Positions 1 through 64,000 of a stretch of DNA of 64,000 bases are shown piece by piece. Position numbers and translations under genes: made by a program. This DNA is from Kineosporia corallincola. Lineage in GTDB: Bacteria > Actinomycetota > Actinomycetes > Actinomycetales > Kineosporiaceae. The notes under the pieces were generated by a model that ran no database searches, was not told where the DNA came from, and saw only the letters and a list, made by a program, of their open reading frames with translations. The stretch is from assembly GCF_018499875.1 (NCBI RefSeq), contig NZ_JAHBAY010000001.1:62001-126000 (forward strand). Reading direction: 5' to 3'. The first letter of the stretch is position 1; each line of letters opens with the position of its first letter.

Positions 1-567
1 CCGGGAGGCACCGACCAGCTGGGCCAGCTCTTCCTGGGTGAGGTCGTGGGCCACCCGCAGGCCGTCGTCGGTGGGCCGGCCGAAGCGCTCGGACAGATCC
101 AGCAGGGCCTTGGCGACCCGGCCGGGAACGTCGGAGAACACCAGGTCGGCGAGGTTCTCGTTGGTCCGGCGCAGGCGCCGGGCCAGGGCTCGCAGCAGCT
201 GGCGGGCCACGTCGGGGCGACCGGTCAGCCAGGTGACCAGGTCGTCGTTGCCGAGCCCGATCAGCGAGGTGTCCGCCACGGCGGTCGCGGTCGCGTTGCG
301 CGGGCCCGGGTCGAAAAGGGACAGCTCACCGAACATCTCGCCCGGACCGAGGACGGCAAGCAGGTTCTCCCGGCCGTCGCCGGAGGCGCGCCCGAGTTTC
401 ACCTTGCCCTCGACGATGACATACAACCGGTCGCCCGGGTCGCCCTCGTGGAACAGCACCTGGCCGCGGGCGACGTCGGTGGGCGCCATCGTGGCCCGTA
501 GCGCTGCGGCGGCTTCGTCGTCCAGCGCTGCGAACAGTGGCGCCTGACGAACGACGTCGTCGTCCAC
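1..567 (-). CDS. crp: Crp/Fnr-family cAMP-responsive transcriptional regulator (3' end outside window)
   Basis: A cyclic-nucleotide-binding global regulator of the actinobacterial Crp/GlxR type. The 189 visible residues hold the cNMP-binding beta-roll (residues about 35-100, with FHEGDPGDRLY and the phosphate-binding stretch FGELSLFDPGPR near 79-90), the dimerisation helix (about 120-142) and the start of the winged helix (LTQEELAQLVGAS, 176-188). The family is about 225 residues long, so the recognition helix and C-terminus are cut off by the window edge. The GTG start at 565-567 is chosen because GAGGAGG lies just upstream. The gene sits beside nth, as in Mycobacterium tuberculosis (Rv3676 and Rv3674c). 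From memory, the visible part closely resembles Rv3676. Confidence in family is high; the effector (cAMP) is inferred from family. Confidence 0.95.
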   Translation of the reverse strand, partial: MDDDVVRQAPLFAALDDEAAAALRATMAPTDVARGQVLFHEGDPGDRLYVIVEGKVKLGRASGDGRENLLAVLGPGEMFGELSLFDPGPRNATATAVADTSLIGLGNDDLVTWLTGRPDVARQLLRALARRLRRTNENLADLVFSDVPGRVAKALLDLSERFGRPTDDGLRVAHDLTQEELAQLVGASR

Positions 568-690
568 CTGTTCCTCCTCACACGCCGTCCTGCTTCAGAC
601 GGCCTCATCGGTGAGGCATCATGCCCCACCAGCACGCAGTTTGCCGCACCCGGCGGTCCACGGTTACACCAGGGGCCGAGAACGGTCACC

Positions 691-715
691 CGCAGTGCGT
701 CGGTGACGCACTGCG
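691..715. repeat. Perfect 11-bp inverted repeat with 3-nt loop
   Basis: The arms CGCAGTGCGTC and GACGCACTGCG flank GGT. The repeat lies between the 3' end of the RsiG-like gene and the crp start, 124 bp upstream of crp. There is no T-run on either side, so it may be a factor-independent terminator of poor quality, a transcript-stabilising hairpin, or an operator. I see no gene in the rest of 568-846. Confidence 0.5.
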
Positions 716-846
716 TGGCCGTACGGCATCGGTGGACACACCGTCGTGCCGTGTCCGGGATGCTTACATCCCATCATGGCGGAAAGGGCTGTGAGCTGTG
801 GAATCGGGGCACGGTCGAAATCGTCCCCGGGAGCGCCGGAAAGACC

Positions 847-1245
847 TCAGGCAACCGCCCCGGCCCGGTAGGCCAGGATGCTCGCGGCCTCGCCGGTCAC
901 CGCCTCGAGCATCTTCTCGTAGCGGGTCAGCTCGTCGAGGGCCCCACGCAACCGGATCAGCAGACCGCCCTCACCGGCGCGGACGTCGGTGGGCGCGATG
1001 CCGATCAGGCGACGCAGGCCGGTGGGTGGGGCGCACACGGTGCCGTAGAGGCCGGGCGGCGTCAGCGGTTCGTCGAGGTCCGCGACCGAGGCGACGGCCA
1101 GGTCGATGCGGGCGAGAATCAGCCGCCGCCAGTGGTCGACGTCGCGCTGCGCCGCCACCAGCGACCGGTGGTAGTCGGCGAGTTCTTCGACCGGCATCGC
1201 CGAGAACGACAGGGCGGTGAGTGGATCGGTCAGGCCCAGGGCCAC
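847..1245 (-). CDS. RsiG-like small helical protein with degenerate c-di-GMP motifs
   Basis: A 132-residue, mostly helical protein. Residues 33-48 (QRDVDHWRRLILARID) and 98-125 resemble the two helices of the anti-sigma factor RsiG, which in Streptomyces holds sigma WhiG through c-di-GMP bound by two copies of E-x3-S-x2-R-x3-Q-x3-D. Here copy 1 reads Q33-D37-R40-L44-D48 and copy 2 reads E110-E114-T117-A121-A125, so only R40, D48 and E110 are retained. The fold may be kept while c-di-GMP binding is lost or altered. The start is GTG at 1243-1245 with GGAGAGGAG upstream. It is divergent from nth and upstream of crp on the same strand. The assignment rests on motif alignment from memory; an unrelated short coiled coil is possible. 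Confidence 0.55.
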   Translation of the reverse strand: MALGLTDPLTALSFSAMPVEELADYHRSLVAAQRDVDHWRRLILARIDLAVASVADLDEPLTPPGLYGTVCAPPTGLRRLIGIAPTDVRAGEGGLLIRLRGALDELTRYEKMLEAVTGEAASILAYRAGAVA

Positions 1246-1553
1246 TTCTTCTCCTCTCCCCGGGCAGCTGCGGAGAGCGCAGGCGCGGCGGTACTGGCGG
1301 GACCGACCACCCGGATCTGAAGGGTCGGCGATTACGCAAGAGTGTTCGTCGGTGATCTTCTGGCGCTTGAGCCGGGTGCACCGCGCTCACACTCCCGGCG
1401 GACCACGGTCGGGCCAGGCGTTCGGCGCTTCGGGTTATGCGGGGCGACCTGCGACGATGCCGGTCTCGACCATCCGGGTGGCCAGACGGTGACTGATCGG
1501 TAACGGCGCTCGCGGGGGACCGGATTGTCGGTGGTGACGCGTACGCTGAGCGC
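1246..1553. other. Divergent intergenic region between RsiG-like gene and nth
   Basis: This 308-nt stretch separates two divergent genes and must hold both promoters. I see no further gene, RNA or convincing repeat in it. Open frames here are short and lack actinobacterial codon bias. Confidence 0.5.
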
Positions 1554-2294
1554 GTGACACCGCGAAACGGGCAGAAAGCCGGGGTAGCCGAGAGCTCGAT
1601 CGCGCTCACGCGCCGGGCCCGCAAGATCCATCGGCTACTGGCCGAGCGGTATCCCGACGCGCACTGCGAGCTCGACTTCACCAGCCCGCTCGAGCTGCTG
1701 GTCGCCACCGTCCTGTCGGCGCAGACCACCGACAAGCGGGTCAACCTCACCACCCCCGTCCTGTTCGCGAAGTACCGCTCCGCCGCCGACTACGCCGCGG
1801 CCGACCGCACCGAGATGGAAGAGATCCTGCGGCCGCTGGGCTTCTACCGGGGCAAGACCGACTCCCTGCTGAAGCTGGGCGCGCGCCTGCTCGAAGACTT
1901 CGACGGCGAGGTTCCCGGCAAGCTGGAGCAGCTGGTCAAGCTGCCGGGGGTCGGCCGCAAGACCGCCAACGTCGTGCTCGGCAACGCCTTCGGGGTTCCG
2001 GGCATCACCGTCGACACGCACTTCGGCCGGTTGTCCCGGCGGTTCGGCTGGACCGACTCCGAAGACCCGGTCGAGATCGAGCACCAGATCGGCGCGCTCT
2101 TCCCGAAGAAAGACTGGACGATGCTGTCGCACCGGCTGATCTTCCACGGCCGCCGCACCTGCCACGCCCGCAAGGCGGCCTGCGGGGCCTGCCCGGTGTC
2201 CGACCTGTGCCCGTCCTACGGCATCGGCGAGACCGACCCGGTGAAGGCGGCCAAGCTGCTGCGCGACTCGGCCTTCGGCGCGGTCCCCGCGTGA
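1554..2294 (+). CDS. nth: Endonuclease III (DNA glycosylase/AP lyase)
   Basis: A base-excision-repair enzyme that removes oxidised pyrimidines and cleaves the abasic site. It has the helix-hairpin-helix [13 protein letters not shown] with catalytic Lys136, the catalytic Asp154 in VDTHFGR, and the C-terminal iron-sulfur loop with Cys203, 210, 213 and 219 (C-x6-C-x2-C-x5-C). At 246 residues it is of normal size with a short N-terminal extension. The GTG start at 1554 is the first in frame. The stop overlaps the next gene's GTG by four bases, so nth, the NUDIX gene and the MarP-like gene form a tightly coupled unit. Confidence 0.96.
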
Positions 2295-3013
2295 GCCCCG
2301 ATCCCACCCCGGACTGGCTCGACCGGCTGACCAAGGCCGTGCTGGAGCCCGATGCCCAGGCCGCGTTCGGCACCGTGATCGCCCCCGGCCCCGACGCCCG
2401 GCACTCGGCCGTGCTGGTGCTGTTCGGCCAGGGGCCCGAAGGCCCCGACGTGCTGCTCACCGAGCGCGCCTCCACCCTGCGCTCGCACGCCGGGCAGGTC
2501 GCGTTCCCGGGCGGCCGGATGGACCCGGACGACGCCGACCCGGCCGCGACGGCCCTGCGCGAGGCCCAGGAAGAGGCCGGGGTCGACCCGGCGGGCGTCA
2601 GCGTGCGGGCCGAGTGCGCCGAGCTGTTTCTGCACGTCACCAACTTCCGGGTCACGCCGGTGATCGGCTGGTGGCACGACCCGTCCCCGCTGCGTCCCGG
2701 TGATCCGGCCGAGGTGGAACGGGTGGTGCGGGTACCGCTGGCCGAGTTGCTCGATCCGGCCAACCGGTTCACGGTCGCCTTCCGCGACCGCCGCGCCGGA
2801 CCGGGCTTCCAGGCGTCCGGGCTGTTCATCTGGGGCTTCACCGCCGGCGTGCTGAGCTGGATGCTCCGGCTGGCCGGGCTGGAGAGGCCGTGGGACGGCA
2901 CGCGAATACTTCAGGTTCCTGAGCAACAGGTTCGCGTCGCGGCGCGTCAGGAACTCCGCAGAGATCTTTCCGAACAACAGGGGCTGAGCCCGGACGAGGT
3001 GGACGCGCCGTGA
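2291..3013 (+). CDS. NUDIX hydrolase, CoA pyrophosphatase type
   Basis: Predicted to hydrolyse coenzyme A or similar nucleoside diphosphate derivatives. The segment [21 protein letters not shown] matches the CoA-pyrophosphatase signature and runs into the NUDIX box (GGRMD... REAQEEAGV), in which the first Glu of the box is replaced by Asp. The protein has 240 residues when started at the GTG overlapping the nth stop codon (GTGA at 2291-2294). Its own stop overlaps the next start in the same way. In M. tuberculosis the equivalent gene (Rv3672c) also lies between nth and marP, although there a thioredoxin-like gene intervenes. Confidence 0.9.
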
Positions 3014-4191
3014 TCGACATCATCCTGGTGCTGATCATGCTCGGCTACGCCATCTCCGGCTTCCGCCAGGGTCTGGTGGTCGGCCTGCTCTCGCTCGGCG
3101 GGTTCGTCGGCGGCGCGCTGCTGGCCATGTACTTCGTGCCGCAGCTGGTCTCCGGGCTGGAGGCCGGCACCCGGCGCTCCATCATCACGCTGCTCGCCGT
3201 CATCTTCACCGCCTGGGCCGGGCAGTTCCTCGGCGCCATGATCGGCGGCCGCATCCGGCAGGCCGTGCCCGAGGGCCCCGTGGCCTGGGCCGACCACGTG
3301 ATCGGCGCTGCTGCCGGGGTGCTCGCGGTGGCACTGGTGCTGTGGTTCGTGGCCGGTGCGGTGCGCGGCGGACCGTCCGAGCAGCTCTCCCGCACGGTGG
3401 CCGACTCCAAGGTCATCGCCACCATCGACGACCTGGTGCCGACCCAGCTCACCAGCGTGGCCGACCGGTTCCGCGACGCGGTGGGCTCCAGCAACTTCCC
3501 CCGGGTGTTCGCCGGCGTGCAGTCGGAAGACATCTCCCCGGTCGAGGCCCCCGACCAGAGCCTGGTCGACAGCCAGGCGGTGGCCAAGGCCCGCAAGGCG
3601 GTCGTGAAGATCACCGGTGAGGCCAGCAGCTGCGACCGCGGCCAGGAGGGCAGCGGCGCGGTGGTCGCTCCGCAGCGCGTGGTCACCAACGCCCACGTGG
3701 TGGCCGGTGTCAGCCAGCCCAAGGTGCAGGTGGGCGGCAAGGGCAGGCTGTACGACGCCCGGGTGGTGTCGTTCGATCCCACCCGCGACCTGGCCGTGCT
3801 CGCGGTGCCCAAGCTCAACGTGACACCGCTGGAGCTGTCCGGCGACCTGGAACGGGGTGACGACGCGGTGGTGGTCGGCTTCCCCAACGACGGCCCGTTC
3901 AAGGTGTCACCGGCCAGGGTCCGTTCCATCGTGCGGGCCACGGGTGAAGACATCTACGGCAACGAGGGCGCGATCCGCGAGGTCTACTCGCTCTACGTCA
4001 AGGTGCGGCCGGGCAACTCCGGCGGCCCGGTGCTCGACCCGTCCGGCAAGGTGGTCGGCGTGGTGTTCGCCAAGTCGCTCGACGACGCCGACACCGGCTA
4101 CGCCCTCACCATGGACGAGGCCCGCGAGGCGATCCAGACGGGTGCGGCGAAGTCGGAGAAGGTCAGCACCGGCAAGTGCGCCAACAGCTAG
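3010..4191 (+). CDS. marP: MarP-like membrane serine protease (CvpA domain plus trypsin-like domain)
   Basis: A periplasm-facing serine protease; the M. tuberculosis homologue Rv3671c is needed for acid and oxidative stress resistance. Residues 1-120 form four hydrophobic segments (CvpA/colicin V-type membrane domain). Residues about 195-380 form the trypsin-like domain with the triad His229 (TNAHVV), Asp260 (TRDLAVL) and Ser337 (PGNSGGP). Cys208 and Cys390 are placed like the disulfide pair of MarP that clamps the catalytic domain. The start is GTG overlapping the NUDIX stop. It converges on the hydrolase gene with only 7 nt between stops. Confidence 0.92.
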   Translation: MIDIILVLIMLGYAISGFRQGLVVGLLSLGGFVGGALLAMYFVPQLVSGLEAGTRRSIITLLAVIFTAWAGQFLGAMIGGRIRQAVPEGPVAWADHVIGAAAGVLAVALVLWFVAGAVRGGPSEQLSRTVADSKVIATIDDLVPTQLTSVADRFRDAVGSSNFPRVFAGVQSEDISPVEAPDQSLVDSQAVAKARKAVVKITGEASSCDRGQEGSGAVVAPQRVVTNAHVVAGVSQPKVQVGGKGRLYDARVVSFDPTRDLAVLAVPKLNVTPLELSGDLERGDDAVVVGFPNDGPFKVSPARVRSIVRATGEDIYGNEGAIREVYSLYVKVRPGNSGGPVLDPSGKVVGVVFAKSLDDADTGYALTMDEAREAIQTGAAKSEKVSTGKCANS

Positions 4192-4198
4192 AACCTGG

Positions 4199-5176
4199 TT
4201 AGAGCTCCCTGAGCCAGCTGATCAGGGCCTGGGTGACCCGCTCCGGGGCCTCTTCCGGCAGGAAGTGGCCGGCGCCGGGAACCGACTCGAACCGCAGCGG
4301 TCCGCTGACCCGGCGGTGTGAGGCGAGCACGCTGGGCAGCAGCACGTAGGGGTCTTCCTCGCCGTGCAGGCTGAGTACCGGCACGCCGATGGGCTCGTCC
4401 ACCGCGGTGGCGAACCGGCGTCCGTCCTGCCGGGGAACCGAGCGCACCGCCCAGCGGAAGTACTCCATGGTGCTGTGCGCGACGAACGGCACGCGGATGG
4501 CGCGACGATACACGTCGAGGCCCTCGTCGTCCGGAAAACCGCTGGTGGACGACCACTCCCGCAGCAGGTCGCCGACCAGGTCCTCGCGGGTCAGACGGCG
4601 TTCCGGGCGCATCGGTATCTGGAACTCCAGCACCCGGCGCCAGGCCCGTCGCTGCCGGGGGTCGCGGGTGAGGGCCTTGCGCATGACCAGGGGGTGGCCC
4701 ATCGAGACGGTGGCCACGGCGCGGGTCAGCTCGGGCACCAGGCCGGGCATCGACCAGGCCAGCCAGCCGCCCCAGTCGTGGCCCACGATGACCGCCTCGG
4801 ACTCGCCCAGCGCCTTGATCACGCCGGACACGTCGGTGGCGGAGGTCATCGGGTCGTAGCCGCGCGGCGGTTTGTCCGACGAGCCGTAACCCCTGAGGTC
4901 CATGGCGACGGCCCGGAAGCCGGCGTCGGCCAGCGCGGGCAGCTGGTGCCGCCAGCTCCACCAGAACTGCGGGAAGCCGTGCAGCAGCAGTACCAGCGGA
5001 CCCTCACCGGCTTCGGCCACGTGGAAGCGGGCGCCGTTGGCGGCGACGAAGCGGTGAGTCCAGGGGCCGCGGATCAGGGTGTCGGCGGAGTCGACGTAGA
5101 GCGGACCCGCCGGATCCAGGGCGGGGCCGGGGGTCTCGGGCGTGGGTGCGGGGGAGGCGGCGCGGTGAATCTTCAC
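4199..5176 (-). CDS. Alpha/beta hydrolase, epoxide hydrolase type
   Basis: A 325-residue alpha/beta hydrolase. The oxyanion motif HGFPQFWWSW is near residue 66. The nucleophile elbow reads GHDWGG, with Asp134 in place of Ser, as in epoxide hydrolases and haloalkane dehalogenases. The acid is likely in GEEDPYV and the catalytic His is His304 in GAGHFLPEE. The position next to the MarP-like gene and the holin-like gene matches ephE (Rv3670) of M. tuberculosis. The GTG start has no clear ribosome-binding site and lies 13 nt after the upstream gene's stop, which fits translational coupling. The natural substrate cannot be read from sequence. Confidence 0.85.
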   Translation of the reverse strand: MKIHRAASPAPTPETPGPALDPAGPLYVDSADTLIRGPWTHRFVAANGARFHVAEAGEGPLVLLLHGFPQFWWSWRHQLPALADAGFRAVAMDLRGYGSSDKPPRGYDPMTSATDVSGVIKALGESEAVIVGHDWGGWLAWSMPGLVPELTRAVATVSMGHPLVMRKALTRDPRQRRAWRRVLEFQIPMRPERRLTREDLVGDLLREWSSTSGFPDDEGLDVYRRAIRVPFVAHSTMEYFRWAVRSVPRQDGRRFATAVDEPIGVPVLSLHGEEDPYVLLPSVLASHRRVSGPLRFESVPGAGHFLPEEAPERVTQALISWLREL

Positions 5177-5189
5177 CGGGCGGGCGAGG

Positions 5190-5576
5190 TCACGGGCGGA
5201 CGCTGCCCTTCACGGCGGCGAGGGTCTGCTTGGTGGAGGCGATCGCCCGCTCCGGCGGCTTGATCTTCTTGGCCTGGGAGACCCCGATGAGCCCGAGAAG
5301 ACCGGCGACCGCCAGCAGCAGCACGGTGATGATCAGGAAGGCCAGCCATTCCGGGAGGCCGATGGCGACCAGGGCGTACCCGACGGTGATCACCAGGGTG
5401 ATGGTGGCCAGGAAGCCCAGGTATCCGGCTGCGCCGAACATCCCGCCGGCGACGGCGCCGCGCTTCACGTCGTCCTTGATCTCGGCCTTGGCCAGAGCGA
5501 CCTCGTAACGGACGAGTGCGGAGAGGTCCTCACTCGCCTGGGCCACGAGCTGACCTATCGTCCGTTCCTCGGCCAT
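5190..5576 (-). CDS. Phage-holin-family (DUF1469-like) membrane protein
   Basis: A 128-residue small membrane protein with a polar N-terminal helix (residues 1-40), two hydrophobic segments at about 45-70 and 77-100, and a basic C-terminus. This layout fits the actinobacterial phage-holin/DUF1469 family; the equivalent position in M. tuberculosis is Rv3669. The ATG at 5574-5576 is preferred over an upstream in-frame start at 5615 because AGGAG lies 6 nt before it. Function is unknown; despite the family name there is no evidence for lysis activity. Confidence 0.8.
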   Translation of the reverse strand: MAEERTIGQLVAQASEDLSALVRYEVALAKAEIKDDVKRGAVAGGMFGAAGYLGFLATITLVITVGYALVAIGLPEWLAFLIITVLLLAVAGLLGLIGVSQAKKIKPPERAIASTKQTLAAVKGSVRP

Positions 5577-5787
5577 CAGCAACTCCTGCGTCAATGATCT
5601 ACGCGGCCGGGTCACCGCGACCAGATGAGCCTATTCGACCGTTCCCGGTTTGCGCCGGTCAGGAGGGCAACAGCGCTGTTCCGAGTCGGTCTCGGCCTCA
5701 CCCGTCCGGCGGTGCGGAGGCCCCTGAGGACCGTCCCACCGGTCACCGGTGGCCCACGGGTGCGGGGGCCGGAGCTCATCGACGTCC

Positions 5788-6876
5788 TCAATCGGCCCGG
5801 ATGCGCGCTGCCTCGGTCGCGAAAGCCCTGGCCGGCGGCGGTTTCTCGCCGGCGAACCAATGGGGGACGACGCGGCCGTCCGCGATCTCCCAGGTGCCGA
5901 CGATCCGGCCGCCGTGCAGAACCACGGGCGAGATCCAGCCGGCCGCCCGGCTGACCAGGCCCCGGTGCGCGGCGGCGAGCATGAGGGTGTCGGAGGTGCC
6001 CGCGCCCAGCACATAGGCGTCGAACGGGCCGAGGAGGCGGACGTCGCGATGGGGTTTTGTGGTGGCCAGCGCATCGGCGTGCTCGCTGGGCAAGAACACG
6101 GTTCTGCCCTCCACCTCGACCTCGGTGAGCTGATCCCTGATTTCCGCGAACCAGGCCCGGAGCCGGCCTTTCTTGGTGTTGCCCCGAGTCAGCCAGGCGT
6201 CAAAGGTCTCGGGCGTGGCCGGCCCGTAGGCGCCGAGGTAGGCGGAGATCACCGTGGGCGCGGCCTCGTCCGGATCCGGCAGACCTTTCCAATCGGGGAC
6301 GACGTGGGCAGGCGTGGTAAACGTGATCCTGGAGCCCTGAGCCGGGCCATGACAGAGCGCCCCTCGCCAGGCGAGCGGCTTGAGCACCGCGCCCCACCCC
6401 GAGCGCAGTTCGGCCTCAAGTCCAGCGAATTGCCTGCGCCTGAGCAAGGCGGTGACGAGCTCTTCCCGGCTCAGCGCGGCGTTGTTCAGGATCTCCCGCA
6501 CGGCCTCGGTGAGCTGGTCGACCTGGACCGGGGTGGCGCCGAAATTCTTCTGCCAGCTGGGCTTTTCCCAGGTGCGGGCGTCGGCCATCAGGGAAAGGAC
6601 ATTGGCGGCCTGATCGGGGCGGTGCAGGTGCAGGGTGCCGCGAACGGTCCAGGTCTTGAGCAGCGTCCCATTCTTCAGGTTTGCCTTCAACTGGGAGGTG
6701 TCGGGCTCCTGCTGGCGGGTGGCGACGGTTTGGCTTGCGGCAGAGGCGACTTGGGCCTGGATGCCGCAGAGCCTCTGGATGATGTCGTTGGTGGATTCGG
6801 CGGTGCGAGGGCTCAGGAACTGGCGGGTCAGGCGCCAGGCCAGGAGCTGGGCCGGGGTGATCTGCACAGTTGGCAT
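5788..6876 (-). CDS. Winged-helix DNA-binding protein of the AlkZ/YcaQ-like family
   Basis: A 362-residue member of the HTH_42 family, which includes the DNA glycosylases AlkZ (Streptomyces, azinomycin resistance) and E. coli YcaQ that unhook interstrand crosslinks. The N-terminal winged-helix region contains Q40-A41-Q42 in GIQAQVASAAS, matching the catalytic Q-x-Q pair of AlkZ. Further winged-helix segments are present around residues 90-140. A role in alkylated-base repair is inferred from the motif and not shown. It stands alone, with the tRNA-Thr gene and its terminator upstream on the same strand. Confidence 0.75.
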   Translation of the reverse strand: MPTVQITPAQLLAWRLTRQFLSPRTAESTNDIIQRLCGIQAQVASAASQTVATRQQEPDTSQLKANLKNGTLLKTWTVRGTLHLHRPDQAANVLSLMADARTWEKPSWQKNFGATPVQVDQLTEAVREILNNAALSREELVTALLRRRQFAGLEAELRSGWGAVLKPLAWRGALCHGPAQGSRITFTTPAHVVPDWKGLPDPDEAAPTVISAYLGAYGPATPETFDAWLTRGNTKKGRLRAWFAEIRDQLTEVEVEGRTVFLPSEHADALATTKPHRDVRLLGPFDAYVLGAGTSDTLMLAAAHRGLVSRAAGWISPVVLHGGRIVGTWEIADGRVVPHWFAGEKPPPARAFATEAARIRAD

Positions 6877-6906
6877 TGTGGTGGCTCGGGGCCGGGGGAA
6901 ACAGGA

Positions 6907-6936
6907 GAACCCCGTGGTCGGGTGACCACGGGGTTC
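6907..6936 (-). terminator. Strong hairpin terminator of the tRNA-Thr gene
   Basis: A 13-bp perfect stem (GAACCCCGTGGTC with GACCACGGGGTTC) around a 4-nt loop, followed on the minus strand by TCCTGTTTCC. It lies 7 nt downstream of the tRNA 3' end. Confidence 0.8.
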
Positions 6937-6943
6937 CGAGGAG

Positions 6944-7016
6944 AGCCACCTGTCGGACTCGAACCGACGACCTGCTCATTACGAATGAGCTGCTCTACCA
7001 ACTGAGCTAAGGTGGC
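6944..7016 (-). tRNA. tRNA-Thr (anticodon CGT)
   Basis: A 73-nt cloverleaf: 7-bp acceptor stem GCCACCT/AGGTGGC, a D-arm with AGCTCAGTTGGTAGAGC, anticodon stem GCTCA/TGAGC around TTCGTAA (anticodon CGT at 6981-6983, reading ACG), and a T-arm with GGTTCGAGTCC. The CCA end is not encoded. Confidence 0.96.
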
Positions 7017-7102
7017 GCCGCCGTTCCAGCACGTGTGCTGAAGCAACGGTGCACGAGTATACGGGTTCTGAGGAGTGCTCGTGACCGGGCCCCGCCGATG
7101 GG

Positions 7103-8689
7103 CTACTCGCAGCGGGTTCCCTCGGCCGGCAGGGCACCGGTGAGCAGGTAGTCCTCGACCTTCTCGTCGATGCACGAGCTGCCCTGGTGGTAGGCCGTGT
7201 GCACGGTTCCCTCCCAGGTCAGCAGGCGTCCGGAGTCGAGCTGGGAGGCCAGGGCCTGTGCCCACTCGTACGGGGTCGCCGGGTCGTCCTCGGTGCCCAG
7301 CACCAGGATCGGGGCCGCGCCCTCGGCATGCAGCTCCTTGCGCTCCATCACGGCCTTGTACGGCCACTGCGTGCACCCCAGGCCGCCCCAGCCGATCGAG
7401 CCGCCCAGCGGGGCGTACTCCTGGCTCAGCTTCTCGGCGTCGGCGGCGATCTCGTCGGGGGTGCGGGTCTCGGGCACGTCGAGGCAGAAGATCGCCGGGT
7501 TGGCAGCCAGAGTCTGGCCGTACTGCCCGTTGCTGCTGCGCTCCAGGTAGGTGTCCGCCAGCGACAGCAGGCCGCTGCCGTCGCCCTTCGTGGCCTGGGT
7601 CAGGCCGGTGGTCAGCAGCGGCCACAACTGCTGCGCGTACAGCGCCTGGGCGATACCCGTCAGCATCAGGGCCTGGGTCAGGGGCCGATTCGTGTCGTCC
7701 GTGGTCAGCGGGTTGTCGTCGGCCCGGTCCACCAGCGTGGCCAGCTGGGCCAGGCCCTCGTCGACGGTGCCCCGCAACGGGCAGTCGCCCTCGGCCTGGC
7801 AGTTCGTCACGTACGCCTTCAGCGCCCGGGAGAAACCCTCCGCCTGCCCCGCCGTGTACTCCTCCGCCGTGGTCGACGGGTCGATCGCGCCGTCGAGCGT
7901 CATCCGGCCGACCCGCCAGGGGAACGTCTCCGCGTACCAGGCGCCGAGATACGTGCCGTACGAGGCGCCGTGATACGAGAGGACGTCGTCCCCGAGCAAC
8001 TGCCGCAGGACGTCCATGTCCTTGATCGTGCTCAGCGTGTCGACGTGCTCGAGCAGGTCCTGGTCGGTGTTCTTCTGGCACGCCTGGGCGAAGCTCTTCG
8101 CGGAGGCGACGGCGGCGTCGATCTCGGCCTCGTCGTCGGGAGTGCTCTCGGCCGACGTGTACTGGTCGTACTGCTTGTCGGTGAGACAGGCGACCGGCGC
8201 CGACTCACCCACACCGCGCGGGTCGAAACCGACCACGTCATAACTGCGCAGGATGCTCGAGCCGAATGCCTGCTCGGCCACCTTGGCGTAGTCCAGGCCG
8301 GACACCCCCGGGCCGCCGGGGTTCACCACCAGCGAGCCGATCGGGTCGTCGCCGGAAGCCGGCAGCTTGTTCACCGAGATGCTGATGGTCTCGCCGGACG
8401 GGTCGTCCCAGTCGACCGGCACCTGGAACTTCATGCACTCGAAGTCGCTGTCGCACTCCGACCAGGTGACCTTCTGGTCGTAGAACCTGGCGTAGTCCGG
8501 GTTCTGCGCCGGATCGGTGACGCCCGACGGCACGGTGCCCGCCGACGGCAGCGCCGTGGGGTCTGCCGTGGAGCCGCCGTCCGAGCTGGAACTCGGGAAC
8601 GAGCACGACGCGGTGCCCAGAAGCACCGCCGCGAGAAGGATCAGGGACCGGACGGCGGGTCGGGGCTCCCGCCGGTCGCTGCGGAACAT
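7103..8689 (-). CDS. Exported alpha/beta hydrolase, Tap-like (tripeptidyl aminopeptidase family)
   Basis: A secreted serine hydrolase of the actinobacterial SlpD/SlpE/Tap group, likely trimming peptides outside the membrane. The N-terminus has a hydrophobic stretch (SLILLAAVLLGTASC) that ends in a probable lipobox cysteine, followed by a Ser/Gly-rich linker. The motif VNPGGPGVSG supplies the oxyanion hole, GASYG holds the nucleophilic Ser, and the C-terminal TAP domain carries the acid (TEDDPATP) and His (GTVHTAY). Four or more cysteines in the mature part suggest disulfides. The second in-frame ATG (8687-8689) is chosen because AGGAG lies 4 nt upstream; an earlier ATG at 8704 would add five residues. 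No peptidase activity is proven by sequence. Confidence 0.87.
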   Translation of the reverse strand: MFRSDRREPRPAVRSLILLAAVLLGTASCSFPSSSSDGGSTADPTALPSAGTVPSGVTDPAQNPDYARFYDQKVTWSECDSDFECMKFQVPVDWDDPSGETISISVNKLPASGDDPIGSLVVNPGGPGVSGLDYAKVAEQAFGSSILRSYDVVGFDPRGVGESAPVACLTDKQYDQYTSAESTPDDEAEIDAAVASAKSFAQACQKNTDQDLLEHVDTLSTIKDMDVLRQLLGDDVLSYHGASYGTYLGAWYAETFPWRVGRMTLDGAIDPSTTAEEYTAGQAEGFSRALKAYVTNCQAEGDCPLRGTVDEGLAQLATLVDRADDNPLTTDDTNRPLTQALMLTGIAQALYAQQLWPLLTTGLTQATKGDGSGLLSLADTYLERSSNGQYGQTLAANPAIFCLDVPETRTPDEIAADAEKLSQEYAPLGGSIGWGGLGCTQWPYKAVMERKELHAEGAAPILVLGTEDDPATPYEWAQALASQLDSGRLLTWEGTVHTAYHQGSSCIDEKVEDYLLTGALPAEGTRCE

Positions 8690-8789
8690 CGCTCTCCTCG
8701 GCATGGCTGGTGATCGATTCGACCGGACCAGAACGCTATCGAACCCGGCCGGGCCGGGAGGGCAGGCGGTGCGGCCGGGCCATGCCGGT

Positions 8790-10013
8790 TCAGGCCGCCG
8801 GCCGCAGCTGCACCATCAGCGACTCCAGCGCCAGCAGCGGGGAGACGTTGGCCTCGATGCGTTCCCTGGCCACGCCGATCGCCTCCATGCGCCGCAACGT
8901 GGAGGTGGCCGAGCTGTTGCGCGCCTCGGCCCGGATCAGGTCGGCCATCTCGGCGTTCACCAGGTCGATGCCGTCACCACCGGCCGTGCCGAGCTGGAGC
9001 ACCAGCACGTCGCGGTACAGCGAGAGCAGGTCGATCAGCGAACGGTCGAGCACGTCACGCTGCGCCCGGGTGGCCCGCCGCTTCTGGTTCTCTTCCAGCT
9101 GCCGCACCTGCGTGCGCACGGCCGGGGGCAACGTGGACAGCCCTTCCGCGCCGAGAGACCGCAGCAGCGCTGCCTTCTCGGTGGCGTCGCGCTCGGTGGT
9201 GCGTGACTTGGACTCCTCGGCGCAGACCTCGACCAGCTGCCCGGCGGCCAGCACAGCCGCCCCCACGCTGCGCAGCGTGGAGGGCAGTTTGAGTACCTCG
9301 CGACGGCGGATGCGGGCGTCTTCGTCGAGCGCCAGCCGCCGGGCCAGCCCGATGTGGCTCTGGGCCGAGCGGGCGGCGAACGCGGCGATGGCCGGGTCGG
9401 CGCCGTCGCGCCGCACCAGCAGGTCGGCAACCGCGTCGACCGGCGGGATACGCAGCCCGATCCGGCGGCAGCGTGAGCGGATCGTGGTGAGGACGTCGTC
9501 GGCGCTCGGGGCGCACAGCAGCCAGACCGTGCGCGGCGGCGGCTCTTCCACGGCCTTGAGCAGCACGTTGCCGGAGGAGTCGTTGAGCCGGTCGGCGTCT
9601 TCGATCACCACCACCCGCCAGCGTCCCTCGGACGGGCTGCGCTGGGCGAGCTGGATCAGCGGCCGAACGTCGTCGACCCGCAGCTGGACGTGCTCCGTGG
9701 CGATCAGGCTGACGTCGGCGTGTGCGCCGGACAGAGCCGTGGTGCAGGCGTGACACACCCCGCAGCCGCCCTCAGGACACTGCAACGCCGCCGCGAACGC
9801 CCGGGCCGCGGTGGACCGGCCGGAACCCGGCGGGCCGGTGATCAGCCAGGCGTGGGTCATGCCGCCCGCGAGACCGGCGGCGTCACCGGAGTCGGGCCCG
9901 GAGTCGACGCCCAGACCGGCGCCCTCCGCGACGATCTGGCTCGCTGCCCGCACCGCCTTGCGCAGAATCGTGATCGCGGCTTCCTGCCCGACCACGTCGT
10001 CCCAGACGCTCAT
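8790..10013 (-). CDS. holB: DNA polymerase III subunit delta'
   Basis: A clamp-loader subunit. The AAA+ domain has a modified P-loop (GPPGSGRSTAA, residues 60-70) in which the usual Lys is Arg, which agrees with a delta' subunit that need not hydrolyse ATP. A zinc module with Cys79, 84, 87 and 90 follows. The total of 407 residues is normal for actinobacteria. The start ATG overlaps the stop of the MFS-tmk gene (ATGA), so tmk and holB are cotranscribed, as is widespread in bacteria. Confidence 0.93.
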   Translation of the reverse strand: MSVWDDVVGQEAAITILRKAVRAASQIVAEGAGLGVDSGPDSGDAAGLAGGMTHAWLITGPPGSGRSTAARAFAAALQCPEGGCGVCHACTTALSGAHADVSLIATEHVQLRVDDVRPLIQLAQRSPSEGRWRVVVIEDADRLNDSSGNVLLKAVEEPPPRTVWLLCAPSADDVLTTIRSRCRRIGLRIPPVDAVADLLVRRDGADPAIAAFAARSAQSHIGLARRLALDEDARIRRREVLKLPSTLRSVGAAVLAAGQLVEVCAEESKSRTTERDATEKAALLRSLGAEGLSTLPPAVRTQVRQLEENQKRRATRAQRDVLDRSLIDLLSLYRDVLVLQLGTAGGDGIDLVNAEMADLIRAEARNSSATSTLRRMEAIGVARERIEANVSPLLALESLMVQLRPAA

Positions 10014-12832
10014 GCCTGCCGCCGTCCACGCCGACGACCCGGCGCACCGGTGTCGATCGGGCCGGTCTCGCTGTCGGGGAGCGTGATCGTGCGGTCTTCG
10101 TCGTCACCGATCGGCGCGTCGTCGGGCAGGTGGATGGTGCGCGGGGGAGCGGACGCCGGCGGCGGCGCTGCCTGTAAGTCCTGCTCCGGCAGGTCGAACC
10201 GTTCGGTCGGCGGGGCCGGGTGCTGCGGTGCGCGCGGTGTTTCGCGCGGCGTCTGCGGCACCGGGCTGGTGTCGCCCTCGTACTGCTGCGGCGGTTCCGG
10301 CTGTACCGGGCGGACCGGCACCGTCGGATCGGCGGGCTCGACCACGGGCGGTCCCCAGAGATCGTCCTGCGGCGGCATCTGCTGCGGGTCCGGATCGGAA
10401 GTGCTTGCGGGAGAAGGCGGTGCGGCACGTCGCCCACCCAGCCGACCCGGCATCTGCACCGGCTCGGTGACCGGGCCCAGCGCCGCGGCCGCGGCGGCCG
10501 CACTGGCCCGCCGGTCGACCTCCTCGCGGTTGCGCTGCGACTCCTGCGCCCGCAGCTCCCGCTCGGCCTCCTGCTGGAGCTGCCGCTCGGCCTCGTCCCG
10601 CGCCCGGCGTCGCGACTCCTCACGCTCGCGGGCCTCTTCCACCCGGCGACGGCGCAGGTCGGCGTCCATGCGCAGCACCTCGGCCTCGGCGGCGGCGCGG
10701 CGCTCGCGGGAGGAGTCCTCCTCGGCCAGGCGCTCGTCGAGCTGGGCCCGGCGGCGGGCGGAGACCGGCAGCACCTGGCGCACACCCTCGCGGATCAGCT
10801 GCTGGATCTGGTCGGGGGCCAGACCGGCGTCGATCACCAGGTAGCGGTGCGGCGTGCGCCGGGCCAGGGCCAGGAACTCGGCCCGCACCCGCTCGTGGAA
10901 CTCGTCGGCCTCCGACTCCAGCCGGTCCTCGCCGGCCCGGGTGCTGTCACGGGCGCGGCGTGCCTTGCTGATCACCGGATCGACGTCGAGCAGCACGGTG
11001 AGGGCCGGGCGCAGACCGTCGGTGGCCCACTCGGAGATGCGCTGCACCTCGTCGCCGTCCAGGTCGCGGCCCGCGCCCTGGTAAGCCACGGACGAGTCGA
11101 TGTAGCGATCGGTGACGACGACCGCCCCACGCGCCAGCGCGGGCCGGACCACTGCCTCGACGTGGTGGGCGCGGTCGGCCGCGAACAGCAGCGCCTCGGA
11201 CCGGCTGCCGATGTCGGAACCGTTGCCCAGCAGGACCTCTCGCATGCGCACACCGGCCGGGGTGGCACCGGGCTCCCGGGTGAGCACCACGTCGTGACCC
11301 TGGTCGGAACGCAGCCAGTCGGCCAGCATGCGGGCCTGGGTGGACTTGCCGGTGCCGTCGCCACCCTCCAGCGCCACGAACACGCCGGGGTAGGCGACCT
11401 GGGCGCGGGCGGCCGGGCGGGTGCGGCGCGAGGACCAGAACGTGCGCAGGTCTTGCAGCAGGCCGGTGCCGGGCTGGTCGTCCATCTGCCGGTAGGCGGC
11501 GAAGCCCAGCGCCACCACGAGCACGGCGGCGATCAGGAACACGAACGCGGCGCCGTTGTAGCTGAGCTCGTGCGCGTCGGTGAAGTGGAAGGTGTGGCGG
11601 CCGATCACCGCGGCCAGGCCCGGCCCGAGAGCCAGCACCAGCACCAGCACCACCCGCGACGCCGAGGCCAGGAAACCGAAGGTGCGGCCGCGCACGGTGT
11701 CGTCGACCGTGAGGCCGAGCAACGTGTAGCCGGTGACCCAGGCGATGCCGCCGCAGGCGCCCAGCCCGACGGTGAGCAGGGAGGCCATCACCATGTTCGG
11801 GATCAGCGCGATGGCGGCGAGGAAACCGCCGGCGGTGATCAGCGCCAGGCCGAACAGCCGGAACCGGGAGAAGCCGTCGAGCAGCCGCGGCCCGGCCCAC
11901 ATGCCGGCGGCCAGGCCGATGAAGACCGAGGCGAAGAGCATGCCGTAACCCGGCTGCCCGGCACCCAGGTCGTGCACGTAGGTCTGGGCCAGGCCGATCA
12001 CGAAACCGGCTGCGGCGAACGCGCCGAGCATGCCGATGACCAGGCCGCGCACCACCGGGGTGGCACCGATGAACTGCCAGCCGCTGACGATGGACCGGAG
12101 GATGGACTCGTGTTCACCGGACTCGCCGGCCTGCCGCTTCGGGATCGGCAGCCGGGCGATGACCAGGCCGGACACGATGAAGGTGAGGGCGTTGGCGTAG
12201 AGCGCCAGATCGATCGGGTTGGTGCCGAGCGCGTCGAAGGCGTTGTCGAGAACGCCGTTGAGCAGGCTGAGGCCGGAGAACACCAGGGCGGCGACCGGGG
12301 CCGTGCCGTAGGTGGTGACCAGGCTCATCTGGTTGGCGGCCTCAAGCCGGTTGCGCGGCACCAGGTTCGGCACCGTCGCCTCCTTGGCCGGGCCCCAGAA
12401 CAGGGCCAGCACCTCGATCAGCACGGTGGCCACGTAGAGCCAGGACAGCGAGCCGACCAGTGGGATCGAGATGAACAGCAGACCGCGCAGTACGTCGCCC
12501 GCGACCATGACGAACTTGCGGTTCATCCGGTCGGCCAGGGCACCGGCGATCGGCCCGAGCAGCACGGCCGGGGCCAGGCGCAGGATCAGGACCCCGGCGA
12601 TGGCCAGGTTGGTCTCGGCGTAGGAGCCGCCGGCCAGGGTGCCGGCCATCGCGGTGGTGGCGAGCAGCCCGAGCCAGTCGCCGAACGACGAGCCGGCCAG
12701 GGCCAGCCAGAGCCGCCGGAACGACGGCACCCGCAGCACCGCCGCCACGTCGTGGTCCTGCTCGGGCACGTCGGCGTGGAGCGAGCCGGCACCGGGCTGT
12801 TGTCCGCTCTCATGCTGTCCGCTGGCTGTCAC
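10010..12832 (-). CDS. tmk: MFS transporter-dTMP kinase fusion protein
   Basis: A 940-residue protein in three parts. Residues about 35-460 form a 12-segment major facilitator domain. Residues about 485-690 form thymidylate kinase, with P-loop EGGDGTGKST, the TREPG motif, DRYIDSSVAYQG and VLLDVDP. Residues about 700-940 are first a charged Arg/Glu-rich predicted coiled coil and then a Pro-rich disordered tail. The kinase makes dTDP from dTMP; the MFS substrate is unknown. Similar fusions occur in Streptomyces and relatives. The GTG start at 12830-12832 has a weak ribosome site. It lies directly upstream of holB (overlap) and 226 nt downstream of topA on the same strand. Confidence 0.92.
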   Translation of the reverse strand: MTASGQHESGQQPGAGSLHADVPEQDHDVAAVLRVPSFRRLWLALAGSSFGDWLGLLATTAMAGTLAGGSYAETNLAIAGVLILRLAPAVLLGPIAGALADRMNRKFVMVAGDVLRGLLFISIPLVGSLSWLYVATVLIEVLALFWGPAKEATVPNLVPRNRLEAANQMSLVTTYGTAPVAALVFSGLSLLNGVLDNAFDALGTNPIDLALYANALTFIVSGLVIARLPIPKRQAGESGEHESILRSIVSGWQFIGATPVVRGLVIGMLGAFAAAGFVIGLAQTYVHDLGAGQPGYGMLFASVFIGLAAGMWAGPRLLDGFSRFRLFGLALITAGGFLAAIALIPNMVMASLLTVGLGACGGIAWVTGYTLLGLTVDDTVRGRTFGFLASASRVVLVLVLALGPGLAAVIGRHTFHFTDAHELSYNGAAFVFLIAAVLVVALGFAAYRQMDDQPGTGLLQDLRTFWSSRRTRPAARAQVAYPGVFVALEGGDGTGKSTQARMLADWLRSDQGHDVVLTREPGATPAGVRMREVLLGNGSDIGSRSEALLFAADRAHHVEAVVRPALARGAVVVTDRYIDSSVAYQGAGRDLDGDEVQRISEWATDGLRPALTVLLDVDPVISKARRARDSTRAGEDRLESEADEFHERVRAEFLALARRTPHRYLVIDAGLAPDQIQQLIREGVRQVLPVSARRRAQLDERLAEEDSSRERRAAAEAEVLRMDADLRRRRVEEAREREESRRRARDEAERQLQQEAERELRAQESQRNREEVDRRASAAAAAAALGPVTEPVQMPGRLGGRRAAPPSPASTSDPDPQQMPPQDDLWGPPVVEPADPTVPVRPVQPEPPQQYEGDTSPVPQTPRETPRAPQHPAPPTERFDLPEQDLQAAPPPASAPPRTIHLPDDAPIGDDEDRTITLPDSETGPIDTGAPGRRRGRRQA

Positions 12833-13058
12833 TCGGTCAGGGTAACGGGCAGCACAGACAGTCTTCGGAATCGTTCACCCGCGCCGCTCAGCCCACGGCA
12901 GGCGGTTTCCGCCGGGCTACACAGGGCACGGTGCGATCGTCGTCCTCACCAAGGATTTCAACGGTGGACGACGGAACGACCGGCTGCGCGCGGCCCGGTC
13001 AGGGCGATTCGGCGTCATGAACACCGAGACCGCCCCGAACCGGGCAGCGCGGGCGGAC

Positions 13059-15896
13059 CTAGTCCGTGCTGGCGGCCGCGGTCTGCTTCGAGGTGCCCGT
13101 GGCCTTCTTCGCCGGGGCCTTCTTGGCGGTGGACGTGGCCTTCTTCGCGGTGGTCTTCTTGGCCGCCGTCTTGGTGGCCGTGGCCTTCTTGGCGGTGGTC
13201 TTCTTCGCGGCCGTCTTCGTCGTCTTCTTCGCCGTGGACTTCTTGGCGCCCTTGCGCGGGCCCGCCGCCCGCTTCTCGGCGAGCAGCTCGGCCGCCCGCT
13301 CCAGGGTGACTGTCTCGACCGCGTCGTCCTTGCGCAGCGTGGCGTTGGTCGTGCCGTCGGTGACGTAGGCGCCGAACCGGCCGTCCTTGATCACGATCGG
13401 CGACTTGGTCTCCGGGTCCTCGCCCAGCTCCCGCAGCGGCGGCGCCGCCGCCCGGCGGCCCCGCTGCTTGGGCTGCGCGTAGATCGCCTTGGCCTCGTCC
13501 ATGGTGATCGTGAACAGCTGGTCCTCGGTCTCCAGCGACCGCGAGTCGGTGCCGCGCTTGAGATACGGCCCGTAGCGGCCGTTCTGCGCGGTGATCTCCT
13601 CGTTGGTCTCCGGGTCGACCCCGACCAGGCGCGGCAGTGACAGCAGCTTCAGCGCGTCGTCCAGGCCGATCGTCTGCACGTCCATGCTCTTGAACAGGCT
13701 GCCGGTGCGCGGCTTGGCCGACTTCGGCGCGTCCTCGGGCAGGATCTCCGTGACGTACGGGCCGAACCGGCCGTTCTTGGCCACGATCTGGTGACCGGTG
13801 TCCGGATCGGTGCCGAGCTCGCGGTCCCCGTCGGCCTGCGTCTCCAGCAGCTCCCGGGCCTTCTCGACGGTCAGCTCGTCCGGGGCCACGTCGTCGGGAA
13901 CGCTGGCGCGCTTCGTCTCGCCGTCCTCACCCGGAACCTCCAGGTAAGGGCCGTAGCGACCGACGCGCAGCACGATGCCCTCGCCCAGCGGCACCGAGTT
14001 GATGTCGCGGGCGTCGATGTCACCCAGGTCGTCGACCAGCGGCTTGAGCCCGTGCATCACGTCGGGCCCGGCCGGTGGCGCGCTCCCGTTGCCGTTCGCC
14101 GATCCGTCCCCGAAGTAGAAGCGCGACAACCAGGCCCGGCGGTCCTGCTCACCGGCGGCGATCTGGTCGAGGTCGGCCTCCATCGAGGCGGTGAAGTCGT
14201 AGTCGACCAGCCCGCCGAAGTGCTCCTCCAGCAACCGGGTGACGGCGAACGCCAGCCAGGTCGGCACCAGGGCGTTGCCCTTGTGCCCGACGTACCCGCG
14301 GTCGACGATCACGCTGATCGTGGCGGCGTAGGTGGACGGCCGGCCGATGCCCCGTTCCTCCAGCGCCTTCACCAGGCTGGCCTCGGTGTAGCGCGGGGGC
14401 GGGGAGGTGGTGTGACCGTCGGCCGAAAGATCGCGAGCGTCGAGCAGATCGCTCACCGCGAGCTCCGGAAGGCGCCGTTCGCCGTCCTCACCGCCGTGCC
14501 GCTCCTCGTCGCGTCCCTCCTCGTAGGCCGCCAGGAAGCCGCGGAAGGTGATCACGGTGCCGGAGGCACCGAACACCGCGTCGCGTCCGTCGCTGGTCCG
14601 CGCGCCCAGCCGGATCGTCGCCGTCGAGCCCCGCGCGTCCTCCATCTGCGAAGCCACGGTGCGCTTCCAGATCAGCTCGTAGAGCCGGAACTCGTCACCG
14701 CTCAGCTCGCGCGACACCTGCGCCGGGGTGCGGAAACTGTCGCCGGAGGGGCGGATCGCCTCGTGCGCCTCCTGGGCGTTCTTGGACTTGTTGGCGTAGA
14801 CCCGCGGCGAGGCGGGCACGTACTCCGGGCCGTAGAGGTCCGAGGCCTGCTGCCGGGCGGCGTTGACCGCCTGGTCCGACAGCGTGGTGGAGTCGGTACG
14901 CATGTAGGTGATGTAGCCGTTTTCGTACAACGACTGGGCGGTGCGCATCGCCTGACGGGCCGACAGCCGCAGCTTGCGGCCGGCCTCCTGCTGAAGGGTC
15001 GAGGTGGTGAACGGGGCCGCCGGACGCCGCCGGTACGGCTTCTCCTCCACGCTGCGGACCGTGGGGTGGGCGCCGTCGAGCGCCCGCACCAGCACGTTCG
15101 CCGCTTCCTCGTCGAGGTGCACGACGTCTGCCGAGGTGAGCTGACCGGCGTCGTTGAAGTCGCGGCCGGTGGCCACGCGGCGCTCGTCCAGGGCGACCAG
15201 CCGGGCCTCGAACCAGCGGCCCGCCTGGGCGTGGCCGGCGGACGCGGCGAAGTCGCCGGTGATGTCCCAGTAGGACGCGGAGCGGAACGCCATCCGTTCG
15301 CGCTCACGCTCCACCACCAGACGGGTGGCGACGGACTGCACCCGTCCGGCGGACAGCCCGGCCCGCACCTTGCGCCACAGCACCGGGGAGACCTCGTAGC
15401 CGTACAGCCGGTCCAGGATCCTCCGCGTCTCCTGGGCGTCGACGAGGCTCTTGTCCAGGTCGCGGGTCTGCTCCAGGGCGCGCCGGATCGCCTCGCGGGT
15501 GATCTCGTGGAACACCATGCGGTGCACCGGGATCTTCGGCTGGAGCACTTCCAGCAGGTGCCACGCGATGGCCTCGCCCTCGCGGTCCTCATCGGTGGCG
15601 AGGTAGAGCTCGTCAGCTTCCTTCAGGGCTCGCTTGAGCTCGGTGACCTTCTTCTTCTTGTCCGCGTCGACGACGTAGTAGGCCTCGAAGCCGTTCTCCA
15701 CGTCGACGGCGAACTTGCCGAAGGGGCCCTTCTTCATCTCCGGTGGCAGCTCGCTCGGCTGGGGCAGGTCGCGGATGTGGCCGACACTCGCCTCGACGTC
15801 GAACTCCGGGCCGAGGTACTCGGCGATCTTCCGGGCCTTGGTCGGCGACTCGACGATCACGAGCCGCCTGCCGTTCGCGGTCTTGCTGGCGGCCAC
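13059..15896 (-). CDS. topA: DNA topoisomerase I
   Basis: A type IA topoisomerase that relaxes negative supercoils, 945 residues. It has the TOPRIM domain at the N-terminus (LVIVESPTKARKIAEYLG; DEDREGEAIAWHLL) and the active-site Tyr in ITYMRTDSTTLS. Several C-terminal repeats contain GRFGPYV or GRYGPYL. The last about 60 residues are a Lys/Ala/Thr-rich tail (KKTTAKKATA type) typical of actinobacterial TopA and thought to increase DNA binding. The GTG at 15894-15896 is selected because AGGTGAG precedes it and the TOPRIM domain starts within 15 residues. The frame stays open upstream to 16136, but that part does not look like protein-coding sequence of this family. Confidence 0.96.
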   Translation of the reverse strand: MAASKTANGRRLVIVESPTKARKIAEYLGPEFDVEASVGHIRDLPQPSELPPEMKKGPFGKFAVDVENGFEAYYVVDADKKKKVTELKRALKEADELYLATDEDREGEAIAWHLLEVLQPKIPVHRMVFHEITREAIRRALEQTRDLDKSLVDAQETRRILDRLYGYEVSPVLWRKVRAGLSAGRVQSVATRLVVERERERMAFRSASYWDITGDFAASAGHAQAGRWFEARLVALDERRVATGRDFNDAGQLTSADVVHLDEEAANVLVRALDGAHPTVRSVEEKPYRRRPAAPFTTSTLQQEAGRKLRLSARQAMRTAQSLYENGYITYMRTDSTTLSDQAVNAARQQASDLYGPEYVPASPRVYANKSKNAQEAHEAIRPSGDSFRTPAQVSRELSGDEFRLYELIWKRTVASQMEDARGSTATIRLGARTSDGRDAVFGASGTVITFRGFLAAYEEGRDEERHGGEDGERRLPELAVSDLLDARDLSADGHTTSPPPRYTEASLVKALEERGIGRPSTYAATISVIVDRGYVGHKGNALVPTWLAFAVTRLLEEHFGGLVDYDFTASMEADLDQIAAGEQDRRAWLSRFYFGDGSANGNGSAPPAGPDVMHGLKPLVDDLGDIDARDINSVPLGEGIVLRVGRYGPYLEVPGEDGETKRASVPDDVAPDELTVEKARELLETQADGDRELGTDPDTGHQIVAKNGRFGPYVTEILPEDAPKSAKPRTGSLFKSMDVQTIGLDDALKLLSLPRLVGVDPETNEEITAQNGRYGPYLKRGTDSRSLETEDQLFTITMDEAKAIYAQPKQRGRRAAAPPLRELGEDPETKSPIVIKDGRFGAYVTDGTTNATLRKDDAVETVTLERAAELLAEKRAAGPRKGAKKSTAKKTTKTAAKKTTAKKATATKTAAKKTTAKKATSTAKKAPAKKATGTSKQTAAASTD

Positions 15897-16416
15897 AGGC
15901 TCACCTTTCCTGACGCATTTTTTACTGACGCATGTCCACGGCGCCCGCTCCGGCGCCCGGCTCCCAGCAGCGGGACAGGCAGGGGAAGGCCCTTCCTCAC
16001 GCGACTGCGGCGGGACGCTACACAACGCGCACCGGTGAAGCACCGTAACCCGAGAGCGGTCGATGTGGATGCCGACTGCCCACCGGGCTGTCACATCTCC
16101 GCTGCGAGAGTGGCACGCAAAGTGACGACTGGCCACCCCCGGCCCAAACCGTCCGAGTCCATCCGAGTGTGTTCAGCGTCACACCCAATGCCGCTAAACG
16201 GCGCTTGCCCAGGGTGTGTGTCTTGAGCGTTACCCGGGGTTCTCGTCGGGTTGCGCCGAGGCGCTAGGGTGATTTGAGCACGAGTGCGAAGAATAAGGCC
16301 CTCATGTTGGCAGTGTGGGTCGAGGGCAAGTTCGTCGAAGCCCGGGTACGGGACGTAGCCTCTGGGCGAGACCTTCTGCCACGATCAGCACACGCTGGAC
16401 AACGAGGTGGGTCGAA
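15897..16416. other. Divergent control region between topA and the conservon
   Basis: A 520-nt non-coding stretch. A TAGGGT hexamer at 16265-16270 is a plausible -10 element for rightward transcription into cvnA. A short frame at 16274-16462 overlaps the cvnA start and has no family features, so I treat this region as leader and promoter DNA. No RNA gene was recognised. Confidence 0.45.
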
Positions 16417-19400
16417 ATGCCAGGGACAGACCGTGTCAACGAGGACGCGGAAAGATCACTGAGCGGACGGCCAGATTACCGGATGCCACTTGAAAGTGGC
16501 CGCAGGGAGGATCGCGTGCCGCGACACGGTTCGGTCGAACCGGGGGCCGACGTCGAAAGCGTCCCGGACGCGCCCCGTCGCTCGTCTATTGCCGGATGGT
16601 CCATCCGCCGCAAGCTGACGCTTCTGGTCACCATTCCGCTCGTCGTGCTGCTCGTCGGTGGCGGCGTGCTGGTGGCCTCACTGGCAGGCACCTACCAGAA
16701 GGCGCACACCGCCCGGCTCGACGCCGAGCTGATGGAGCCGTCGCTGCGTCTGAGCCGAGTGCTGTTCAACGAGTTCGGCATGCCCGGCGCGAACACCGAC
16801 GCCGACAAGCTGGCCAAGCTGCGGGAAGAGACCGACGACGAGATCGCGGCGATCAAGCCGAAGCTCGAGGACCTCTCCGAGCGCGGATCCTCCTCGGACT
16901 CGTCGCTGCCGACCACGGCGTCCACCATGCTGAACCAGCTGGACCGGATCGACGACATCCGCAAGCTCGTCGACAGCCTGCTGGACAACAAGGAGCTGAC
17001 CGGCACCTCCGGGGTCAACCAGGTCACCACCGCCGCGGAGAACCTGTTCAACGCCGCGCGAGACCTGCCCGAGGAACTGGCCACCGACCTCGGCGTCACC
17101 TCCGGCAACCACGAGACCGTCACCAGTTCCTCGCTGTTCACCTCGGTGTCGCAGATGGGCTTCGCGGCCGCCGAGGAGATCACGGTCTTCTCCAACGCCT
17201 TCACCGGTCAGGTCGTCGTCGACGTCAACGCCGTGCGGAACCTGGAAAGCCTGGTCGCGCAGCAGGAACTCGGGCTGAGCTCGGCGCAGAGCGTCGCCTT
17301 CACCGAGGACCAGCGGAACCAGCTGATCGCCCTCAGCAACCAGACCCCGAGCATGTCCCGCTGGCGCTCCGCGCTGGAGGGCCAGATCGGCAAGACGAAG
17401 ACCTCGAACTTCGGTGACTCGAGCGCGTTCGCCGAACTCGCCTCCAGCCGCCTGGCCGACATCGAGGAGACGGCGACCGCGGCCGGCCGCACCACGCTGA
17501 AGTCGGCGCAGGACGCCGAGACCGCGGCCCTCTTCCGGGTCGCCCTGGTCGCCGCCGCCGTCATCGTCACCATCCTGGTCGTGAGTGCCCTGCTCACCAC
17601 GATCGCCCGCACCGTCACCGCCCCGCTACGCCGTCTGCGCGCCGGTGCCGTCGAGGTCGCCAGCGTGCAGCTGCCGGCCGCGGTGGCCCGGATCGAGCAG
17701 GACGGCGTGGGTGCCGACATCGCCCTGCCCCCGGTGCTTCCGGCCGACTTCAACCCCGGTCCGGAAACCCTCGAGGTGGCCCACGCGGTCGACGACCTGG
17801 GTGCCGAGGCCGTGCGTCTGGCCACCGCGCAGGTGCGACTGCGGCGCGCGCTGGACGAGGCGTTCGTGTCGATGTCCCGCCGTAGCCAGTCGATGGTCGA
17901 GAAGCAGCTCGCCATCATCGACAGCCTGGAGAGCCAGGAGCAGGACCCCGACCAGCTGCGCAACCTGTTCCGGCTGGACCACCTGGCCGCCCGGATGCGC
18001 CGCTACAACGACAACCTGCTGGTGCTCGCCGGTTCCGCCGTGCGGACCCGGGCGACCGCCCCGGTCAAGATCGCCGAGCTGTTCCGCGCCGCCACCTCCG
18101 AGATGGAGCAGTACGAGCGGGTCCGGCTCCAGCCGGTCAGCGGTGCCTCCATCGCCGGTACGGTCGCGGGCGAGCTCGTCCACCTCCTGGCCGAGCTGCT
18201 CGACAACGCCGCGATGTACTCGCCGCCGTCCAGCGCGATCGTGCTCTCCGCGGCGTTCACCGCCGACGGCGGGCTCCAGATCGAGGTGCTCGACGCCGGT
18301 GTCGGTATCAGCCCCGGTGAACTCGACCGGCTGAACGCCCGTCTCACCCAGCCCGAGGCGATCGACACGCAGGTCCCGTCCCGCATGGGTCTGTTCGTGG
18401 TCGCCCGCCTGGCCCGCCGTGGCACCTTCGGGGTGCAGCTCCAGGCCCGGCCGGACGCCTCCGGAACCATCGCCCTGGTCCGGGTGCCCGCCTCGCTGGT
18501 CATCGGCGCGCCGGGCAGCACCGGCGAGACCCCGACCGGGGTCAACCCGCAGGTGCGGCCGCTCACCCCGGCCGCCGGTCAGTCCCAGCTCCCGCAGGGT
18601 CCGGTGCAGGGTGGCGGTTACAGCAGCTTCGGCGAGATGAGCCAGCCGCTGCCGCAGCGCGAGCTGCCGCAGACGCCCTCGCCCGCCGCCGCTGCCGCCG
18701 GTGTGGCTGCTCAGGCCGCCGCCGGCGTCCGGTCGGTCGCCGACGAGGTCGAGGCCGAACTGCCCCGCCGCCGCCGCACTCCCGGCAGCACCGGCATGCC
18801 GGCCGAGGCCACCGCGGCCATCGGTGAGCCGGGTTCGACCGGCCTGTTCACCCCGAACGTCCCGGCCGCCCAGGCCGAGACCGCCGAGCGTGGCCAGGGC
18901 ACCGGGCGTTCCGCGGTGCAGCAGGAGCAGCCGGCAGCCTTCGGGTTCGGTCAGCAGCACGACGAGCAGCCCGCCGCGTTCGGTTTCGCCCAGCAGGCGC
19001 AGCCGGCCGCGCTGGAGCAGGAACCCGCTGCCTTCGACTTCAGCCAGCAGGAGCCGCACCAGGGCTACAGCCGGCCGGAACCGCAGGCTCCGCGGGCCAA
19101 CCAGTTCGTGTCGCCGCCGCCGGAAACCACGCCGGGCGGCATCCCGAACCTGCCCACCCGCAGGCCGGGTGAGCACAAGGCCCAGATGCCCGGCAGTTTC
19201 GGTCCGCAGAACGGCCCGAGCATGTTCGGTCAGACCGACCAGGACTTCGCGCCGTCACAGCGACAGGGTTTCGAGAGCCGTCAGACCCCGGCCCGGCCGA
19301 GTGGTTACGAGGCCGGCGACAGCACCCCGGCCGCGGGCATCTCCGGACTGCCCGGCCTGGTCCGCCGTCCGGCCGGCAACGGCCCGGCCACCGGCAGCCT

Positions 19401-20151
19401 GCCGGTCAGGGGCCCGGCGACCGGCAGCCTGCCGGTCAACGACCCGCTGTCGGCCCCGACCGGCTCGTTCCGGGCCGCGCCGAACCCGGCACTGCCGGCC
19501 GGCGAGAGCACCTCGGACTGGCAGGACCCGGAGCTGTCCAACGAGATCACGGCTCGCGCCACGGCCGCGGCGGCCTACCGCCCGACCGACTCGCAGCCGC
19601 TGATCGGCGACAGCCGGCCCGACTTCAACGACCCGACGCCGATCTTCGACCAGATCTCGGTCTGGTTCAGCTCGGAGCCCGCGCAAGCCGCCCCCTCGAT
19701 CTCGGTCGAGAACGGTGACCAGCGCATCATTGACCTGCGCGACCACGAACGGGAGCGTAGTAAGCAGTCCAGCCGCTGGGCGGCGCTCGGCGACCAGCGA
19801 TGGCTGGCCACGAACGCCCGGGCATCGGCTGCTCCGGAGACGGATGGTCGTTCCGACGCGGGTCTGCCGACTCGCCGGCCCGGTGCCAACCTGCTGCCTT
19901 CCACGGCAGGTGCGGTCACCGACACGCCGGCGGCGAGGCCCCGCCCGAGCAAGCCCAGCCAGCCGGCCGACGCGACAGTCGTCCGTGGCCGTCTGGGCAG
20001 CTACCAGCGTGGTCTGGCCAATGCCCGTAAAGCACGGGCGCAGGCAGACCCGGCACCGGCCTTCAATCCGGTCGGGGCAAGCCTTTTCACCACCAACAGC
20101 GACGGCGGTGCCGATAATGGCTCCTCCGCAGAGCAGGGAGGGGACCAGTGA
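16417..20151 (+). CDS. cvnA: Conservon sensor protein CvnA: NIT-domain histidine-kinase-like protein
   Basis: The membrane sensor of a conservon, 1244 residues. It has TM1 at about 67-88, an extracellular nitrate/nitrite-sensing-like (NIT) region at about 90-370, TM2 at about 373-395, a HAMP-like linker, a dimerisation helix ([14 protein letters not shown]), and a HATPase domain with N-box [13 protein letters not shown]1 DAGVGI and G2 [12 protein letters not shown]. About 550 Pro/Gln/Ala-rich residues follow and look disordered. That tail includes a 30-bp tandem duplication at 19381-19440 coding GPATGSLPV twice. The ATG at 16417 has GAGGTGGG upstream; the frame stays open further 5' without support. 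The stop overlaps cvnB (GTGA). The signal sensed is unknown. Confidence 0.9.
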
Positions 20152-20570
20152 GCACGGGTACCGGCACCGACGTCACCTGGCTGGTCGACGGGTTCGCACA
20201 GCGGGTACCAGGCGTGGCGCACGCGGCGGTGGTCTCGGCAGACGGTCTTCTGGTGGCGAGTTCCGCGGGACTCCCACGGGACCGCGCCGACCAGTTGTCC
20301 GCGGTCGCGTCCGGCCTCGGTAGTCTCACGAACGGCGCCGCGATGTGTTTCGCGGCCGGCGCCGTTGTGCAGACAGTTGTCGAGATGCAGGGCGGGTTCC
20401 TGCTTCTCATGGCCATCTCGGACGGTTCCTGGCTGGCGGTTCTCGCTGCGCCGACCTCCGACATCGGCCTGGTCGGATACGAGATGACACTGCTGGTCGA
20501 CCGAGTCGGTCAGCACCTGTCGCCGGAGATCCGGCACAACGGCCACGGCGGCTCGCTGCCATCGATGTGA
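20148..20570 (+). CDS. cvnB: Conservon protein CvnB: roadblock/LC7 domain protein
   Basis: A 140-residue roadblock/LC7 protein ([27 protein letters not shown] at the N-terminus is typical), the family of small scaffolds that regulate GTPases such as MglB. In conservons CvnB is thought to act on the CvnD GTPase at the membrane with CvnA. The GTG start overlaps the cvnA stop, and cvnC follows after 13 nt. Confidence 0.93.
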
Positions 20571-20583
20571 TCAGATTGCCACG

Positions 20584-20964
20584 ATGACCGACTATTCAGC
20601 TCACGAGGGCGGGGATCCGCCACCGTCGATGGTGCGTCCCTACGCCCGAACCGGTGGCCGGACCCGTCCGGTGCACGACCTCGACCTCGAGGCCCTGGTG
20701 GTGACCACGGTCACCGGTCAGGACCCGGGAATGAACGACTTGCTCTCGCCGGAACACAGCACGGTGATCGAGTTGTGTGAGGGAACGATCTCCGTCGCCG
20801 AGATCGCCGCCCGGCTGCACACCCCGCTCGGCGTGGCCCGCGTAATCATCGCGGACATGGTCGAACTGGGGCTGGTCGAGGTGCTGAGCACGGCGAATGC
20901 TTCTGGTGACGAACGTGATCCAGCTTTCTTGAGGAGGGTGCTCAGTGGCCTTCAGCGGCTCTGA
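20584..20964 (+). CDS. cvnC: Conservon protein CvnC: DUF742 family
   Basis: A 126-residue DUF742 protein. The N-terminal SMVRPYARTGGRT and the winged-helix-like C-terminal half (IELCEGTISVAEIAARLHTPLGVARVIIADMVELGLVEV, read as short motifs) fit the family. The ATG at 20584 starts after a 13-nt gap. The 3' end overlaps cvnD by 20 nt. Biochemical function is unknown; DUF742 proteins are found almost always in this operon order. Confidence 0.92.
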   Translation: MTDYSAHEGGDPPPSMVRPYARTGGRTRPVHDLDLEALVVTTVTGQDPGMNDLLSPEHSTVIELCEGTISVAEIAARLHTPLGVARVIIADMVELGLVEVLSTANASGDERDPAFLRRVLSGLQRL

Positions 20965-21520
20965 GACCAGGGCTACCCGGTCGACGAAAATCGTCATCTC
21001 GGGTGGGTTCGGTGCGGGCAAGACCACGTTCGTGGGTGCGGTTTCCGAGATCATGCCGTTGCGGACCGAGGCTGTCATGACCTCGGCCAGCGTCGGCGTC
21101 GATGATCTGACGGCCACACCGAACAAGACCACCACCACGGTGGCCATGGACTTCGGTCGTATCAGCATCGACCAGGAACTGGTTCTGTACCTGTTCGGTT
21201 CGCCGGGCCAGAACCGTTTCTGGTTCATGTGGGACGACCTGGTCCGCGGCGCCATCGGCGCGGTGGTTCTGGTCGACACCCGGCGACTCGAGGACTGTTT
21301 CGGGCCGATCGACTTCTTCGAGGCGCGCAACCTGCCCTTCGTGGTCGCGATCAACGCCTTCGACGGTCTGCTCCGGCACCGCCCGGAAGACGTGCGCGAA
21401 GCGCTTCAGCTCAGCCACGACGTGCCGGTGCTGGTGTGTGACGCCCGGGAGCGGGAGTCTGCCAAGCAGACCCTGATCTCCGTGGTCGAGCACGCACTGG
21501 CCACCTGGAGCCGGGCCTAA
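20945..21520 (+). CDS. cvnD: Conservon protein CvnD: small GTPase
   Basis: A 191-residue MglA-like GTPase, the output switch of conservons. It has the P-loop GGFGAGKTTF (residues about 18-27), the switch/Walker B region YLFGSPGQNRFW and the specificity segment VAINAFDG. The GTG start at 20945 has GAGGAGGG upstream inside cvnC. The gene ends the operon and converges on the methyltransferase gene with a 25-nt gap. Confidence 0.93.
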   Translation: MAFSGSETRATRSTKIVISGGFGAGKTTFVGAVSEIMPLRTEAVMTSASVGVDDLTATPNKTTTTVAMDFGRISIDQELVLYLFGSPGQNRFWFMWDDLVRGAIGAVVLVDTRRLEDCFGPIDFFEARNLPFVVAINAFDGLLRHRPEDVREALQLSHDVPVLVCDARERESAKQTLISVVEHALATWSRA

Positions 21521-21545
21521 ACAGGCCCGGCCCCAGGGCCGTTCG

Positions 21546-23087
21546 TCAGGGGGCGGGCTCCAGCAGCCCGTCCCGCACGAGGTTGCGCACGTCGCCGAGC
21601 AGTTCGGCACGCAGCGCCTGACCGTCGACCTCCAGCAGTGATGCGAGGGCGGCGATCAGGCGTCCCACCGGGATGTCTCCGGAGCAGGCCCCGACGAACC
21701 CCGCGAGAGCGGTGTTCGCCTGGACCACCCGGCCGGCACCTCCGCCCTGCCTGAGCAGGATGACGCTCGGGTCCTCGGCCCCGGGCAGGTGGTGCCGTTC
21801 CTCGGTGACGTCGGCGGCCACCTTCAGCATGCCCGCGAGCAGTGCGTCGTCGTCGTGCGTGGCCAGCCAGTCCTGGCGTTCCAGCGTCGCCACGACCTCG
21901 TCGCCCCAGGGCAGGCCGGGTCCGGTGCGGCGCTCCTCCACCACGCGGATCCTCGGTTCCCCGGTCGGTGGACGGCGCAGGGTGATCAGGCCGAAGCCGA
22001 CGCCGTCCACTCCCCGTGACGCGAAGTCGGCGAGCCATGCGGCGTACAGGTCGTCGGCGTCCTTGCCCAGGTGCTGACCGGAGTCCCGGATCCAGGTCTC
22101 GGCGTACTCGGCCGGGTCCTGCCACTCCCGCTGCACCACCCAGCCGTCCAGGCCGGACGCCTCCAGCCACGAGGTGACGCGGTCGGTCCAGCCCTCGTTC
22201 CGTCGGCCCTCCCAGTTGCCCAGGAACTGTGCGATCCCGCCCGGTGCCAGCACCGAGCCGACCGACTCGACCAGCTGACGCACCAGGTCGTCGCCGATCA
22301 TGCCGCCGTCGCGGTACTCGAAGGCGGCCGCCGGGGTGGAACGCGGGGTGATCACGAACGGCGGGTTGCTGACGACCTGGTCGAACAACTCACCCGCCAC
22401 CGGCTCGAGAAGGCTGCCGAGGCGTCCCTCGATCGATGTCTCCCCGACGGTCGGGGCGTTGAGGGCCCAGTTCAGCCGGGCCAGCTTCATCGCCCGGGCG
22501 GAGATGTCGGTGGCCACCACGTGCCGCGAGTGCCGGGCGGCGTGCAGGGCCTGAATCCCGCAGCCCGTGCCGAGATCCAGCACCCGGCCGGTCGGCCGGC
22601 GCACGGTGCAACGGGCCAGCGTGAGCGAGGCGCCGCCGACGCCGAGCACGTGGTCGTCGGTCAGCGGGCGGCCGGTGGCCACCTCGGAGAGGTCGGAGGC
22701 CAGCCACCAGTCGGCCGGCCCGAGCGCGTCCACCGTGGCGTAGGGCCGCAGGTCGACCAGACCACGCACGTCGTCGCCCGGTTCGGACCCGGCCGTGACG
22801 ATCAGCCCGAGTTCGGCCAGGCCGTCGAGTCCGGTGCGCGGCACGGCGGAGGCCAGGCGGGCCGCCGGGACGGCCAGGCCGAGCACGAAGACGGCGATGA
22901 GCGCGGCGAGCGGTTCGTCGTCCTCAGTTCGAAGCCGTTCGGTGACGGCGAGGCGGGCCGGCAACGACTGCTCCCGGCCGAGCGCCGCCTGCGCCACCGG
23001 GCCGAGCAACTCGTTCACCGAGTCCACGGTGAAGCCGGCCAGATCGCTGCGTAGCTTCTCGATCAGTTCGGCGGGGTCAGTACTCAT
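21546..23087 (-). CDS. SAM-dependent methyltransferase with NPPF motif (N-methyltransferase type)
   Basis: A 513-residue class I methyltransferase. Residues about 1-150 are an N-terminal helical domain (DUF7059-like). Motif I VLDLGTGCGIQALHAA and VVATDIS bind AdoMet, and VVSNPPFVITPR carries the NPPF active-site tetrad of amide/amino N-methyltransferases such as PrmC and RlmG. About 200 C-terminal residues have no family features I recognise. The ATG at 23087 is preferred to an upstream in-frame start because conserved sequence begins there. The target (protein, rRNA or DNA) is unknown. Confidence 0.82.
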   Translation of the reverse strand: MSTDPAELIEKLRSDLAGFTVDSVNELLGPVAQAALGREQSLPARLAVTERLRTEDDEPLAALIAVFVLGLAVPAARLASAVPRTGLDGLAELGLIVTAGSEPGDDVRGLVDLRPYATVDALGPADWWLASDLSEVATGRPLTDDHVLGVGGASLTLARCTVRRPTGRVLDLGTGCGIQALHAARHSRHVVATDISARAMKLARLNWALNAPTVGETSIEGRLGSLLEPVAGELFDQVVSNPPFVITPRSTPAAAFEYRDGGMIGDDLVRQLVESVGSVLAPGGIAQFLGNWEGRRNEGWTDRVTSWLEASGLDGWVVQREWQDPAEYAETWIRDSGQHLGKDADDLYAAWLADFASRGVDGVGFGLITLRRPPTGEPRIRVVEERRTGPGLPWGDEVVATLERQDWLATHDDDALLAGMLKVAADVTEERHHLPGAEDPSVILLRQGGGAGRVVQANTALAGFVGACSGDIPVGRLIAALASLLEVDGQALRAELLGDVRNLVRDGLLEPAP

Positions 23088-23141
23088 GCCTGTGTTTCTA
23101 CCGTGCCGGACTGCCTCGGTACGGCACCGGACTCCGGACAT

Positions 23142-23181
23142 GACACCGGCCGCGCGGGCGGATACCCACGCGGCCGGTGTC
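23142..23181 (-). terminator. Hairpin terminator after hppA
   Basis: A perfect 13-bp stem (GACACCGGCCGCG with CGCGGCCGGTGTC) and 14-nt loop, 21 nt beyond the hppA stop codon. It has no strong T-run, which is common in high-G+C actinobacteria. Confidence 0.7.
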
Positions 23182-23202
23182 CGTGCGGAACTACGGGCGG
23201 AA

Positions 23203-25617
23203 CTACGGGGTGGTGCGGGACGACGCCGAGGGGGCCGTCTCCCCGACGTCCACGGTCTTGGCCACCGGCTGCCCCGTGACGGCGGTGGCCGGATGGCCGG
23301 CCGTGACCGGGGCCTGCGGTCCGGTGCCGGCGCCGTCGCCGTAGTCGACGGTGCGCCGGCGGGTCACCACCAGAGCAGCCACGATGATCACGACGGCGAT
23401 CCCGGCGATCGTGTAACGCAGTGCGGCGGAGGCGTCTTCGCCGACGCTGAGCTGCACCACGGCGGGCGCGATCAGCACGGCGACCAGGTTCATCACCTTG
23501 ATCAGCGGGTTGATCGACGGACCGGCGGTGTCTTTGAACGGGTCACCGACCGTGTCACCGATGACCGCGGCGGCGTGGGCCGGCGAGCCCTTGCCACCGT
23601 GATGGCCGTCTTCGACGATCTTCTTGGCGTTGTCCCAGGCACCACCGGAGTTGGCCAGGAACACCGCCATCAGCGCACCGGCACCGATCGCCCCGGCCAG
23701 GTATCCGGCGAGCGGGCCGATGCCCAGGCCGAAGCCGACAGCGACCGGGGCCAGGGCGGCGAGCAGACCGGGCGTGGCCAGCTCACGCAGCGAGTCCCGG
23801 GTGCAGATGTCGACCACGCGGCCGTACTCCGGCTTCACGGAATGGTCCATGATTCCGGGGTTCTCACGGAACTGGCGCCGCACCTCGACCACGATGGCCC
23901 CGGCCGCCCGGGTGACCGCGTTGATCGCCAGACCGGAGAACAGGAACACCACAGCGGCGCCCAGCATCAGGCCGACCAGGGTGTTGGGCTGCACGATCTC
24001 CAGGCTGAAGCTGCGGCCCAGCTCGTTCAGGGCCGCGCCGCTGTCGACGAGTGCCCCCTGCCAGGCGTCGGTGTAGGAACCGAACAGGGCCGTGGCCGCG
24101 AGCACCGCGGTGGCGATCGCGATGCCCTTGGTGATGGCCTTGGTGGTGTTGCCGACGGCGTCGAGCTCGGTGAGGATCTGCGCGCCCTCGCCGTCCACGT
24201 CGCCGGACATCTCCGCGATGCCCTGGGCGTTGTCGCTGACCGGGCCGAAGGTGTCCATCGCGACGATCACGCCGACCGTGGTCAGCAGACCGCAGCCGGC
24301 CAGGGCGATGAGGAACAGCGACAGCCAGATCGAGACACCGCCCAGCGTGAAGGCGCCGAACACGGCCGCGGCGATGATGCCGGTGGTGAAGACCGCCGAC
24401 TCCAGGCCGAGGCCGATGCCCGAGAGCACCACGGTGGCGGCGCCGGTCGTGGTGGTGTCGGCGACGTCCATGGTCGGGCGCTTGTCGGTGCCGGTGTAGT
24501 AGCCGGTGAGCCAGAGGATCACGCCGGCCAGGACGATGCCGATCATCACGGCGGCGAAGGCGATCAGGCGCGGGTCGCCGTCCAGCCCGGCCACCACCTC
24601 GTCGCCGCCGGTGAAGTCGGCGAACGAGGACGGCAGGTAGGTGAACGAGGCGATCCCGCAGAGCACGGCGGAGACCACGGCGGAGATGCCGAAGCCCCGG
24701 TTGATGGCGGCCAGGCCGCTCTCGCCCGGGCGGGTGCGGGTGATGACGACGCCGAGCACCGCCGTGATCGCGCCCAGCGCGGGCACGATCAGCGGGAACA
24801 CCAGACCTTCGAGCCCGAAGGCGGCCTTGCCCAGGATCAGCGCGGCCACCAGGGTGACGGCGTACGACTCGAACAGGTCGGCGGCCATGCCGGCGCAGTC
24901 ACCGACGTTGTCGCCGACGTTGTCCGCGATCGTGGCGGCGTTGCGTGGGTCGTCCTCCGGGATGTTCTGCTCGACCTTGCCGACCAGGTCGGCGCCGACG
25001 TCGGCGGCCTTGGTGAAGATGCCGCCGCCGACCCGCATGAACATCGCGAGCAGGGCTGCGCCGAAACCGAATCCCTCCAGCACGGAGGGCGCGTCGCCTT
25101 CGTAGAGCAGGACGACGGCCGAGGCGCCGAGCAGCCCCAGGCCGACCGTGCACATGCCGACGAAGCCACCGGTGCGGAAGGCCAGGCGCATGCCCTCGTC
25201 CCGGTCACCCTTGCGGGCGGCCTCGGCGACCCGGACGTTGGCCCGGACCGCCAGGGACATGCCCAGGTAGCCGATGGCGGCGGAGAACAGGGCCCCGACG
25301 ACGAAGAAGATGCCCCGGCCGATCCGTACCCCGGTGTCGCCGGGCAGGAGGAAGAGGACGATCAGCACGAGGACGACGAAGGCGGCCAGCGTGCGGAACT
25401 GGCGGCGCAGGTAGGCGGCCGCACCCTCCTGCACGGCGGTGCCGATCTCGACCATGCTGCGGGTGCCGTCGGGGGCCGCGAGGACGAGCCGGCGGAAGGC
25501 CGCCGCCACTCCGAGGGCCACGACCGCGATGACGAAGACCGCGACGACCAGCGTCAGATTCCGACCTTCGAGATTCACATCTGCCGTGGTGGTGGCAGCC
25601 TGAAAGCCTTGATGCAT
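23203..25617 (-). CDS. hppA: Membrane-bound H+-translocating pyrophosphatase, K+-independent type
   Basis: An integral membrane enzyme, 804 residues and about 16 membrane segments, that couples PPi hydrolysis to proton export. It contains DVGADLVGK, DDPRNAATIADNVGDNVGDCAGM and GPVSDNAQGIAEM, the PPi-binding Asp clusters. The sequence GNTTKAITKG has Lys at the position that separates K+-independent enzymes (Lys) from K+-dependent ones (Ala). The ATG at 25615-25617 has GAGGAGG 4 nt upstream. In Streptomyces hppA also follows bldG and its anti-sigma partner. Confidence 0.96.
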   Translation of the reverse strand: MHQGFQAATTTADVNLEGRNLTLVVAVFVIAVVALGVAAAFRRLVLAAPDGTRSMVEIGTAVQEGAAAYLRRQFRTLAAFVVLVLIVLFLLPGDTGVRIGRGIFFVVGALFSAAIGYLGMSLAVRANVRVAEAARKGDRDEGMRLAFRTGGFVGMCTVGLGLLGASAVVLLYEGDAPSVLEGFGFGAALLAMFMRVGGGIFTKAADVGADLVGKVEQNIPEDDPRNAATIADNVGDNVGDCAGMAADLFESYAVTLVAALILGKAAFGLEGLVFPLIVPALGAITAVLGVVITRTRPGESGLAAINRGFGISAVVSAVLCGIASFTYLPSSFADFTGGDEVVAGLDGDPRLIAFAAVMIGIVLAGVILWLTGYYTGTDKRPTMDVADTTTTGAATVVLSGIGLGLESAVFTTGIIAAAVFGAFTLGGVSIWLSLFLIALAGCGLLTTVGVIVAMDTFGPVSDNAQGIAEMSGDVDGEGAQILTELDAVGNTTKAITKGIAIATAVLAATALFGSYTDAWQGALVDSGAALNELGRSFSLEIVQPNTLVGLMLGAAVVFLFSGLAINAVTRAAGAIVVEVRRQFRENPGIMDHSVKPEYGRVVDICTRDSLRELATPGLLAALAPVAVGFGLGIGPLAGYLAGAIGAGALMAVFLANSGGAWDNAKKIVEDGHHGGKGSPAHAAAVIGDTVGDPFKDTAGPSINPLIKVMNLVAVLIAPAVVQLSVGEDASAALRYTIAGIAVVIIVAALVVTRRRTVDYGDGAGTGPQAPVTAGHPATAVTGQPVAKTVDVGETAPSASSRTTP

Positions 25618-25874
25618 CCGTCCTCCTCGACGTGCGCGTGAAACCCCCTCACCCGTCGCGGGTGGGCGGTTTCCAGTGCAGGCGACAGGGCGAAACGGGG
25701 CCTAGGCATGCGTGGGAAACCGGAACTCCGGTGGAAGTTCCCACTCCGGGGAGTGTATTGACTGTGATGCGCACCACCAAACACCCGAGGCGTGGGTCAT
25801 TTCACTTTGGGGTGATTGGTCCGCATTTGCTATCGCTGAAATGCCTAGGCCAGACCGGTAAGAATGGACGAGGT

Positions 25875-26255
25875 TCAGTGCGCCGCACCCGGCGGTAGCC
25901 ACTCCAGTCGCACCTGTGCGCCGGAAATGCCGTGATGGGTGCGCACCTCGACCCGATCGGCCAGGCCCTCGATCAGGGACAGCGCGACGGGCTCCGGCCC
26001 GGGATCGGTCTTGGCCGCGTCGGTCACCTCGATCACCAGCCCGGGGCCGGTGTCGTCGACATGCAGGACGACCGGGTCGTCGCAGTGGGCGGCGGCGCAG
26101 CGCCGCACCGCCCGGGCACAGGCCTCGCCCACGGCCAGGCGGAGTTCTTCGAGGTGCTCCGTCAGCCCGGCGCGACGGGCCACCGCCACGGCGACCAGGC
26201 GTGCGGTACGGACGTATTCGGCGGCCGGTGGAAACCGCAGCTCGACACCGGCCAC
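25875..26255 (-). CDS. BldG-linked anti-sigma-factor-like protein (degenerate HATPase/RsbW fold)
   Basis: A 126-residue protein of the RsbW/SpoIIAB fold. The N-box region reads LAVGEACARAV, where the Mg2+-ligand Asn of true kinases is Arg. The G1 region (VTDAAKTDPG) also lacks the DxGxG pattern, so ATP binding is doubtful. It lies 23 nt downstream of the bldG-type gene and upstream of hppA, the same order as SCO3549-SCO3548-SCO3547 in Streptomyces coelicolor. It probably binds the BldG protein or a sigma factor. The about 260 nt between this gene and hppA hold no gene. Confidence 0.8.
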   Translation of the reverse strand: MAGVELRFPPAAEYVRTARLVAVAVARRAGLTEHLEELRLAVGEACARAVRRCAAAHCDDPVVLHVDDTGPGLVIEVTDAAKTDPGPEPVALSLIEGLADRVEVRTHHGISGAQVRLEWLPPGAAH

Positions 26256-26278
26256 GGGCGTTTCCGGCCCGGTCCCGG

Positions 26279-26731
26279 TTATGGCGTGCCTCTGCCGGGC
26301 TCCCCGTCCGCCGGGCTGCCGAGCGACGCCTCCAGCTCACCGTCGAGCGAGATGGTCGTGGGGACGGTGCCACCGCTGCCGCCGGAGCTGCCGGAGCTGC
26401 CGGCCAGGGCGCCGTCGAGCGAGGCATGGATCGGGAAGACCTTGGTCAGCCCGGTGATGCGGAAGACCTTGAGGATCTTCTCCTGGTCGCACACCAGCTG
26501 GAGCGAACCCTCGTGCGAGCGGGCCCGCTTGAGGCCGCCGACCAGCACGCCCAGGCCGGTCGAGTCGAGGAAGTCCACCCCGCCCATGTCGACCACCAGG
26601 TGGAACTCGCCGTCCTCGACCAGTTCGTTGAGGCGTTCCCTCAGGGTGGGAGCCGTGTACACGTCAATCTCACCGGCCACGCTGATGACCGTCTGGACAC
26701 CTTCGCGCCGTGTCGCCACTGTGAGCTCCAC
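26279..26731 (-). CDS. bldG: Anti-sigma factor antagonist (STAS domain), BldG orthologue
   Basis: A 150-residue STAS protein. Residues 1-110 closely match Streptomyces BldG, including GEIDVYTAP and [18 protein letters not shown] with Ser57 at the known phosphorylation site, and [11 protein letters not shown] near the end. BldG controls development and antibiotic production by partner switching. Here about 40 extra residues (Gly/Ser-rich, then [16 protein letters not shown]) follow the STAS domain; Streptomyces BldG has 113 residues in total. The GTG start at 26729-26731 has GGGGAGG upstream. The kinase is not encoded in this window with certainty. Confidence 0.93.
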
Positions 26732-26896
26732 ATCGCCTCCCCGGGAAGTCGTGTGCCCGTCTCACGGATCTGCATCTCTTCTCAGCCCTCACAAGGGGCG
26801 TGCCTTCCGCATTCAATCATCTGACGGTCACTCCAATGGCCCACACCGTCGACTACGTGTCACCAATTTGGACGACACCCCGTAATTCGCCCTCGT

Positions 26897-27259
26897 TCAC
26901 CCGGTGCCGGGCGGTTCCCGGCCCGTCGGGGTGCGGGCAGGTCCCGGTGCCGCGCGGGCCGATGCACTCGCGGTTCGGTGCAGTCCGGGGGCCTCGACCG
27001 TGACAGTCACCCTCACCGAGCCGTCGGCCGCCGGGTCGCATTCGGCCAGCCGCGCCCCGTTGGCCGCCGCGACCCGCCCGGCCGCGGCGCACCCCTCGCC
27101 GGAGTCGACGGCCGCGAGCGCGGCCAGGTCGGCGGCCGCACCGGCCCGGTGCCGCGCGACGACAGCGCCGCCCAGGCCGAGCAGGGCCGCCATCAGCACC
27201 GCCGCGACCCCGACCAGGCCGATCATCAGCACGGTGCCGGAGCCGCGATCGCGGTTCAC
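26897..27259 (-). CDS. TadE-like membrane protein (Rv3654c type)
   Basis: A 120-residue small protein with one N-terminal membrane segment (VLMIGLVGVAAVLMAALLGLGG) preceded by RGSGT, followed by a helical R-x-A-x-x-A-A-D-L-A-A-L-A pattern. This is typical of the last gene of actinobacterial tad loci, known from M. tuberculosis Rv3654c. It is probably a pseudopilin or pilus-assembly component. The start overlaps the upstream TadE stop by four bases. Two cysteines in the exported part may form a disulfide. Confidence 0.82.
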   Translation of the reverse strand: MNRDRGSGTVLMIGLVGVAAVLMAALLGLGGAVVARHRAGAAADLAALAAVDSGEGCAAAGRVAAANGARLAECDPAADGSVRVTVTVEAPGLHRTASASARAAPGPARTPTGREPPGTG

Positions 27260-27645
27260 CCGCCCACCTGCGGTTCCACCTGGGCGGTGTGGCGGGCCCG
27301 CACCCCGATCTGCGGGTGCCAGGGGAGCGGCAGCGGCACCTGGGCGGACACCGTCACGGTGACCAGCTCGCCGGTCCCCGCCACCGAGACGGCTGCCCCG
27401 GCCGGCCCCGCGGCGGCCGCCACCGGCCGGGGATCGTCGTGCCGGGCCGCCGCCCGGGCGCCGGCCCGGGCCGCGTCCACACAGTGGAGCTGGGCCATCC
27501 CGGCCGTCGCGGCGGCCAGCACGGCGACCAAAAACAGCACGAGAACCGGCATCAGCAGTGCGAACTCGGCCGTCACCGAGCCGTGGTCGGGGGCCCGGGG
27601 TGGGGCCACCCCGGTGGGGTGGCCCCGATCGCTCCGGTGGGTCAT
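27256..27645 (-). CDS. TadE-family pilus minor pilin (Rv3655c type)
   Basis: A 129-residue protein. DHGSVTAEFALLMPVLVLFLVAVL at residues 20-43 is the TadE signature, with Glu27 five residues after the Gly of a prepilin-like cleavage site. About 85 exported residues follow. The ATG at 27643-27645 overlaps the stop of the Flp-like pilin gene (ATGA). It is a minor pilin or pseudopilin of the tad system. Confidence 0.87.
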   Translation of the reverse strand: MTHRSDRGHPTGVAPPRAPDHGSVTAEFALLMPVLVLFLVAVLAAATAGMAQLHCVDAARAGARAAARHDDPRPVAAAAGPAGAAVSVAGTGELVTVTVSAQVPLPLPWHPQIGVRARHTAQVEPQVGG

Positions 27646-27866
27646 CCGAGGTTCAGGGCCTTCTGGATGATCGTGAGCAGCAGCCCCTTCACCGCGCTGC
27701 CCCGGACGATCGCCATCAGCACCCCGGCGAAGGTGCAGGCGGCCAGCATCGTCATGGCGTATTCCGCCGTGCTGGCGCCGATCTCGCCCATCCCCCGGGG
27801 TGCGCTGGTCACCCGTCGCAGCGAGACCGCCGCCGACCTCGTCCACCTCATGATGCGAATCCGCAT
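27642..27866 (-). CDS. Flp-type pilin, DUF4244 (Rv3656c type)
   Basis: A 74-residue prepilin, probably the main subunit. The basic leader is followed by GEIGASTAEYAMTMLAACTFAGVLMAI; G-ASTAEY matches the Flp cleavage pattern with Glu and Tyr at +5 and +6. The ATG at 27864-27866 has GAGAGGA 6 nt upstream and begins at the family's usual length; the frame is open further 5' without support. No prepilin peptidase gene is present nearby. Confidence 0.85.
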   Translation of the reverse strand: MRIRIMRWTRSAAVSLRRVTSAPRGMGEIGASTAEYAMTMLAACTFAGVLMAIVRGSAVKGLLLTIIQKALNLG

Positions 27867-28022
27867 GAACTGTCCTCTCCCCGGTGGCCGGTGACCCCGG
27901 CCTGGCCGGCCGCCCCGATCGCGGCCTGACCTCAGACTGCTCTCCGAAGGCCCTCGTCGATGATCCAAAGTGCCTGCCTGTGGATGACATCCGGGTCGTG
28001 GCGACTGTGGAGAACTCGAAAG

Positions 28023-28526
28023 TCATCCGGCCACCAGCCTGATCACCAGGGGCACGATGCCGAGCAGGACGAAAGCCGGCAGCAGGCAGACGGCTCCGGG
28101 GATCACCAGCAGCACCTCCAGACGATGGATCGCCGCCGCCCGGGCCGCCGCCTGACGCCGTCGTTCCTCCGCGGCGGCCCGGCGGACGAGGGCGGACGGC
28201 GGCAGGCCGGACCGTGCCGCCAGGGTGAGGGCCTCGGCCAGGGCGGCGGTGGCGTCGTCGTGCTTGAGGTCGCCCGAGGCCGGGTCGGTGACCAGATCGG
28301 CCAGGGCGAGCAGCTTTTCGCCACGGGGATCACCGAGGCCGGTGAGCCCGGCCCCGGTGCCCCGCAGGGCAGCCTGTGGCGGGGCGCCGCTCTCGACCAG
28401 TGCGGCGATCAGGTCGAGCACGAGCGGGCCGGGCATCGTGGCGGAGGCCGGACCGGGGGAGGTGCGGGCCGAGCGGCGGTACGGTTGCGACGCCGAGCCC
28501 AGCCGTGCCGCCGGGTCGCCCCTCAC
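28023..28526 (-). CDS. Type II secretion F-domain protein, TadC-like
   Basis: A 167-residue inner-membrane platform protein of the tad pilus. The F-domain helices LDLIAALVESGAPPQAALRGTG and EALTLAARSGLPPSALVRRAAAEERRR are clear, and a C-terminal pair of hydrophobic stretches (VLLVIPGAVCLLPAFVLLGIVPLVIRLV) forms a membrane hairpin. The GTG start overlaps the TadB stop (GTGA). A gap of 156 nt with no gene separates it from the pilin gene. Confidence 0.84.
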   Translation of the reverse strand: MRGDPAARLGSASQPYRRSARTSPGPASATMPGPLVLDLIAALVESGAPPQAALRGTGAGLTGLGDPRGEKLLALADLVTDPASGDLKHDDATAALAEALTLAARSGLPPSALVRRAAAEERRRQAAARAAAIHRLEVLLVIPGAVCLLPAFVLLGIVPLVIRLVAG

Positions 28527-29161
28527 GACGCCCGTCCCCGAGACTCCTCCGACACCGAGCGGACCAGGCGTGCGGTCCATGCCCGCCCGGCCCACCACAA
28601 CCCCAGTCCGGCTGCCAGACAGGCCAGCCCGGGCCGGGTTCCGAACAGCACGCCGAGGCTGTTCACCCCGAGAACGGCGCCGAGCAGCAACCCGATGAGC
28701 GGCAGGGCGGCGAGCACCCGTGCGGTGGCGCGCGGACCGGCCAGCGCCACCTCCCGCTCGTCCGACTCGGCGATCTGGGCCAGCAGACCGTCGCCGATCC
28801 CGTCGAAGATGGCCGCCGCCGGGGCGCCCGAGCGTTGCACCACCTCGGCGGTGGTGGCGAGCCAGCCCAGCGCCTCGACGCCCGGCCCCTCGCAGGTGGA
28901 GGCGGCCAGGCGCAGGCCCTCGGCGGTGGTTCCACCGACCGCCAGCATCCCGGCGACGATCGCGGCCACCCGGGCCTGTGGACCACGGCCGAGGGCCAGT
29001 ACCTCCCAGGTCCGGTCCGGCGGAACCCCGGCCCGGGAGAGCGCCGAGACCCGGCCGCAGAGCTGCGCGGCGTCGGCCCGGCCCAGGGTCACGAAATCTG
29101 CTGCCGATGGATGACTCTCGATGAACCGGCCGGGTCCGGCCTCGATTCCGCCGCCGCTCAT
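28523..29161 (-). CDS. Type II secretion F-domain protein, TadB-like
   Basis: A 212-residue platform protein that pairs with the TadC-like protein. It has an N-terminal F-domain part (ALSRAGVPPDRTWEVLALG; GVEALGWLATTAEVVQRSGAPAAAIF) and three hydrophobic segments in the C-terminal half. It is shorter than canonical TadB, as in M. tuberculosis Rv3658c. The ATG overlaps the CpaF stop by one base (TGATG), and the stop overlaps tadC. Confidence 0.84.
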   Translation of the reverse strand: MSGGGIEAGPGRFIESHPSAADFVTLGRADAAQLCGRVSALSRAGVPPDRTWEVLALGRGPQARVAAIVAGMLAVGGTTAEGLRLAASTCEGPGVEALGWLATTAEVVQRSGAPAAAIFDGIGDGLLAQIAESDEREVALAGPRATARVLAALPLIGLLLGAVLGVNSLGVLFGTRPGLACLAAGLGLWWAGRAWTARLVRSVSEESRGRAS

Positions 29162-30348
29162 CACGCCCCCTCCAGACGCCCGGCCAGTTCGGCCCAGCCG
29201 GGCCCCGCCGTGCCGTCCGCCGCCGGGTCGTGCGGATCCGCGGTCAGCGCCGGCAACATGGTCAGTTCGCCCCGATCGCCCCGCCGGGCGATCGCGATCT
29301 GGGTCACCCGTCGCCGGGTGCCCAGGCGCTCGACGTGCACCACGGCGTCCAGCGCCGCCGCGGCCTGGGCCCGCACCGCATCGGCCGACAGACCGGCCAG
29401 GGCCCCGAGGGCCTCCAGCCGGGCTGGCACGTCGGCCGGGGCGTTGGCGTGCACCGTGCCGCAGCCCCCGGCGTGCCCGGTGTTGAGTGCGGCCAGCAGA
29501 TCGCGCACCTCGCCGCCCCGGCACTCCCCCACCACCACCCGGTCGGGCCGCATCCGCAGGGCCTGGCGCACCAGCACCTCCAGGCCGACAGCACCGGCCC
29601 CCTCGACGTTGGCGTGCCGGGCCTCCAGCCGCACCAGGTGCGGATGCGCGGGCCGTAGTTCACCGACGTCTTCGACCAGCACGATCCGCTCGCCCGGTGG
29701 CACCAGCGAGAGCAGCGAGGCGAGCAGGGTGGTCTTGCCGGCACCGGTGCCCCCGCTGACCAGAAAGGCTGCCCGGACGGCCACCATCGCCCGCAGCACC
29801 TCGGCCCAGCCCGGAGGCAGCGAGCCGGTGCTCACCAGGGTGCCGAGGTCGATCGGCTGCTGCCGCAGCACCCGCAACGAGATCAGCGTGCCGTCGGGTG
29901 CGACCGGTGGGATCACCGCGTGCAGACGGATGCCGCCCTCGAGACGGGCGTCCGCGTAGGGCGCCGCGTCGTCGAGACGTCGCCCACCGGCGGAGGCCAG
30001 ACGGGCGGCCAGCGAGCGCACCGCAGCCTCCTCGGTCAGCGCCGCGGGGCAGGGCACGCGCCGCAGGCCCTCGCCCCGGTCCACCCAGATCTCACCCGGC
30101 CCGTTCACCAGAACGTCGGTGACGCCGGGCAGTTGGAGGAACGGCTGGAGCGGCCCGAGCCCCCAGAGCTCCGCACGGATCCGCTCGGTCGCCACCAGCA
30201 CGTCGTCGTGACCGAGCACCTGCCCCAGACCCGCCGAGGCCGCGGCCACCATGGCCGCCAGCTCGTCGGGCCGGGGTCGGCCGGAACCGGCCAGCCCGCC
30301 CCGCAACCGGGCCACGACAGCCGACAGCACCGCCTCCGACGTGGTCAT
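29161..30348 (-). CDS. cpaF: TadA/CpaF-family pilus assembly ATPase
   Basis: The motor ATPase for the tad pilus, 395 residues, cytoplasmic. Walker A is SGGTGAGKTTLL, followed by the Asp box LVEDVGELRP, Walker B RPDRVVVGECRGGEVRDLLAALNTGH and the His box GTVHAN. The N-terminal domain (about 1-150) fits the CpaF family. The ATG overlaps the ssd stop codon (ATGA). The gene order ssd-cpaF-tadB-tadC-flp-tadE matches Rv3660c-Rv3654c. Confidence 0.93.
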   Translation of the reverse strand: MTTSEAVLSAVVARLRGGLAGSGRPRPDELAAMVAAASAGLGQVLGHDDVLVATERIRAELWGLGPLQPFLQLPGVTDVLVNGPGEIWVDRGEGLRRVPCPAALTEEAAVRSLAARLASAGGRRLDDAAPYADARLEGGIRLHAVIPPVAPDGTLISLRVLRQQPIDLGTLVSTGSLPPGWAEVLRAMVAVRAAFLVSGGTGAGKTTLLASLLSLVPPGERIVLVEDVGELRPAHPHLVRLEARHANVEGAGAVGLEVLVRQALRMRPDRVVVGECRGGEVRDLLAALNTGHAGGCGTVHANAPADVPARLEALGALAGLSADAVRAQAAAALDAVVHVERLGTRRRVTQIAIARRGDRGELTMLPALTADPHDPAADGTAGPGWAELAGRLEGA

Positions 30349-31415
30349 CGAGACAGCCCCGCAGCCGGCAACTCACGGGCCGGCAGTTCCTGGGCCAGCA
30401 ACTCGCGGCAGAACCGGGACAGCGGACTGCGGCCCCGCAGCCCGGGCGGCTCGCCCCGGTCGAGGGCCACCCGCAGCCCGGGCTCGGCCCGCAGCACTCC
30501 GGCGAGGGGCAGATCGAGTGCGGTGCAGATGCTCGATGCGCTCAGTCCGGTCGGTGCCGGACCCCGCACCACCACGCGCACGTCGCCCGTGAGAGGCCGC
30601 ACCACGGCCGCCACGCGCTGCGCTGCGGCGGTTGCCCGCACCTCGGCGGGTACTACGACCAACAGGACATCCAAGGCCCGCAGAGCGGCTCTCACAGCCT
30701 CGTCCGGATGCCGGGGGATGTCGACCACCACCGTGCCGTATTCGCCGCGGGAGGAGTCCAGCACCGCGGCCACGGCCGTGGCAGACGGCCTGGACAGTTC
30801 TCCGGAAGACCCTCGCACCGCCGCGAGCACGTGCACCCCGTCGATCAGTGGCAGCGCCCCGGACAGGCTGCCCGGCAGCAGCAGCCCCCGGGCCGAGGCC
30901 AGATCGGGCCAGCGCAGCCCGGGTTCGTGTTCGGCACCGAGCAGCAGGTCGGCCCCGCCGCCGAACGGGTCCACCTCGACCAGCAGCGTGGGGGTGACCA
31001 GGGCGGCCGTGCGGGCCAGGGCGGCCGCCAGCACGCTGGCCCCGGCGCCGCCGCAACCGCCGACCACGCCGAAGGTCAGAGGGCCGCCGGCCCGGCCGCC
31101 GTCGAGCCGGGAGAGCCGCTCGGCCAGCAGGTGCTCGCCCTCGGGCAGCAGCACCACCTGCTCGGCCCGCAGTTCCAGGGCGGTGCGCCAGAGCTGCTCG
31201 CCGGGAGTCCCCGCGGCCAGCAGCAGCCGGGGCACCCCGGAGGCCGGGCCGGGCAGGGCGCCCGCGTGGTCGGAGCCGACCAGCACCAGCCCGGGCGGCC
31301 CGGCGCCGGGAGCGATGCCGGTGCGCACGGGGACGCCGTAGGCGGCGGCCAGGCGGCCGGTCGCGGCGACGAGCAGTGGCTCGGAGGTCAGCAGGAGCAC
31401 CCAGGGAGACGCCAT
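30345..31415 (-). CDS. ssd: Septum-site-determining protein Ssd (ParA/MinD-like, CpaE/TadZ position)
   Basis: A 356-residue ParA/MinD-superfamily protein. The P-loop region VVGGCGGAGASVLAAALAR is degenerate: the two Lys residues of the deviant Walker motif are missing, so ATP hydrolysis is uncertain. VLVEVDPFGGGADLLLGAE and VVVDIPRHPDE follow. In M. tuberculosis the homologue Rv3660c affects septation. The position at the head of the tad operon suggests a TadZ/CpaE-like role in placing the pilus. The ATG at 31413-31415 starts the conserved part; the open upstream frame crosses the 6C RNA and is rejected. Confidence 0.87.
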   Translation of the reverse strand: MASPWVLLLTSEPLLVAATGRLAAAYGVPVRTGIAPGAGPPGLVLVGSDHAGALPGPASGVPRLLLAAGTPGEQLWRTALELRAEQVVLLPEGEHLLAERLSRLDGGRAGGPLTFGVVGGCGGAGASVLAAALARTAALVTPTLLVEVDPFGGGADLLLGAEHEPGLRWPDLASARGLLLPGSLSGALPLIDGVHVLAAVRGSSGELSRPSATAVAAVLDSSRGEYGTVVVDIPRHPDEAVRAALRALDVLLVVVPAEVRATAAAQRVAAVVRPLTGDVRVVVRGPAPTGLSASSICTALDLPLAGVLRAEPGLRVALDRGEPPGLRGRSPLSRFCRELLAQELPARELPAAGLSR

Positions 31416-31527
31416 GGACGCCAGGTTCGGCGAGGCCCGGGCCGGCCGGACGGCCCAGTGCTCGGCCTGTGGACGAGGGGCCGGTCGTACGTGTCTGTGG
31501 ACAACTCCCGAGGGCGGATTCGCCGGG

Positions 31528-31630
31528 GCAAAAGGCGACGGCCCCCGCTGGGGGGGAGCGGGGGCCGTCTGGCCGGTCCGGCTCGGGGGGGAGGAGTCGG
31601 ACCGGGCGGGCACGGCAATTAAGCCGGCAA
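31528..31630 (-). ncRNA. 6C small RNA (two hairpins with C-rich loops)
   Basis: On the minus strand two adjacent hairpins each carry a run of seven C in the loop. The first is CCGGTCCG/CGGACCGG (31573-31605) and the second is a 13-bp stem GACGGCCCCCGCT/AGCGGGGGCCGTC (31537-31569); GCCTTTTGCC follows as terminator. This is the definition of the actinobacterial 6C RNA family. In M. tuberculosis 6C (B11) also lies between Rv3660c (ssd) and Rv3661 (HAD phosphatase), the same place as here. The C loops pair with G-rich targets, probably ribosome-binding sites. The 5' end is estimated from the promoter and may be off by about 10 nt. Confidence 0.88.
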
Positions 31631-31636
31631 CGTCAG

Positions 31637-31664
31637 TCTGTACCCCCCGTGGCGTCGAGTGCAA
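31637..31664 (-). promoter_or_regulatory. Probable promoter of the 6C RNA
   Basis: TTGCAC (31659-31664) and TACAGA (31637-31642) are 16 bp apart on the minus strand and resemble SigA -35 and -10 boxes. A start about 7 nt downstream would give a 6C RNA of about 100 nt. Confidence 0.45.
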
Positions 31665-31907
31665 CACCTACGCCACCGGTCGGCGGCAAGTCGACAGGAA
31701 ATAGACAGGTGAAAGGCAGTTCTAGTGACCCCCAAGTACTTTGCGTCACGTTTGAAAACGGATTTCGGATCGCCGCTCACGGTGAGTCATGTGGAATGTG
31801 GACGAAGTCGGTCCCAAATCGGTCAGCCCGGATCGCCACCCCGAGCTTGCGGAAACCGCCCGGACCCTTACGACGAGTGATGGTGGCGTCCACCTATCCT
31901 GAATCGC

Positions 31908-32777
31908 ATGGGTGCCGAGAGAGCCGGGCGGGGGCGCGAGGCGGCGTTCTTCGATCTGGACAAGACGGTCATCGCTCGATCCAGCACCATGGCCTTCTCG
32001 CGGCCCCTGCACGCCGGCGGGCTGCTGAGCCGCTCGGCCATGCTGCGCAGCGCCTACGTGCACCTTCTGTACCACGCGGGTGGCGCCGACCACGCCCAGA
32101 TGGAACGCATGCGCGACACGGTGTCCCGCATGGTCATCGGCTGGGACGTGCAGCAGGTGCGCGACATCGTCGCCACCACGCTCGCCGAGCTGATCGTGCC
32201 GATCGTCTACGAAGAGGCCACGGCCCTGATCGCCGAGCACCAGAAGGCGGGTCGCGACGTCGTCATCGTGTCGGCCTCGGGCATCGAGCTGGTCGAGCCG
32301 ATCGGGGCCATGCTCGGCGTCGACCACGTGGTCGCCACCCGGATGGCCATTCTCGACGGGCGTTACACCGGCGCCATCGACTACTACGCCTACGGCGAGA
32401 ACAAGGCGGAGGCCATCCGTGAGCTCGCGGCGGCGCGGGGCTACCGGCTGGAGCGGTGCTTCGCCTACAGCGACTCGATCACCGACCTGCCGATGCTGCG
32501 GGCGGTCGGGCATCCGGTCGCGGTGAACCCGGACAAGGGTTTACGGCGGGAGGCGCAGCTGCGGGACTGGCCGGTGCAGGACTTCAGCCGCCCGATCAGC
32601 CTGCGCCCGAAGTTTCCGGCGGCCCAGGCTGCCGCGGGCACCGCGGCGCTCGGTGCCGGCGCTGCCGCCGGTCTGGTCTGGTATGCGTCCCGCCGCAAGG
32701 ATTCTGTGAAGGACGTCAAACCTGTCTCCGGCCGGGAAGCCGCCCGTGTGCGGCGGGCCACCTCCCGACCGGAGTGA
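31908..32777 (+). CDS. HAD-IB family hydrolase (SerB-like phosphatase)
   Basis: A 289-residue HAD-superfamily phosphatase. Motif I is FFDLDKTV with nucleophile Asp16 and Asp18, motif II is VSASG, and the distal acid motif is YSDSITDLPML. A C-terminal hydrophobic Ala/Gly stretch (about 245-265) followed by basic residues suggests a membrane tail. M. tuberculosis Rv3661 occupies the same place. The substrate is unknown. No strong ribosome site precedes the ATG. Confidence 0.88.
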   Translation: MGAERAGRGREAAFFDLDKTVIARSSTMAFSRPLHAGGLLSRSAMLRSAYVHLLYHAGGADHAQMERMRDTVSRMVIGWDVQQVRDIVATTLAELIVPIVYEEATALIAEHQKAGRDVVIVSASGIELVEPIGAMLGVDHVVATRMAILDGRYTGAIDYYAYGENKAEAIRELAAARGYRLERCFAYSDSITDLPMLRAVGHPVAVNPDKGLRREAQLRDWPVQDFSRPISLRPKFPAAQAAAGTAALGAGAAAGLVWYASRRKDSVKDVKPVSGREAARVRRATSRPE

Positions 32778-33260
32778 AATTCCTTCTCCCGCGCTGACTT
32801 TCGTCATCCACCTCAAATCTCTTCACCGGGAATCGATTTCGGGATCAGGAGCGTGGTGCGATGGGTGGCGGCGCCCCGCAGCCGGGCGCCGCCACCCGGA
32901 GCACGATGCCCGGCTACCAAGCGCGCCTGCATAATTCGCCGGAGCGGTGCAAGCCCGTCCAGGCGGGTCCTGACGAGGACTGCCCGCGCGTGGGTACCGG
33001 TCAACCGTGCTGTCTGTGCTGTTCCGATGTCTGGGGCGCACCGGAACGTGGCTACAGGTCTACTCCTGAAAAGCGCTCCTGGATAGACCTACCACCAGGT
33101 AGCGGCCGATCGCGCGATGAACGGCGACTGTGCGCCCGGGCCGAGTAGTCCATCCGGGTGACACTTTTCAAAATCTCAATTACCTGTGGACGACGAAGAG
33201 CCTGGCCGCACAAGGCCATTCGTCATTTCCTTCGAGGTCTTCCGGATCCTATGAGAGTGC
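32778..33260. other. Convergent intergenic region with a strong terminator
   Basis: A 483-nt gap between two convergent genes. Apart from the hairpin at 32863-32897 I see no gene or RNA; short frames on both strands have no family features. Confidence 0.5.
32863..32897. terminator. Bidirectional hairpin terminator
   Basis: A perfect 14-bp stem, GGGTGGCGGCGCCC with its complement, and a 7-nt loop, between the convergent HAD and Fic-like genes. It has no T-run. Confidence 0.65.
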
Positions 33261-34121
33261 TCAGGCCCCGGAGGTGCCGACGACCCGGCCCATCGTGACG
33301 GCGTCGCAGACCACACGTCCCTCGCCGGCGCCCTTGACCACCGCGTCCGCGCAGTGCACCAGCCAGGCGGCGACGGCGTCGGCCTGCCCGGTGGTGTAGG
33401 CCAGCAGGCGGCGGTGGTAGTCCGGGCCGGCGTCCAGGTGCGCGGCCTCCCACACCACCACGCCCATCGGGTCGAGGCCGCGGCCCACGATCACGGCGTG
33501 CGCGGCGGCCCGGGCGACCAGGCCGTTGCCCGCCACGAAGGGCCGTGCGGTGAGGATCTCGGCGTGCACCAGGGAGGCGACGACCAGCGCCGGGGCCGAG
33601 GGCGGGGCGGACAGCAGATCGATGATCCCGGCCAGTCGTGCGGCGAGGGCGGCTCCGGCCGGTGCGGTCCCCGGCTCGCCGATCCCGTCGCCGGGCAGCT
33701 CGCCGTCCTGGCGCGGGCGTCCCACCTGGTCGGCCGGCAACAGCCCGCCCGCCGCGGCCAGGTGCAACCGGGCGAGGGCCTGGGCCGGAGCGGCGGCGAG
33801 CGACTTCTCCACCTGGGCGGCCTCCGAGTACACCCGGATCGCCGCCCGGGTCAGCTGCCCGGAGGCGTCGTCAGGCAGTTCCGAGGCACCGCGCGCGGCG
33901 TCCCGCACCAGGTCGACCGGGTAGCGGGCGCCCTCCAGCGCGGCACTGTTGCGGGCCGAGCGCACCGTGGCCTCGGCCCGGGCCTCGGCCGAGCGCCGCC
34001 GCAGGGCGTTGTGCCAGCGGATCTCCGTGCAGGCGGTGCGGGCCGACTGCACCGCGGCGGCCACGCCCGGCAGGTTCTCCAGGGCGGACAGACTGGCGGC
34101 CAGGGCGGAGTCAGCGGTCAC
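33261..34121 (-). CDS. Fic-like protein with degenerate active site (Rv3662c type)
   Basis: A 286-residue helical protein. Residues 193-204 read R-P-F-V-A-G-N-G-L-V-A-R, which aligns with the Fic motif HPFxDGNGRxxR but has Arg for the catalytic His193, Ala for Asp197 and Leu for Arg201. Residues 59-64 (SAALEG) match the Fic inhibitory helix pattern [S/T]xxxE[G/N]. AMP transfer is therefore unlikely; a binding or scaffold role is more plausible. M. tuberculosis has an uncharacterised gene (Rv3662c) in this position. Start is GTG at 34119-34121. The family assignment is from motif alignment only. Confidence 0.65.
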   Translation of the reverse strand: MTADSALAASLSALENLPGVAAAVQSARTACTEIRWHNALRRRSAEARAEATVRSARNSAALEGARYPVDLVRDAARGASELPDDASGQLTRAAIRVYSEAAQVEKSLAAAPAQALARLHLAAAGGLLPADQVGRPRQDGELPGDGIGEPGTAPAGAALAARLAGIIDLLSAPPSAPALVVASLVHAEILTARPFVAGNGLVARAAAHAVIVGRGLDPMGVVVWEAAHLDAGPDYHRRLLAYTTGQADAVAAWLVHCADAVVKGAGEGRVVCDAVTMGRVVGTSGA

Positions 34122-34148
34122 CCCGCGAGCCTACGGGTGGCCGGGAGG

Positions 34149-34622
34149 TCAGGCGGTGTGCGCTCCCTGGGACCGGGGCAGGCGCATGCGCAGGGCCACG
34201 AACCGCAGCACGGTCGACAGCGCGTTGGCCACGGTCAGCACCACCACCTCGACCCAGTGCGCGTCGATGTCGAGCCAGCCGACCACGGCCAGGGAGCCGT
34301 TGGTGAGCCCCAGCCCGACGGCGAAGGCCAGCAGTCCGACCGCGTGGTCACCGGCCAGTCCCTGGTTACCCTTCACCCCGAAGGTGACCCGGCGGTTGGC
34401 CGCCGTGTTGGCGATCGCGGTGATCAGCAGGGCCAGGGTGTTCGCCAGGAACGAGTTCATCATCTGGCGCAGGATCAGGTAGAGCAGCGAGTAGGCGAGG
34501 GTGCTGAGCACGCCGACCCCGGCGAACCGGAGCAGCTGACCGACCGTGCGACGCCGCTGACCTGCGCCTTCTCGGTCGCGGCCGGCGTCTGCGGCGAGAT
34601 CCGTGCTGGTCGAAGCGGTCAT
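34149..34622 (-). CDS. GtrA-family membrane protein
   Basis: A 157-residue protein with four membrane segments (FAGVGVLSTLAYSLLYLIL; TLALLITAIANTAANRRVTF; VGLLAFAVGLGLTNGSLAVVG; VEVVVLTVANALSTVLRFVALR). AANRRVTFG is the GtrA signature. GtrA proteins help move lipid-linked sugars across the membrane for cell-wall or lipid glycosylation. The ATG at 34620-34622 is preferred to a TTG 27 nt upstream. No glycosyltransferase partner is adjacent. Confidence 0.87.
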   Translation of the reverse strand: MTASTSTDLAADAGRDREGAGQRRRTVGQLLRFAGVGVLSTLAYSLLYLILRQMMNSFLANTLALLITAIANTAANRRVTFGVKGNQGLAGDHAVGLLAFAVGLGLTNGSLAVVGWLDIDAHWVEVVVLTVANALSTVLRFVALRMRLPRSQGAHTA

Positions 34623-34719
34623 GCCCCGAGCCTGCGCTCCGAAACTCAAAGCACTCTGTACGTGACTTATGGAAATTCATAGGTTCACAGGGGGACGGAG
34701 CGTCCCTACTCTGGAACAC

Positions 34720-35541
34720 ATGGCAACGGCGCCTGGGAACGTGACGGTAATTGGCCGCGGGCGAACTGGTCCACGATGGACCCAGCCCCCGGATCCTGCT
34801 CCGCTACGGGCACTGATCGTGGATCCCGACGGAGCGGCACTCGCCCGGATGACTCAGTTCTTCCGGGCCGACCCGCGGATCAGTGCGGTCCGCACCACGC
34901 GAAATCGCGCTGGTGCGCTCCAGATCCTCCGCGATGACCCGGTGGACCTTCTGGTGTGCGACGTGTCCACACCCGGGCTGGACGGGCCGCACCTGGCCCG
35001 TGCCCTGGCCCGGATAGACCGGCACCCGCATCTGGTGTTCACGGTTCCGGCGCGACAACATCCACCCCGCTCGTTCGAGCTGGACTCGGTGGAGTACGTC
35101 GACAAGCCGGTCACCGCGGAACGCCTGGCCGAGGCGGTGAGGCGCACGGTCGCGGCGTCCACCGACGAGACGATCGCCGTCGAGCTGGCCGGGGTCACCC
35201 GATTCATCCGGCGGTCCCAGATCCTCTTCGTCCAGGCTCAGGGCGACTACGCCCGGCTGCACACCGCCACCGGCAGCCACCTCATCCGGGTGCCCCTGAG
35301 CACCCTCGAGGAGCGCTGGGAACCGTACGGTTTCCTGCGCATCCACCGCAGCACGATGGTCGCGCTGCCGCACGTGGACCAGGTGAGCACGGCGGGCGGG
35401 CGGATGCGGGTACGGCTTCGTGGGCGCACCCTCCAGGTGAGCCGCCGGCAGGGCCGGCACGTCCGGGACGTGCTGATGGCCGGCACCGACGGCCCGCAGC
35501 GCGGTGATCCGCACCAGATCCGCACCCAGCAGGTGGGCTGA
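34720..35541 (+). CDS. LytTR-family response regulator
   Basis: A 273-residue two-domain regulator. The receiver domain (about 29-145) has Asp81 in [11 protein letters not shown] as the phospho-acceptor and the conserved Lys in VEYVDKPV. The LytTR DNA-binding domain (about 165-258) has [15 protein letters not shown] and [12 protein letters not shown]. No partner sensor kinase lies nearby. An in-frame ATG at 34669 would add 17 residues; neither start has a clear ribosome site, and domain positions do not decide. It is divergent from the GtrA gene. Confidence 0.87.
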
Positions 35542-35561
35542 ACACATCCAGCGATCCGCTA

Positions 35562-35608
35562 CGCCGGGACAGATCCGCCCCCGACAAGGGGCAGGACCTG
35601 TCCCGGCG
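35562..35608 (+). terminator. Hairpin after the LytTR gene
   Basis: An 11-bp perfect outer stem (CGCCGGGACAG with CTGTCCCGGCG) with an inner CCCC/GGGG pairing, 21 nt after the LytTR stop and 92 nt before acsA. It is probably a terminator or an acsA leader structure; there is no T-run. Confidence 0.5.
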
Positions 35609-35699
35609 CCATGTCGCCGGGGGCTCCGGGCGATTAGGGTCGGGTGAGCACCACCACAGCTGTGCTCTTGATTACGCGACCGTCTGTGAAGGGGATCCG

Positions 35700-37667
<1,968 letters not shown>

Positions 37668-37754
37668 CGTCACCCCCGTATCGTGGTCGTGCACGTTCTG
37701 CCTCTCGCCCGAGGGGTGGAACGCGCACGATCACGACGAGAACGAGGACGATCG

Positions 37755-38147
37755 ATGAAACGTGGCCTGCTGCACCATGTCGAGCTCTGGGTGCCCGATC
37801 TGACCCGGGCCGTGGACGAATGGGGCTGGCTGCTGGGCGAGCTCGGGTACGGGCAGTTCCAGGACTGGCCCGCCGGGCGCAGCTGGAACCTGGACGGCAC
37901 CTATCTGGTGGTCGAGCAGAGCCCGGCGATGACCGGCGGGCCGCACGAGCGGCTACGGCCCGGGCTGAACCACCTGGCCTTTCACGCCGGCACCCGGGAG
38001 CAGCTCGACGCGCTCGTGCGGGAGGCCGGGAACCACGGCTGGAAGCAGCTGTTCGAGGAGAAGTACCCGAACGCGGGCGGCCCCCAGCACTGTGCCGGTT
38101 ACCTGGAGAACAGCGACGGTTTCGAGGTCGAGCTGGTCGCGGACTGA
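37755..38147 (+). CDS. VOC/glyoxalase-family protein
   Basis: A 130-residue vicinal-oxygen-chelate protein. GLLHHVELWVPDLTRAVDEWGWLLGELGY and NHLAFHAGTREQLDALVREA are the beta-alpha-beta modules, and YLENSDGFEVELVAD closes the fold with a metal-ligand-type Glu. The ATG at 37755 has GAGGA upstream. The substrate is unknown. Adjacent to acsA, 87 nt downstream. Confidence 0.85.
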   Translation: MKRGLLHHVELWVPDLTRAVDEWGWLLGELGYGQFQDWPAGRSWNLDGTYLVVEQSPAMTGGPHERLRPGLNHLAFHAGTREQLDALVREAGNHGWKQLFEEKYPNAGGPQHCAGYLENSDGFEVELVAD

Positions 38148-38154
38148 CGCCGGG

Positions 38155-38880
38155 TCACTCCTGCGGCACCTTCTCCATGACGAAGGTCGTGGTCTCGTAC
38201 TCGGCGTCGCTCCAGGTGATCTCGCGGCCGTCGGCGTCCAGGTAGCGGGCCGTGGCCCGGGACGCCTCGCGGCCCTTGGAGTAGATCGAGTAGGTCTTGC
38301 CGTCCGGTTGCAGCGTCATCACGAACTGCTGCTTCTCGTCGTCCTCGTCGCAGATCTCCAGCCGGAAGCCGCCCTCGCCGAGGGTCACGCAGTTCTCGTC
38401 CGCCTCCTCGCTGTCCGGCGGGCTCTCCAGCAGCCAGACGTCCGGCGTGCCCGCGACCGGGATCAGCAGCATCTGGCCGCGGTAGCCCAGCACGTCGTCG
38501 TCGGGTTCGGTGGTGGAGCGCGACAGATCGAGGTCCGAGCTCTCCGAGGCGCTGTCGTAGGCCCAGGTGAGCAGCCGGTCACCGTCGGACTCCGCGGGCG
38601 CCCAGATCCAGTAGTTCTGGCTCTTCTTCCGGCTCAGCACGGCGGTTTTCGTGGGGACGTCGGTGGTTCCGGCGGTTGCGGCGGTCGGGGAGGTGGTCGG
38701 GGAGTCTTCCAGCGTCGGGGACGGCGTGATGCCGTCCCGGTCGTCACCGTCGGACAGGAGCGCGGTGAGGCCGCCGGCGAACACCGCGACCACGACGAAG
38801 GTGGCGACGGCGAATCCGGCCCGGTGGATCGTGTGCCGGCGGTCGTCCTGCCGGTGCTGCTCGTCGTCCGTCGAACTCAC
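38155..38880 (-). CDS. Hypothetical membrane-anchored protein
   Basis: A 241-residue protein with no recognised family. It has a short polar N-terminus, one membrane segment (FAVATFVVVAVFAGGLTALL, about residues 23-42), a Thr/Ser/Pro-rich linker with TTSPTAATAGTTD, and an acidic exported domain with two Cys (NCVTLGEGGFRLEICDEDD) that could pair. Tyr/Trp-rich beta-strand-like segments follow. The GTG at 38878-38880 is a choice; the frame is open to a GTG at 38937. It converges on the VOC gene with a 7-nt gap. Confidence 0.6.
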   Translation of the reverse strand: MSSTDDEQHRQDDRRHTIHRAGFAVATFVVVAVFAGGLTALLSDGDDRDGITPSPTLEDSPTTSPTAATAGTTDVPTKTAVLSRKKSQNYWIWAPAESDGDRLLTWAYDSASESSDLDLSRSTTEPDDDVLGYRGQMLLIPVAGTPDVWLLESPPDSEEADENCVTLGEGGFRLEICDEDDEKQQFVMTLQPDGKTYSIYSKGREASRATARYLDADGREITWSDAEYETTTFVMEKVPQE

Positions 38881-39502
38881 CTCTTTCGCCGCATGCGTGC
38901 CTCGGGGCACCAATGATGGACGACGAAAGGCTCGCACACCCTCGAAGCAGGCAAAAGTTCAGCGCAGCCGGGCCGCGGCGACGCGGTCACCCAGACGCGA
39001 AAGGCTGGAACAGGCCAGGGGTCTCGATCGCCTTCCGACGGCCTCGGCCCGGACCTCGTCGGTGGTGCGGCCAGACATCGTGACGGTACGCCTGAACTGA
39101 CCGCCGATGAATGCCGGAAGACGACGCCGATCTGAACCGCCCGGTGAAGAAGAATGCCCAGGCCTTGCCTGGTGATACGGGTCACATTGCTCGGGGACTG
39201 GGCGACTGTCAAGGAAATTCGCCGACAGGCGTCCAAAAAATCGTCCATTCCTGGCGACCTTTCATTGTTTCTCTCTGGCGGCCCGGGCTTTTCGTTAGGA
39301 CCGGCGAAGCCGCCGGGTTCATGAAGGTCTGGGAATTCCGGGTCTACCGGTGCCGGGGATTTCGGTGGAACGGTGCCGCCCGGATTCCGCGACGGCGCGC
39401 TGCCGAGGACACAACAGCAGGACGGGGCCTCGTGGCGCCGCTAGGGTGCGGGGCGACGGGTGGACGCACGGATGAAAGCGACGAGTTCCCACGGGGGAGA
39501 CT
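38881..39502. other. Intergenic region upstream of the TetR gene
   Basis: A 622-nt gap between divergent genes. I see no supported gene. The stretch 39160-39320 has lower G+C than its surroundings. It should hold the tetR promoter and could hold an operator, but no clear palindrome was found. Confidence 0.4.
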
Positions 39503-40150
39503 GTGGCTGAGCCAGCTGGGCGACCGAAAGCGGCCGGGGGCCGGGCAAGGCAAGGGAACGGCAAATTCGAGCAGCGCCGTTCCGAACTTGCCGACGCCGC
39601 CCTGAAAACGTTGTCAGAACTCGGTTATGCCCGCACCAGTCTTCGGGAGATCGCCCAGAATTCCGAGTTCTCCCACGGTGTCCTGCATTATTACTTCATC
39701 GACAAGGTCGATCTGATCACCTATTGCGTGCGGCAGTACAAGGCCCGCTGCATGCGCCGGTACGACGGGATCATCGCCACGGCCGCCACCGGTGCCCAGT
39801 TGCGGCACGAATTCGCCCTGGCGATGGCCGAGTCGATGCTTCAGGACGGCGATCTGCACCGGCTCTGGTACGACCTGCGCTCGCAGTCGATGTTCGACGC
39901 GGCCTTCCGGGCCGACGTGGTCGAGATCGACCTCGGCCTGCAAGACATGACCTGGCGAGTCACCACCCGGATCAGCGAGCTGGCCGAGGTGGCACCGCCG
40001 TTCGGGCCGGCCGTCACCTACGGCATCCTCGACGGGCTGTTCCAGCAGGCACTGCTACGGCACTGTTCCGGCGACGCGACCGCCGCCGACTACCTGATCG
40101 GGGCCATCGACGAGGTGATGGCGCGGTTCGTGCCGCTGGCGCCGGTTTGA
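39503..40150 (+). CDS. TetR/AcrR-family transcriptional regulator
   Basis: A 215-residue regulator. The helix-turn-helix lies at about 29-75 (ALKTLSELGYARTSLREIAQNSEFSHGVLHYYF, with the usual YYF end), followed by an all-helical ligand domain resembling the BetI-like C-terminal family. The GTG start has GGGGGAG 4 nt upstream. The target is unknown; the aldo/keto reductase gene follows 25 nt downstream and may be cotranscribed. Confidence 0.87.
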   Translation: MAEPAGRPKAAGGRARQGNGKFEQRRSELADAALKTLSELGYARTSLREIAQNSEFSHGVLHYYFIDKVDLITYCVRQYKARCMRRYDGIIATAATGAQLRHEFALAMAESMLQDGDLHRLWYDLRSQSMFDAAFRADVVEIDLGLQDMTWRVTTRISELAEVAPPFGPAVTYGILDGLFQQALLRHCSGDATAADYLIGAIDEVMARFVPLAPV

Positions 40151-40175
40151 TCCTCAGGCCCTATCGTTCAGGGCT

Positions 40176-41165
40176 ATGGAAAAGCGAACCCTGGGCCGGA
40201 CCGGCCGCAGCGTGGGAGTCGTCGGTCTGGGCGCGTGGCAGCTCGGCGCCGACTGGGGTTCGGTGAGCACGCAGGACGCGCTGGCCACCCTGCACGCCGC
40301 CGTCGAGGCCGGAGTCACCTTCATCGACACCGCCGACGTCTACGGTGACGGGCGGAGCGAGAAGGTCATCGGCAAACTGCTCAAGGAGCTCCCGGACGCC
40401 GGGCTCACCGTGGCCACGAAGCTCGGCCGCCGCGCCGACCCGTTCGAGCCGGCCAGCTTCACCAAGGACAACATGAAGTCCTGGGTCGACCGCAGCCGTT
40501 CCAACCTCGGCGTCGACACGCTCGACCTGGTGCAGCTGCACTGCCCGCCGACCCCGGTCTACTCCACCGACAAGGTCTACGACGCGCTCGACTCGATGGT
40601 CTCGAAGGGCCGCATCGCCGCCTACGGCGTCAGCGTCGAGACCTGCGCCGAGGCGATCACCGCCATCGCCCGGCCGAACGTGGCCAGCGTGCAGATCATC
40701 CTCAACCCGCTGCGCCAGAAGCCGCTGGAGCAGGTGCTCCCCGCGGCCGAGGCGGCCGGCGTCGGCATCATCGCCCGGGTTCCGCTGGCCAGCGGCCTGC
40801 TGTCCGGCCGGTACACCGAGGACACCGTGTTCGCGGACGACGACCACCGCACCTTCAACCGCTCGGGCGAGGCCTTCGACGTGGGCGAGACCTTCGCCGG
40901 CGTGCCGTTCCGGGCCGGCGTGCGCGCGGTGCGCCGTCTTCAGCAGCAGCTCCCGGACGACGAGGGCACGCTCGCGCAGACCGCCCTGCGCTGGATCATC
41001 GACCAGCCGGGCGTGAGCACGGTGATCCCCGGTGCCCGCTCGCCCGAGCAGGCCCGGGCCAACGCCGCCGCCGCCGAGCTGTCCGAGCTCAGCGACGACG
41101 TGCGCGGCGTGATCCGGCGGATCTACGACGAGGACATCCGCCCCCTGGTGCACAACCGCTGGTGA
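40176..41165 (+). CDS. Aldo/keto reductase
   Basis: A 329-residue NADPH-dependent TIM-barrel oxidoreductase. The tetrad is visible: Asp and Tyr in DTADVYGDG, Lys in ATKLGR and His in LVQLHCPP. The C-terminal TVIPGARSPEQARANAAA is the cofactor-binding segment. The substrate is unknown. It converges on a second reductase of the same superfamily; the two stop codons are 4 nt apart. Confidence 0.9.
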   Translation: MEKRTLGRTGRSVGVVGLGAWQLGADWGSVSTQDALATLHAAVEAGVTFIDTADVYGDGRSEKVIGKLLKELPDAGLTVATKLGRRADPFEPASFTKDNMKSWVDRSRSNLGVDTLDLVQLHCPPTPVYSTDKVYDALDSMVSKGRIAAYGVSVETCAEAITAIARPNVASVQIILNPLRQKPLEQVLPAAEAAGVGIIARVPLASGLLSGRYTEDTVFADDDHRTFNRSGEAFDVGETFAGVPFRAGVRAVRRLQQQLPDDEGTLAQTALRWIIDQPGVSTVIPGARSPEQARANAAAAELSELSDDVRGVIRRIYDEDIRPLVHNRW

Positions 41166-41169
41166 CGTG

Positions 41170-42087
41170 TCAGGCCGAGGCCGTGGTCAGATCGTCGACC
41201 TCGGCCTCGGTCAGCTTCAGGTCGGCGGCCGCCATCAGGGCCGGAAGCTGTTCCACCGAGCGGGCACTCGCGATCGGGGCGAGCACGTTCGGCCGGGACA
41301 GCAGCCAGGCCAGGGCCACCGTGGTGATCGGTGCGTCGTGGGCGGCCGACACCCGGTCCAGCGCGTCGAGCACCCGGAAGCCCCGCTCGTTCAGGTAGCC
41401 ACCGGCCCGGTCGCCCCGCTCCCGGCCCGCCAGGTCGTCGGCCGTGCGGTACTTGCCGGTGAGGAAGCCGCTGGCCAGGGAGTAGTACGGGAACACCGCC
41501 AGGTCTTCGCGGGCCACCAGGGCGGCCAGCTCACCTTCGACGATCTCTCGCTCCACCAGGTTGTAGTGCGGCTGGAGGGCGACGTAACGGGCCACCCCGA
41601 GCTCGTCGGCGATCCGTAGCGCGCCGGCCAGCCGGTCCGGGGTGAAGTTCGAGGCGGCCAGGTGCCGCACCTTGCCCTCGGTGACCAGCTCGCCGAAGGC
41701 GGCAGCGGTCTCTTCCTGAGGGGCGTCCGGGTCGTCGTAGTGGGCGTAGTACAGGTCGATGTGGTCGGTGCGCAGACGGCGCAGCGAGGCCTCCACACTC
41801 TGCCGGATGCTGTCGCGGGACAGCCCTTTCAGCTTGGTGGCGATCACCACGTCGTCGCGGCGCCCGCGGCGCTTCAGCCAGTTGCCGATGATCGTCTCGG
41901 ACTCGCCACCGACGTTGCCGGGCACCCAGTGCGAGTAGCCCTCGGCGGTGTCGATGAAGTTGCCCCCGGCCTCCACATAGGCGTCGAGCACAGCCATCGA
42001 TTCCTGCTCGTTCGCGGTCCAGCCGAACACGTTGCCGCCGAGGCAGAGCGGTGACACGTCGAGGTCGGTGCGGGCGATCAGGGTCAC
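41170..42087 (-). CDS. Aldo/keto reductase (second)
   Basis: A 305-residue aldo/keto reductase of the YajO/AKR11 type. Asp and Tyr are in DTAEGYSHW, Lys is in IATKLKG and His in DLYYAHYDDPD. The C-terminus APIASARSVEQLPALMAA binds the cofactor. The GTG start has AGGAGG 6 nt upstream. It is not a recent duplicate of the neighbouring reductase; the two sequences differ throughout. The substrate is unknown. Confidence 0.89.
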   Translation of the reverse strand: MTLIARTDLDVSPLCLGGNVFGWTANEQESMAVLDAYVEAGGNFIDTAEGYSHWVPGNVGGESETIIGNWLKRRGRRDDVVIATKLKGLSRDSIRQSVEASLRRLRTDHIDLYYAHYDDPDAPQEETAAAFGELVTEGKVRHLAASNFTPDRLAGALRIADELGVARYVALQPHYNLVEREIVEGELAALVAREDLAVFPYYSLASGFLTGKYRTADDLAGRERGDRAGGYLNERGFRVLDALDRVSAAHDAPITTVALAWLLSRPNVLAPIASARSVEQLPALMAAADLKLTEAEVDDLTTASA

Positions 42088-42183
42088 GGGGAACCTCCTG
42101 GTGATCGAGCTGTGACTACACGAAGCGGCAACGCCTCACCCGCGAAGATATGCCCGGCGTTCTCCGGTGCCCGCGGTAGCCGG

Positions 42184-43119
42184 TCAGCCGTTCTGCCGGA
42201 ACTCCTGCGACGCGTCGATCAGCCAGTCGGTGAGGTAGGTGCCGAACGACGGCCGGAACATCAGCCGGTAGGCCTGCTCCCCGACCTGCCAGAGCAGCAC
42301 GCCGGCTCGCGCGAAGGTGGTGAGGGCGCACTGGCCGGGAGCGAACGAGCGCGGGTGCAGGTCCAGCGTGATCGCCTTCTCCAGCAGGTCGCGGGCGTGC
42401 GGGCCGGTGATCAGCAGCGTGGCGTAGTTGGCGCTGAGGTCGACCAGGTGCAGGCCGTTTTGTGGAACCGAGAGGGACACGGCGACAGCGGACAGGGGCT
42501 TGGCGGCCACGGTTGGCTCGGGCACGGTTGGCTCGGGCACGGTCGGCTTGGGCGCAGCCGGTTCGGGCACGATCAGCTCGGGCACGGCCGGCTTGGGCTC
42601 GGTCGGCTTGGGCTCGGTCGGCTTGGGCTCGGTCGGCTTGGGCTCGGTCGGCTCGGGCGCGGTTGCGTTGGGCACGGTCGGCCTGGCCGCGGCCCACTCC
42701 GACACGGCCCAGGACTTGCCCACGATCAGCCACTCGTCCGGGCCCAGCCAGAGGGCGTGTGCCGTGCCGTGCAGACCCGGGAGCGGTGCCACCAGGCCCG
42801 CTCCCGGAAGGCCTGGGCTCAACTCGCCTCCGGTCGCTCGGCCCGCCTCGCCTCCGGTCGCTCGGCCCGCCTCGCCTCCGGTCGCTCGGCCCGCCTCGCC
42901 TCCGGTCGCTCGGCCCGCCTCGCCTCCGGTCGCTCCGCTCACCTTGCCCCCGGTCACTGCGGAGGCTGTTCCGGATCGCACGTTCAGCACGGTCTCGAAG
43001 GAGACCTCCCGCAACGACAGCCCGGGCCCACCGGCCGCCGCCAGGTCGCCGGCCCGGTGCGCCAGCGGTGCACGCCGGGCCTGTTGCGGGCCGGGGGTGG
43101 TGAATGCGTCAACCGTCAC
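42184..43119 (-). CDS. soxG: Sarcosine oxidase gamma subunit with low-complexity insertions
   Basis: The small GCV_T-like subunit of heterotetrameric sarcosine oxidase. The N-terminal (RAPLAHRAGDLAAAGGPGLSLREV) and C-terminal parts (LVDLSANYATLLITGPHARDLLEKAITLDLHP to the end) are ordinary SoxG. Between them lie two repetitive inserts: GGEAGRAT copies coded by 24-bp repeats and TEPKP-type copies coded by 15-bp repeats, together over 100 residues, giving 311 residues where about 200 is usual. The frame is kept through both arrays. The GTG at 43117-43119 has AAGGAG 6 nt upstream and overlaps soxA by 11 nt. Confidence 0.87.
   Translation of the reverse strand: MTVDAFTTPGPQQARRAPLAHRAGDLAAAGGPGLSLREVSFETVLNVRSGTASAVTGGKVSGATGGEAGRATGGEAGRATGGEAGRATGGEAGRATGGELSPGLPGAGLVAPLPGLHGTAHALWLGPDEWLIVGKSWAVSEWAAARPTVPNATAPEPTEPKPTEPKPTEPKPTEPKPAVPELIVPEPAAPKPTVPEPTVPEPTVAAKPLSAVAVSLSVPQNGLHLVDLSANYATLLITGPHARDLLEKAITLDLHPRSFAPGQCALTTFARAGVLLWQVGEQAYRLMFRPSFGTYLTDWLIDASQEFRQNG
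42511..42690. repeat. 15-bp tandem repeat array (12 units) inside soxG
   Basis: Twelve contiguous 15-bp units resembling GGTCGGCTTGGGCTC. The units at 42601-42645 are identical and the others vary by a few bases. On the coding (minus) strand each unit codes a five-residue step of the EPKPT type. The unit length is a multiple of three, so the soxG frame is preserved. Confidence 0.9.
42823..42942. repeat. 24-bp tandem repeat array inside soxG
   Basis: Four identical 24-bp units (42823-42918, each starting CTCGCCTCCGGTCGCTCGGC) and a fifth that diverges at its end; a sixth, weaker copy follows. Each unit codes GRATGGEA on the minus strand. Perfect identity between copies implies recent expansion. 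Confidence 0.92.
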
Positions 43120-46051
43120 GGCGAGCTCCTTCCTGGTCGTAGAGCACCGGGCCGGTGATGGTGGCCGCCACCACCCGGTCGCCCAGCGGTGCCAGTACCT
43201 GTTCACCGATGCGGTCGCGGCCGCCCTTGATCAGGGCCAGTGCGAAAGTTCGGTCCAGCGCGGCACTGTGGTAGCTGGAGGTGACGTGACCGAGCATCGG
43301 CACCGGCGTCCGGCCGACCGGGCTGCTCCGCCCGACGCCGGACAGATCGGTGTCGGGGGCCACCAGCTGCGCGCCCTCGGGCAGCAGCTCGGCCGGGTCG
43401 ACCGGGAGCAGACCGACCAGGTGCTTGCGGTCGGCCCGCAGGCTGTCGGGCCGGGTCAGCGAACGCCGTCCGACGAAATCCTTCTTCTTCGAGACGATCC
43501 AGCTCATGCCCAGGTCGTGCGGGGTGACCGTGCCGTCGGTGTCTTGCCCGACGATCGGGAAGCCCTTCTCGGCCCGCAGCACGTGCATGGTCTCGGTGCC
43601 GTAGGGAGTGATGCCGAATGCGGAACCGGCAGACATCACCGCCTCCCACACCGAGAGGGCGTACCAGCCGGCCACATTGATCTCGAACGCCAGCTCACCG
43701 GAGAAGGAGATGCGCGCGATCCGGGCCGGCACGCCGTCGGCCAGAACAGTCTCCCGGAACGTCATGAACGGGAAGGCCTCGTTCGTGACGTCGAGTTCGG
43801 GGGCCACAGCGGCGACCACGGCGCGCGAGTGCGGGCCGACCACCGCGATCGTGGACCACTGCTCGGTGACGGACGTGAAACGCACATCGAGGTGCGGCCA
43901 TTCGGTCTGCTGCCATTCCTCCAGCCAGTCCAGCACCCGGGCGGCGCCGCCGGTGGTGGTGCTCATCAGGAAGCGGTCGGGCGCCAGCCGCATGGTCACG
44001 CCGTCGTCGAGCACCATGCCGTCGGCCGTGCACATCACCCCGTAACGGGCCGAGCCGACGGCCAGCCGGGCGAAAGCGTTGGTGTATATCCGGTTCAGGA
44101 ACTCCGGGGCGTCCGCACCCACCACCTCGATCTTGCCGAGCGTGGACGCGTCCATCATTCCCACACCGGTGCGGGCGGCCCGGCACTCCCGCAGCACCGC
44201 CTGGTGCTGGTCCTCGCCGGGTTGCGGGTAGTACCAGGGACGCTTCCACTGGCCGACGTCTTCGAACACCGCGCCCGCCGCCACGTGCCAGGGATGGACG
44301 GGGGTGGTGCGCGCTGGGTCGTGCAGATGGCCGAGGTCGCGTCCGGCCAGGGCGGCGAACGAGACCGGCAGCGACGGGGCCCGGAACGTGGTGGTGCCCA
44401 GATCACCGGGACTTGCAGGAGGCTGCCAGGTCGGCGCGGTCTGGCCGTCGTGGCCGGACAGCTCGGTGAGCTCGATGGGTTCGGTTCGCCCCGGACCTGC
44501 GCTCAGGGCCTGTGCCACGACCCCGGCGACGTTCACCCCCGCGGTGGCGCCCTGGTCGTAGCCGGTGCCGGCCGTGGTGTAGCGCTTGACGTGTTCCAAC
44601 GACCGCATGCCCGCCCCGACCGCGCGCCACACGTCGGCGACCGAGACGTCCCGGTGCAGATCGACGAAATGGTGGTGCCACTGCGAGGGTTCGGTGTCGT
44701 CGGCGGGAACCAGCCAGACCGGACGCGGCGGCACGGCCCCGTCGGAATCGGACGAGGCCCTGCCGAAAGCGATCAGTGGCTCGGGATCGCCCGGGAAGCC
44801 CACACTGCCCGCCGCGAAGCCGCCGGCCGAGGCGCCGTCGGCGATGGCCGCCACCGTGCCGAAGACGCCGTTGGCCGCACCGGCCACCGCGACGGCCTGC
44901 GCCGCCCGCCCCGGCACGAATGTTGCCAGCGAGTCGTTCCACAGCAGCTCGCCGCGGGACTGGCTGAACAGGTGCAGATCCGGGTTCCAGCCGCCGCTGA
45001 CCGCGAGCAGGTCGGCCGTGATCTCACGTTGCCCCGCCGGTGCGCCGTCACCGTCGAGCGGGCTGATCGTTACGGTACGGACTCTTTCGGATCCCGAGGC
45101 CCCGGTGACCGCCGCCCCGCAGACCACCTCGACCCCGGCGTCCCCCATGCGGGAGACCAGCGCCGCCGGTGGCTCGGCCCGGCTGTCGACCACGGCCACC
45201 ACCTCGACCCCGGCCGCGAGCAGGTCGAGCACCACCGGATAGGCGCTGTCGTCGATCGTGGCCACCACCGCGCGGGTGGCGCTGACCGCGCCGAACCGGT
45301 TGAGATAGGTGCGCACCGCAGAGGCCAGCATGATGCCGGGGAGGTCGTTGTTCGCGAACACCAGTGGCCGCTGCCGGGCTCCGGTGGCCAGCACCACCCG
45401 CCTGGCCCGCACGTGCCACACCCGCTGCCCGTGCGGCAGACGCTGGAGCACCAGCAGGTAGTTCTGGTCGTAGTGGCCGAACGCCGAGGCCCGGCTCAGC
45501 GTGGTGACCTCGGGCCGGCCGGCGAGCCGCGTGGTGACCTCGGTGATCCAGGCGTCGGCCGGTGCGTCGGCCAGTGGCCCGCTCTCGGCCAGCAGGTCGC
45601 CCCCGGGCTGTGACTGGTCGTCGACCAGCAGCACCCGCGCGCCGCCGGACGAGGCGGTCAGGGCGGCGGCCAGGCCGGCCGGCCCGGCACCCACCACCAG
45701 CACGTCGGTGTGCACGAACTTCTTGTCGTGCAGCACGTTCTCGGACTCCGGGGTGAGCCGCCCGACTCCGCTGAGCAGGCGGACGTCGAGGCCCTGGGTC
45801 ACCTCGACCACGGTGGCCGGCAGCACCTCCCCGCTGTTCGCCTGCACCAGCGCGTTGGGCTCGGTGAGGTCGGCGGTGAGCAGGCCGCGGGGGCGCTCGC
45901 GATAGATGGACGGGCCGACCGTGAGGACGCCGGCCGCGACCAGGGCGGAGGCCACGGTGTCGCCGGCGAAGGCCGGGTACTCGGTGCCGTTGACGGTGAA
46001 GGTGAGCGATCGGCTGCGGTCCACCCGGCCACCGGCCGGTATGCGGGTCAC
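43109..46051 (-). CDS. soxA: Sarcosine oxidase alpha subunit
   Basis: A large subunit of tetrahydrofolate-dependent sarcosine oxidase (sarcosine to glycine, H2O2 and 5,10-methylene-THF), 980 residues. An N-terminal 2Fe-2S-ferredoxin-like fold without cluster (FTVNGTEYPAFAGDTVASALVAAG) comes first, then a dinucleotide fold VLVVGAGPAGLAAALTASSGGARVLLVDDQ. The C-terminal half is a GCV_T folate-binding domain (from about residue 590; ARTGVGMMDASTLGKIEVVG). The GTG start overlaps soxD (GTGA). Confidence 0.95.
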   Translation of the reverse strand: MTRIPAGGRVDRSRSLTFTVNGTEYPAFAGDTVASALVAAGVLTVGPSIYRERPRGLLTADLTEPNALVQANSGEVLPATVVEVTQGLDVRLLSGVGRLTPESENVLHDKKFVHTDVLVVGAGPAGLAAALTASSGGARVLLVDDQSQPGGDLLAESGPLADAPADAWITEVTTRLAGRPEVTTLSRASAFGHYDQNYLLVLQRLPHGQRVWHVRARRVVLATGARQRPLVFANNDLPGIMLASAVRTYLNRFGAVSATRAVVATIDDSAYPVVLDLLAAGVEVVAVVDSRAEPPAALVSRMGDAGVEVVCGAAVTGASGSERVRTVTISPLDGDGAPAGQREITADLLAVSGGWNPDLHLFSQSRGELLWNDSLATFVPGRAAQAVAVAGAANGVFGTVAAIADGASAGGFAAGSVGFPGDPEPLIAFGRASSDSDGAVPPRPVWLVPADDTEPSQWHHHFVDLHRDVSVADVWRAVGAGMRSLEHVKRYTTAGTGYDQGATAGVNVAGVVAQALSAGPGRTEPIELTELSGHDGQTAPTWQPPASPGDLGTTTFRAPSLPVSFAALAGRDLGHLHDPARTTPVHPWHVAAGAVFEDVGQWKRPWYYPQPGEDQHQAVLRECRAARTGVGMMDASTLGKIEVVGADAPEFLNRIYTNAFARLAVGSARYGVMCTADGMVLDDGVTMRLAPDRFLMSTTTGGAARVLDWLEEWQQTEWPHLDVRFTSVTEQWSTIAVVGPHSRAVVAAVAPELDVTNEAFPFMTFRETVLADGVPARIARISFSGELAFEINVAGWYALSVWEAVMSAGSAFGITPYGTETMHVLRAEKGFPIVGQDTDGTVTPHDLGMSWIVSKKKDFVGRRSLTRPDSLRADRKHLVGLLPVDPAELLPEGAQLVAPDTDLSGVGRSSPVGRTPVPMLGHVTSSYHSAALDRTFALALIKGGRDRIGEQVLAPLGDRVVAATITGPVLYDQEGARRDG

Positions 46052-46329
46052 GCGGCACCTCCCGCGGGCTTCTCGCCCGGCCTGTAGACGCTGATGAACT
46101 CGTTGCTGACCGTGTGACGCACGGCGTTGAACCACCGCCTGCACCCGGCCGCGTGCACCCACCGCTCGGCGAACGGCCCCTTCGGGTTGTCACGGAAGAA
46201 CAGGTACTGCGCCCACTCGTCGTCCGAAAGTTGTTCGGCAGAAGGAGGGTACGCGACGTGCGCCTGACCCCCGTAGCCGAACTCGGTCTCCTCGCGGTCC
46301 CCGCACCAGGGACACCTGATCAGCAGCAC
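46048..46329 (-). CDS. soxD: Sarcosine oxidase delta subunit
   Basis: A 93-residue zinc-binding subunit. LLIRCPWCGDREETEF provides Cys6 and Cys9, and HAAGCRRWF provides the later His/Cys ligands; WAQYLFFRDNPKG is typical of SoxD. The GTG at 46327-46329 has AAGGAG 6 nt upstream. It lies 12 nt downstream of soxB. Confidence 0.95.
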   Translation of the reverse strand: MLLIRCPWCGDREETEFGYGGQAHVAYPPSAEQLSDDEWAQYLFFRDNPKGPFAERWVHAAGCRRWFNAVRHTVSNEFISVYRPGEKPAGGAA

Positions 46330-46341
46330 GACAGCTCCTTG

Positions 46342-47586
46342 TCAGTGCGCCACGGCGGCGGCGCCGTGCTCGTCGATGAGGGCGCCGGTGGTGAACCGGT
46401 CGAGCCCGAACGGCTCGTTCAGGGCGTGCGGCGTGCCGGTGGCGACGAGGTGGGCCATCACCCAGCCGACGGCCGGTGTGGCCTTGAAACCGCCTGTGCC
46501 CCAGCCACAGTTGATGTAGAGATTCTCGTAGGGGGTGAGGCCGATGACCGGCGAGGCGTCGGGCGTGACGTCGACGATGCCGCCCCAGGTGCGTAACACG
46601 TGGGCCCGGGCGAAGATCGGGAACAGCTCGACCGCAGCCGCCATCTGCTGCTCGATCACGTGGACCGAACCGCGCTGGCCGTAGGAGTTGTACGAGTCCA
46701 CGCCGGCGCCCATGACCAGTTCGCCCTTGTGCGCCTGGCTGACGTAGACGTGCACGTGGTTGGACATCACCACGGTGGGGTGCACCGGTTCGAGCAGCTC
46801 GGAGACCAGTGCCTGCAACGGGTGACTCTGCACCGGCAGCCGCAGGCCGAGAGTGCCGGCGAGAACCGAGGAATGGCCGGCGGCGGTCATGGCGACCCGG
46901 CCCGCGGCGATGTCGCCTCGCGTGGTGCGGACGCCGGTGACCCGGTTGCCGGAGGTGAGGAAGCCGGTGACCTCGCAGTGCTGGATCAGGTCGATGCCGT
47001 ACTGGTCGCACTGGCGGGCGAAGGCCCAGGCCACGTGGTCGTGCTTGGCGATGCCCGCACGCGGCTGATAAGTGGCGCCCAGCACCGGATAACGGGTTTC
47101 TGGCGAGACGTTGAGGATGGGGCAGACCTTGGCCACCTCGTCGGGGGTGAGCCACTCGCCGTCCACCCCGTTGAGCTGGTTGGCGTAGACCCGGCGCCGG
47201 CTGTCGCGCACGTCTTGCTGGGTGTGGGCGAGGTTGAGCACGCCGCGCTGGCTGAACAGGAAGTCGTAGTCGAGCTCTTCGGGCAGCCCTTCCCAGAGCT
47301 TGAGCGCGTGCTCGTAGATGGCCGCGCTCTCGTCCCAGAGATAGTTGGACCGGATGATGGTGGTGTTGCGGGCCATGTTGCCGCCGGCCAGCCAACCCCG
47401 TTCCAGCACGGCGACATTCGTGATGCCGTGATTCTTGGCGAGGTAGAAGGCGGTGGCCAGGCCGTGACCGCCGGCGCCGACCACGACCGCGTCGTAGGAG
47501 GGTTTCGGGTCGGTGTGCCGCCACAGGTGATCGGCGTGCTGCTGCCCGGTCTGCGCGGATCCGGCTGATGCCCCGCCAGGACGCAT
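46342..47586 (-). CDS. soxB: Sarcosine oxidase beta subunit
   Basis: The catalytic FAD/FMN subunit, 414 residues. The FAD motif [17 protein letters not shown] is at about residue 34. [11 protein letters not shown] contains the His that carries covalent FMN in Corynebacterium/Arthrobacter enzymes. The C-terminus ([28 protein letters not shown]) completes the DAO fold. The ATG at 47584-47586 has AGGGGGTG upstream. It is the first gene of the soxBDAG operon and is divergent from the GntR gene across 61 nt. Confidence 0.95.
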
Positions 47587-47612
47587 GACACCCCCTGCTG
47601 CTCGTGACCGAC

Positions 47613-47628
47613 GACTGATATATCAGTC
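47613..47628. promoter_or_regulatory. Perfect 16-bp palindrome, probable GntR operator
   Basis: GACTGATATATCAGTC is its own reverse complement. It lies midway between soxB and the divergent GntR gene and is A+T-rich at the centre, as FCD-type GntR operators commonly are. It probably controls both genes. Confidence 0.7.
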
Positions 47629-47647
47629 ATCAGCTACGGTAAGTCCC

Positions 47648-48289
47648 ATGAATTCCGGCGTCAACGGTCAACTTCGGCAGGCCGACATCGCCTACTCCGG
47701 GCTGCGCGACCTGATCGTCACGCTCGAACTGCACCCGGGCGCGGCCCTGGCCGAGGACGAGCTGATGCGGCGGCTGGAGGTGGGCCGCACCCCGTTGCGT
47801 GAGGCGGTCAAGCGCCTGGAGGTGGAGAGCCTGGTGGTGGTGTATCCGCGGCGCGGCACGTTCGTCAGCGAGGTGCACCTGGCCGACCACAGCCTGATCT
47901 GCGACGTGCGGCGGCAGCTGGAGAGTCACGCCGCCCGCCGGGCGGCCGAGCGCGCCACCGCCGCAGACCGCAGTCGGCTGGAGGGGCTGGAGGCGACCAT
48001 CGCGGCCCACGCCGGGGGCCGGGCCGCGAGCATGCGCCTGGACACCGAGATCCACCGCGAGGTCTACCGCTGTGCCCACAATCATTACCTGGAGCACGAT
48101 CTCAGTCATTACTACAACCTGTCGCTGCGCATCTGGTACCTGTTCCTCGACCGGCTGCCCGAGGTCGACCACGACGCCGAGCACCTGCCGATGATCCGGG
48201 CGATCCGGGAGGGCGACGGCGAGGCCGCGGCCGGGCACGCCCACCGGCACGTCACCCATTTCGAGGAATCGGTGCGGTCGGCGCTGTAG
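47648..48289 (+). CDS. GntR-family regulator (FadR/FCD type)
   Basis: A 213-residue regulator. The N-terminal winged helix (LRDLIVTLELHPGAALAEDELMRRLEVGRTPLREAVKRLE) ends with VVVYPRRGTFVSEV. The C-terminal FCD ligand domain has RRQLESHAARRAAERA and the metal-binding His/Asp positions (HREVYRCAHNHYLE; HAHRHVTHFEESV). The ATG at 47648 places the HTH in the usual position. The divergent position to soxB points to control of sarcosine use; sarcosine or glycine is a likely effector. Confidence 0.89.
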   Translation: MNSGVNGQLRQADIAYSGLRDLIVTLELHPGAALAEDELMRRLEVGRTPLREAVKRLEVESLVVVYPRRGTFVSEVHLADHSLICDVRRQLESHAARRAAERATAADRSRLEGLEATIAAHAGGRAASMRLDTEIHREVYRCAHNHYLEHDLSHYYNLSLRIWYLFLDRLPEVDHDAEHLPMIRAIREGDGEAAAGHAHRHVTHFEESVRSAL

Positions 48290-48467
48290 TGCGACCGGGC
48301 CGGGTGCCTTCGGAGCGTTCTGACACCACCATCGGGGTCAGGGTGGTGTGAAAAAGGAAATGCGGTACCCCGTGCTCCCCGATAGGGCCAGAGTCGTCAC
48401 CGTGCAGAACGATTCACGAGATTCTGAATGCGTAAGCGTCAGGTGAGAGGGCTCGACGCCGGATGCG

Positions 48468-49589
48468 CTATCCGCGGTGCAGCCGGCGTTCCGGTTGCTC
48501 CGGGACGGGGGCGCCGGTCCCCGGGCGGCCAGGGGCGGCGGTGTGAGGTGGGCCGACCCGGCCGCGTCCGGCGCGTTTCGCCTCGTACAGCGAGGCGTCG
48601 GCGGCAGCGTACAGATCGCGCAACGGGGTCGGGCCGGGACCGGCGTGTCCCACGCCGATGCTGACGGACAGCGGCAGCTCGGTCCCGTCGCCCGCCAAAG
48701 GCAGCGGGTGACTCAGCACGCGGGTGAGCAGGCCCTGGGCCCAGCGGACGGCCTCGTCCGCCGGGAATTCCGGTAGCAGCACGGCCATCTCGTCACCGCC
48801 GAGCCTGGCGATCACCGCGCCCGGCGCGGCGTCGCCGCCCAGGAGCCCGGCCAGGTGCACCAGGGCGTCGTCCCCGATCGGGTGCCCGTGGGTGTCGTTG
48901 ATCGTCTTGAAATGGTCCAGATCGAGCAGGACCAGGGCGGCTCCGGCGCAGGAGCGGCCCTGGCGGGGCACCGGTGGCAGCACGGCGCGGTGCATCGCCT
49001 CGTCCAGCACCCGGCGGGTGACCAGACCGGTCAGCGGGTCGCGGGAGGCCTGTCCCTGGAGCAGCGCGACCAGCCGGTCCTGTCGTTGCCCGGCCAGCAC
49101 CAGGATGCCGGTCATCAGGCCGATCACCAGCGAGATCTGGAACCAGTCGAGCAGCCCGCGACTGTCCGGACGCAGCACGCCGACCACCAGGGCGTCGCCC
49201 ATCGAGCAGCTCACGGCCACCAGCAAGGCGCCCGGCGGCCGCAGGTGCGTGGCCGCGAACAGAGCCGGCAGGCACAACATCACCTGGGCCCCGGCCGAGG
49301 AGTCCTGGGTGGCCAGGTTCAGCGTCACCACCACCGCCAGCCCGAGGATCGGGGCGACCAGCAGCAGGACGTTCAGCCACGTGACGGGCAGCCGCCGGGT
49401 TATCAGGACCGTGGCGAGCCCGAGCAGGACCACCGGCGCGCCGAAGCTCATCGCCCGCTGGGCCGGTGACTCGGGCATGTCGAGGCTCGACAGCGGCACG
49501 GCGGCGGCGGACAGCAGGAAGATCCAGAACGCCGTCAGTGCGGCCGCTCTCGGATTCCGGGCGGCCAGCCCCGAACGCGCCCAGTCCAC
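48468..49589 (-). CDS. Membrane-bound diguanylate cyclase (GGDEF domain)
   Basis: A 373-residue protein. About six membrane segments (residues 18-195) are followed by a GGDEF domain: SRDPLTGLVTRRVLDEAM, LVLLDLDHFKTINDTHGHPIGDDAL and RLGGDEMAVLLPE. The signature is GGDEM in place of GGDEF; metal and GTP ligands are otherwise present. The RxxD inhibitory site expected before the signature is missing. The GTG at 49587-49589 lies 5 nt after the AraC stop, so the pair is probably an operon. The frame remains open far upstream inside araC on another reading, which I reject. Confidence 0.84.
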   Translation of the reverse strand: MDWARSGLAARNPRAAALTAFWIFLLSAAAVPLSSLDMPESPAQRAMSFGAPVVLLGLATVLITRRLPVTWLNVLLLVAPILGLAVVVTLNLATQDSSAGAQVMLCLPALFAATHLRPPGALLVAVSCSMGDALVVGVLRPDSRGLLDWFQISLVIGLMTGILVLAGQRQDRLVALLQGQASRDPLTGLVTRRVLDEAMHRAVLPPVPRQGRSCAGAALVLLDLDHFKTINDTHGHPIGDDALVHLAGLLGGDAAPGAVIARLGGDEMAVLLPEFPADEAVRWAQGLLTRVLSHPLPLAGDGTELPLSVSIGVGHAGPGPTPLRDLYAAADASLYEAKRAGRGRVGPPHTAAPGRPGTGAPVPEQPERRLHRG

Positions 49590-49594
49590 AAGGT

Positions 49595-50410
49595 CTACTC
49601 GGTCGGCCGGCCCGTGGACTTCAGCCCGGCGAACCGGCCGGGTGTGGTGCCCAGCATCCGGCGGAAGTGCCGGGCCAGGTGCGACTGGTCGTAGAACCCG
49701 GCCAGCACGGCCGCCCGGGCCGGGGGCTCGCCGGTCAGCAGCAGGCGTCGCGCCCGCTCCACCCGCCGCCCGGTCAGGTACTGGTGCGGGGGCATCCCGA
49801 ACTCCCGGGTGAATGCCCGCACCAGGTGGGTCGGGTGGCTGTGCAGGGTCTGCGCGGCGTCTTCCAGGGTGACGCCCTCGACCACCTGCGCGTCGAGCAG
49901 GTCGCGCAGGTCGTGGGCCAGGCCGGCCCGGTGCCCGGGCGCTGCGGGCGCGTCGCCGAGCAGCCCGAGGAAGCGTTCCCGGATCATCGCCAGCCGGCTG
50001 GCCGCCTCCAGGTTCTCGGTGCGCCGGGCCAGCGCCACGTTCAGCTGGTGCACCCGGCGGCGCAGCAGCGGGTCGGCGAAGCTCGGGGTGCGGATCGCGG
50101 CGTTTACCAGCCCCGGGCCGAACTGGGTGTCGTCGAGGTAGACCACGCGCTTGCGGAACCCGCCCGGCCCGGCCGCCTTGCCGTCGTGCGGCACACCGGG
50201 CGGCAGCAGGGTGACGAACGAGGTCATCACGCCGTGCTCGTGCCGGCCCAGGTGGTAGCGAACGATGCCGGAGTCGAGCAGCATCAGGGTCCACGTGTCG
50301 TGGGCGTGCATCGGGTAGGCGTGCCGGTGGAAGCGGGCGTGCAGCACCTCCGGCACGCCGCTCACGCCCGGTTGCCACGCCGTCAGCTCCGGCGCCCGGT
50401 CCGCCGTCAT
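49595..50410 (-). CDS. AraC-family transcriptional regulator
   Basis: A 271-residue regulator. The N-terminal cupin-like domain has MHAHDTWTLMLLDSG and a LLPPGVPHDG loop. The C-terminal tandem HTH (about 175-265) has TLEDAAQTLHSHPTHLVRAFTREFGMPPHQYLTGRRVERARRLL, read as separate motifs, and GFYDQSHLARHFRRMLGTTPGRF. The ATG at 50408-50410 is chosen; no ribosome site is visible. It is divergent from the DUF2000 gene, which it may control. Confidence 0.88.
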   Translation of the reverse strand: MTADRAPELTAWQPGVSGVPEVLHARFHRHAYPMHAHDTWTLMLLDSGIVRYHLGRHEHGVMTSFVTLLPPGVPHDGKAAGPGGFRKRVVYLDDTQFGPGLVNAAIRTPSFADPLLRRRVHQLNVALARRTENLEAASRLAMIRERFLGLLGDAPAAPGHRAGLAHDLRDLLDAQVVEGVTLEDAAQTLHSHPTHLVRAFTREFGMPPHQYLTGRRVERARRLLLTGEPPARAAVLAGFYDQSHLARHFRRMLGTTPGRFAGLKSTGRPTE

Positions 50411-50448
50411 GCCAAGAACGTACAAGAGCCGGCCCGCCGCCGGGGACG

Positions 50449-50922
50449 ATGATCAGCCGTGTGGTGACTGAATTGATGACGACGAACAGCCCCGGCGCCG
50501 ACCTGGCCCCGATCCGTTTCGACACCAAGATCGCCGTGCTGCTGCGTGACGACCTCGCCGTCTGGCAACGCCTCAACGTGTGCGCGTTCCTGGTCAGCGG
50601 CATCACCGCGGCGCACCCGCAGCTGGTCGGAGATCCCTACGAGGACGCCGACGGCACGCCCTACCTGGCCATGCTGCGCCAGCCGGTGCTGGTGTTCCAG
50701 GGCAGCGCCGACGTGCTCACGAGCGCCCACACCAGGGCCATCGGCCGGGAGCTGCCGATGTCGCTGTTCACCAGCGAGCTCTTCGCCTCCGGCAACGACC
50801 GGGACAACCGGGCCGCGGTGGCCGCGGTGCCCCGCGCCGAGCTGGATCTGGTGGGCCTGGCCGTGCACGGGCCGAAGAACGCCGTGGACAAGGTGCTCAA
50901 GGGCGCGGTGATGCACCCCTGA
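50449..50922 (+). CDS. DUF2000 family protein
   Basis: A 157-residue protein of the DUF2000 family (peptidyl-tRNA-hydrolase-like fold). It has KIAVLLRDDLAVWQRLNVCAFLVSGI near the N-terminus, and LVGLAVHGPKNAVDKVLKG at the end. Alternative starts exist at 50461 and 50476. Function is unknown. It is divergent from an AraC regulator, a frequent pairing for this family as I recall. Confidence 0.82.
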   Translation: MISRVVTELMTTNSPGADLAPIRFDTKIAVLLRDDLAVWQRLNVCAFLVSGITAAHPQLVGDPYEDADGTPYLAMLRQPVLVFQGSADVLTSAHTRAIGRELPMSLFTSELFASGNDRDNRAAVAAVPRAELDLVGLAVHGPKNAVDKVLKGAVMHP

Positions 50923-50932
50923 CTCGGCCGGC

Positions 50933-53401
50933 TCAGCTGCGCAGGCGCTTCATCTCCGGGTCGAACAGCGGCTCGGCGGCGACCGTGGCGTGCAGGCGGC
51001 GGTCGAAGTAGCCGATCTCCACCCGCTCGCCGGGCACCGAGAGCTCGGTGGGCAGCCAGGCGTAGGCGATCGGGGCGTTGACCGTGTAACCGTAGGCCGC
51101 ACTGGTGACATGACCGACGCAGGCGCCGTCGCGGTAGACCGGCTCCTTGCCGAGCGGCTGGTCGTAGGTCGTGGTGCCGTCGGTGTCGCCGGCGTCGTCG
51201 ATCAGCAGGCAGGTCAGCCGCCGCCGCACGTCCTCCCGCCGGGCGAGCACGGCCTCCCGCCCCAGGAACGACTCCTTCTGGAGCCGGACGGCGAAGTCCA
51301 GGCCGGCCTCCCAGGGGTCGTGCTCGAAGGTCATGTCGGTGCCGAACGAGCGGTAGCCCTTCTCCAGCCGCAGGCTGTTGAACGCACCCCGCCCGGCGGC
51401 GATCAGGCCGTGCTCCTGCCCCGCCGCCCAGAGCGTGTCCCAGAGCTTCTGGCCCTGGTCGGAGGTGGTGTAGAGCTCCCAGCCGAGTTCGCCGACGTAC
51501 GACAGGCGCATGGCCGTGACCGGGACGAAGCCGACCTGGATCTGCTGGGCGCGGAAGTATTTCTGGCCCTCGGCGGAGACATCGGCCCCGGTCAGCGGGG
51601 CCAGCACGTCGCGCGCCCGGGGCCCCCACAGGCCGATGCAGCAGGTGCCCGCGGTGATGTCGCGGATCTGGGTGAGACCGTCGCCGGGTAGCTGCCGGGT
51701 GAGCCAGGCCTCGTCGAGGGCGCCGTTGGCCCCCACCTGGTAGCGCTCGCGGCCCAGCCGGGCGATGGTGACGTCGCTGCGGATGCCGCCGTCTTCGTCG
51801 AGCAGCAGGCCGTAGGTGATGGAACCGACCGACTTGTCGACGTTGCCGGTGAACACCCGCTGGAGGAAGGCGGTGGCGCCCCGCCCGGTGACCTCCAGCC
51901 GCTTCAGCGCCGTCATGTCGAACATCGAGACCTGCTCGCGGGTGTGCCGGGCCTCGGCCGCGACGATCGGCGACCAGTAGCGGGACGCCCAGGCGTCCGG
52001 GGTGGGCGCCGGATAGTGCTGCACCAGTGCGGCGTTCGAGCGGTACCACTGCGGCCGTTCCCAGCCGGAGGCTTCCAGGAACATGCCGCCGAGCTCTTGC
52101 TGACGGTGGTGGAACGGGGTGACGCGCAGCGGCCGGGGGTGTTCCATCGGCTGGAGCGGGTGCTTGATGTCGTACACCTCAACGAAGTTCTGGCAGTCCC
52201 GGGTGAGCACGTAATCCGGCGTCAGCTGGTGGCTCTCGAACCTGTTGACGTCGCACTCGTGCAGGTCGAAGGTGGAGCAGTGGCCCTCGACCAGCCACTC
52301 CGCCATCGCCGCCGCCACCCCGGCCGAGTGCGTCACCCAGACCGCCTCGGCCACCCAGAACCCCTCCACCGCGGCCGAGGGGCCGAGCAGCGGGAAGTCG
52401 TCGGTGGTGAACGAGAAGATGCCGTTGATGCCCTCGACCACCGCGCTGCCCCCGAGATCCGGTAGCAGCCGCTGACTCTCGGTCCAGGCCGGGGCGAAGT
52501 CGGCGGGGGTGAACGGCAGCACCGAGGGCATGTCTTCGGCCTCGCGCACCCCCGGCACGTCGGAGAGCCGCACCGGCATCGGGCGGTGCCCGTAGTAACC
52601 GATGCCCAGGCCGTCGAAGTTCTCGCGGTAGTAGAGGTCGGCATCTTGATGCCGCAGGATCGGCCGGGTGGCCTCGTCGGTGGTCCCGGCCAGCGACGGG
52701 ACCGGCGTGGTCCAGGCCAGCTGATGGCCCAGCGGCGTGAGCGGCAGCGTCATGCCGACCATGGCAGCCACCTTCGGACCCCAGAACCCGGCGCAACAGA
52801 CCACGATGTCGGCCTCGATGTCGCCCTGGTCGGTGCGGACCCCGGTGACCTTCAGCCCGTCGTCGGTGCGCAGGACGTCGAGCACCTCGTGCCGGTCGAG
52901 CACCGAGACGCCCCGCGCCCGTGCCCGCCGCAACTGCGCCTCGACCGCGCGCACGGCCTTGGCCAGCCCGTCGGTGGGCAGATGCAGCCCGCCCAGCACC
53001 ACCGACTCGTCGAGCATCGGCCACAGCCGGGAACATTCGGCCGGGGTGATCACCCGCGCGTCGAGACCCCAGGCTGTGGCCCAGCCGGCCCGGCGGTGCA
53101 ACTCGGCCAGCCGCTCCGGGGTGGTGGCCACCTCCAGCCCGCCCACCTGGAGGAAGCACGGCTCGCCGTCCAGGTCGAGCGAAACCAGTTTCTCCACCGT
53201 GTACTTCGCCAGCTGCGCCATGGTCTTGGAGGAGTTGGTCTGGAACACCAGGCCGGGCGCGTGCGACGAGGATCCACCAGGCCTGGGCAGCTCGCCCTGC
53301 TCCACCACGGTGATCTGTGTCCAGCCCCGCTCCGACAGCTCGTCGGCCAGAGCCGCCCCGACCACACCTGCTCCGACGATGACGACGCGCGGTCCGGACA
53401 T
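50933..53401 (-). CDS. FAD-dependent oxidoreductase, dimethylglycine oxidase/dehydrogenase-like
   Basis: An 822-residue enzyme with the architecture of Arthrobacter globiformis dimethylglycine oxidase (about 830 residues): an N-terminal DAO domain with VVIVGAGVVGAALADEL (residues 6-22), His47 in GGSSSHAPGL as the likely covalent-FAD His, an FAO_M linker, and C-terminal GCV_T domains (about 430-822). It should demethylate N,N-dimethylglycine to sarcosine and hand the methylene group to folate. The ATG at 53399-53401 has AGGAGG upstream. Its promoter carries one of the four shared dyads. Sarcosine dehydrogenase is the main alternative. Confidence 0.85.
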   Translation of the reverse strand: MSGPRVVIVGAGVVGAALADELSERGWTQITVVEQGELPRPGGSSSHAPGLVFQTNSSKTMAQLAKYTVEKLVSLDLDGEPCFLQVGGLEVATTPERLAELHRRAGWATAWGLDARVITPAECSRLWPMLDESVVLGGLHLPTDGLAKAVRAVEAQLRRARARGVSVLDRHEVLDVLRTDDGLKVTGVRTDQGDIEADIVVCCAGFWGPKVAAMVGMTLPLTPLGHQLAWTTPVPSLAGTTDEATRPILRHQDADLYYRENFDGLGIGYYGHRPMPVRLSDVPGVREAEDMPSVLPFTPADFAPAWTESQRLLPDLGGSAVVEGINGIFSFTTDDFPLLGPSAAVEGFWVAEAVWVTHSAGVAAAMAEWLVEGHCSTFDLHECDVNRFESHQLTPDYVLTRDCQNFVEVYDIKHPLQPMEHPRPLRVTPFHHRQQELGGMFLEASGWERPQWYRSNAALVQHYPAPTPDAWASRYWSPIVAAEARHTREQVSMFDMTALKRLEVTGRGATAFLQRVFTGNVDKSVGSITYGLLLDEDGGIRSDVTIARLGRERYQVGANGALDEAWLTRQLPGDGLTQIRDITAGTCCIGLWGPRARDVLAPLTGADVSAEGQKYFRAQQIQVGFVPVTAMRLSYVGELGWELYTTSDQGQKLWDTLWAAGQEHGLIAAGRGAFNSLRLEKGYRSFGTDMTFEHDPWEAGLDFAVRLQKESFLGREAVLARREDVRRRLTCLLIDDAGDTDGTTTYDQPLGKEPVYRDGACVGHVTSAAYGYTVNAPIAYAWLPTELSVPGERVEIGYFDRRLHATVAAEPLFDPEMKRLRS

Positions 53402-53438
53402 GGACGGCCTCCTGGGCGATCGATGGCGATCAAACGGA

Positions 53439-53453
53439 ATGCGTATGGCGCAA
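53439..53453. promoter_or_regulatory. Shared dyad, site A (upstream of dimethylglycine oxidase-like gene)
   Basis: ATGCG-TATGG-CGCAA, one mismatch from TTGCG-N5-CGCAA, 37 bp upstream of the start codon. A direct repeat GCGCAACTCG occurs at 53448-53457 and again at 53467-53476. Probable IclR-type operator. Confidence 0.6.
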
Positions 53454-53587
53454 CTCGGATCATCAAGCGCAACTCGACTGTCCAACGTCGGACGCGGTGC
53501 GTCAAGAGGCAAGTACGTGTGAAGTGCGCCGGGCGTCGTCGGGAGCTCATCGTCGTCCAAAATTGTTGCCCGGTAACGCAAACGAAA

Positions 53588-53619
53588 CCGGGGCGGCGGC
53601 CGTCAGGCCACCACCCCGG
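53588..53619 (-). terminator. Intrinsic terminator of the ABC importer operon
   Basis: A 14-bp stem with two G-T pairs around a TGAC loop, followed on the minus strand by TTTCGTTT. It lies 17 nt after the stop codon of the substrate-binding protein gene and separates it from the next gene. Confidence 0.85.
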
Positions 53620-53636
53620 AACCGTGCCGGACAGCG

Positions 53637-54608
53637 CTACTTCAGCCAGGCGTCGACCTTGTCCTGGTTGGCGTCGACCCACTTCTTGGCCGCGTCCTCG
53701 TAGTCCATCTTGTCTTCGGCGATGTACTTGGCGACCTCGTTCTGGTCGTCGTTGGTCCAGCTGAAGTTCTTCACCAGCTCGGCCGCCGCACTGCCGGAGT
53801 TCATGAACTCGGTGCGGGCGTACTTGGTCAGCGGGGTCTCCGGGTAGTCGCAGTCGACCTTCTCCGGGTCGGCGTCGCAACCCTCCTCATAGGTGGGCAG
53901 ATCCACCTTGACCAGCGGCACCTCGGACAGGAACCACTGCGGCGTGTAGAAGTAACCGAGCAGCGGCTCCTTCTTCTCCTCGGCCTGCCGGAAGGCCGTG
54001 ATCAGTGCGGCCTCACTGCCCGCGTAGACCACCTTGTAGTCCAGGTCGAGGTTCTTCACCAGGGCCTCGTCGTTGGTGACGTACGACGGGTCGCCGTCGA
54101 GCACCTGGCCCTTGTCACCCGACTCCGAGGTCTTGAACAGGTCGGCGTACTTGTTCAGGTTCTTGTAATCGGTGATGTCCGGGTACTTCTCGGCCATCCA
54201 CGGCGGCACGAACCAGCCGATCTGGCCGACATTGCCGTTCTCGCCGACCTTCTCGGCCACCTTCTGCTCGTCGACGTACTGCTTCTCCAGGTCGGGGTGG
54301 CCCCAGTCCTCGAGGATCACGTCGATCTCGCCGGAGGCGAAGCCCTGCCAGGACACCTCCTCGGTGAGGTCCTTGGTGTTCACCGTGCAGCCCAGCTCGT
54401 TCTCGGCCACGTACTGCACCACGGCGACGTCGGCCTCGTAGCCGACCCAGGGGTTGACCGCGATGTTGACGGTGCCACAGTCCTCGCCGGAACCGCCCCC
54501 CGAGCTCGCGCTGCCGGACTCGATGGTCTGACCGCCGCACCCGGCCAGGAGCAGGGCGACCGCCGCCGCACCTGTCACGACCCTCCTGGCCTTCACATTG
54601 TCACGCAA
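53637..54608 (-). CDS. Glycine betaine/choline-type ABC transporter substrate-binding lipoprotein
   Basis: A 323-residue OpuAC/ProX-family lipoprotein. The signal peptide ends in the lipobox LLAG-Cys24. The mature part has NIAVNPWVGYEADVAVVQY, DLTEEVSWQGFASGEIDVILEDWG and several Trp (WFVPPWMAEKYP; TPQWFL) of the kind that form the aromatic cage for quaternary amines. The TTG start at 54606-54608 is preferred because AGGAGG lies 9 nt upstream; a GTG is available 12 nt further in. It is the last gene of the importer operon. Confidence 0.92.
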   Translation of the reverse strand: MRDNVKARRVVTGAAAVALLLAGCGGQTIESGSASSGGGSGEDCGTVNIAVNPWVGYEADVAVVQYVAENELGCTVNTKDLTEEVSWQGFASGEIDVILEDWGHPDLEKQYVDEQKVAEKVGENGNVGQIGWFVPPWMAEKYPDITDYKNLNKYADLFKTSESGDKGQVLDGDPSYVTNDEALVKNLDLDYKVVYAGSEAALITAFRQAEEKKEPLLGYFYTPQWFLSEVPLVKVDLPTYEEGCDADPEKVDCDYPETPLTKYARTEFMNSGSAAAELVKNFSWTNDDQNEVAKYIAEDKMDYEDAAKKWVDANQDKVDAWLK

Positions 54609-54640
54609 AGCTTTTCATCCTCCTGATGATGGCTTCCAGA

Positions 54641-56590
54641 TCAGATACTGCGCCGGCGATCCGCTGCCGCCTGGGTGATTCGGTTGAGCATGATGCCCAG
54701 GATGACGATGGCGAAGCCCGCGGTGAGCCCCTTGCCGAACAGCTCTCCCTGCGAGAAGCCCGCCACCACGTCGTATCCCAGCGCGCCGGCGCCGACCAGG
54801 CCGCCGACCACGATCATCGCGAGCACGTAGCAGATGCCCTGGTTGGCCGCGAGCACCAGCGATTGCCGGGCCATCGGCAGCTGTACCTTCCAGATGGTCT
54901 GCCAGCTGCTGGATCCGGAGGCCGTGGCGGCCTCCACCGCGGTGGCCGGCACGGCGGTGATGCCGTCGGCCACGATCTTGATCGCCACCGGGGCGGCGTA
55001 GAGCACGGCGGCCAGGACGGCGGTGAACCGGCTGGCCGCGAACAGCGCCAGGAACGGCACCAGGTAGACGAACGGCGGCATCACCTGGAGCGCGTCGAGT
55101 ACCGGGCGGATCACCAGGTCGGCCCGCCGGCTGCGGGCCATCCAGACGCCGATCGCCACGCCCAGCAGCATGGTGGCGGCGGTGGCCAGCAGGGTGGCGG
55201 CCAGGGTGGTCATGCTGTCTTGCCAGAGCCCGCTGAACACCAGGCCGGCCACGCAGACGGCGGTGACCACGGTGACGCGCAGGTTGCCCAGCAGGTAGGC
55301 CAGCGCCAGCAGCAGCGCCGCGACCAGCCACCAGGGCGACTCGACCAGCAGGGTCTGGAGCGGGTCGAGCAGCAGGGCGGTGGCGGTGTCTTTCAGCCAG
55401 CCGGTGACGTCGGACAGGTTGCTGGTCAGCCAGTCGGCGAAACTGCCGCTGTGCCGGGCGATGTCGTCGCCGATGTTGTAGTCGGAGGGGAACTCGGCGG
55501 CCCACACGTAGGTGCGCGAGAGGTACACGGCGAAGATCGCCCCGAGGCCGGCCACCCCGAGCAGCGGAAGCCGGAACCGGGAGGGACGCCGGGAACGCCG
55601 GGCCGCCGCGGCGGTGGTGAGCCGGTCCAGCACGATCGCCATCACCACGATCGCCAGGCCGGCGTTGAAGGAGACGCCGACGTCGAGGGTCTGGAGCGCC
55701 TTGAGGATGGTCTTGCCCAGGCCGGGTGCGTCGATCAGCGCCGCCACCGTGGCCATGGACAGGGCCGCCATGATGGTCTGGTTCAGGCCGAGCACGATGG
55801 TGCGCGCCGACATCGGCAGCAGAACCCCGACCAGGCGCTGGAAACCGGTGGCTCCCAGCGATTCCGAGGCCTCCACGCTGGCCCGCGGCACCGAGCGGAT
55901 GCCGTGCGCGGTGTAGCGCACGGCCGGGGGCAGGGCGTAGACCAGGGTGACCAGGGTGGCCGAGGCCGGCCCGATCAGGAAGAGCAGGGTGAACGGCGCC
56001 AGGTAGACGAACGTCGGCATCGTCTGCAAAAAGTCGAGAACCGGTGTGACGACGGCGTTCACCCGGTCGGACAGGCCCGCCCAGATGCCCAGCGGCACCC
56101 CGATGACCAGAGCCAGGAGGACGGCGGAGAGGGTGAGGGCGAGCGTGTCCATGCTCTCTTCCCACAGCCCCTGGAGACCGATGAACAGGAAACCCGCCAC
56201 CACCAGCAGGGCCACCCGCAGTGTGGCGAAGGCCAGCGCCAGCAGGGTGAGGATCGCCACCACTCCGAGCCAGCCGATCACCGGCACGGGACGGCCGAAA
56301 CTCGGCTGGGAGATCAGGTTCTGGAACAGTGTGGTGAGACCGTCGACGAAGGCCCGGATCTCGTTGAAGAAGTAGAGGAACAGCGGGCTGTCGTTGCGGT
56401 TGGCCGACACCCAGTGGTTGACGTCGTTGAACCAGCGGTGTAGCGCCGTGGTGTCGGAGGGCACCAGCGAGAGCGTGTTCACGCCGCGCAGGATCGCCCC
56501 GAGCACCACGAACACCACGAGCACGGCGGCGATCACGCGCCCTCGGCCGGGTCTGGCCAGGGCCGCGCGGGAGGCGGTGAGAACGGTCAC
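54641..56590 (-). CDS. Glycine betaine/choline-type ABC transporter permease (two fused permease domains)
   Basis: A 649-residue integral membrane protein holding two ProW/OpuAB-like permease units. Each unit repeats a conserved layout: [27 protein letters not shown] and [22 protein letters not shown] in the first; [25 protein letters not shown] and [22 protein letters not shown] in the second. Most ProW proteins have one unit and dimerise, so the fusion supplies both halves. The GTG start overlaps the ATPase stop (GTGA). Confidence 0.92.
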
Positions 56591-57675
56591 CGGGCGCCCG
56601 CCACGATCGCGAGAATCTCTTCGTCGCCGACGATTCCGAGCAGTTTGCCGTTCTCGACCACCCGCACCGGGCGATGGCTCTCCAGCACCACGCGGGTGGC
56701 GTCGCGGATCACCGTGCCGGGCGGCAGCTCCGGGCCGTCGACCGGGTCGTCGTCGGTGACCGGGCGCATGATCCAGCGCAGCGTCAGCACGTCGCCCTTG
56801 GGCACGTCGGAGACGAAGTCACGCACGTAGTCGTCGGCCGGGGCCCCGACCAGCTCGTCGCCGGTGCCGATCTGTACCGGCCGGCCGTCACGCATGATCA
56901 GGATGCGGTCGCCGAGCTTGAGTGCCTCGGACAGGTCGTGGGTGATGAACACCATGGTCTTGCCCAGCTCGCGGTGCAGCCGGATGACCTCGTTCTGCAT
57001 GTCCCGCCGGATCAGCGGGTCGAGCGCGCTGAACGGCTCGTCGAACAGCATCAGGTCGGGCTCCACGGCCAGCGCGCGGGCCAGGCCGACCCGCTGCTGC
57101 ATGCCGCCGGAGAGCTGGTCGGGGTAGGAGTTCTCGTAGCCGGACAGGCCGACCAGCTCGATCACCTCCAGCGCCCGGGCACGGCGTTCGGCCTTGCCCG
57201 CGCCGCGCACCTCCAGCCCGTAGGCCACGTTGTCGACCACGCGCCGGTGGGGGAGCAGCCCGAAGTTCTGGAACACCATGGAGAACTTGTGACGACGGAG
57301 TTCACGCAGGCGCCTGGCGTCGGCCTGGAGGAGGTTCTCGCCCTCGAAGACCACCGAGCCGGCGGTCGGCTCGATCAGCCGGGTGAGACACCGCACCAGC
57401 GTGGACTTACCGGAGCCGGACAGGCCCATCACCACGAACACCTCTCCCGGCGCCACGTCGAACGAGACGTCGCGCACCGCGATGGTGTTGCCGGTGCGTT
57501 GCATCAGCTCCCGGCGGGGCAGCTCGCACAGATCGGAGTTCTTCGGCACCGCAGCGGCTTTCGGTCCGAAGACCATCCAGAGGTCGCGCACCGAGATCAA
57601 TGGCTGCTGGGTGGGGCCGGTGGTGCTGCCGGGCTCCGCGGTCAGGTCGTGGCTGTCCTCGGTGACGGCGGCCAT
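56587..57675 (-). CDS. Glycine betaine/choline-type ABC transporter ATP-binding protein
   Basis: A 362-residue ProV/OpuAA-type ATPase. Walker A is [14 protein letters not shown], the signature is [16 protein letters not shown] and Walker B is [15 protein letters not shown]-terminal CBS-like part ([19 protein letters not shown]), partly degenerate, may sense osmolarity or ionic strength. The ATG at 57673-57675 has GGAGAGGTGA upstream. First gene of the three-gene importer operon. Confidence 0.93.
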
Positions 57676-57745
57676 CGCTCACCTCTCCTGATCAATCCGA
57701 AACGGGGTCGAACGGCCCTGACGATGCCTCGAACTTGATGAAATG

Positions 57746-57760
57746 TTGCGTATGGCGCAC
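57746..57760. promoter_or_regulatory. Shared dyad, site B (upstream of the ABC importer operon)
   Basis: TTGCG-TATGG-CGCAC, with G before and AAC after (GTTGCG...CGCACAAC), 70 bp upstream of the importer start codon. Ten of its bases in a row are identical to site A. Probable IclR-type operator. Confidence 0.62.
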
Positions 57761-57942
57761 AACGGTTCTTGTTGAGGCACACACTGTGCCCAGTGCGAGG
57801 TCATGGTCAAGGTATGGCGTCGTTTCGGTGTGGTTAATCTAGCGAAGACTGAACGTACCGCTTCAGTCACTTCGCCGGATTGTGATGTGCCCGAGCGTCG
57901 ACCGATAATTCACTCTCTGTCACCATTGGCGCATCATGCGGT

Positions 57943-57991
57943 GCTGGAGGAGAGCCGTGGGGCGGAATGCACCCGGCGGTTCTCCTCCAGC
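57943..57991 (-). terminator. Hairpin downstream of betA
   Basis: A 15-bp stem (GCTGGAGGAGAGCCG against CGGTTCTCCTCCAGC, one G-T pair) with a 19-nt loop, 57 nt past the betA stop. It has no T-run. Confidence 0.55.
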
Positions 57992-58048
57992 TTGATGACG
58001 ATGGTTCGAAAGTTGTTGGAGAGGGCGCCTGTCCGGGTTATGGGCGGC

Positions 58049-59746
58049 TCAAGCCGACTGTTCGGTGCTGAGGCCGTGGCGATAAAACGGAACCTGCTGG
58101 GCCTCAAGCGGGGAATTGCCGCTGATCAGGTCGGCGGCTTTCTCGGCCAGCATGACGACCGGCGCGTAGATGTTGCCGTTGGTCACGTAGGGCATGGCCG
58201 AGGCGTCTGCCACCCGTAGCCCGGCCACCCCGTGCACGCCCATCGTCAGTGGGTCCACCACGGAGAGCGCGTCGGTGCCCAGGCGCGCGGTGCAGGACGG
58301 GTGGTAGGCGGTCTCGGCGTCGCGGGCCACCCAGTCCAGGATCTCCTCGTCAGTGCTTACCGCGGGGCCGGGGGAGAGCTCGCCGTCGTCGTAGGGGCCG
58401 AAGGCGGGCTGGCCCAGGATCTTCCTGGCCACCCGGATCGCCTCGACCCATTCCCGCCGGTCCTGGGCGGTGGACAGGTAGTTGAAGGTCATCGCCGGGG
58501 CGCGGCGCGGGTCGGTGCCGGTGATCTTGACCGTGCCCCGGGCGTCGGAGTACATCGGGCCGATGTGCACCTGGTAGCCGTGGCTGGCGGCGGGGGAGCT
58601 GCCGTCGTAGCGCACGGCCACCGGCAGGAAGTGGAACATCAGGTTGGGGTAGGCCACCTCGTCGTTGCCGCGGACGAAACCGCCGCCCTCGAAGTGGTTG
58701 GTGGCGGCCGGCCCGGTCTTGCGCAGGAGCCACTCCAGCCCGATCGCCGGGCGACGGTGCAGCTTGAGCGAGGGATTGAGCGACACCGGCCGACGGCAGG
58801 CGTGCTGCACGTAGACCTCCAGGTGGTCTTGCAGGTTCTCGCCCACGCCGGGCAGGTCGGCCACCACGTCGATGTCCAGGGCCCGCAGCTCGGAGGCGTT
58901 CCCGATACCGGACAACTGCAACAGCTGCGGGGTGTTGACGGCGCCGCCCGACAGCACGACCTCACCGGCGTCCACGCGCCGCAGGCCGCTGCCCACCCGG
59001 CCGAGCGGACCGCCGAAGGGCAGGGAGCGGGTGTACTCCACCCCCACCGCCCGGCCGTTCTCCACGATCACCCGGTGCACCAGCGAAAGAGTGCGCACCG
59101 TGAGGTTTTTCCGCTGCTTGCGGGCCGGGTGCAGATAGGCCCGCGCCGCCGACAGCCGCCGGCCGTTGCGGATCGTGCGGTCGAACCGGTTGAAACCCTC
59201 TTGCTGGAAACCGTTCACGTCGTCGGTGAGGGGGTAGCCGGCCTGCTGCACCGCCTCGAAGAAGGCGCCGAACAGCGGGTTGGTGGCCGGGCCGCGCTCC
59301 AGCTCCAGCGGGCCGTCGCCGCCGCGCCACTCGTCCGGTCCGGCCAGGCAGTTCTCCATCTTCTTGAAGTAGGGCAGGCAGTGCGCGTAGTCCCAGGTCT
59401 GCATGCCCGGGTCGGCGCCCCAGCGCTCGAAGTCCAGCGGGTTGCCGCGCTGGAAGATCATCCCGTTGATGCTGGAGGAGCCGCCGAGCACCTTGCCCCG
59501 ACCGTGCGAGATCCGCCGCCCGTGCATGAAGGGCTCCGGCTCGCTGCGGTACCGCCAGTCGTACAACGGATTACCGATGACCATGGTCAGCGCGGCCGGC
59601 ATGTGGATGAGCAGGTCGAGAGCCCAGTCCGGCCGCCCCGCCTCCAGTACCAGCACCGAGGTGCCGGGATCTTCGCTCAGCCGGTTGGCGAGCACACAGC
59701 CGGCGGAACCGCCGCCGACGATGACGTAGTCGTACCGCTCCACCAC
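58049..59746 (-). CDS. betA: GMC-family oxidoreductase, choline dehydrogenase-like
   Basis: A 565-residue flavoprotein. The FAD fold is [22 protein letters not shown], followed by the GMC signature [17 protein letters not shown] and the second signature near [22 protein letters not shown]. The catalytic His is in [13 protein letters not shown], and the C-terminal [19 protein letters not shown] is typical. It is predicted to oxidise choline to betaine aldehyde, supported by the divergent betB gene. GTG at 59744-59746 (or the next GTG) has AGGAGG upstream. Other GMC alcohol dehydrogenases cannot be excluded by sequence alone. Confidence 0.87.
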
Positions 59747-59791
59747 GTGTACCTCCTGGCTGACCCGAGGTGGCGTTTCCGCCTACCATCG

Positions 59792-59806
59792 TTGCGTCTT
59801 GCGCAC
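59792..59806. promoter_or_regulatory. Shared dyad, site C (betA/betB divergent promoter)
   Basis: TTGCG-TCTTG-CGCAC in the 117-nt gap between the divergent betA and betB genes, 45 bp from betA and 57 bp from betB. Probable IclR-type operator for both. Confidence 0.6.
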
Positions 59807-59863
59807 CGAGTTCCAGACAAAGCAACGGCCACAGTGAATCATCACGATTGGTGAGGGGTCCAG

Positions 59864-61393
59864 ATGTCTTCTGCGGATCATCAGCTCGCGGTCGGCGCCG
59901 ACGGCACGCCGACCGTCGCCGGGACGCTCTTCATCGACGGGTCGTGGGTCAGGTCGACCGGGTCCCGCGCGGTGCTGAATCCCGCTGACGGAAGCCGGAT
60001 CTGCGACGTCGACGAGGCCACGGACGACCATGTGAAGGCCGCGGTGGCGGCTGCCCGGACGGCGTTCGACGAGGGCGTGTGGAGCTCTGCCCCGCCCTCG
60101 GAACGCAGTGCCGTGCTGCACCGGGTCGCCGATCTGCTCCAGGCCGACCGCGCCCTGATCGCCCGTATCGAGACGCTCGACACCGGAAAGACGCTGCGCG
60201 AGAGCGAGATAGATGTCGACGACGTGACGGCGGTGTTTCGTTACTATGCCGCCCTCGCGCTCGGCGAGCCGGGAAGGCTGGTGGACGCGGGGGACCCGGC
60301 CGTCGTCAGCCGGGTGGTGCACGAGCCGGTCGGGGTCTGTGCGCTGATCGGCCCGTGGAACTATCCGCTGCTCCAGATCTCCTGGAAGATCGCCCCGGCC
60401 CTGGCCGCGGGCTGCACGGCGGTGCTGAAACCCAGTGAGGTCACGCCGCTCACCACCATCGTCCTGGTCGGGTTGCTGCACGAGGCCGGGGTGCCGGCCG
60501 GGGTGGTCAACCTGGTGCTCGGTTCCGGCGCCGTTGCGGGGGCCGGGCTGGTGAGCAGTGAGGACGTCGATCTGGTCTCGTTCACCGGCGGTCTGGAGAC
60601 CGGGCGCGCCATCATGCGCAGCGCCGCCGACACGGTGAAGAAGGTCGCGCTGGAGCTGGGCGGAAAGAACCCGAACATCGTGTTCGCCGACGCCGACCTG
60701 GAGGCGGCCCTCGACACCGCGCTGACCGCGGTGTTCCTGCATGCCGGGCAGGTGTGCTCGGCGGGCACCCGGCTGATCCTCCAGGACTCGATCCACGACG
60801 AGTTCGTGGCCGCCTTCGTGAAGCGGGCCGGGCGGATCCGGATCGGCCCGGGCCTCGACCCGGACTCCGAGATGCCCCCGCTGGTCTCGGCCCAGCACCT
60901 GGCCAAGGTGGAGAATCATGTGCGGGTGGGCCTGGCGGAGGGCGCCCGGCTGCTCACCGGCGGCTCCCGTCTCGCCGAGAATCAGAGTGGATATTACTAT
61001 CGTCCAACGGTTTTCGTTGACTGCTCGGGCGACATGCGGATCGTGCAGGAAGAGACCTTCGGGCCGATCGTCACGGTCGAGCGGTTCACCACCGAGGAGG
61101 AGGCGGTGCGGCTGGGCAACGACACCCGCTACGGCCTGGCGGGCGGGGTGTGGACGTCCGACCGGGCCAGGGCGCACCGGGTGGCCGGGCGTCTGCGGCA
61201 CGGAACGGTCTGGATCAACGAGTTCGGGCCCTATCTGCCGCAGGCCGAGTGGGGCGGGTTCAAGCTGTCGGGCACCGGGCGCGAGCTCGGGCCCTCGGGT
61301 CTGGCCGAATATCAGGAGGCCAAGCACGTGTACGAGAACACCGCCCCGGCGGCCCAGCACTGGTTCTCCGGCGACGCAAAAAGGATTCCGTGA
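59864..61393 (+). CDS. betB: Betaine aldehyde dehydrogenase
   Basis: A 509-residue NAD(P)+-dependent aldehyde dehydrogenase. It has the cofactor segment IGPWNYPLLQISWKIAPALAAGC, the catalytic Glu in LELGGKNPNIVF and the catalytic Cys in AGQVCSAGTRL. The KPSEVTPLTT motif is present. It oxidises betaine aldehyde to glycine betaine, inferred from family and from the divergent choline-dehydrogenase-like gene. The ATG at 59864 has GAGGGG upstream. Confidence 0.92.
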   Translation: MSSADHQLAVGADGTPTVAGTLFIDGSWVRSTGSRAVLNPADGSRICDVDEATDDHVKAAVAAARTAFDEGVWSSAPPSERSAVLHRVADLLQADRALIARIETLDTGKTLRESEIDVDDVTAVFRYYAALALGEPGRLVDAGDPAVVSRVVHEPVGVCALIGPWNYPLLQISWKIAPALAAGCTAVLKPSEVTPLTTIVLVGLLHEAGVPAGVVNLVLGSGAVAGAGLVSSEDVDLVSFTGGLETGRAIMRSAADTVKKVALELGGKNPNIVFADADLEAALDTALTAVFLHAGQVCSAGTRLILQDSIHDEFVAAFVKRAGRIRIGPGLDPDSEMPPLVSAQHLAKVENHVRVGLAEGARLLTGGSRLAENQSGYYYRPTVFVDCSGDMRIVQEETFGPIVTVERFTTEEEAVRLGNDTRYGLAGGVWTSDRARAHRVAGRLRHGTVWINEFGPYLPQAEWGGFKLSGTGRELGPSGLAEYQEAKHVYENTAPAAQHWFSGDAKRIP

Positions 61394-61423
61394 GGATACA
61401 CCTCAGAACAGGGCCAGCATACG

Positions 61424-61437
61424 GTATCGTCCGATAC
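61424..61437. promoter_or_regulatory. Inverted repeat GTATCG-TC-CGATAC
   Basis: A perfect 6-bp dyad with a 2-bp centre, 31 nt after betB and about 110 bp before the TAGCGT hexamer (61547-61552) that may serve as -10 of the following low-G+C gene. Possible operator; no regulator can be assigned. Confidence 0.4.
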
Positions 61438-61597
61438 ATGCGACTTTGTGACGATATCGCTGCTCTATCTAACAAGCGATGTTCGGTCAACTTGGGCAGT
61501 GAGGTTGATTAAGATCATGTTTGTGGAAATCGGCGCCTTGTGTTGCTAGCGTGACTTCTTGTGAGGCCGTGGGGCCTCGCTTTGAGGGGAGTTCGCT

Positions 61598-62458
61598 TTG
61601 CGCGTCACGAGCAATGGTATTCGTCTGAGTGCATTCGTTTCTGGTGCACTGTTGGTCAGTGTAGTAATTGGTGGGGCGGGAGCGGGAAGTGCGTACGCCG
61701 ATAATCGATCGGGTGTCGTTGATGATGTTCAGTCAATCATCCGAGCCGAGACGGGCGATAATGCAAAATTAGTGACGAAAAAGATTTCTTCTAGCGGTAT
61801 TTCGGTTCAGAAGGCAACCTCCGATTCAGGGGAAGTGGTTGACACTTATATTCAGAAGGAAGATGCTGAAGAAGGCGGTGGTGTCTCGGTTTTTGCAGTT
61901 CTGGATGATGGGCAGGATTCCGCCAGGTTCTCAAACCTTCTGAATGAAGGATTGAGCTTCAAGTTGTCCGAAGGAGGCGGCCTGGCTGTGATTGACGAGC
62001 AGGGTCAAGCTGTCGGAGTGGTCGAAGCTCCCTGGGCTCGGGATGCGGCTGGTGTATCACTCCCCACTTCGTATCGGCTTGATGGAAATGACATCGTGCA
62101 AGACGTGGATACGACGAACGCGGTGTTTCCAGTAGTTGCTGACCCCAGTCTTTCCATTGGTCTTAATGGTGCCCTTCCGGTGTACAAGGTGAAATTCACG
62201 TGGACCGAAACGAATAAGATCAAGAAGCTCATGGATGACAGTACTACTGCGGTGGCCATTGGTTCGGCCTGTGGTCTCATCGGAAACAACCTCGCCAAGG
62301 CTGCGTGCGCAACCGGTGGAACTGCTGCTTTCAGCGGTTTTAAGAGCAAGGTGAATAGTGCGATCAAGAACAAGAAGTGCGTGCGGCTGATGATTCCGTA
62401 TGGTCTTCCTGTGCAGACCGTAGGATTCGGGGTTGACACTGTGAAGTGCTCCTCCTGA
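61598..62458 (+). CDS. Secreted hypothetical protein of low G+C composition
   Basis: A 286-residue protein of unknown function. A signal peptide (LSAFVSGALLVSVVIGGAGAGSAYA, likely cut before Asp36) leads into a region of VxSV/D-rich strands, an Ala/Pro-poor middle with VFPVVADPSL near residue 180 (a short segment also seen in other actinobacterial exported proteins), and a C-terminal domain with four Cys (GSACGLIG, KAACATGG, NKKCVRLMI, VKCSS). Codons such as ATT, AAA, TCT and GTA are frequent, unlike all neighbours. The TTG at 61598 is preceded by GAGGGGAG. It ends at a strong terminator. It looks transferred or recently acquired. Confidence 0.7.
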   Translation: MRVTSNGIRLSAFVSGALLVSVVIGGAGAGSAYADNRSGVVDDVQSIIRAETGDNAKLVTKKISSSGISVQKATSDSGEVVDTYIQKEDAEEGGGVSVFAVLDDGQDSARFSNLLNEGLSFKLSEGGGLAVIDEQGQAVGVVEAPWARDAAGVSLPTSYRLDGNDIVQDVDTTNAVFPVVADPSLSIGLNGALPVYKVKFTWTETNKIKKLMDDSTTAVAIGSACGLIGNNLAKAACATGGTAAFSGFKSKVNSAIKNKKCVRLMIPYGLPVQTVGFGVDTVKCSS

Positions 62459-62532
62459 TCTGATCATGGGTCTTTCAAAGTGAGGCTCGGCCGTCACTGA
62501 TCTATCATCAGCTTCTGACAGTTGAGTACGCC

Positions 62533-62563
62533 CGGTGCGCCGTCCTCCAGGGGCGGCGCACCG
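62533..62563 (+). terminator. Intrinsic terminator of the low-G+C secreted protein gene
   Basis: A perfect 10-bp stem CGGTGCGCCG/CGGCGCACCG with an 11-nt loop, followed by TTGTTTTGTT on the plus strand. Confidence 0.88.
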
Positions 62564-62606
62564 TTGTTTTGTTCACATCATGGACGACGAAACACCGCCG
62601 ACATGT

Positions 62607-63404
62607 TTAGCGTCGGTAAAATCCCAGCCGCGCGCTGATTTCCGCACCACCCTCGATCAATTTCCCGGCAACGTGCCCGAATGAATCCGGGGTGAGCCGG
62701 AACGACGGGCCGGAGGCGCTGACCGCCGCGATCACCCGCCCGGCACCGTCACGGATCGGAGCGGCCACCGCGGTCAGCCCGACCTCCAGCTCCTCGTTCG
62801 TGGAGGCCCAGCCCCGCTCGGCCACCTCGGCCAGCTCCCGCAGAAACTGGTCGGCGTCGGTGCGGGTGTTGTCGGTCAGGCGCTCCAGCCCGGCCGCGAG
62901 CACGCTCTTACGCACCGGCTCCTCGGCGTGGGCCAGCAGCACCTTGCCGCTCGACGTGGCGTGCAGCGGGGTTCGCCGTCCGATCCAGTTTCTCGTCATC
63001 ACGGACGCATTTCCGTACTCCTGCAACACATTCACGGCCGACTCGTCGTCCATGATCGCAATGTTCACGGTCTCGCCGAGCTCGTGGGCGAGCCGCTCGC
63101 AGACGTCCCGGCCCTCCCGGCTGACCTCCAGCCGGCCGGTGGTGGCGGCGGCCAGCCGCAGGATGCCGAGGCCCAGGCGGTACTTGCCGCGATCGCCGAT
63201 CTGGTGCACCAGATCGCGCCGTTCCAGGGCCGTCACCAGGCGGAAGGCAGTGGACTTGTGCACCGCCAGCTCGGCGGCCAGTTCCGTCACTCCGAGCTCA
63301 CCGCGGCGGGCGAGCAGATCGAGCACCAGCAGCGCGCGATCGACGGACTGCACCTGTGAGGCGTCGCCTCCGGCGCGGGTCGTCTCCCCCATGGACGAAA
63401 CCAT
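62607..63404 (-). CDS. IclR-family transcriptional regulator
   Basis: A 265-residue IclR regulator. The N-terminal winged helix (about 18-85) has SVDRALLVLDLLARRGELGVTELAAELAVHKSTAFRLVTALE. The effector domain has RTPLHATSSGKVLLAH and GWASTNEELEVGLTAVAAPIRD. The ATG at 63402-63404 is used; a second in-frame ATG is 12 nt further in. It is divergent from the Rieske gene, with dyad D between them, and is the natural candidate to bind all four dyads. The ligand is likely a betaine-pathway intermediate (inference). Confidence 0.9.
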   Translation of the reverse strand: MVSSMGETTRAGGDASQVQSVDRALLVLDLLARRGELGVTELAAELAVHKSTAFRLVTALERRDLVHQIGDRGKYRLGLGILRLAAATTGRLEVSREGRDVCERLAHELGETVNIAIMDDESAVNVLQEYGNASVMTRNWIGRRTPLHATSSGKVLLAHAEEPVRKSVLAAGLERLTDNTRTDADQFLRELAEVAERGWASTNEELEVGLTAVAAPIRDGAGRVIAAVSASGPSFRLTPDSFGHVAGKLIEGGAEISARLGFYRR

Positions 63405-63481
63405 AGCTCCCCACCAGTAACTCCGTTATGTCTTGACGCATCCCCCGATGGGCCGCACGCTGTTGCTCATCGCACGTCGCG

Positions 63482-63496
63482 TTGTGCAAGGCGCAA
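63482..63496. promoter_or_regulatory. Shared dyad, site D (iclR/Rieske divergent promoter)
   Basis: TTGTG-CAAGG-CGCAA; with flanks it reads GTTGTGC...GCGCAAC, a 17-bp dyad with one mismatch. On the other strand it is GTTGCG-CCTTG-CACAAC, aligning with sites B and C. It lies 77 bp from iclR and 36 bp from the Rieske GTG start. Confidence 0.62.
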
Positions 63497-63532
63497 CAAT
63501 GACTCCGTTTTTCGTTTGAGATGAGGCCTGCC

Positions 63533-63868
63533 GTGATTCGGGTCTGTGCGGTCGGGGACATCCCCGAGGGTGAGGCGATCAGGGTCGAGAACGGGCCCAC
63601 AGGCGTCCCGATAGCGGTGTTCAACGTCGGTGGTAGCTATTACGCCATCGATGACACCTGCACGCATCAGGACGCGTCGCTGGCGGACGGGTACCTGGAG
63701 GAAGAGGCCTGCGCGGTCGAGTGCCCGCTGCACGCCGCCTGCTTCGACCTGCGTACCGGGGAGCCCAGCGGGCCGCCCGCGCGGGTGCCGGTGCGCACGC
63801 ATGTCGTGGTAGTCCAGGGCGGACAGGTGTTGGTGCAGTTGCAGGCGGCCGGCACGCCGATCGCCTGA
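63533..63868 (+). CDS. Rieske [2Fe-2S] ferredoxin
   Basis: A 111-residue stand-alone Rieske ferredoxin, similar in type to the ferredoxin components of ring-hydroxylating dioxygenases. Cluster ligands are Cys43 and His45 (CTH) and Cys64 and His67 (CPLH). It carries electrons from a reductase to an oxygenase. The GTG at 63533 is preferred because GAGG lies 6 nt upstream; an ATG at 63521 would add four residues. The FAD reductase gene begins 27 nt downstream. In this setting it may serve a glycine betaine or related demethylase encoded beyond the window. Confidence 0.88.
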   Translation: MIRVCAVGDIPEGEAIRVENGPTGVPIAVFNVGGSYYAIDDTCTHQDASLADGYLEEEACAVECPLHAACFDLRTGEPSGPPARVPVRTHVVVVQGGQVLVQLQAAGTPIA

Positions 63869-63895
63869 CGCGACGTTGAGCAGGAGCAGAACCCG

Positions 63896-64000
63896 ATGTC
63901 TGAAAGCACGCCTCCGGTGGGCGGAAACGCGATGACGGCGGTGGCCGTGGTGGGCACCGGCCTGGCCGGCCTGTCGTCGGCGCGGGCCCTGCGCGAGCTC
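63896..64000 (+). CDS. FAD-dependent oxidoreductase, N-terminus only (probable ferredoxin reductase)
   Basis: Only 35 residues are in the window. AVAVVGTGLAGLSSARALREL is the FAD-binding Rossmann motif (GxGxxG). The position directly after a Rieske ferredoxin suggests a ferredoxin-NAD(P)+ reductase of an oxygenase system. The ATG at 63896 has CAGGAG 10 nt upstream. Confidence 0.72.
   Translation, partial: MSESTPPVGGNAMTAVAVVGTGLAGLSSARALREL

Follow-up and report, generated by a model that had tools for sequence, protein, structure and literature searches.

A single IclR-family regulon very probably governs choline and glycine betaine catabolism in the 64,000-nucleotide stretch of Kineosporia DNA analysed here (the window). 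As read from the sequence, short inverted repeats in four promoter regions would be its operators, and an IclR-family repressor would read them. These dyads, close to TTGCG-N5-CGCAA, are most likely docking sites for the IclR-family protein whose gene adjoins the last of them. At three of the four promoters (dmgO, betA/betB and iclR/Rieske), a second, degenerate dyad occurs exactly 19 bp away. The initial annotation had described the operators as 15-bp dyads; this holds for the importer, and the other three are 34-bp tandem pairs.

The genes and sites are listed in Table 1. The dmgO product matches N,N-dimethylglycine oxidase 1pj5 with 1011.7 bits; its start was taken as the ATG at 53401, and domain and similarity scans were run without the first residue. 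The importer's substrate-binding protein scores 71 bits against ABC_choline_bnd, under the cut-off of 379. The run of Rieske ferredoxin, reductase and GbcA-like oxygenase is likely a betaine monooxygenase operon, responsible for the betaine to dimethylglycine step.

Table 1. Genes, predicted operators and promoter-like elements (window coordinates, except the two entries marked G000:C1)
Feature	Position	Strand	Details
GntR-type and AraC-type genes	47585-48289 and 49595-50425		both within 16 kb of the dyads
dmgO, FAD/folate dimethylglycine oxidase, 822 aa	50933..53401	-	DAO, FAO_M, GCV_T, GCV_T_C
Predicted operator, dmgO	53439..53472	-	dyad 53439-53453 + degenerate dyad 53458-53472
Dyad, dmgO promoter	53439-53453		ATGCGTATGGCGCAA
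Putative promoter-like boxes, dmgO	53477..53505	-	TTGACG-N17-GACAGT; directly before operator
Importer substrate-binding protein, OpuAC type	53637..54608	-	Pfam OpuAC
Importer permease, two fused permease domains, 649 aa	54641..56590	-	TIGR03416 in two stretches (above cut-off), PF00528 twice
Importer ATPase, betaine/proline/choline type	56587..57675	-	TIGR01186 355 bits (cut-off 327); ABC_tran
Predicted operator, choline/betaine importer operon	57746..57760	-	single dyad; best 19-bp partner 4/10
Dyad, importer promoter	57746-57760		TTGCGTATGGCGCAC
Putative promoter-like boxes, importer	57781..57810	-	TTGACC-N18-CAGTGT; 20 bp before dyad
betA, choline dehydrogenase	58049..59746	-	TIGR01810 793 bits (cut-off 732)
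Predicted operator, divergent betA + betB	59792..59825	.	dyad 59792-59806 + degenerate dyad 59811-59825
Dyad, betA/betB promoters	59792-59806		TTGCGTCTTGCGCAC
betB-like betaine-aldehyde dehydrogenase	59864..61393	+	TIGR01804 598 bits, best family, below cut-off 669
iclR, IclR-family regulator, 265 aa	62607..63404	-	Pfam IclR_C + HTH_IclR
Putative promoter-like boxes, Rieske gene	63433..63461	+	TTGACG-N17-CACGCT; invariant in six Kineosporia
Predicted operator, divergent iclR + Rieske gene	63463..63496	.	degenerate dyad 63463-63477 + dyad 63482-63496
Dyad, iclR/Rieske promoters	63482-63496		TTGTGCAAGGCGCAA
Rieske ferredoxin, first gene of operon	63521..63868	+	operon runs past window
Reductase, same operon	G000:C1:125896-127137
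GbcA-like oxygenase, same operon	G000:C1:127211-128344

The four dyads are exactly where the initial annotation had placed them, each one mismatch from TTGCG-N5-CGCAA, and a scan of the 64-kb window with TTGCGNNNNNCGCAA at no more than one mismatch returned these four and no others, in keeping with the initial annotation, which had noticed none elsewhere. Looser dyads are not enriched, since at up to two mismatches the window holds 18 matches against 34.6 expected from shuffles; these were rejected as signal. The whole genome contains 96 dyads at up to one mismatch in 8,202,634 bases, and the reversed-pattern control 123. Four dyads within 10,058 bp have a Poisson P of 7.3e-6 for a single fixed interval, or about 0.006 once multiplied by 815 intervals of that length. 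The pattern was picked after its sites had been seen, and the relatives and the tandem spacing therefore carry more weight. Gaps from dyad to start codon are 37 bases for dmgO, 70 for the importer ATPase, 45 for betA, 57 for betB and 77 for iclR, all in the previously given range of 36-77 bp; the Rieske gene, at 24, falls outside it.

The tandem arrangement was followed with the pattern TTGC-N16-TGYG-N5-CRCA, itself derived from already known pairs. A search spanning the entire 8.2-Mb genome found it three times, always in the cluster (control, 0); across six Kineosporia genomes it occurs 21 times, 18 in the cluster and 3 elsewhere, and the controls total 13. A partner at 19 bp matching at least 6 of 10 positions accompanies 18 of 23 Kineosporia sites; at no other offset between 10 and 45 do more than 7 have one. 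In other genera the figures are 41 of 51 hand-listed sites and at most 5, for a list compiled after several partners were already visible. The test was repeated automatically with a matrix on 73 sites outside the genus: a partner of at least 5 bits stands at 19 bp in 40 of the 73 and at 18 bp in 6, and no other offset between 8 and 60 yields more than one. Taken singly, the window's second dyads are weak, being equalled at 9, 2 and 7 of 184 other offsets.

Comparing the intergenic regions of relatives, as had been proposed, showed that the orthologous promoters of five other Kineosporia keep the dyad in 18 of 20 cases at up to one mismatch and in 19 of 20 at up to two. The importer dyad is missing in one genome (G003); the iclR/Rieske operator is present in all six. 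Applied to 963,308 bases from 56 loci of other genera, among which related genomes enter more than once, a matrix built solely from Kineosporia found 73 sites of at least 13 bits, against 6 in the reversed sequence. An outer G, left out of the matrix, is 85% conserved across 54 distant sites, from which the full site emerges as a 17-bp palindrome, about GTTGCGYAWTRCGCAAC. Fourteen of 56 distant sites of at least 15 bits fall inside genes, as drawn by a simple gene caller. No site of at least 13 bits was found in 7 of 36 IclR-centred and 5 of 20 GbcA-centred loci; one locus without such a site (L100) has IclR, GbcA and dmgO together in a complete cluster. In a class-wide sample of 394 genomes, relatives of the IclR protein (E<=1e-70) occur in 46, GbcA in 48 and both in 38, kinship being ignored. 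The GbcA loci of ten genomes lacking IclR at 1e-70 were discarded as a negative control because nine of them carry an IclR protein, at 42-51% identity, in the fetched stretch.

How the operators might work is suggested by their spacing and setting. The operator pair begins 4 bp (dmgO) or 1 bp (Rieske gene, whose boxes directly precede it) past a promoter-like element, TTGACx-N17-xAxxxT, with a loose -10 pattern; neither betA nor betB showed such a box. At the BCCT gene of a relative (G005), the operator overlaps a -10-like box by one base. From these features we infer binding, a tetramer, promoters, repression and a ligand, as follows. The IclR-family protein beside the last dyad would read all four operators. 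Half-sites of the 19-bp pair lie about one helix turn apart, so a tetramer (two dimers) could sit on one face of the DNA. With the pair so close behind the promoter-like element, the bound protein would lie over the start of transcription of dmgO and of the Rieske gene and repress both. One of the compounds of the pathway, be it choline, betaine or dimethylglycine, may release it. Release would turn on the importer for uptake, betA/betB for choline to betaine, the Rieske ferredoxin, reductase and GbcA-like oxygenase for betaine to dimethylglycine, and dmgO for the next demethylation.

There is a modest chance that the same protein acts through the same operators as an activator, or as a repressor at some promoters and an activator at others. 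Activators and dual regulators both occur in the IclR family, as described in PMC8222616; the importer dyad stands 20 bp past its -10-like box, and betA/betB lack a recognised promoter. Against this, the dmgO, Rieske and G005 BCCT operators start no more than 4 bp after the putative -10-like box, a position in which the protein, once bound, would obstruct RNA polymerase.

That another factor binds the dyads, with iclR merely one of its targets, is improbable. The window's GntR- and AraC-type genes lie close enough to be candidates, all four Kineosporia loci that extend far enough past dmgO (L055-L058) retain the AraC-type gene, and regulators of AraC and TetR type run betaine genes in proteobacteria. 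Across 64 loci, however, homologues of the IclR protein occur in 57, of the GntR-type protein in 7 and of the AraC-type protein in 4, counts coloured by the sampling: many loci were fetched via the IclR gene, three genomes enter twice and most loci end before the AraC-type gene. The dyad form and a tandem spacing of 18-22 bp are, moreover, an IclR trait.

The IclR protein therefore remains the favoured reader, since the dyads are conserved, recur in other actinobacterial genomes together with IclR relatives and the same enzymes, and have IclR-like form and spacing; on these grounds the shared regulon first suggested, linking the uptake of choline with its oxidation to betaine and with demethylation, is well supported. 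One operator sits at iclR's own promoter. As annotated, iclR is the only gene of its kind in the window (sole homologue at E<=1e-10; 14 in the genome), and of the remaining 13 IclR genes, 7 have loci that hold no site of at least 11.5 bits. Its product carries an N-terminal helix-turn-helix (PF09339, 48.1 bits) and a C-terminal effector domain (PF01614, 135.9 bits), each scoring over its cut-off, and more weakly matches MarR, MarR_2 and HVO_A0261_N. A published rule linking His27 of the helix-turn-helix to G/C at motif position 10/22 does not hold here: the residue is His by alignment, and the motif has T/A. Saccharothrix and Actinophytocola carry two IclR paralogues, from two clades and with nearly the same recognition helix, in one cluster; these may compete for the same sites.

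Chance, by which a short palindrome was merely singled out in 64 kb, accords with genome-wide counts no higher than the reversed control and with the lack of enrichment of looser matches, and is refuted by the promoters of the five relatives, by the matrix test outside the genus with its fixed 19-bp partner, and by the tandem-pattern search, which confined the paired form to the cluster in the window's own genome.

Sites also occur away from the cluster. Unlinked ones lie upstream of a BCCT carrier in three Kineosporia and of a mycothiol-dependent formaldehyde dehydrogenase in two sister species; in the genome to which the window belongs, the dehydrogenase gene has only a degenerate site and the BCCT orthologue none. 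Outside the genus, 1 of 25 BCCT promoters (control 0/25) and 1 of 30 dehydrogenase promoters (control 1/30) carry a site, and a general operator at these genes was rejected there. The single dehydrogenase match belongs to a copy within a betaine cluster (L241), the single BCCT match to the same family (G007, L253); other in-cluster copies in the scanned sets (L242, L247, L248, L259) have none. One more unlinked tandem match, the third (G001:C1:167729), is intragenic and was attributed to chance. Out-of-cluster dyads of the window's own genome were inspected at 14 loci (L139-L147, L154-L158; six from the pattern that also gave the 45 matches in the relatives, eight chosen among the matches listed at up to one mismatch), with a fifteenth dyad within L140. 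Most lie inside predicted genes and were rejected as operators; three are at or near predicted starts (L140:3804, L143:2999, L146:1869), and none of those inspected at 11.5 bits or more has a 19-bp partner. In the five relatives, 7 of 45 out-of-cluster matches were inspected, selected for likeness to the preferred bases: two are upstream of a BCCT gene, and the other five, which include a partnerless 23-bit dyad (L153) and one just past a predicted start (L149), are within predicted genes. The first proposal was of a local regulon; in the relatives with sites at the BCCT carrier or the formaldehyde dehydrogenase it would not be purely local.

What we describe is most likely a familiar type of switch, an IclR regulon, here assigned to choline and betaine breakdown. 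Control of betaine catabolism has been worked out in proteobacteria; for the actinobacterial route, no regulator is described among the matches listed from the open-access literature. We lean slightly towards an actinobacteria-wide and probably ancient regulon whose single tandem 19-bp code serves the whole path from choline through betaine to dimethylglycine, joined in some lineages by the BCCT carrier and the mycothiol-dependent formaldehyde dehydrogenase. The latter enzyme clears formaldehyde made by demethylation, and its sites would link the removal of formaldehyde to the demethylation of betaine in some species. The operator code is testable, would give a function to an IclR subfamily with members in 46 of the 394 sampled genomes, and could serve in a choline or betaine sensor.

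In proteobacteria, GbdR (AraC type) and BetI (TetR type) control choline and betaine genes. The logic is the same, catabolic genes being switched by pathway compounds; the protein families are unrelated, and a GbdR- or BetI-type assignment was rejected because the Pfam scan of the IclR protein returned no AraC or TetR family. Its best NCBIfam match is BhcR (IclR family, NF045644), nearly full length at 170.7 bits; the curated cut-off is 350, and it was rejected as a BhcR equivalog. A close motif is that of TphR of Comamonas (terephthalate), TTTTTGCGCATAGCGCAAAAA (listed in PMC8222616), with an identical TTGCG-N5-CGCAA core; pathway and flanking bases differ, and the likeness noted is one of motif. 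The main text of that survey does not use the words 'betaine' or 'choline'. It gives the IclR group-1 consensus as GTTYCRYW3RYGRAAC (Suvorova and Gelfand 2021, PMC8222616), and our sites have the same 17-bp GTT-11-AAC palindrome and agree with this consensus at 15 of 17 positions, differing in each arm at the fourth base (G here, Y there). The survey reports tandem palindromes with a spacing of 18-22 nt as binding sites in 94 of 181 groups of IclR proteins (19 bp here). It places site centres mostly between -20 and -80 relative to the start codon, where they also lie here, and describes the regulator as usually controlling itself and the adjoining operons, likewise the predicted arrangement in Kineosporia.

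The four dyads reported by the initial annotation lie exactly where it placed them. Each departs from TTGCG-N5-CGCAA at one position, and at the same stringency there is no other in the window (70% GC), in line with the annotation, which noticed none elsewhere. Throughout the 8.2-Mb genome, 96 sites occur with at most one mismatch, so four within 10 kb is unusual (Poisson probability 7.3e-6 if the interval is taken as fixed, roughly 0.006 once all intervals are counted). Because the pattern was picked after the sites had been seen, we give the weight to independent tests. The repeated dyad is real, and its interpretation as a shared regulon is supported by conservation, tandem spacing and recurrence beside IclR relatives.

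Features of the cluster and of related loci (L, stretch of DNA fetched around a gene or site; G000:C9, contig 9 of the K. corallincola genome; bare numbers, window)
Feature	Position	Strand	Remarks
Dyad, dmgO	53439-53453		
Dyad, importer	57746-57760		
Dyad, betA/betB	59792-59806		
Dyad, iclR/Rieske	63482-63496		
dmgO, dimethylglycine oxidase	start at 53401		domains DAO, FAO_M, GCV_T, GCV_T_C
Importer permease	54641-56590	-	649 aa; two fused ProW/ChoW-type permease domains (two profile stretches)
Predicted protein between betB and iclR	61598-62458	+	286 aa; signal-peptide-like start by eye
iclR	62607-63404	-	265 aa
Overlapping open frames	48468-50606; 49595-50425	-; -	matches to GGDEF diguanylate cyclase and AraC-type regulator
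Tandem operator before mycothiol-dependent formaldehyde dehydrogenase	L202:4344-4376; L203:4459-4491		two sister Kineosporia
BCCT orthologue of K. corallincola (L160)	G000:C9:150015-151736		86% identical; without operator; one in-frame TAG reported over the match
18-bp tandem dyads	L175: 3692/3710, 3821/3839, 9575/9593; L185: 12000/12018		two genomes from a single genus

Of 20 orthologous promoters in five further Kineosporia genomes (G001-G005), 18 keep a site when one mismatch is allowed and 19 when two are; at the importer promoter of G003 the site is gone through a small deletion. In alignments of all six genomes, the half-site columns are invariant at 10/10 positions for iclR/Rieske (remaining columns, 58/91), 10/10 for betA/betB (51/101), 9/10 for dmgO (58/221) and 4/10 for the importer (73/176), the last value being low because of G003.

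Three promoters have a degenerate second dyad at a distance of 19 bp: dmgO (6/10 positions), betA/betB (7/10) and iclR/Rieske (6/10); the importer has none at this distance (best, 4/10). These second dyads are individually weak, being equalled at 9, 2 and 7 of 184 other offsets, respectively. Collectively, 18 of 23 Kineosporia sites have a partner at 19 bp (any other offset, at most 7), as do 41 of 51 hand-listed sites from other genera (at most 5). A matrix built from Kineosporia alone and run automatically on 56 loci outside the genus (36 picked by their IclR gene and 20 by GbcA, some genomes being near-identical) yields 73 sites at a threshold of 13 bits (reversed sequence, 6) and 21 at a threshold of 19 bits (reversed sequence, none). 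Partners lie at exactly 19 bp in 40 of the 73 and at 18 bp in 6. Distant sites of at least 15 bits (n = 56) fall between genes in 42 cases and inside them in 14, the genes being those of a simple caller under which 84% of the bases are coding. The outer G, a base not in the matrix, is 85% conserved among 54 distant sites, and occupies 37/46 outer positions in Kineosporia. Derived from the known dyad pairs, the pattern TTGC-N16-TGYG-N5-CRCA has three matches in the K. corallincola genome, one at each tandem operator of the cluster (control, 0). The IclR proteins of the two loci with 18-bp spacing are sister rows in our tree (95/76); three other loci of that genus (L170, L176 and L177) have 19 bp.

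Profiles back the enzymes listed by the initial annotation, but the list lacked the step from betaine to dimethylglycine. The dmgO product scores 1011.7 bits against PDB 1pj5, that of betA exceeds the cut-off for choline dehydrogenase, and the betaine-aldehyde dehydrogenase profile gives 598 bits, under its cut-off of 669. The importer is of the OpuAC/ProV type; its fused permease also occurs, near full length, in other Kineosporia and several other genera. Domain profiles support the identity of the IclR regulator, and identify the Rieske gene at the window end as a ferredoxin. Past that end follow a ferredoxin reductase and then a Rieske oxygenase. The family that fits the oxygenase best is that of the glycine betaine monooxygenase (GbcA; E 2.9e-64; 217 bits, under the 670-bit cut-off), so the missing step probably sits in this run. 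The protein encoded between betB and iclR matches no Pfam family.

Which protein reads the sites? Homologues of the window's GntR-type regulator occur at 7 of 64 loci, and those of its AraC-type regulator at 4, although all four Kineosporia loci L055-L058 retain the latter gene. IclR homologues occur at 57 of the 64, many of which were selected by IclR, with three genomes counted twice. Given this biased choice and the AraC-type retention, the counts are supportive of the IclR protein as the reader, short of proof. IclR and GbcA occur together in 38 genomes (46 and 48 positives, respectively, among 394, uncorrected for relatedness). The K. corallincola genome has 13 further IclR genes, and the loci of 7 of them show no site of at least 11.5 bits.

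In a tree of 64 IclR proteins, the two paralogues that Saccharothrix and Actinophytocola each carry within one cluster fall in separate clades (support 100/99 for the first three paralogues, 99/96 for the clade with the second three), and their recognition helices are nearly the same. The betaine clusters in question (L047, L048 and L049) have two paralogues each; in L047 and L048 each iclR gene is immediately preceded by a dyad with at most two mismatches, in L049 only the first. Sites of at least 13 bits are absent from 7 of the 36 IclR-centred loci (L092, L099, L100, L107, L108, L112 and L113) and 5 of the 20 GbcA-centred loci (L174, L178, L186, L187 and L189). As L100 has the genes for GbcA, ferredoxin and reductase, together with dmgO and an IclR that is 47% identical, drift of the operator code is probable in some lineages.

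Unlinked sites occur as well. In a scan of the six Kineosporia genomes, TGCGYMWKRCGCA matches that of K. corallincola nine times, three within the cluster (control, 5). Seven of 45 out-of-cluster matches in the relatives were inspected, and two of these precede a BCCT carrier gene (in G005 and G001); the best NCBIfam equivalog of the carrier is the betaine BCCT, under cut-off. The G004 orthologue has a weaker site, and all three sites have a partner at 19 bp. The promoters of the K. corallincola and G003 orthologues lack a site, and G002 has no match to the carrier. In G002 and G005, which are sister species, a match to the tandem pattern stands upstream of the gene for S-(hydroxymethyl)mycothiol dehydrogenase (TIGR03451, 684 bits; cut-off 512.9). 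The other four genomes have degenerate half-sites at most, so the two cases count as one evolutionary event. This link suits the pathway, because demethylation releases formaldehyde units. Outside the genus, sites at 1 of 30 formaldehyde dehydrogenase and 1 of 25 BCCT promoters allow no generalisation; by coordinate comparison, 8 of 41 formaldehyde dehydrogenase matches fall in IclR or GbcA loci.

Putative promoters, so called because the -10 pattern is loose, suggest how the operators might act. For dmgO and for the Rieske gene, TTGACG-N17-xAxxxT directly precedes the tandem operator; in front of the G005 BCCT gene, the operator overlaps the last base of TTGACA-N17-AACTGT; and the single dyad of the importer follows TTGACC-N18-CAGTGT at a distance of 20 bp. 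Once bound, the protein would lie over the start point of transcription, so it most likely acts as a repressor that a pathway compound releases. Betaine or dimethylglycine is the favoured candidate ligand, because dmgO and GbcA often accompany IclR in other genera.

Among the papers listed in our searches of an open-access library, we found no description of this regulon; subscription journals, databases or supplements may hold one. According to PMC8222616, group-1 palindromes (GKTYCRYW3-4RYGRAMC) are bound by IclR proteins and are mostly centred 20-80 nt ahead of the start. In 94 of 181 IclR groups the sites come in tandem, 18-22 nt apart, an arrangement put down to tetramers that bind one face of the DNA. 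The sites here agree with that source in palindrome form, tandem spacing and distance to the start, but differ from its predicted contact of His27 with G/C at 10/22. The regulon belongs to an already known kind, probably the IclR type, of which it is a further member.
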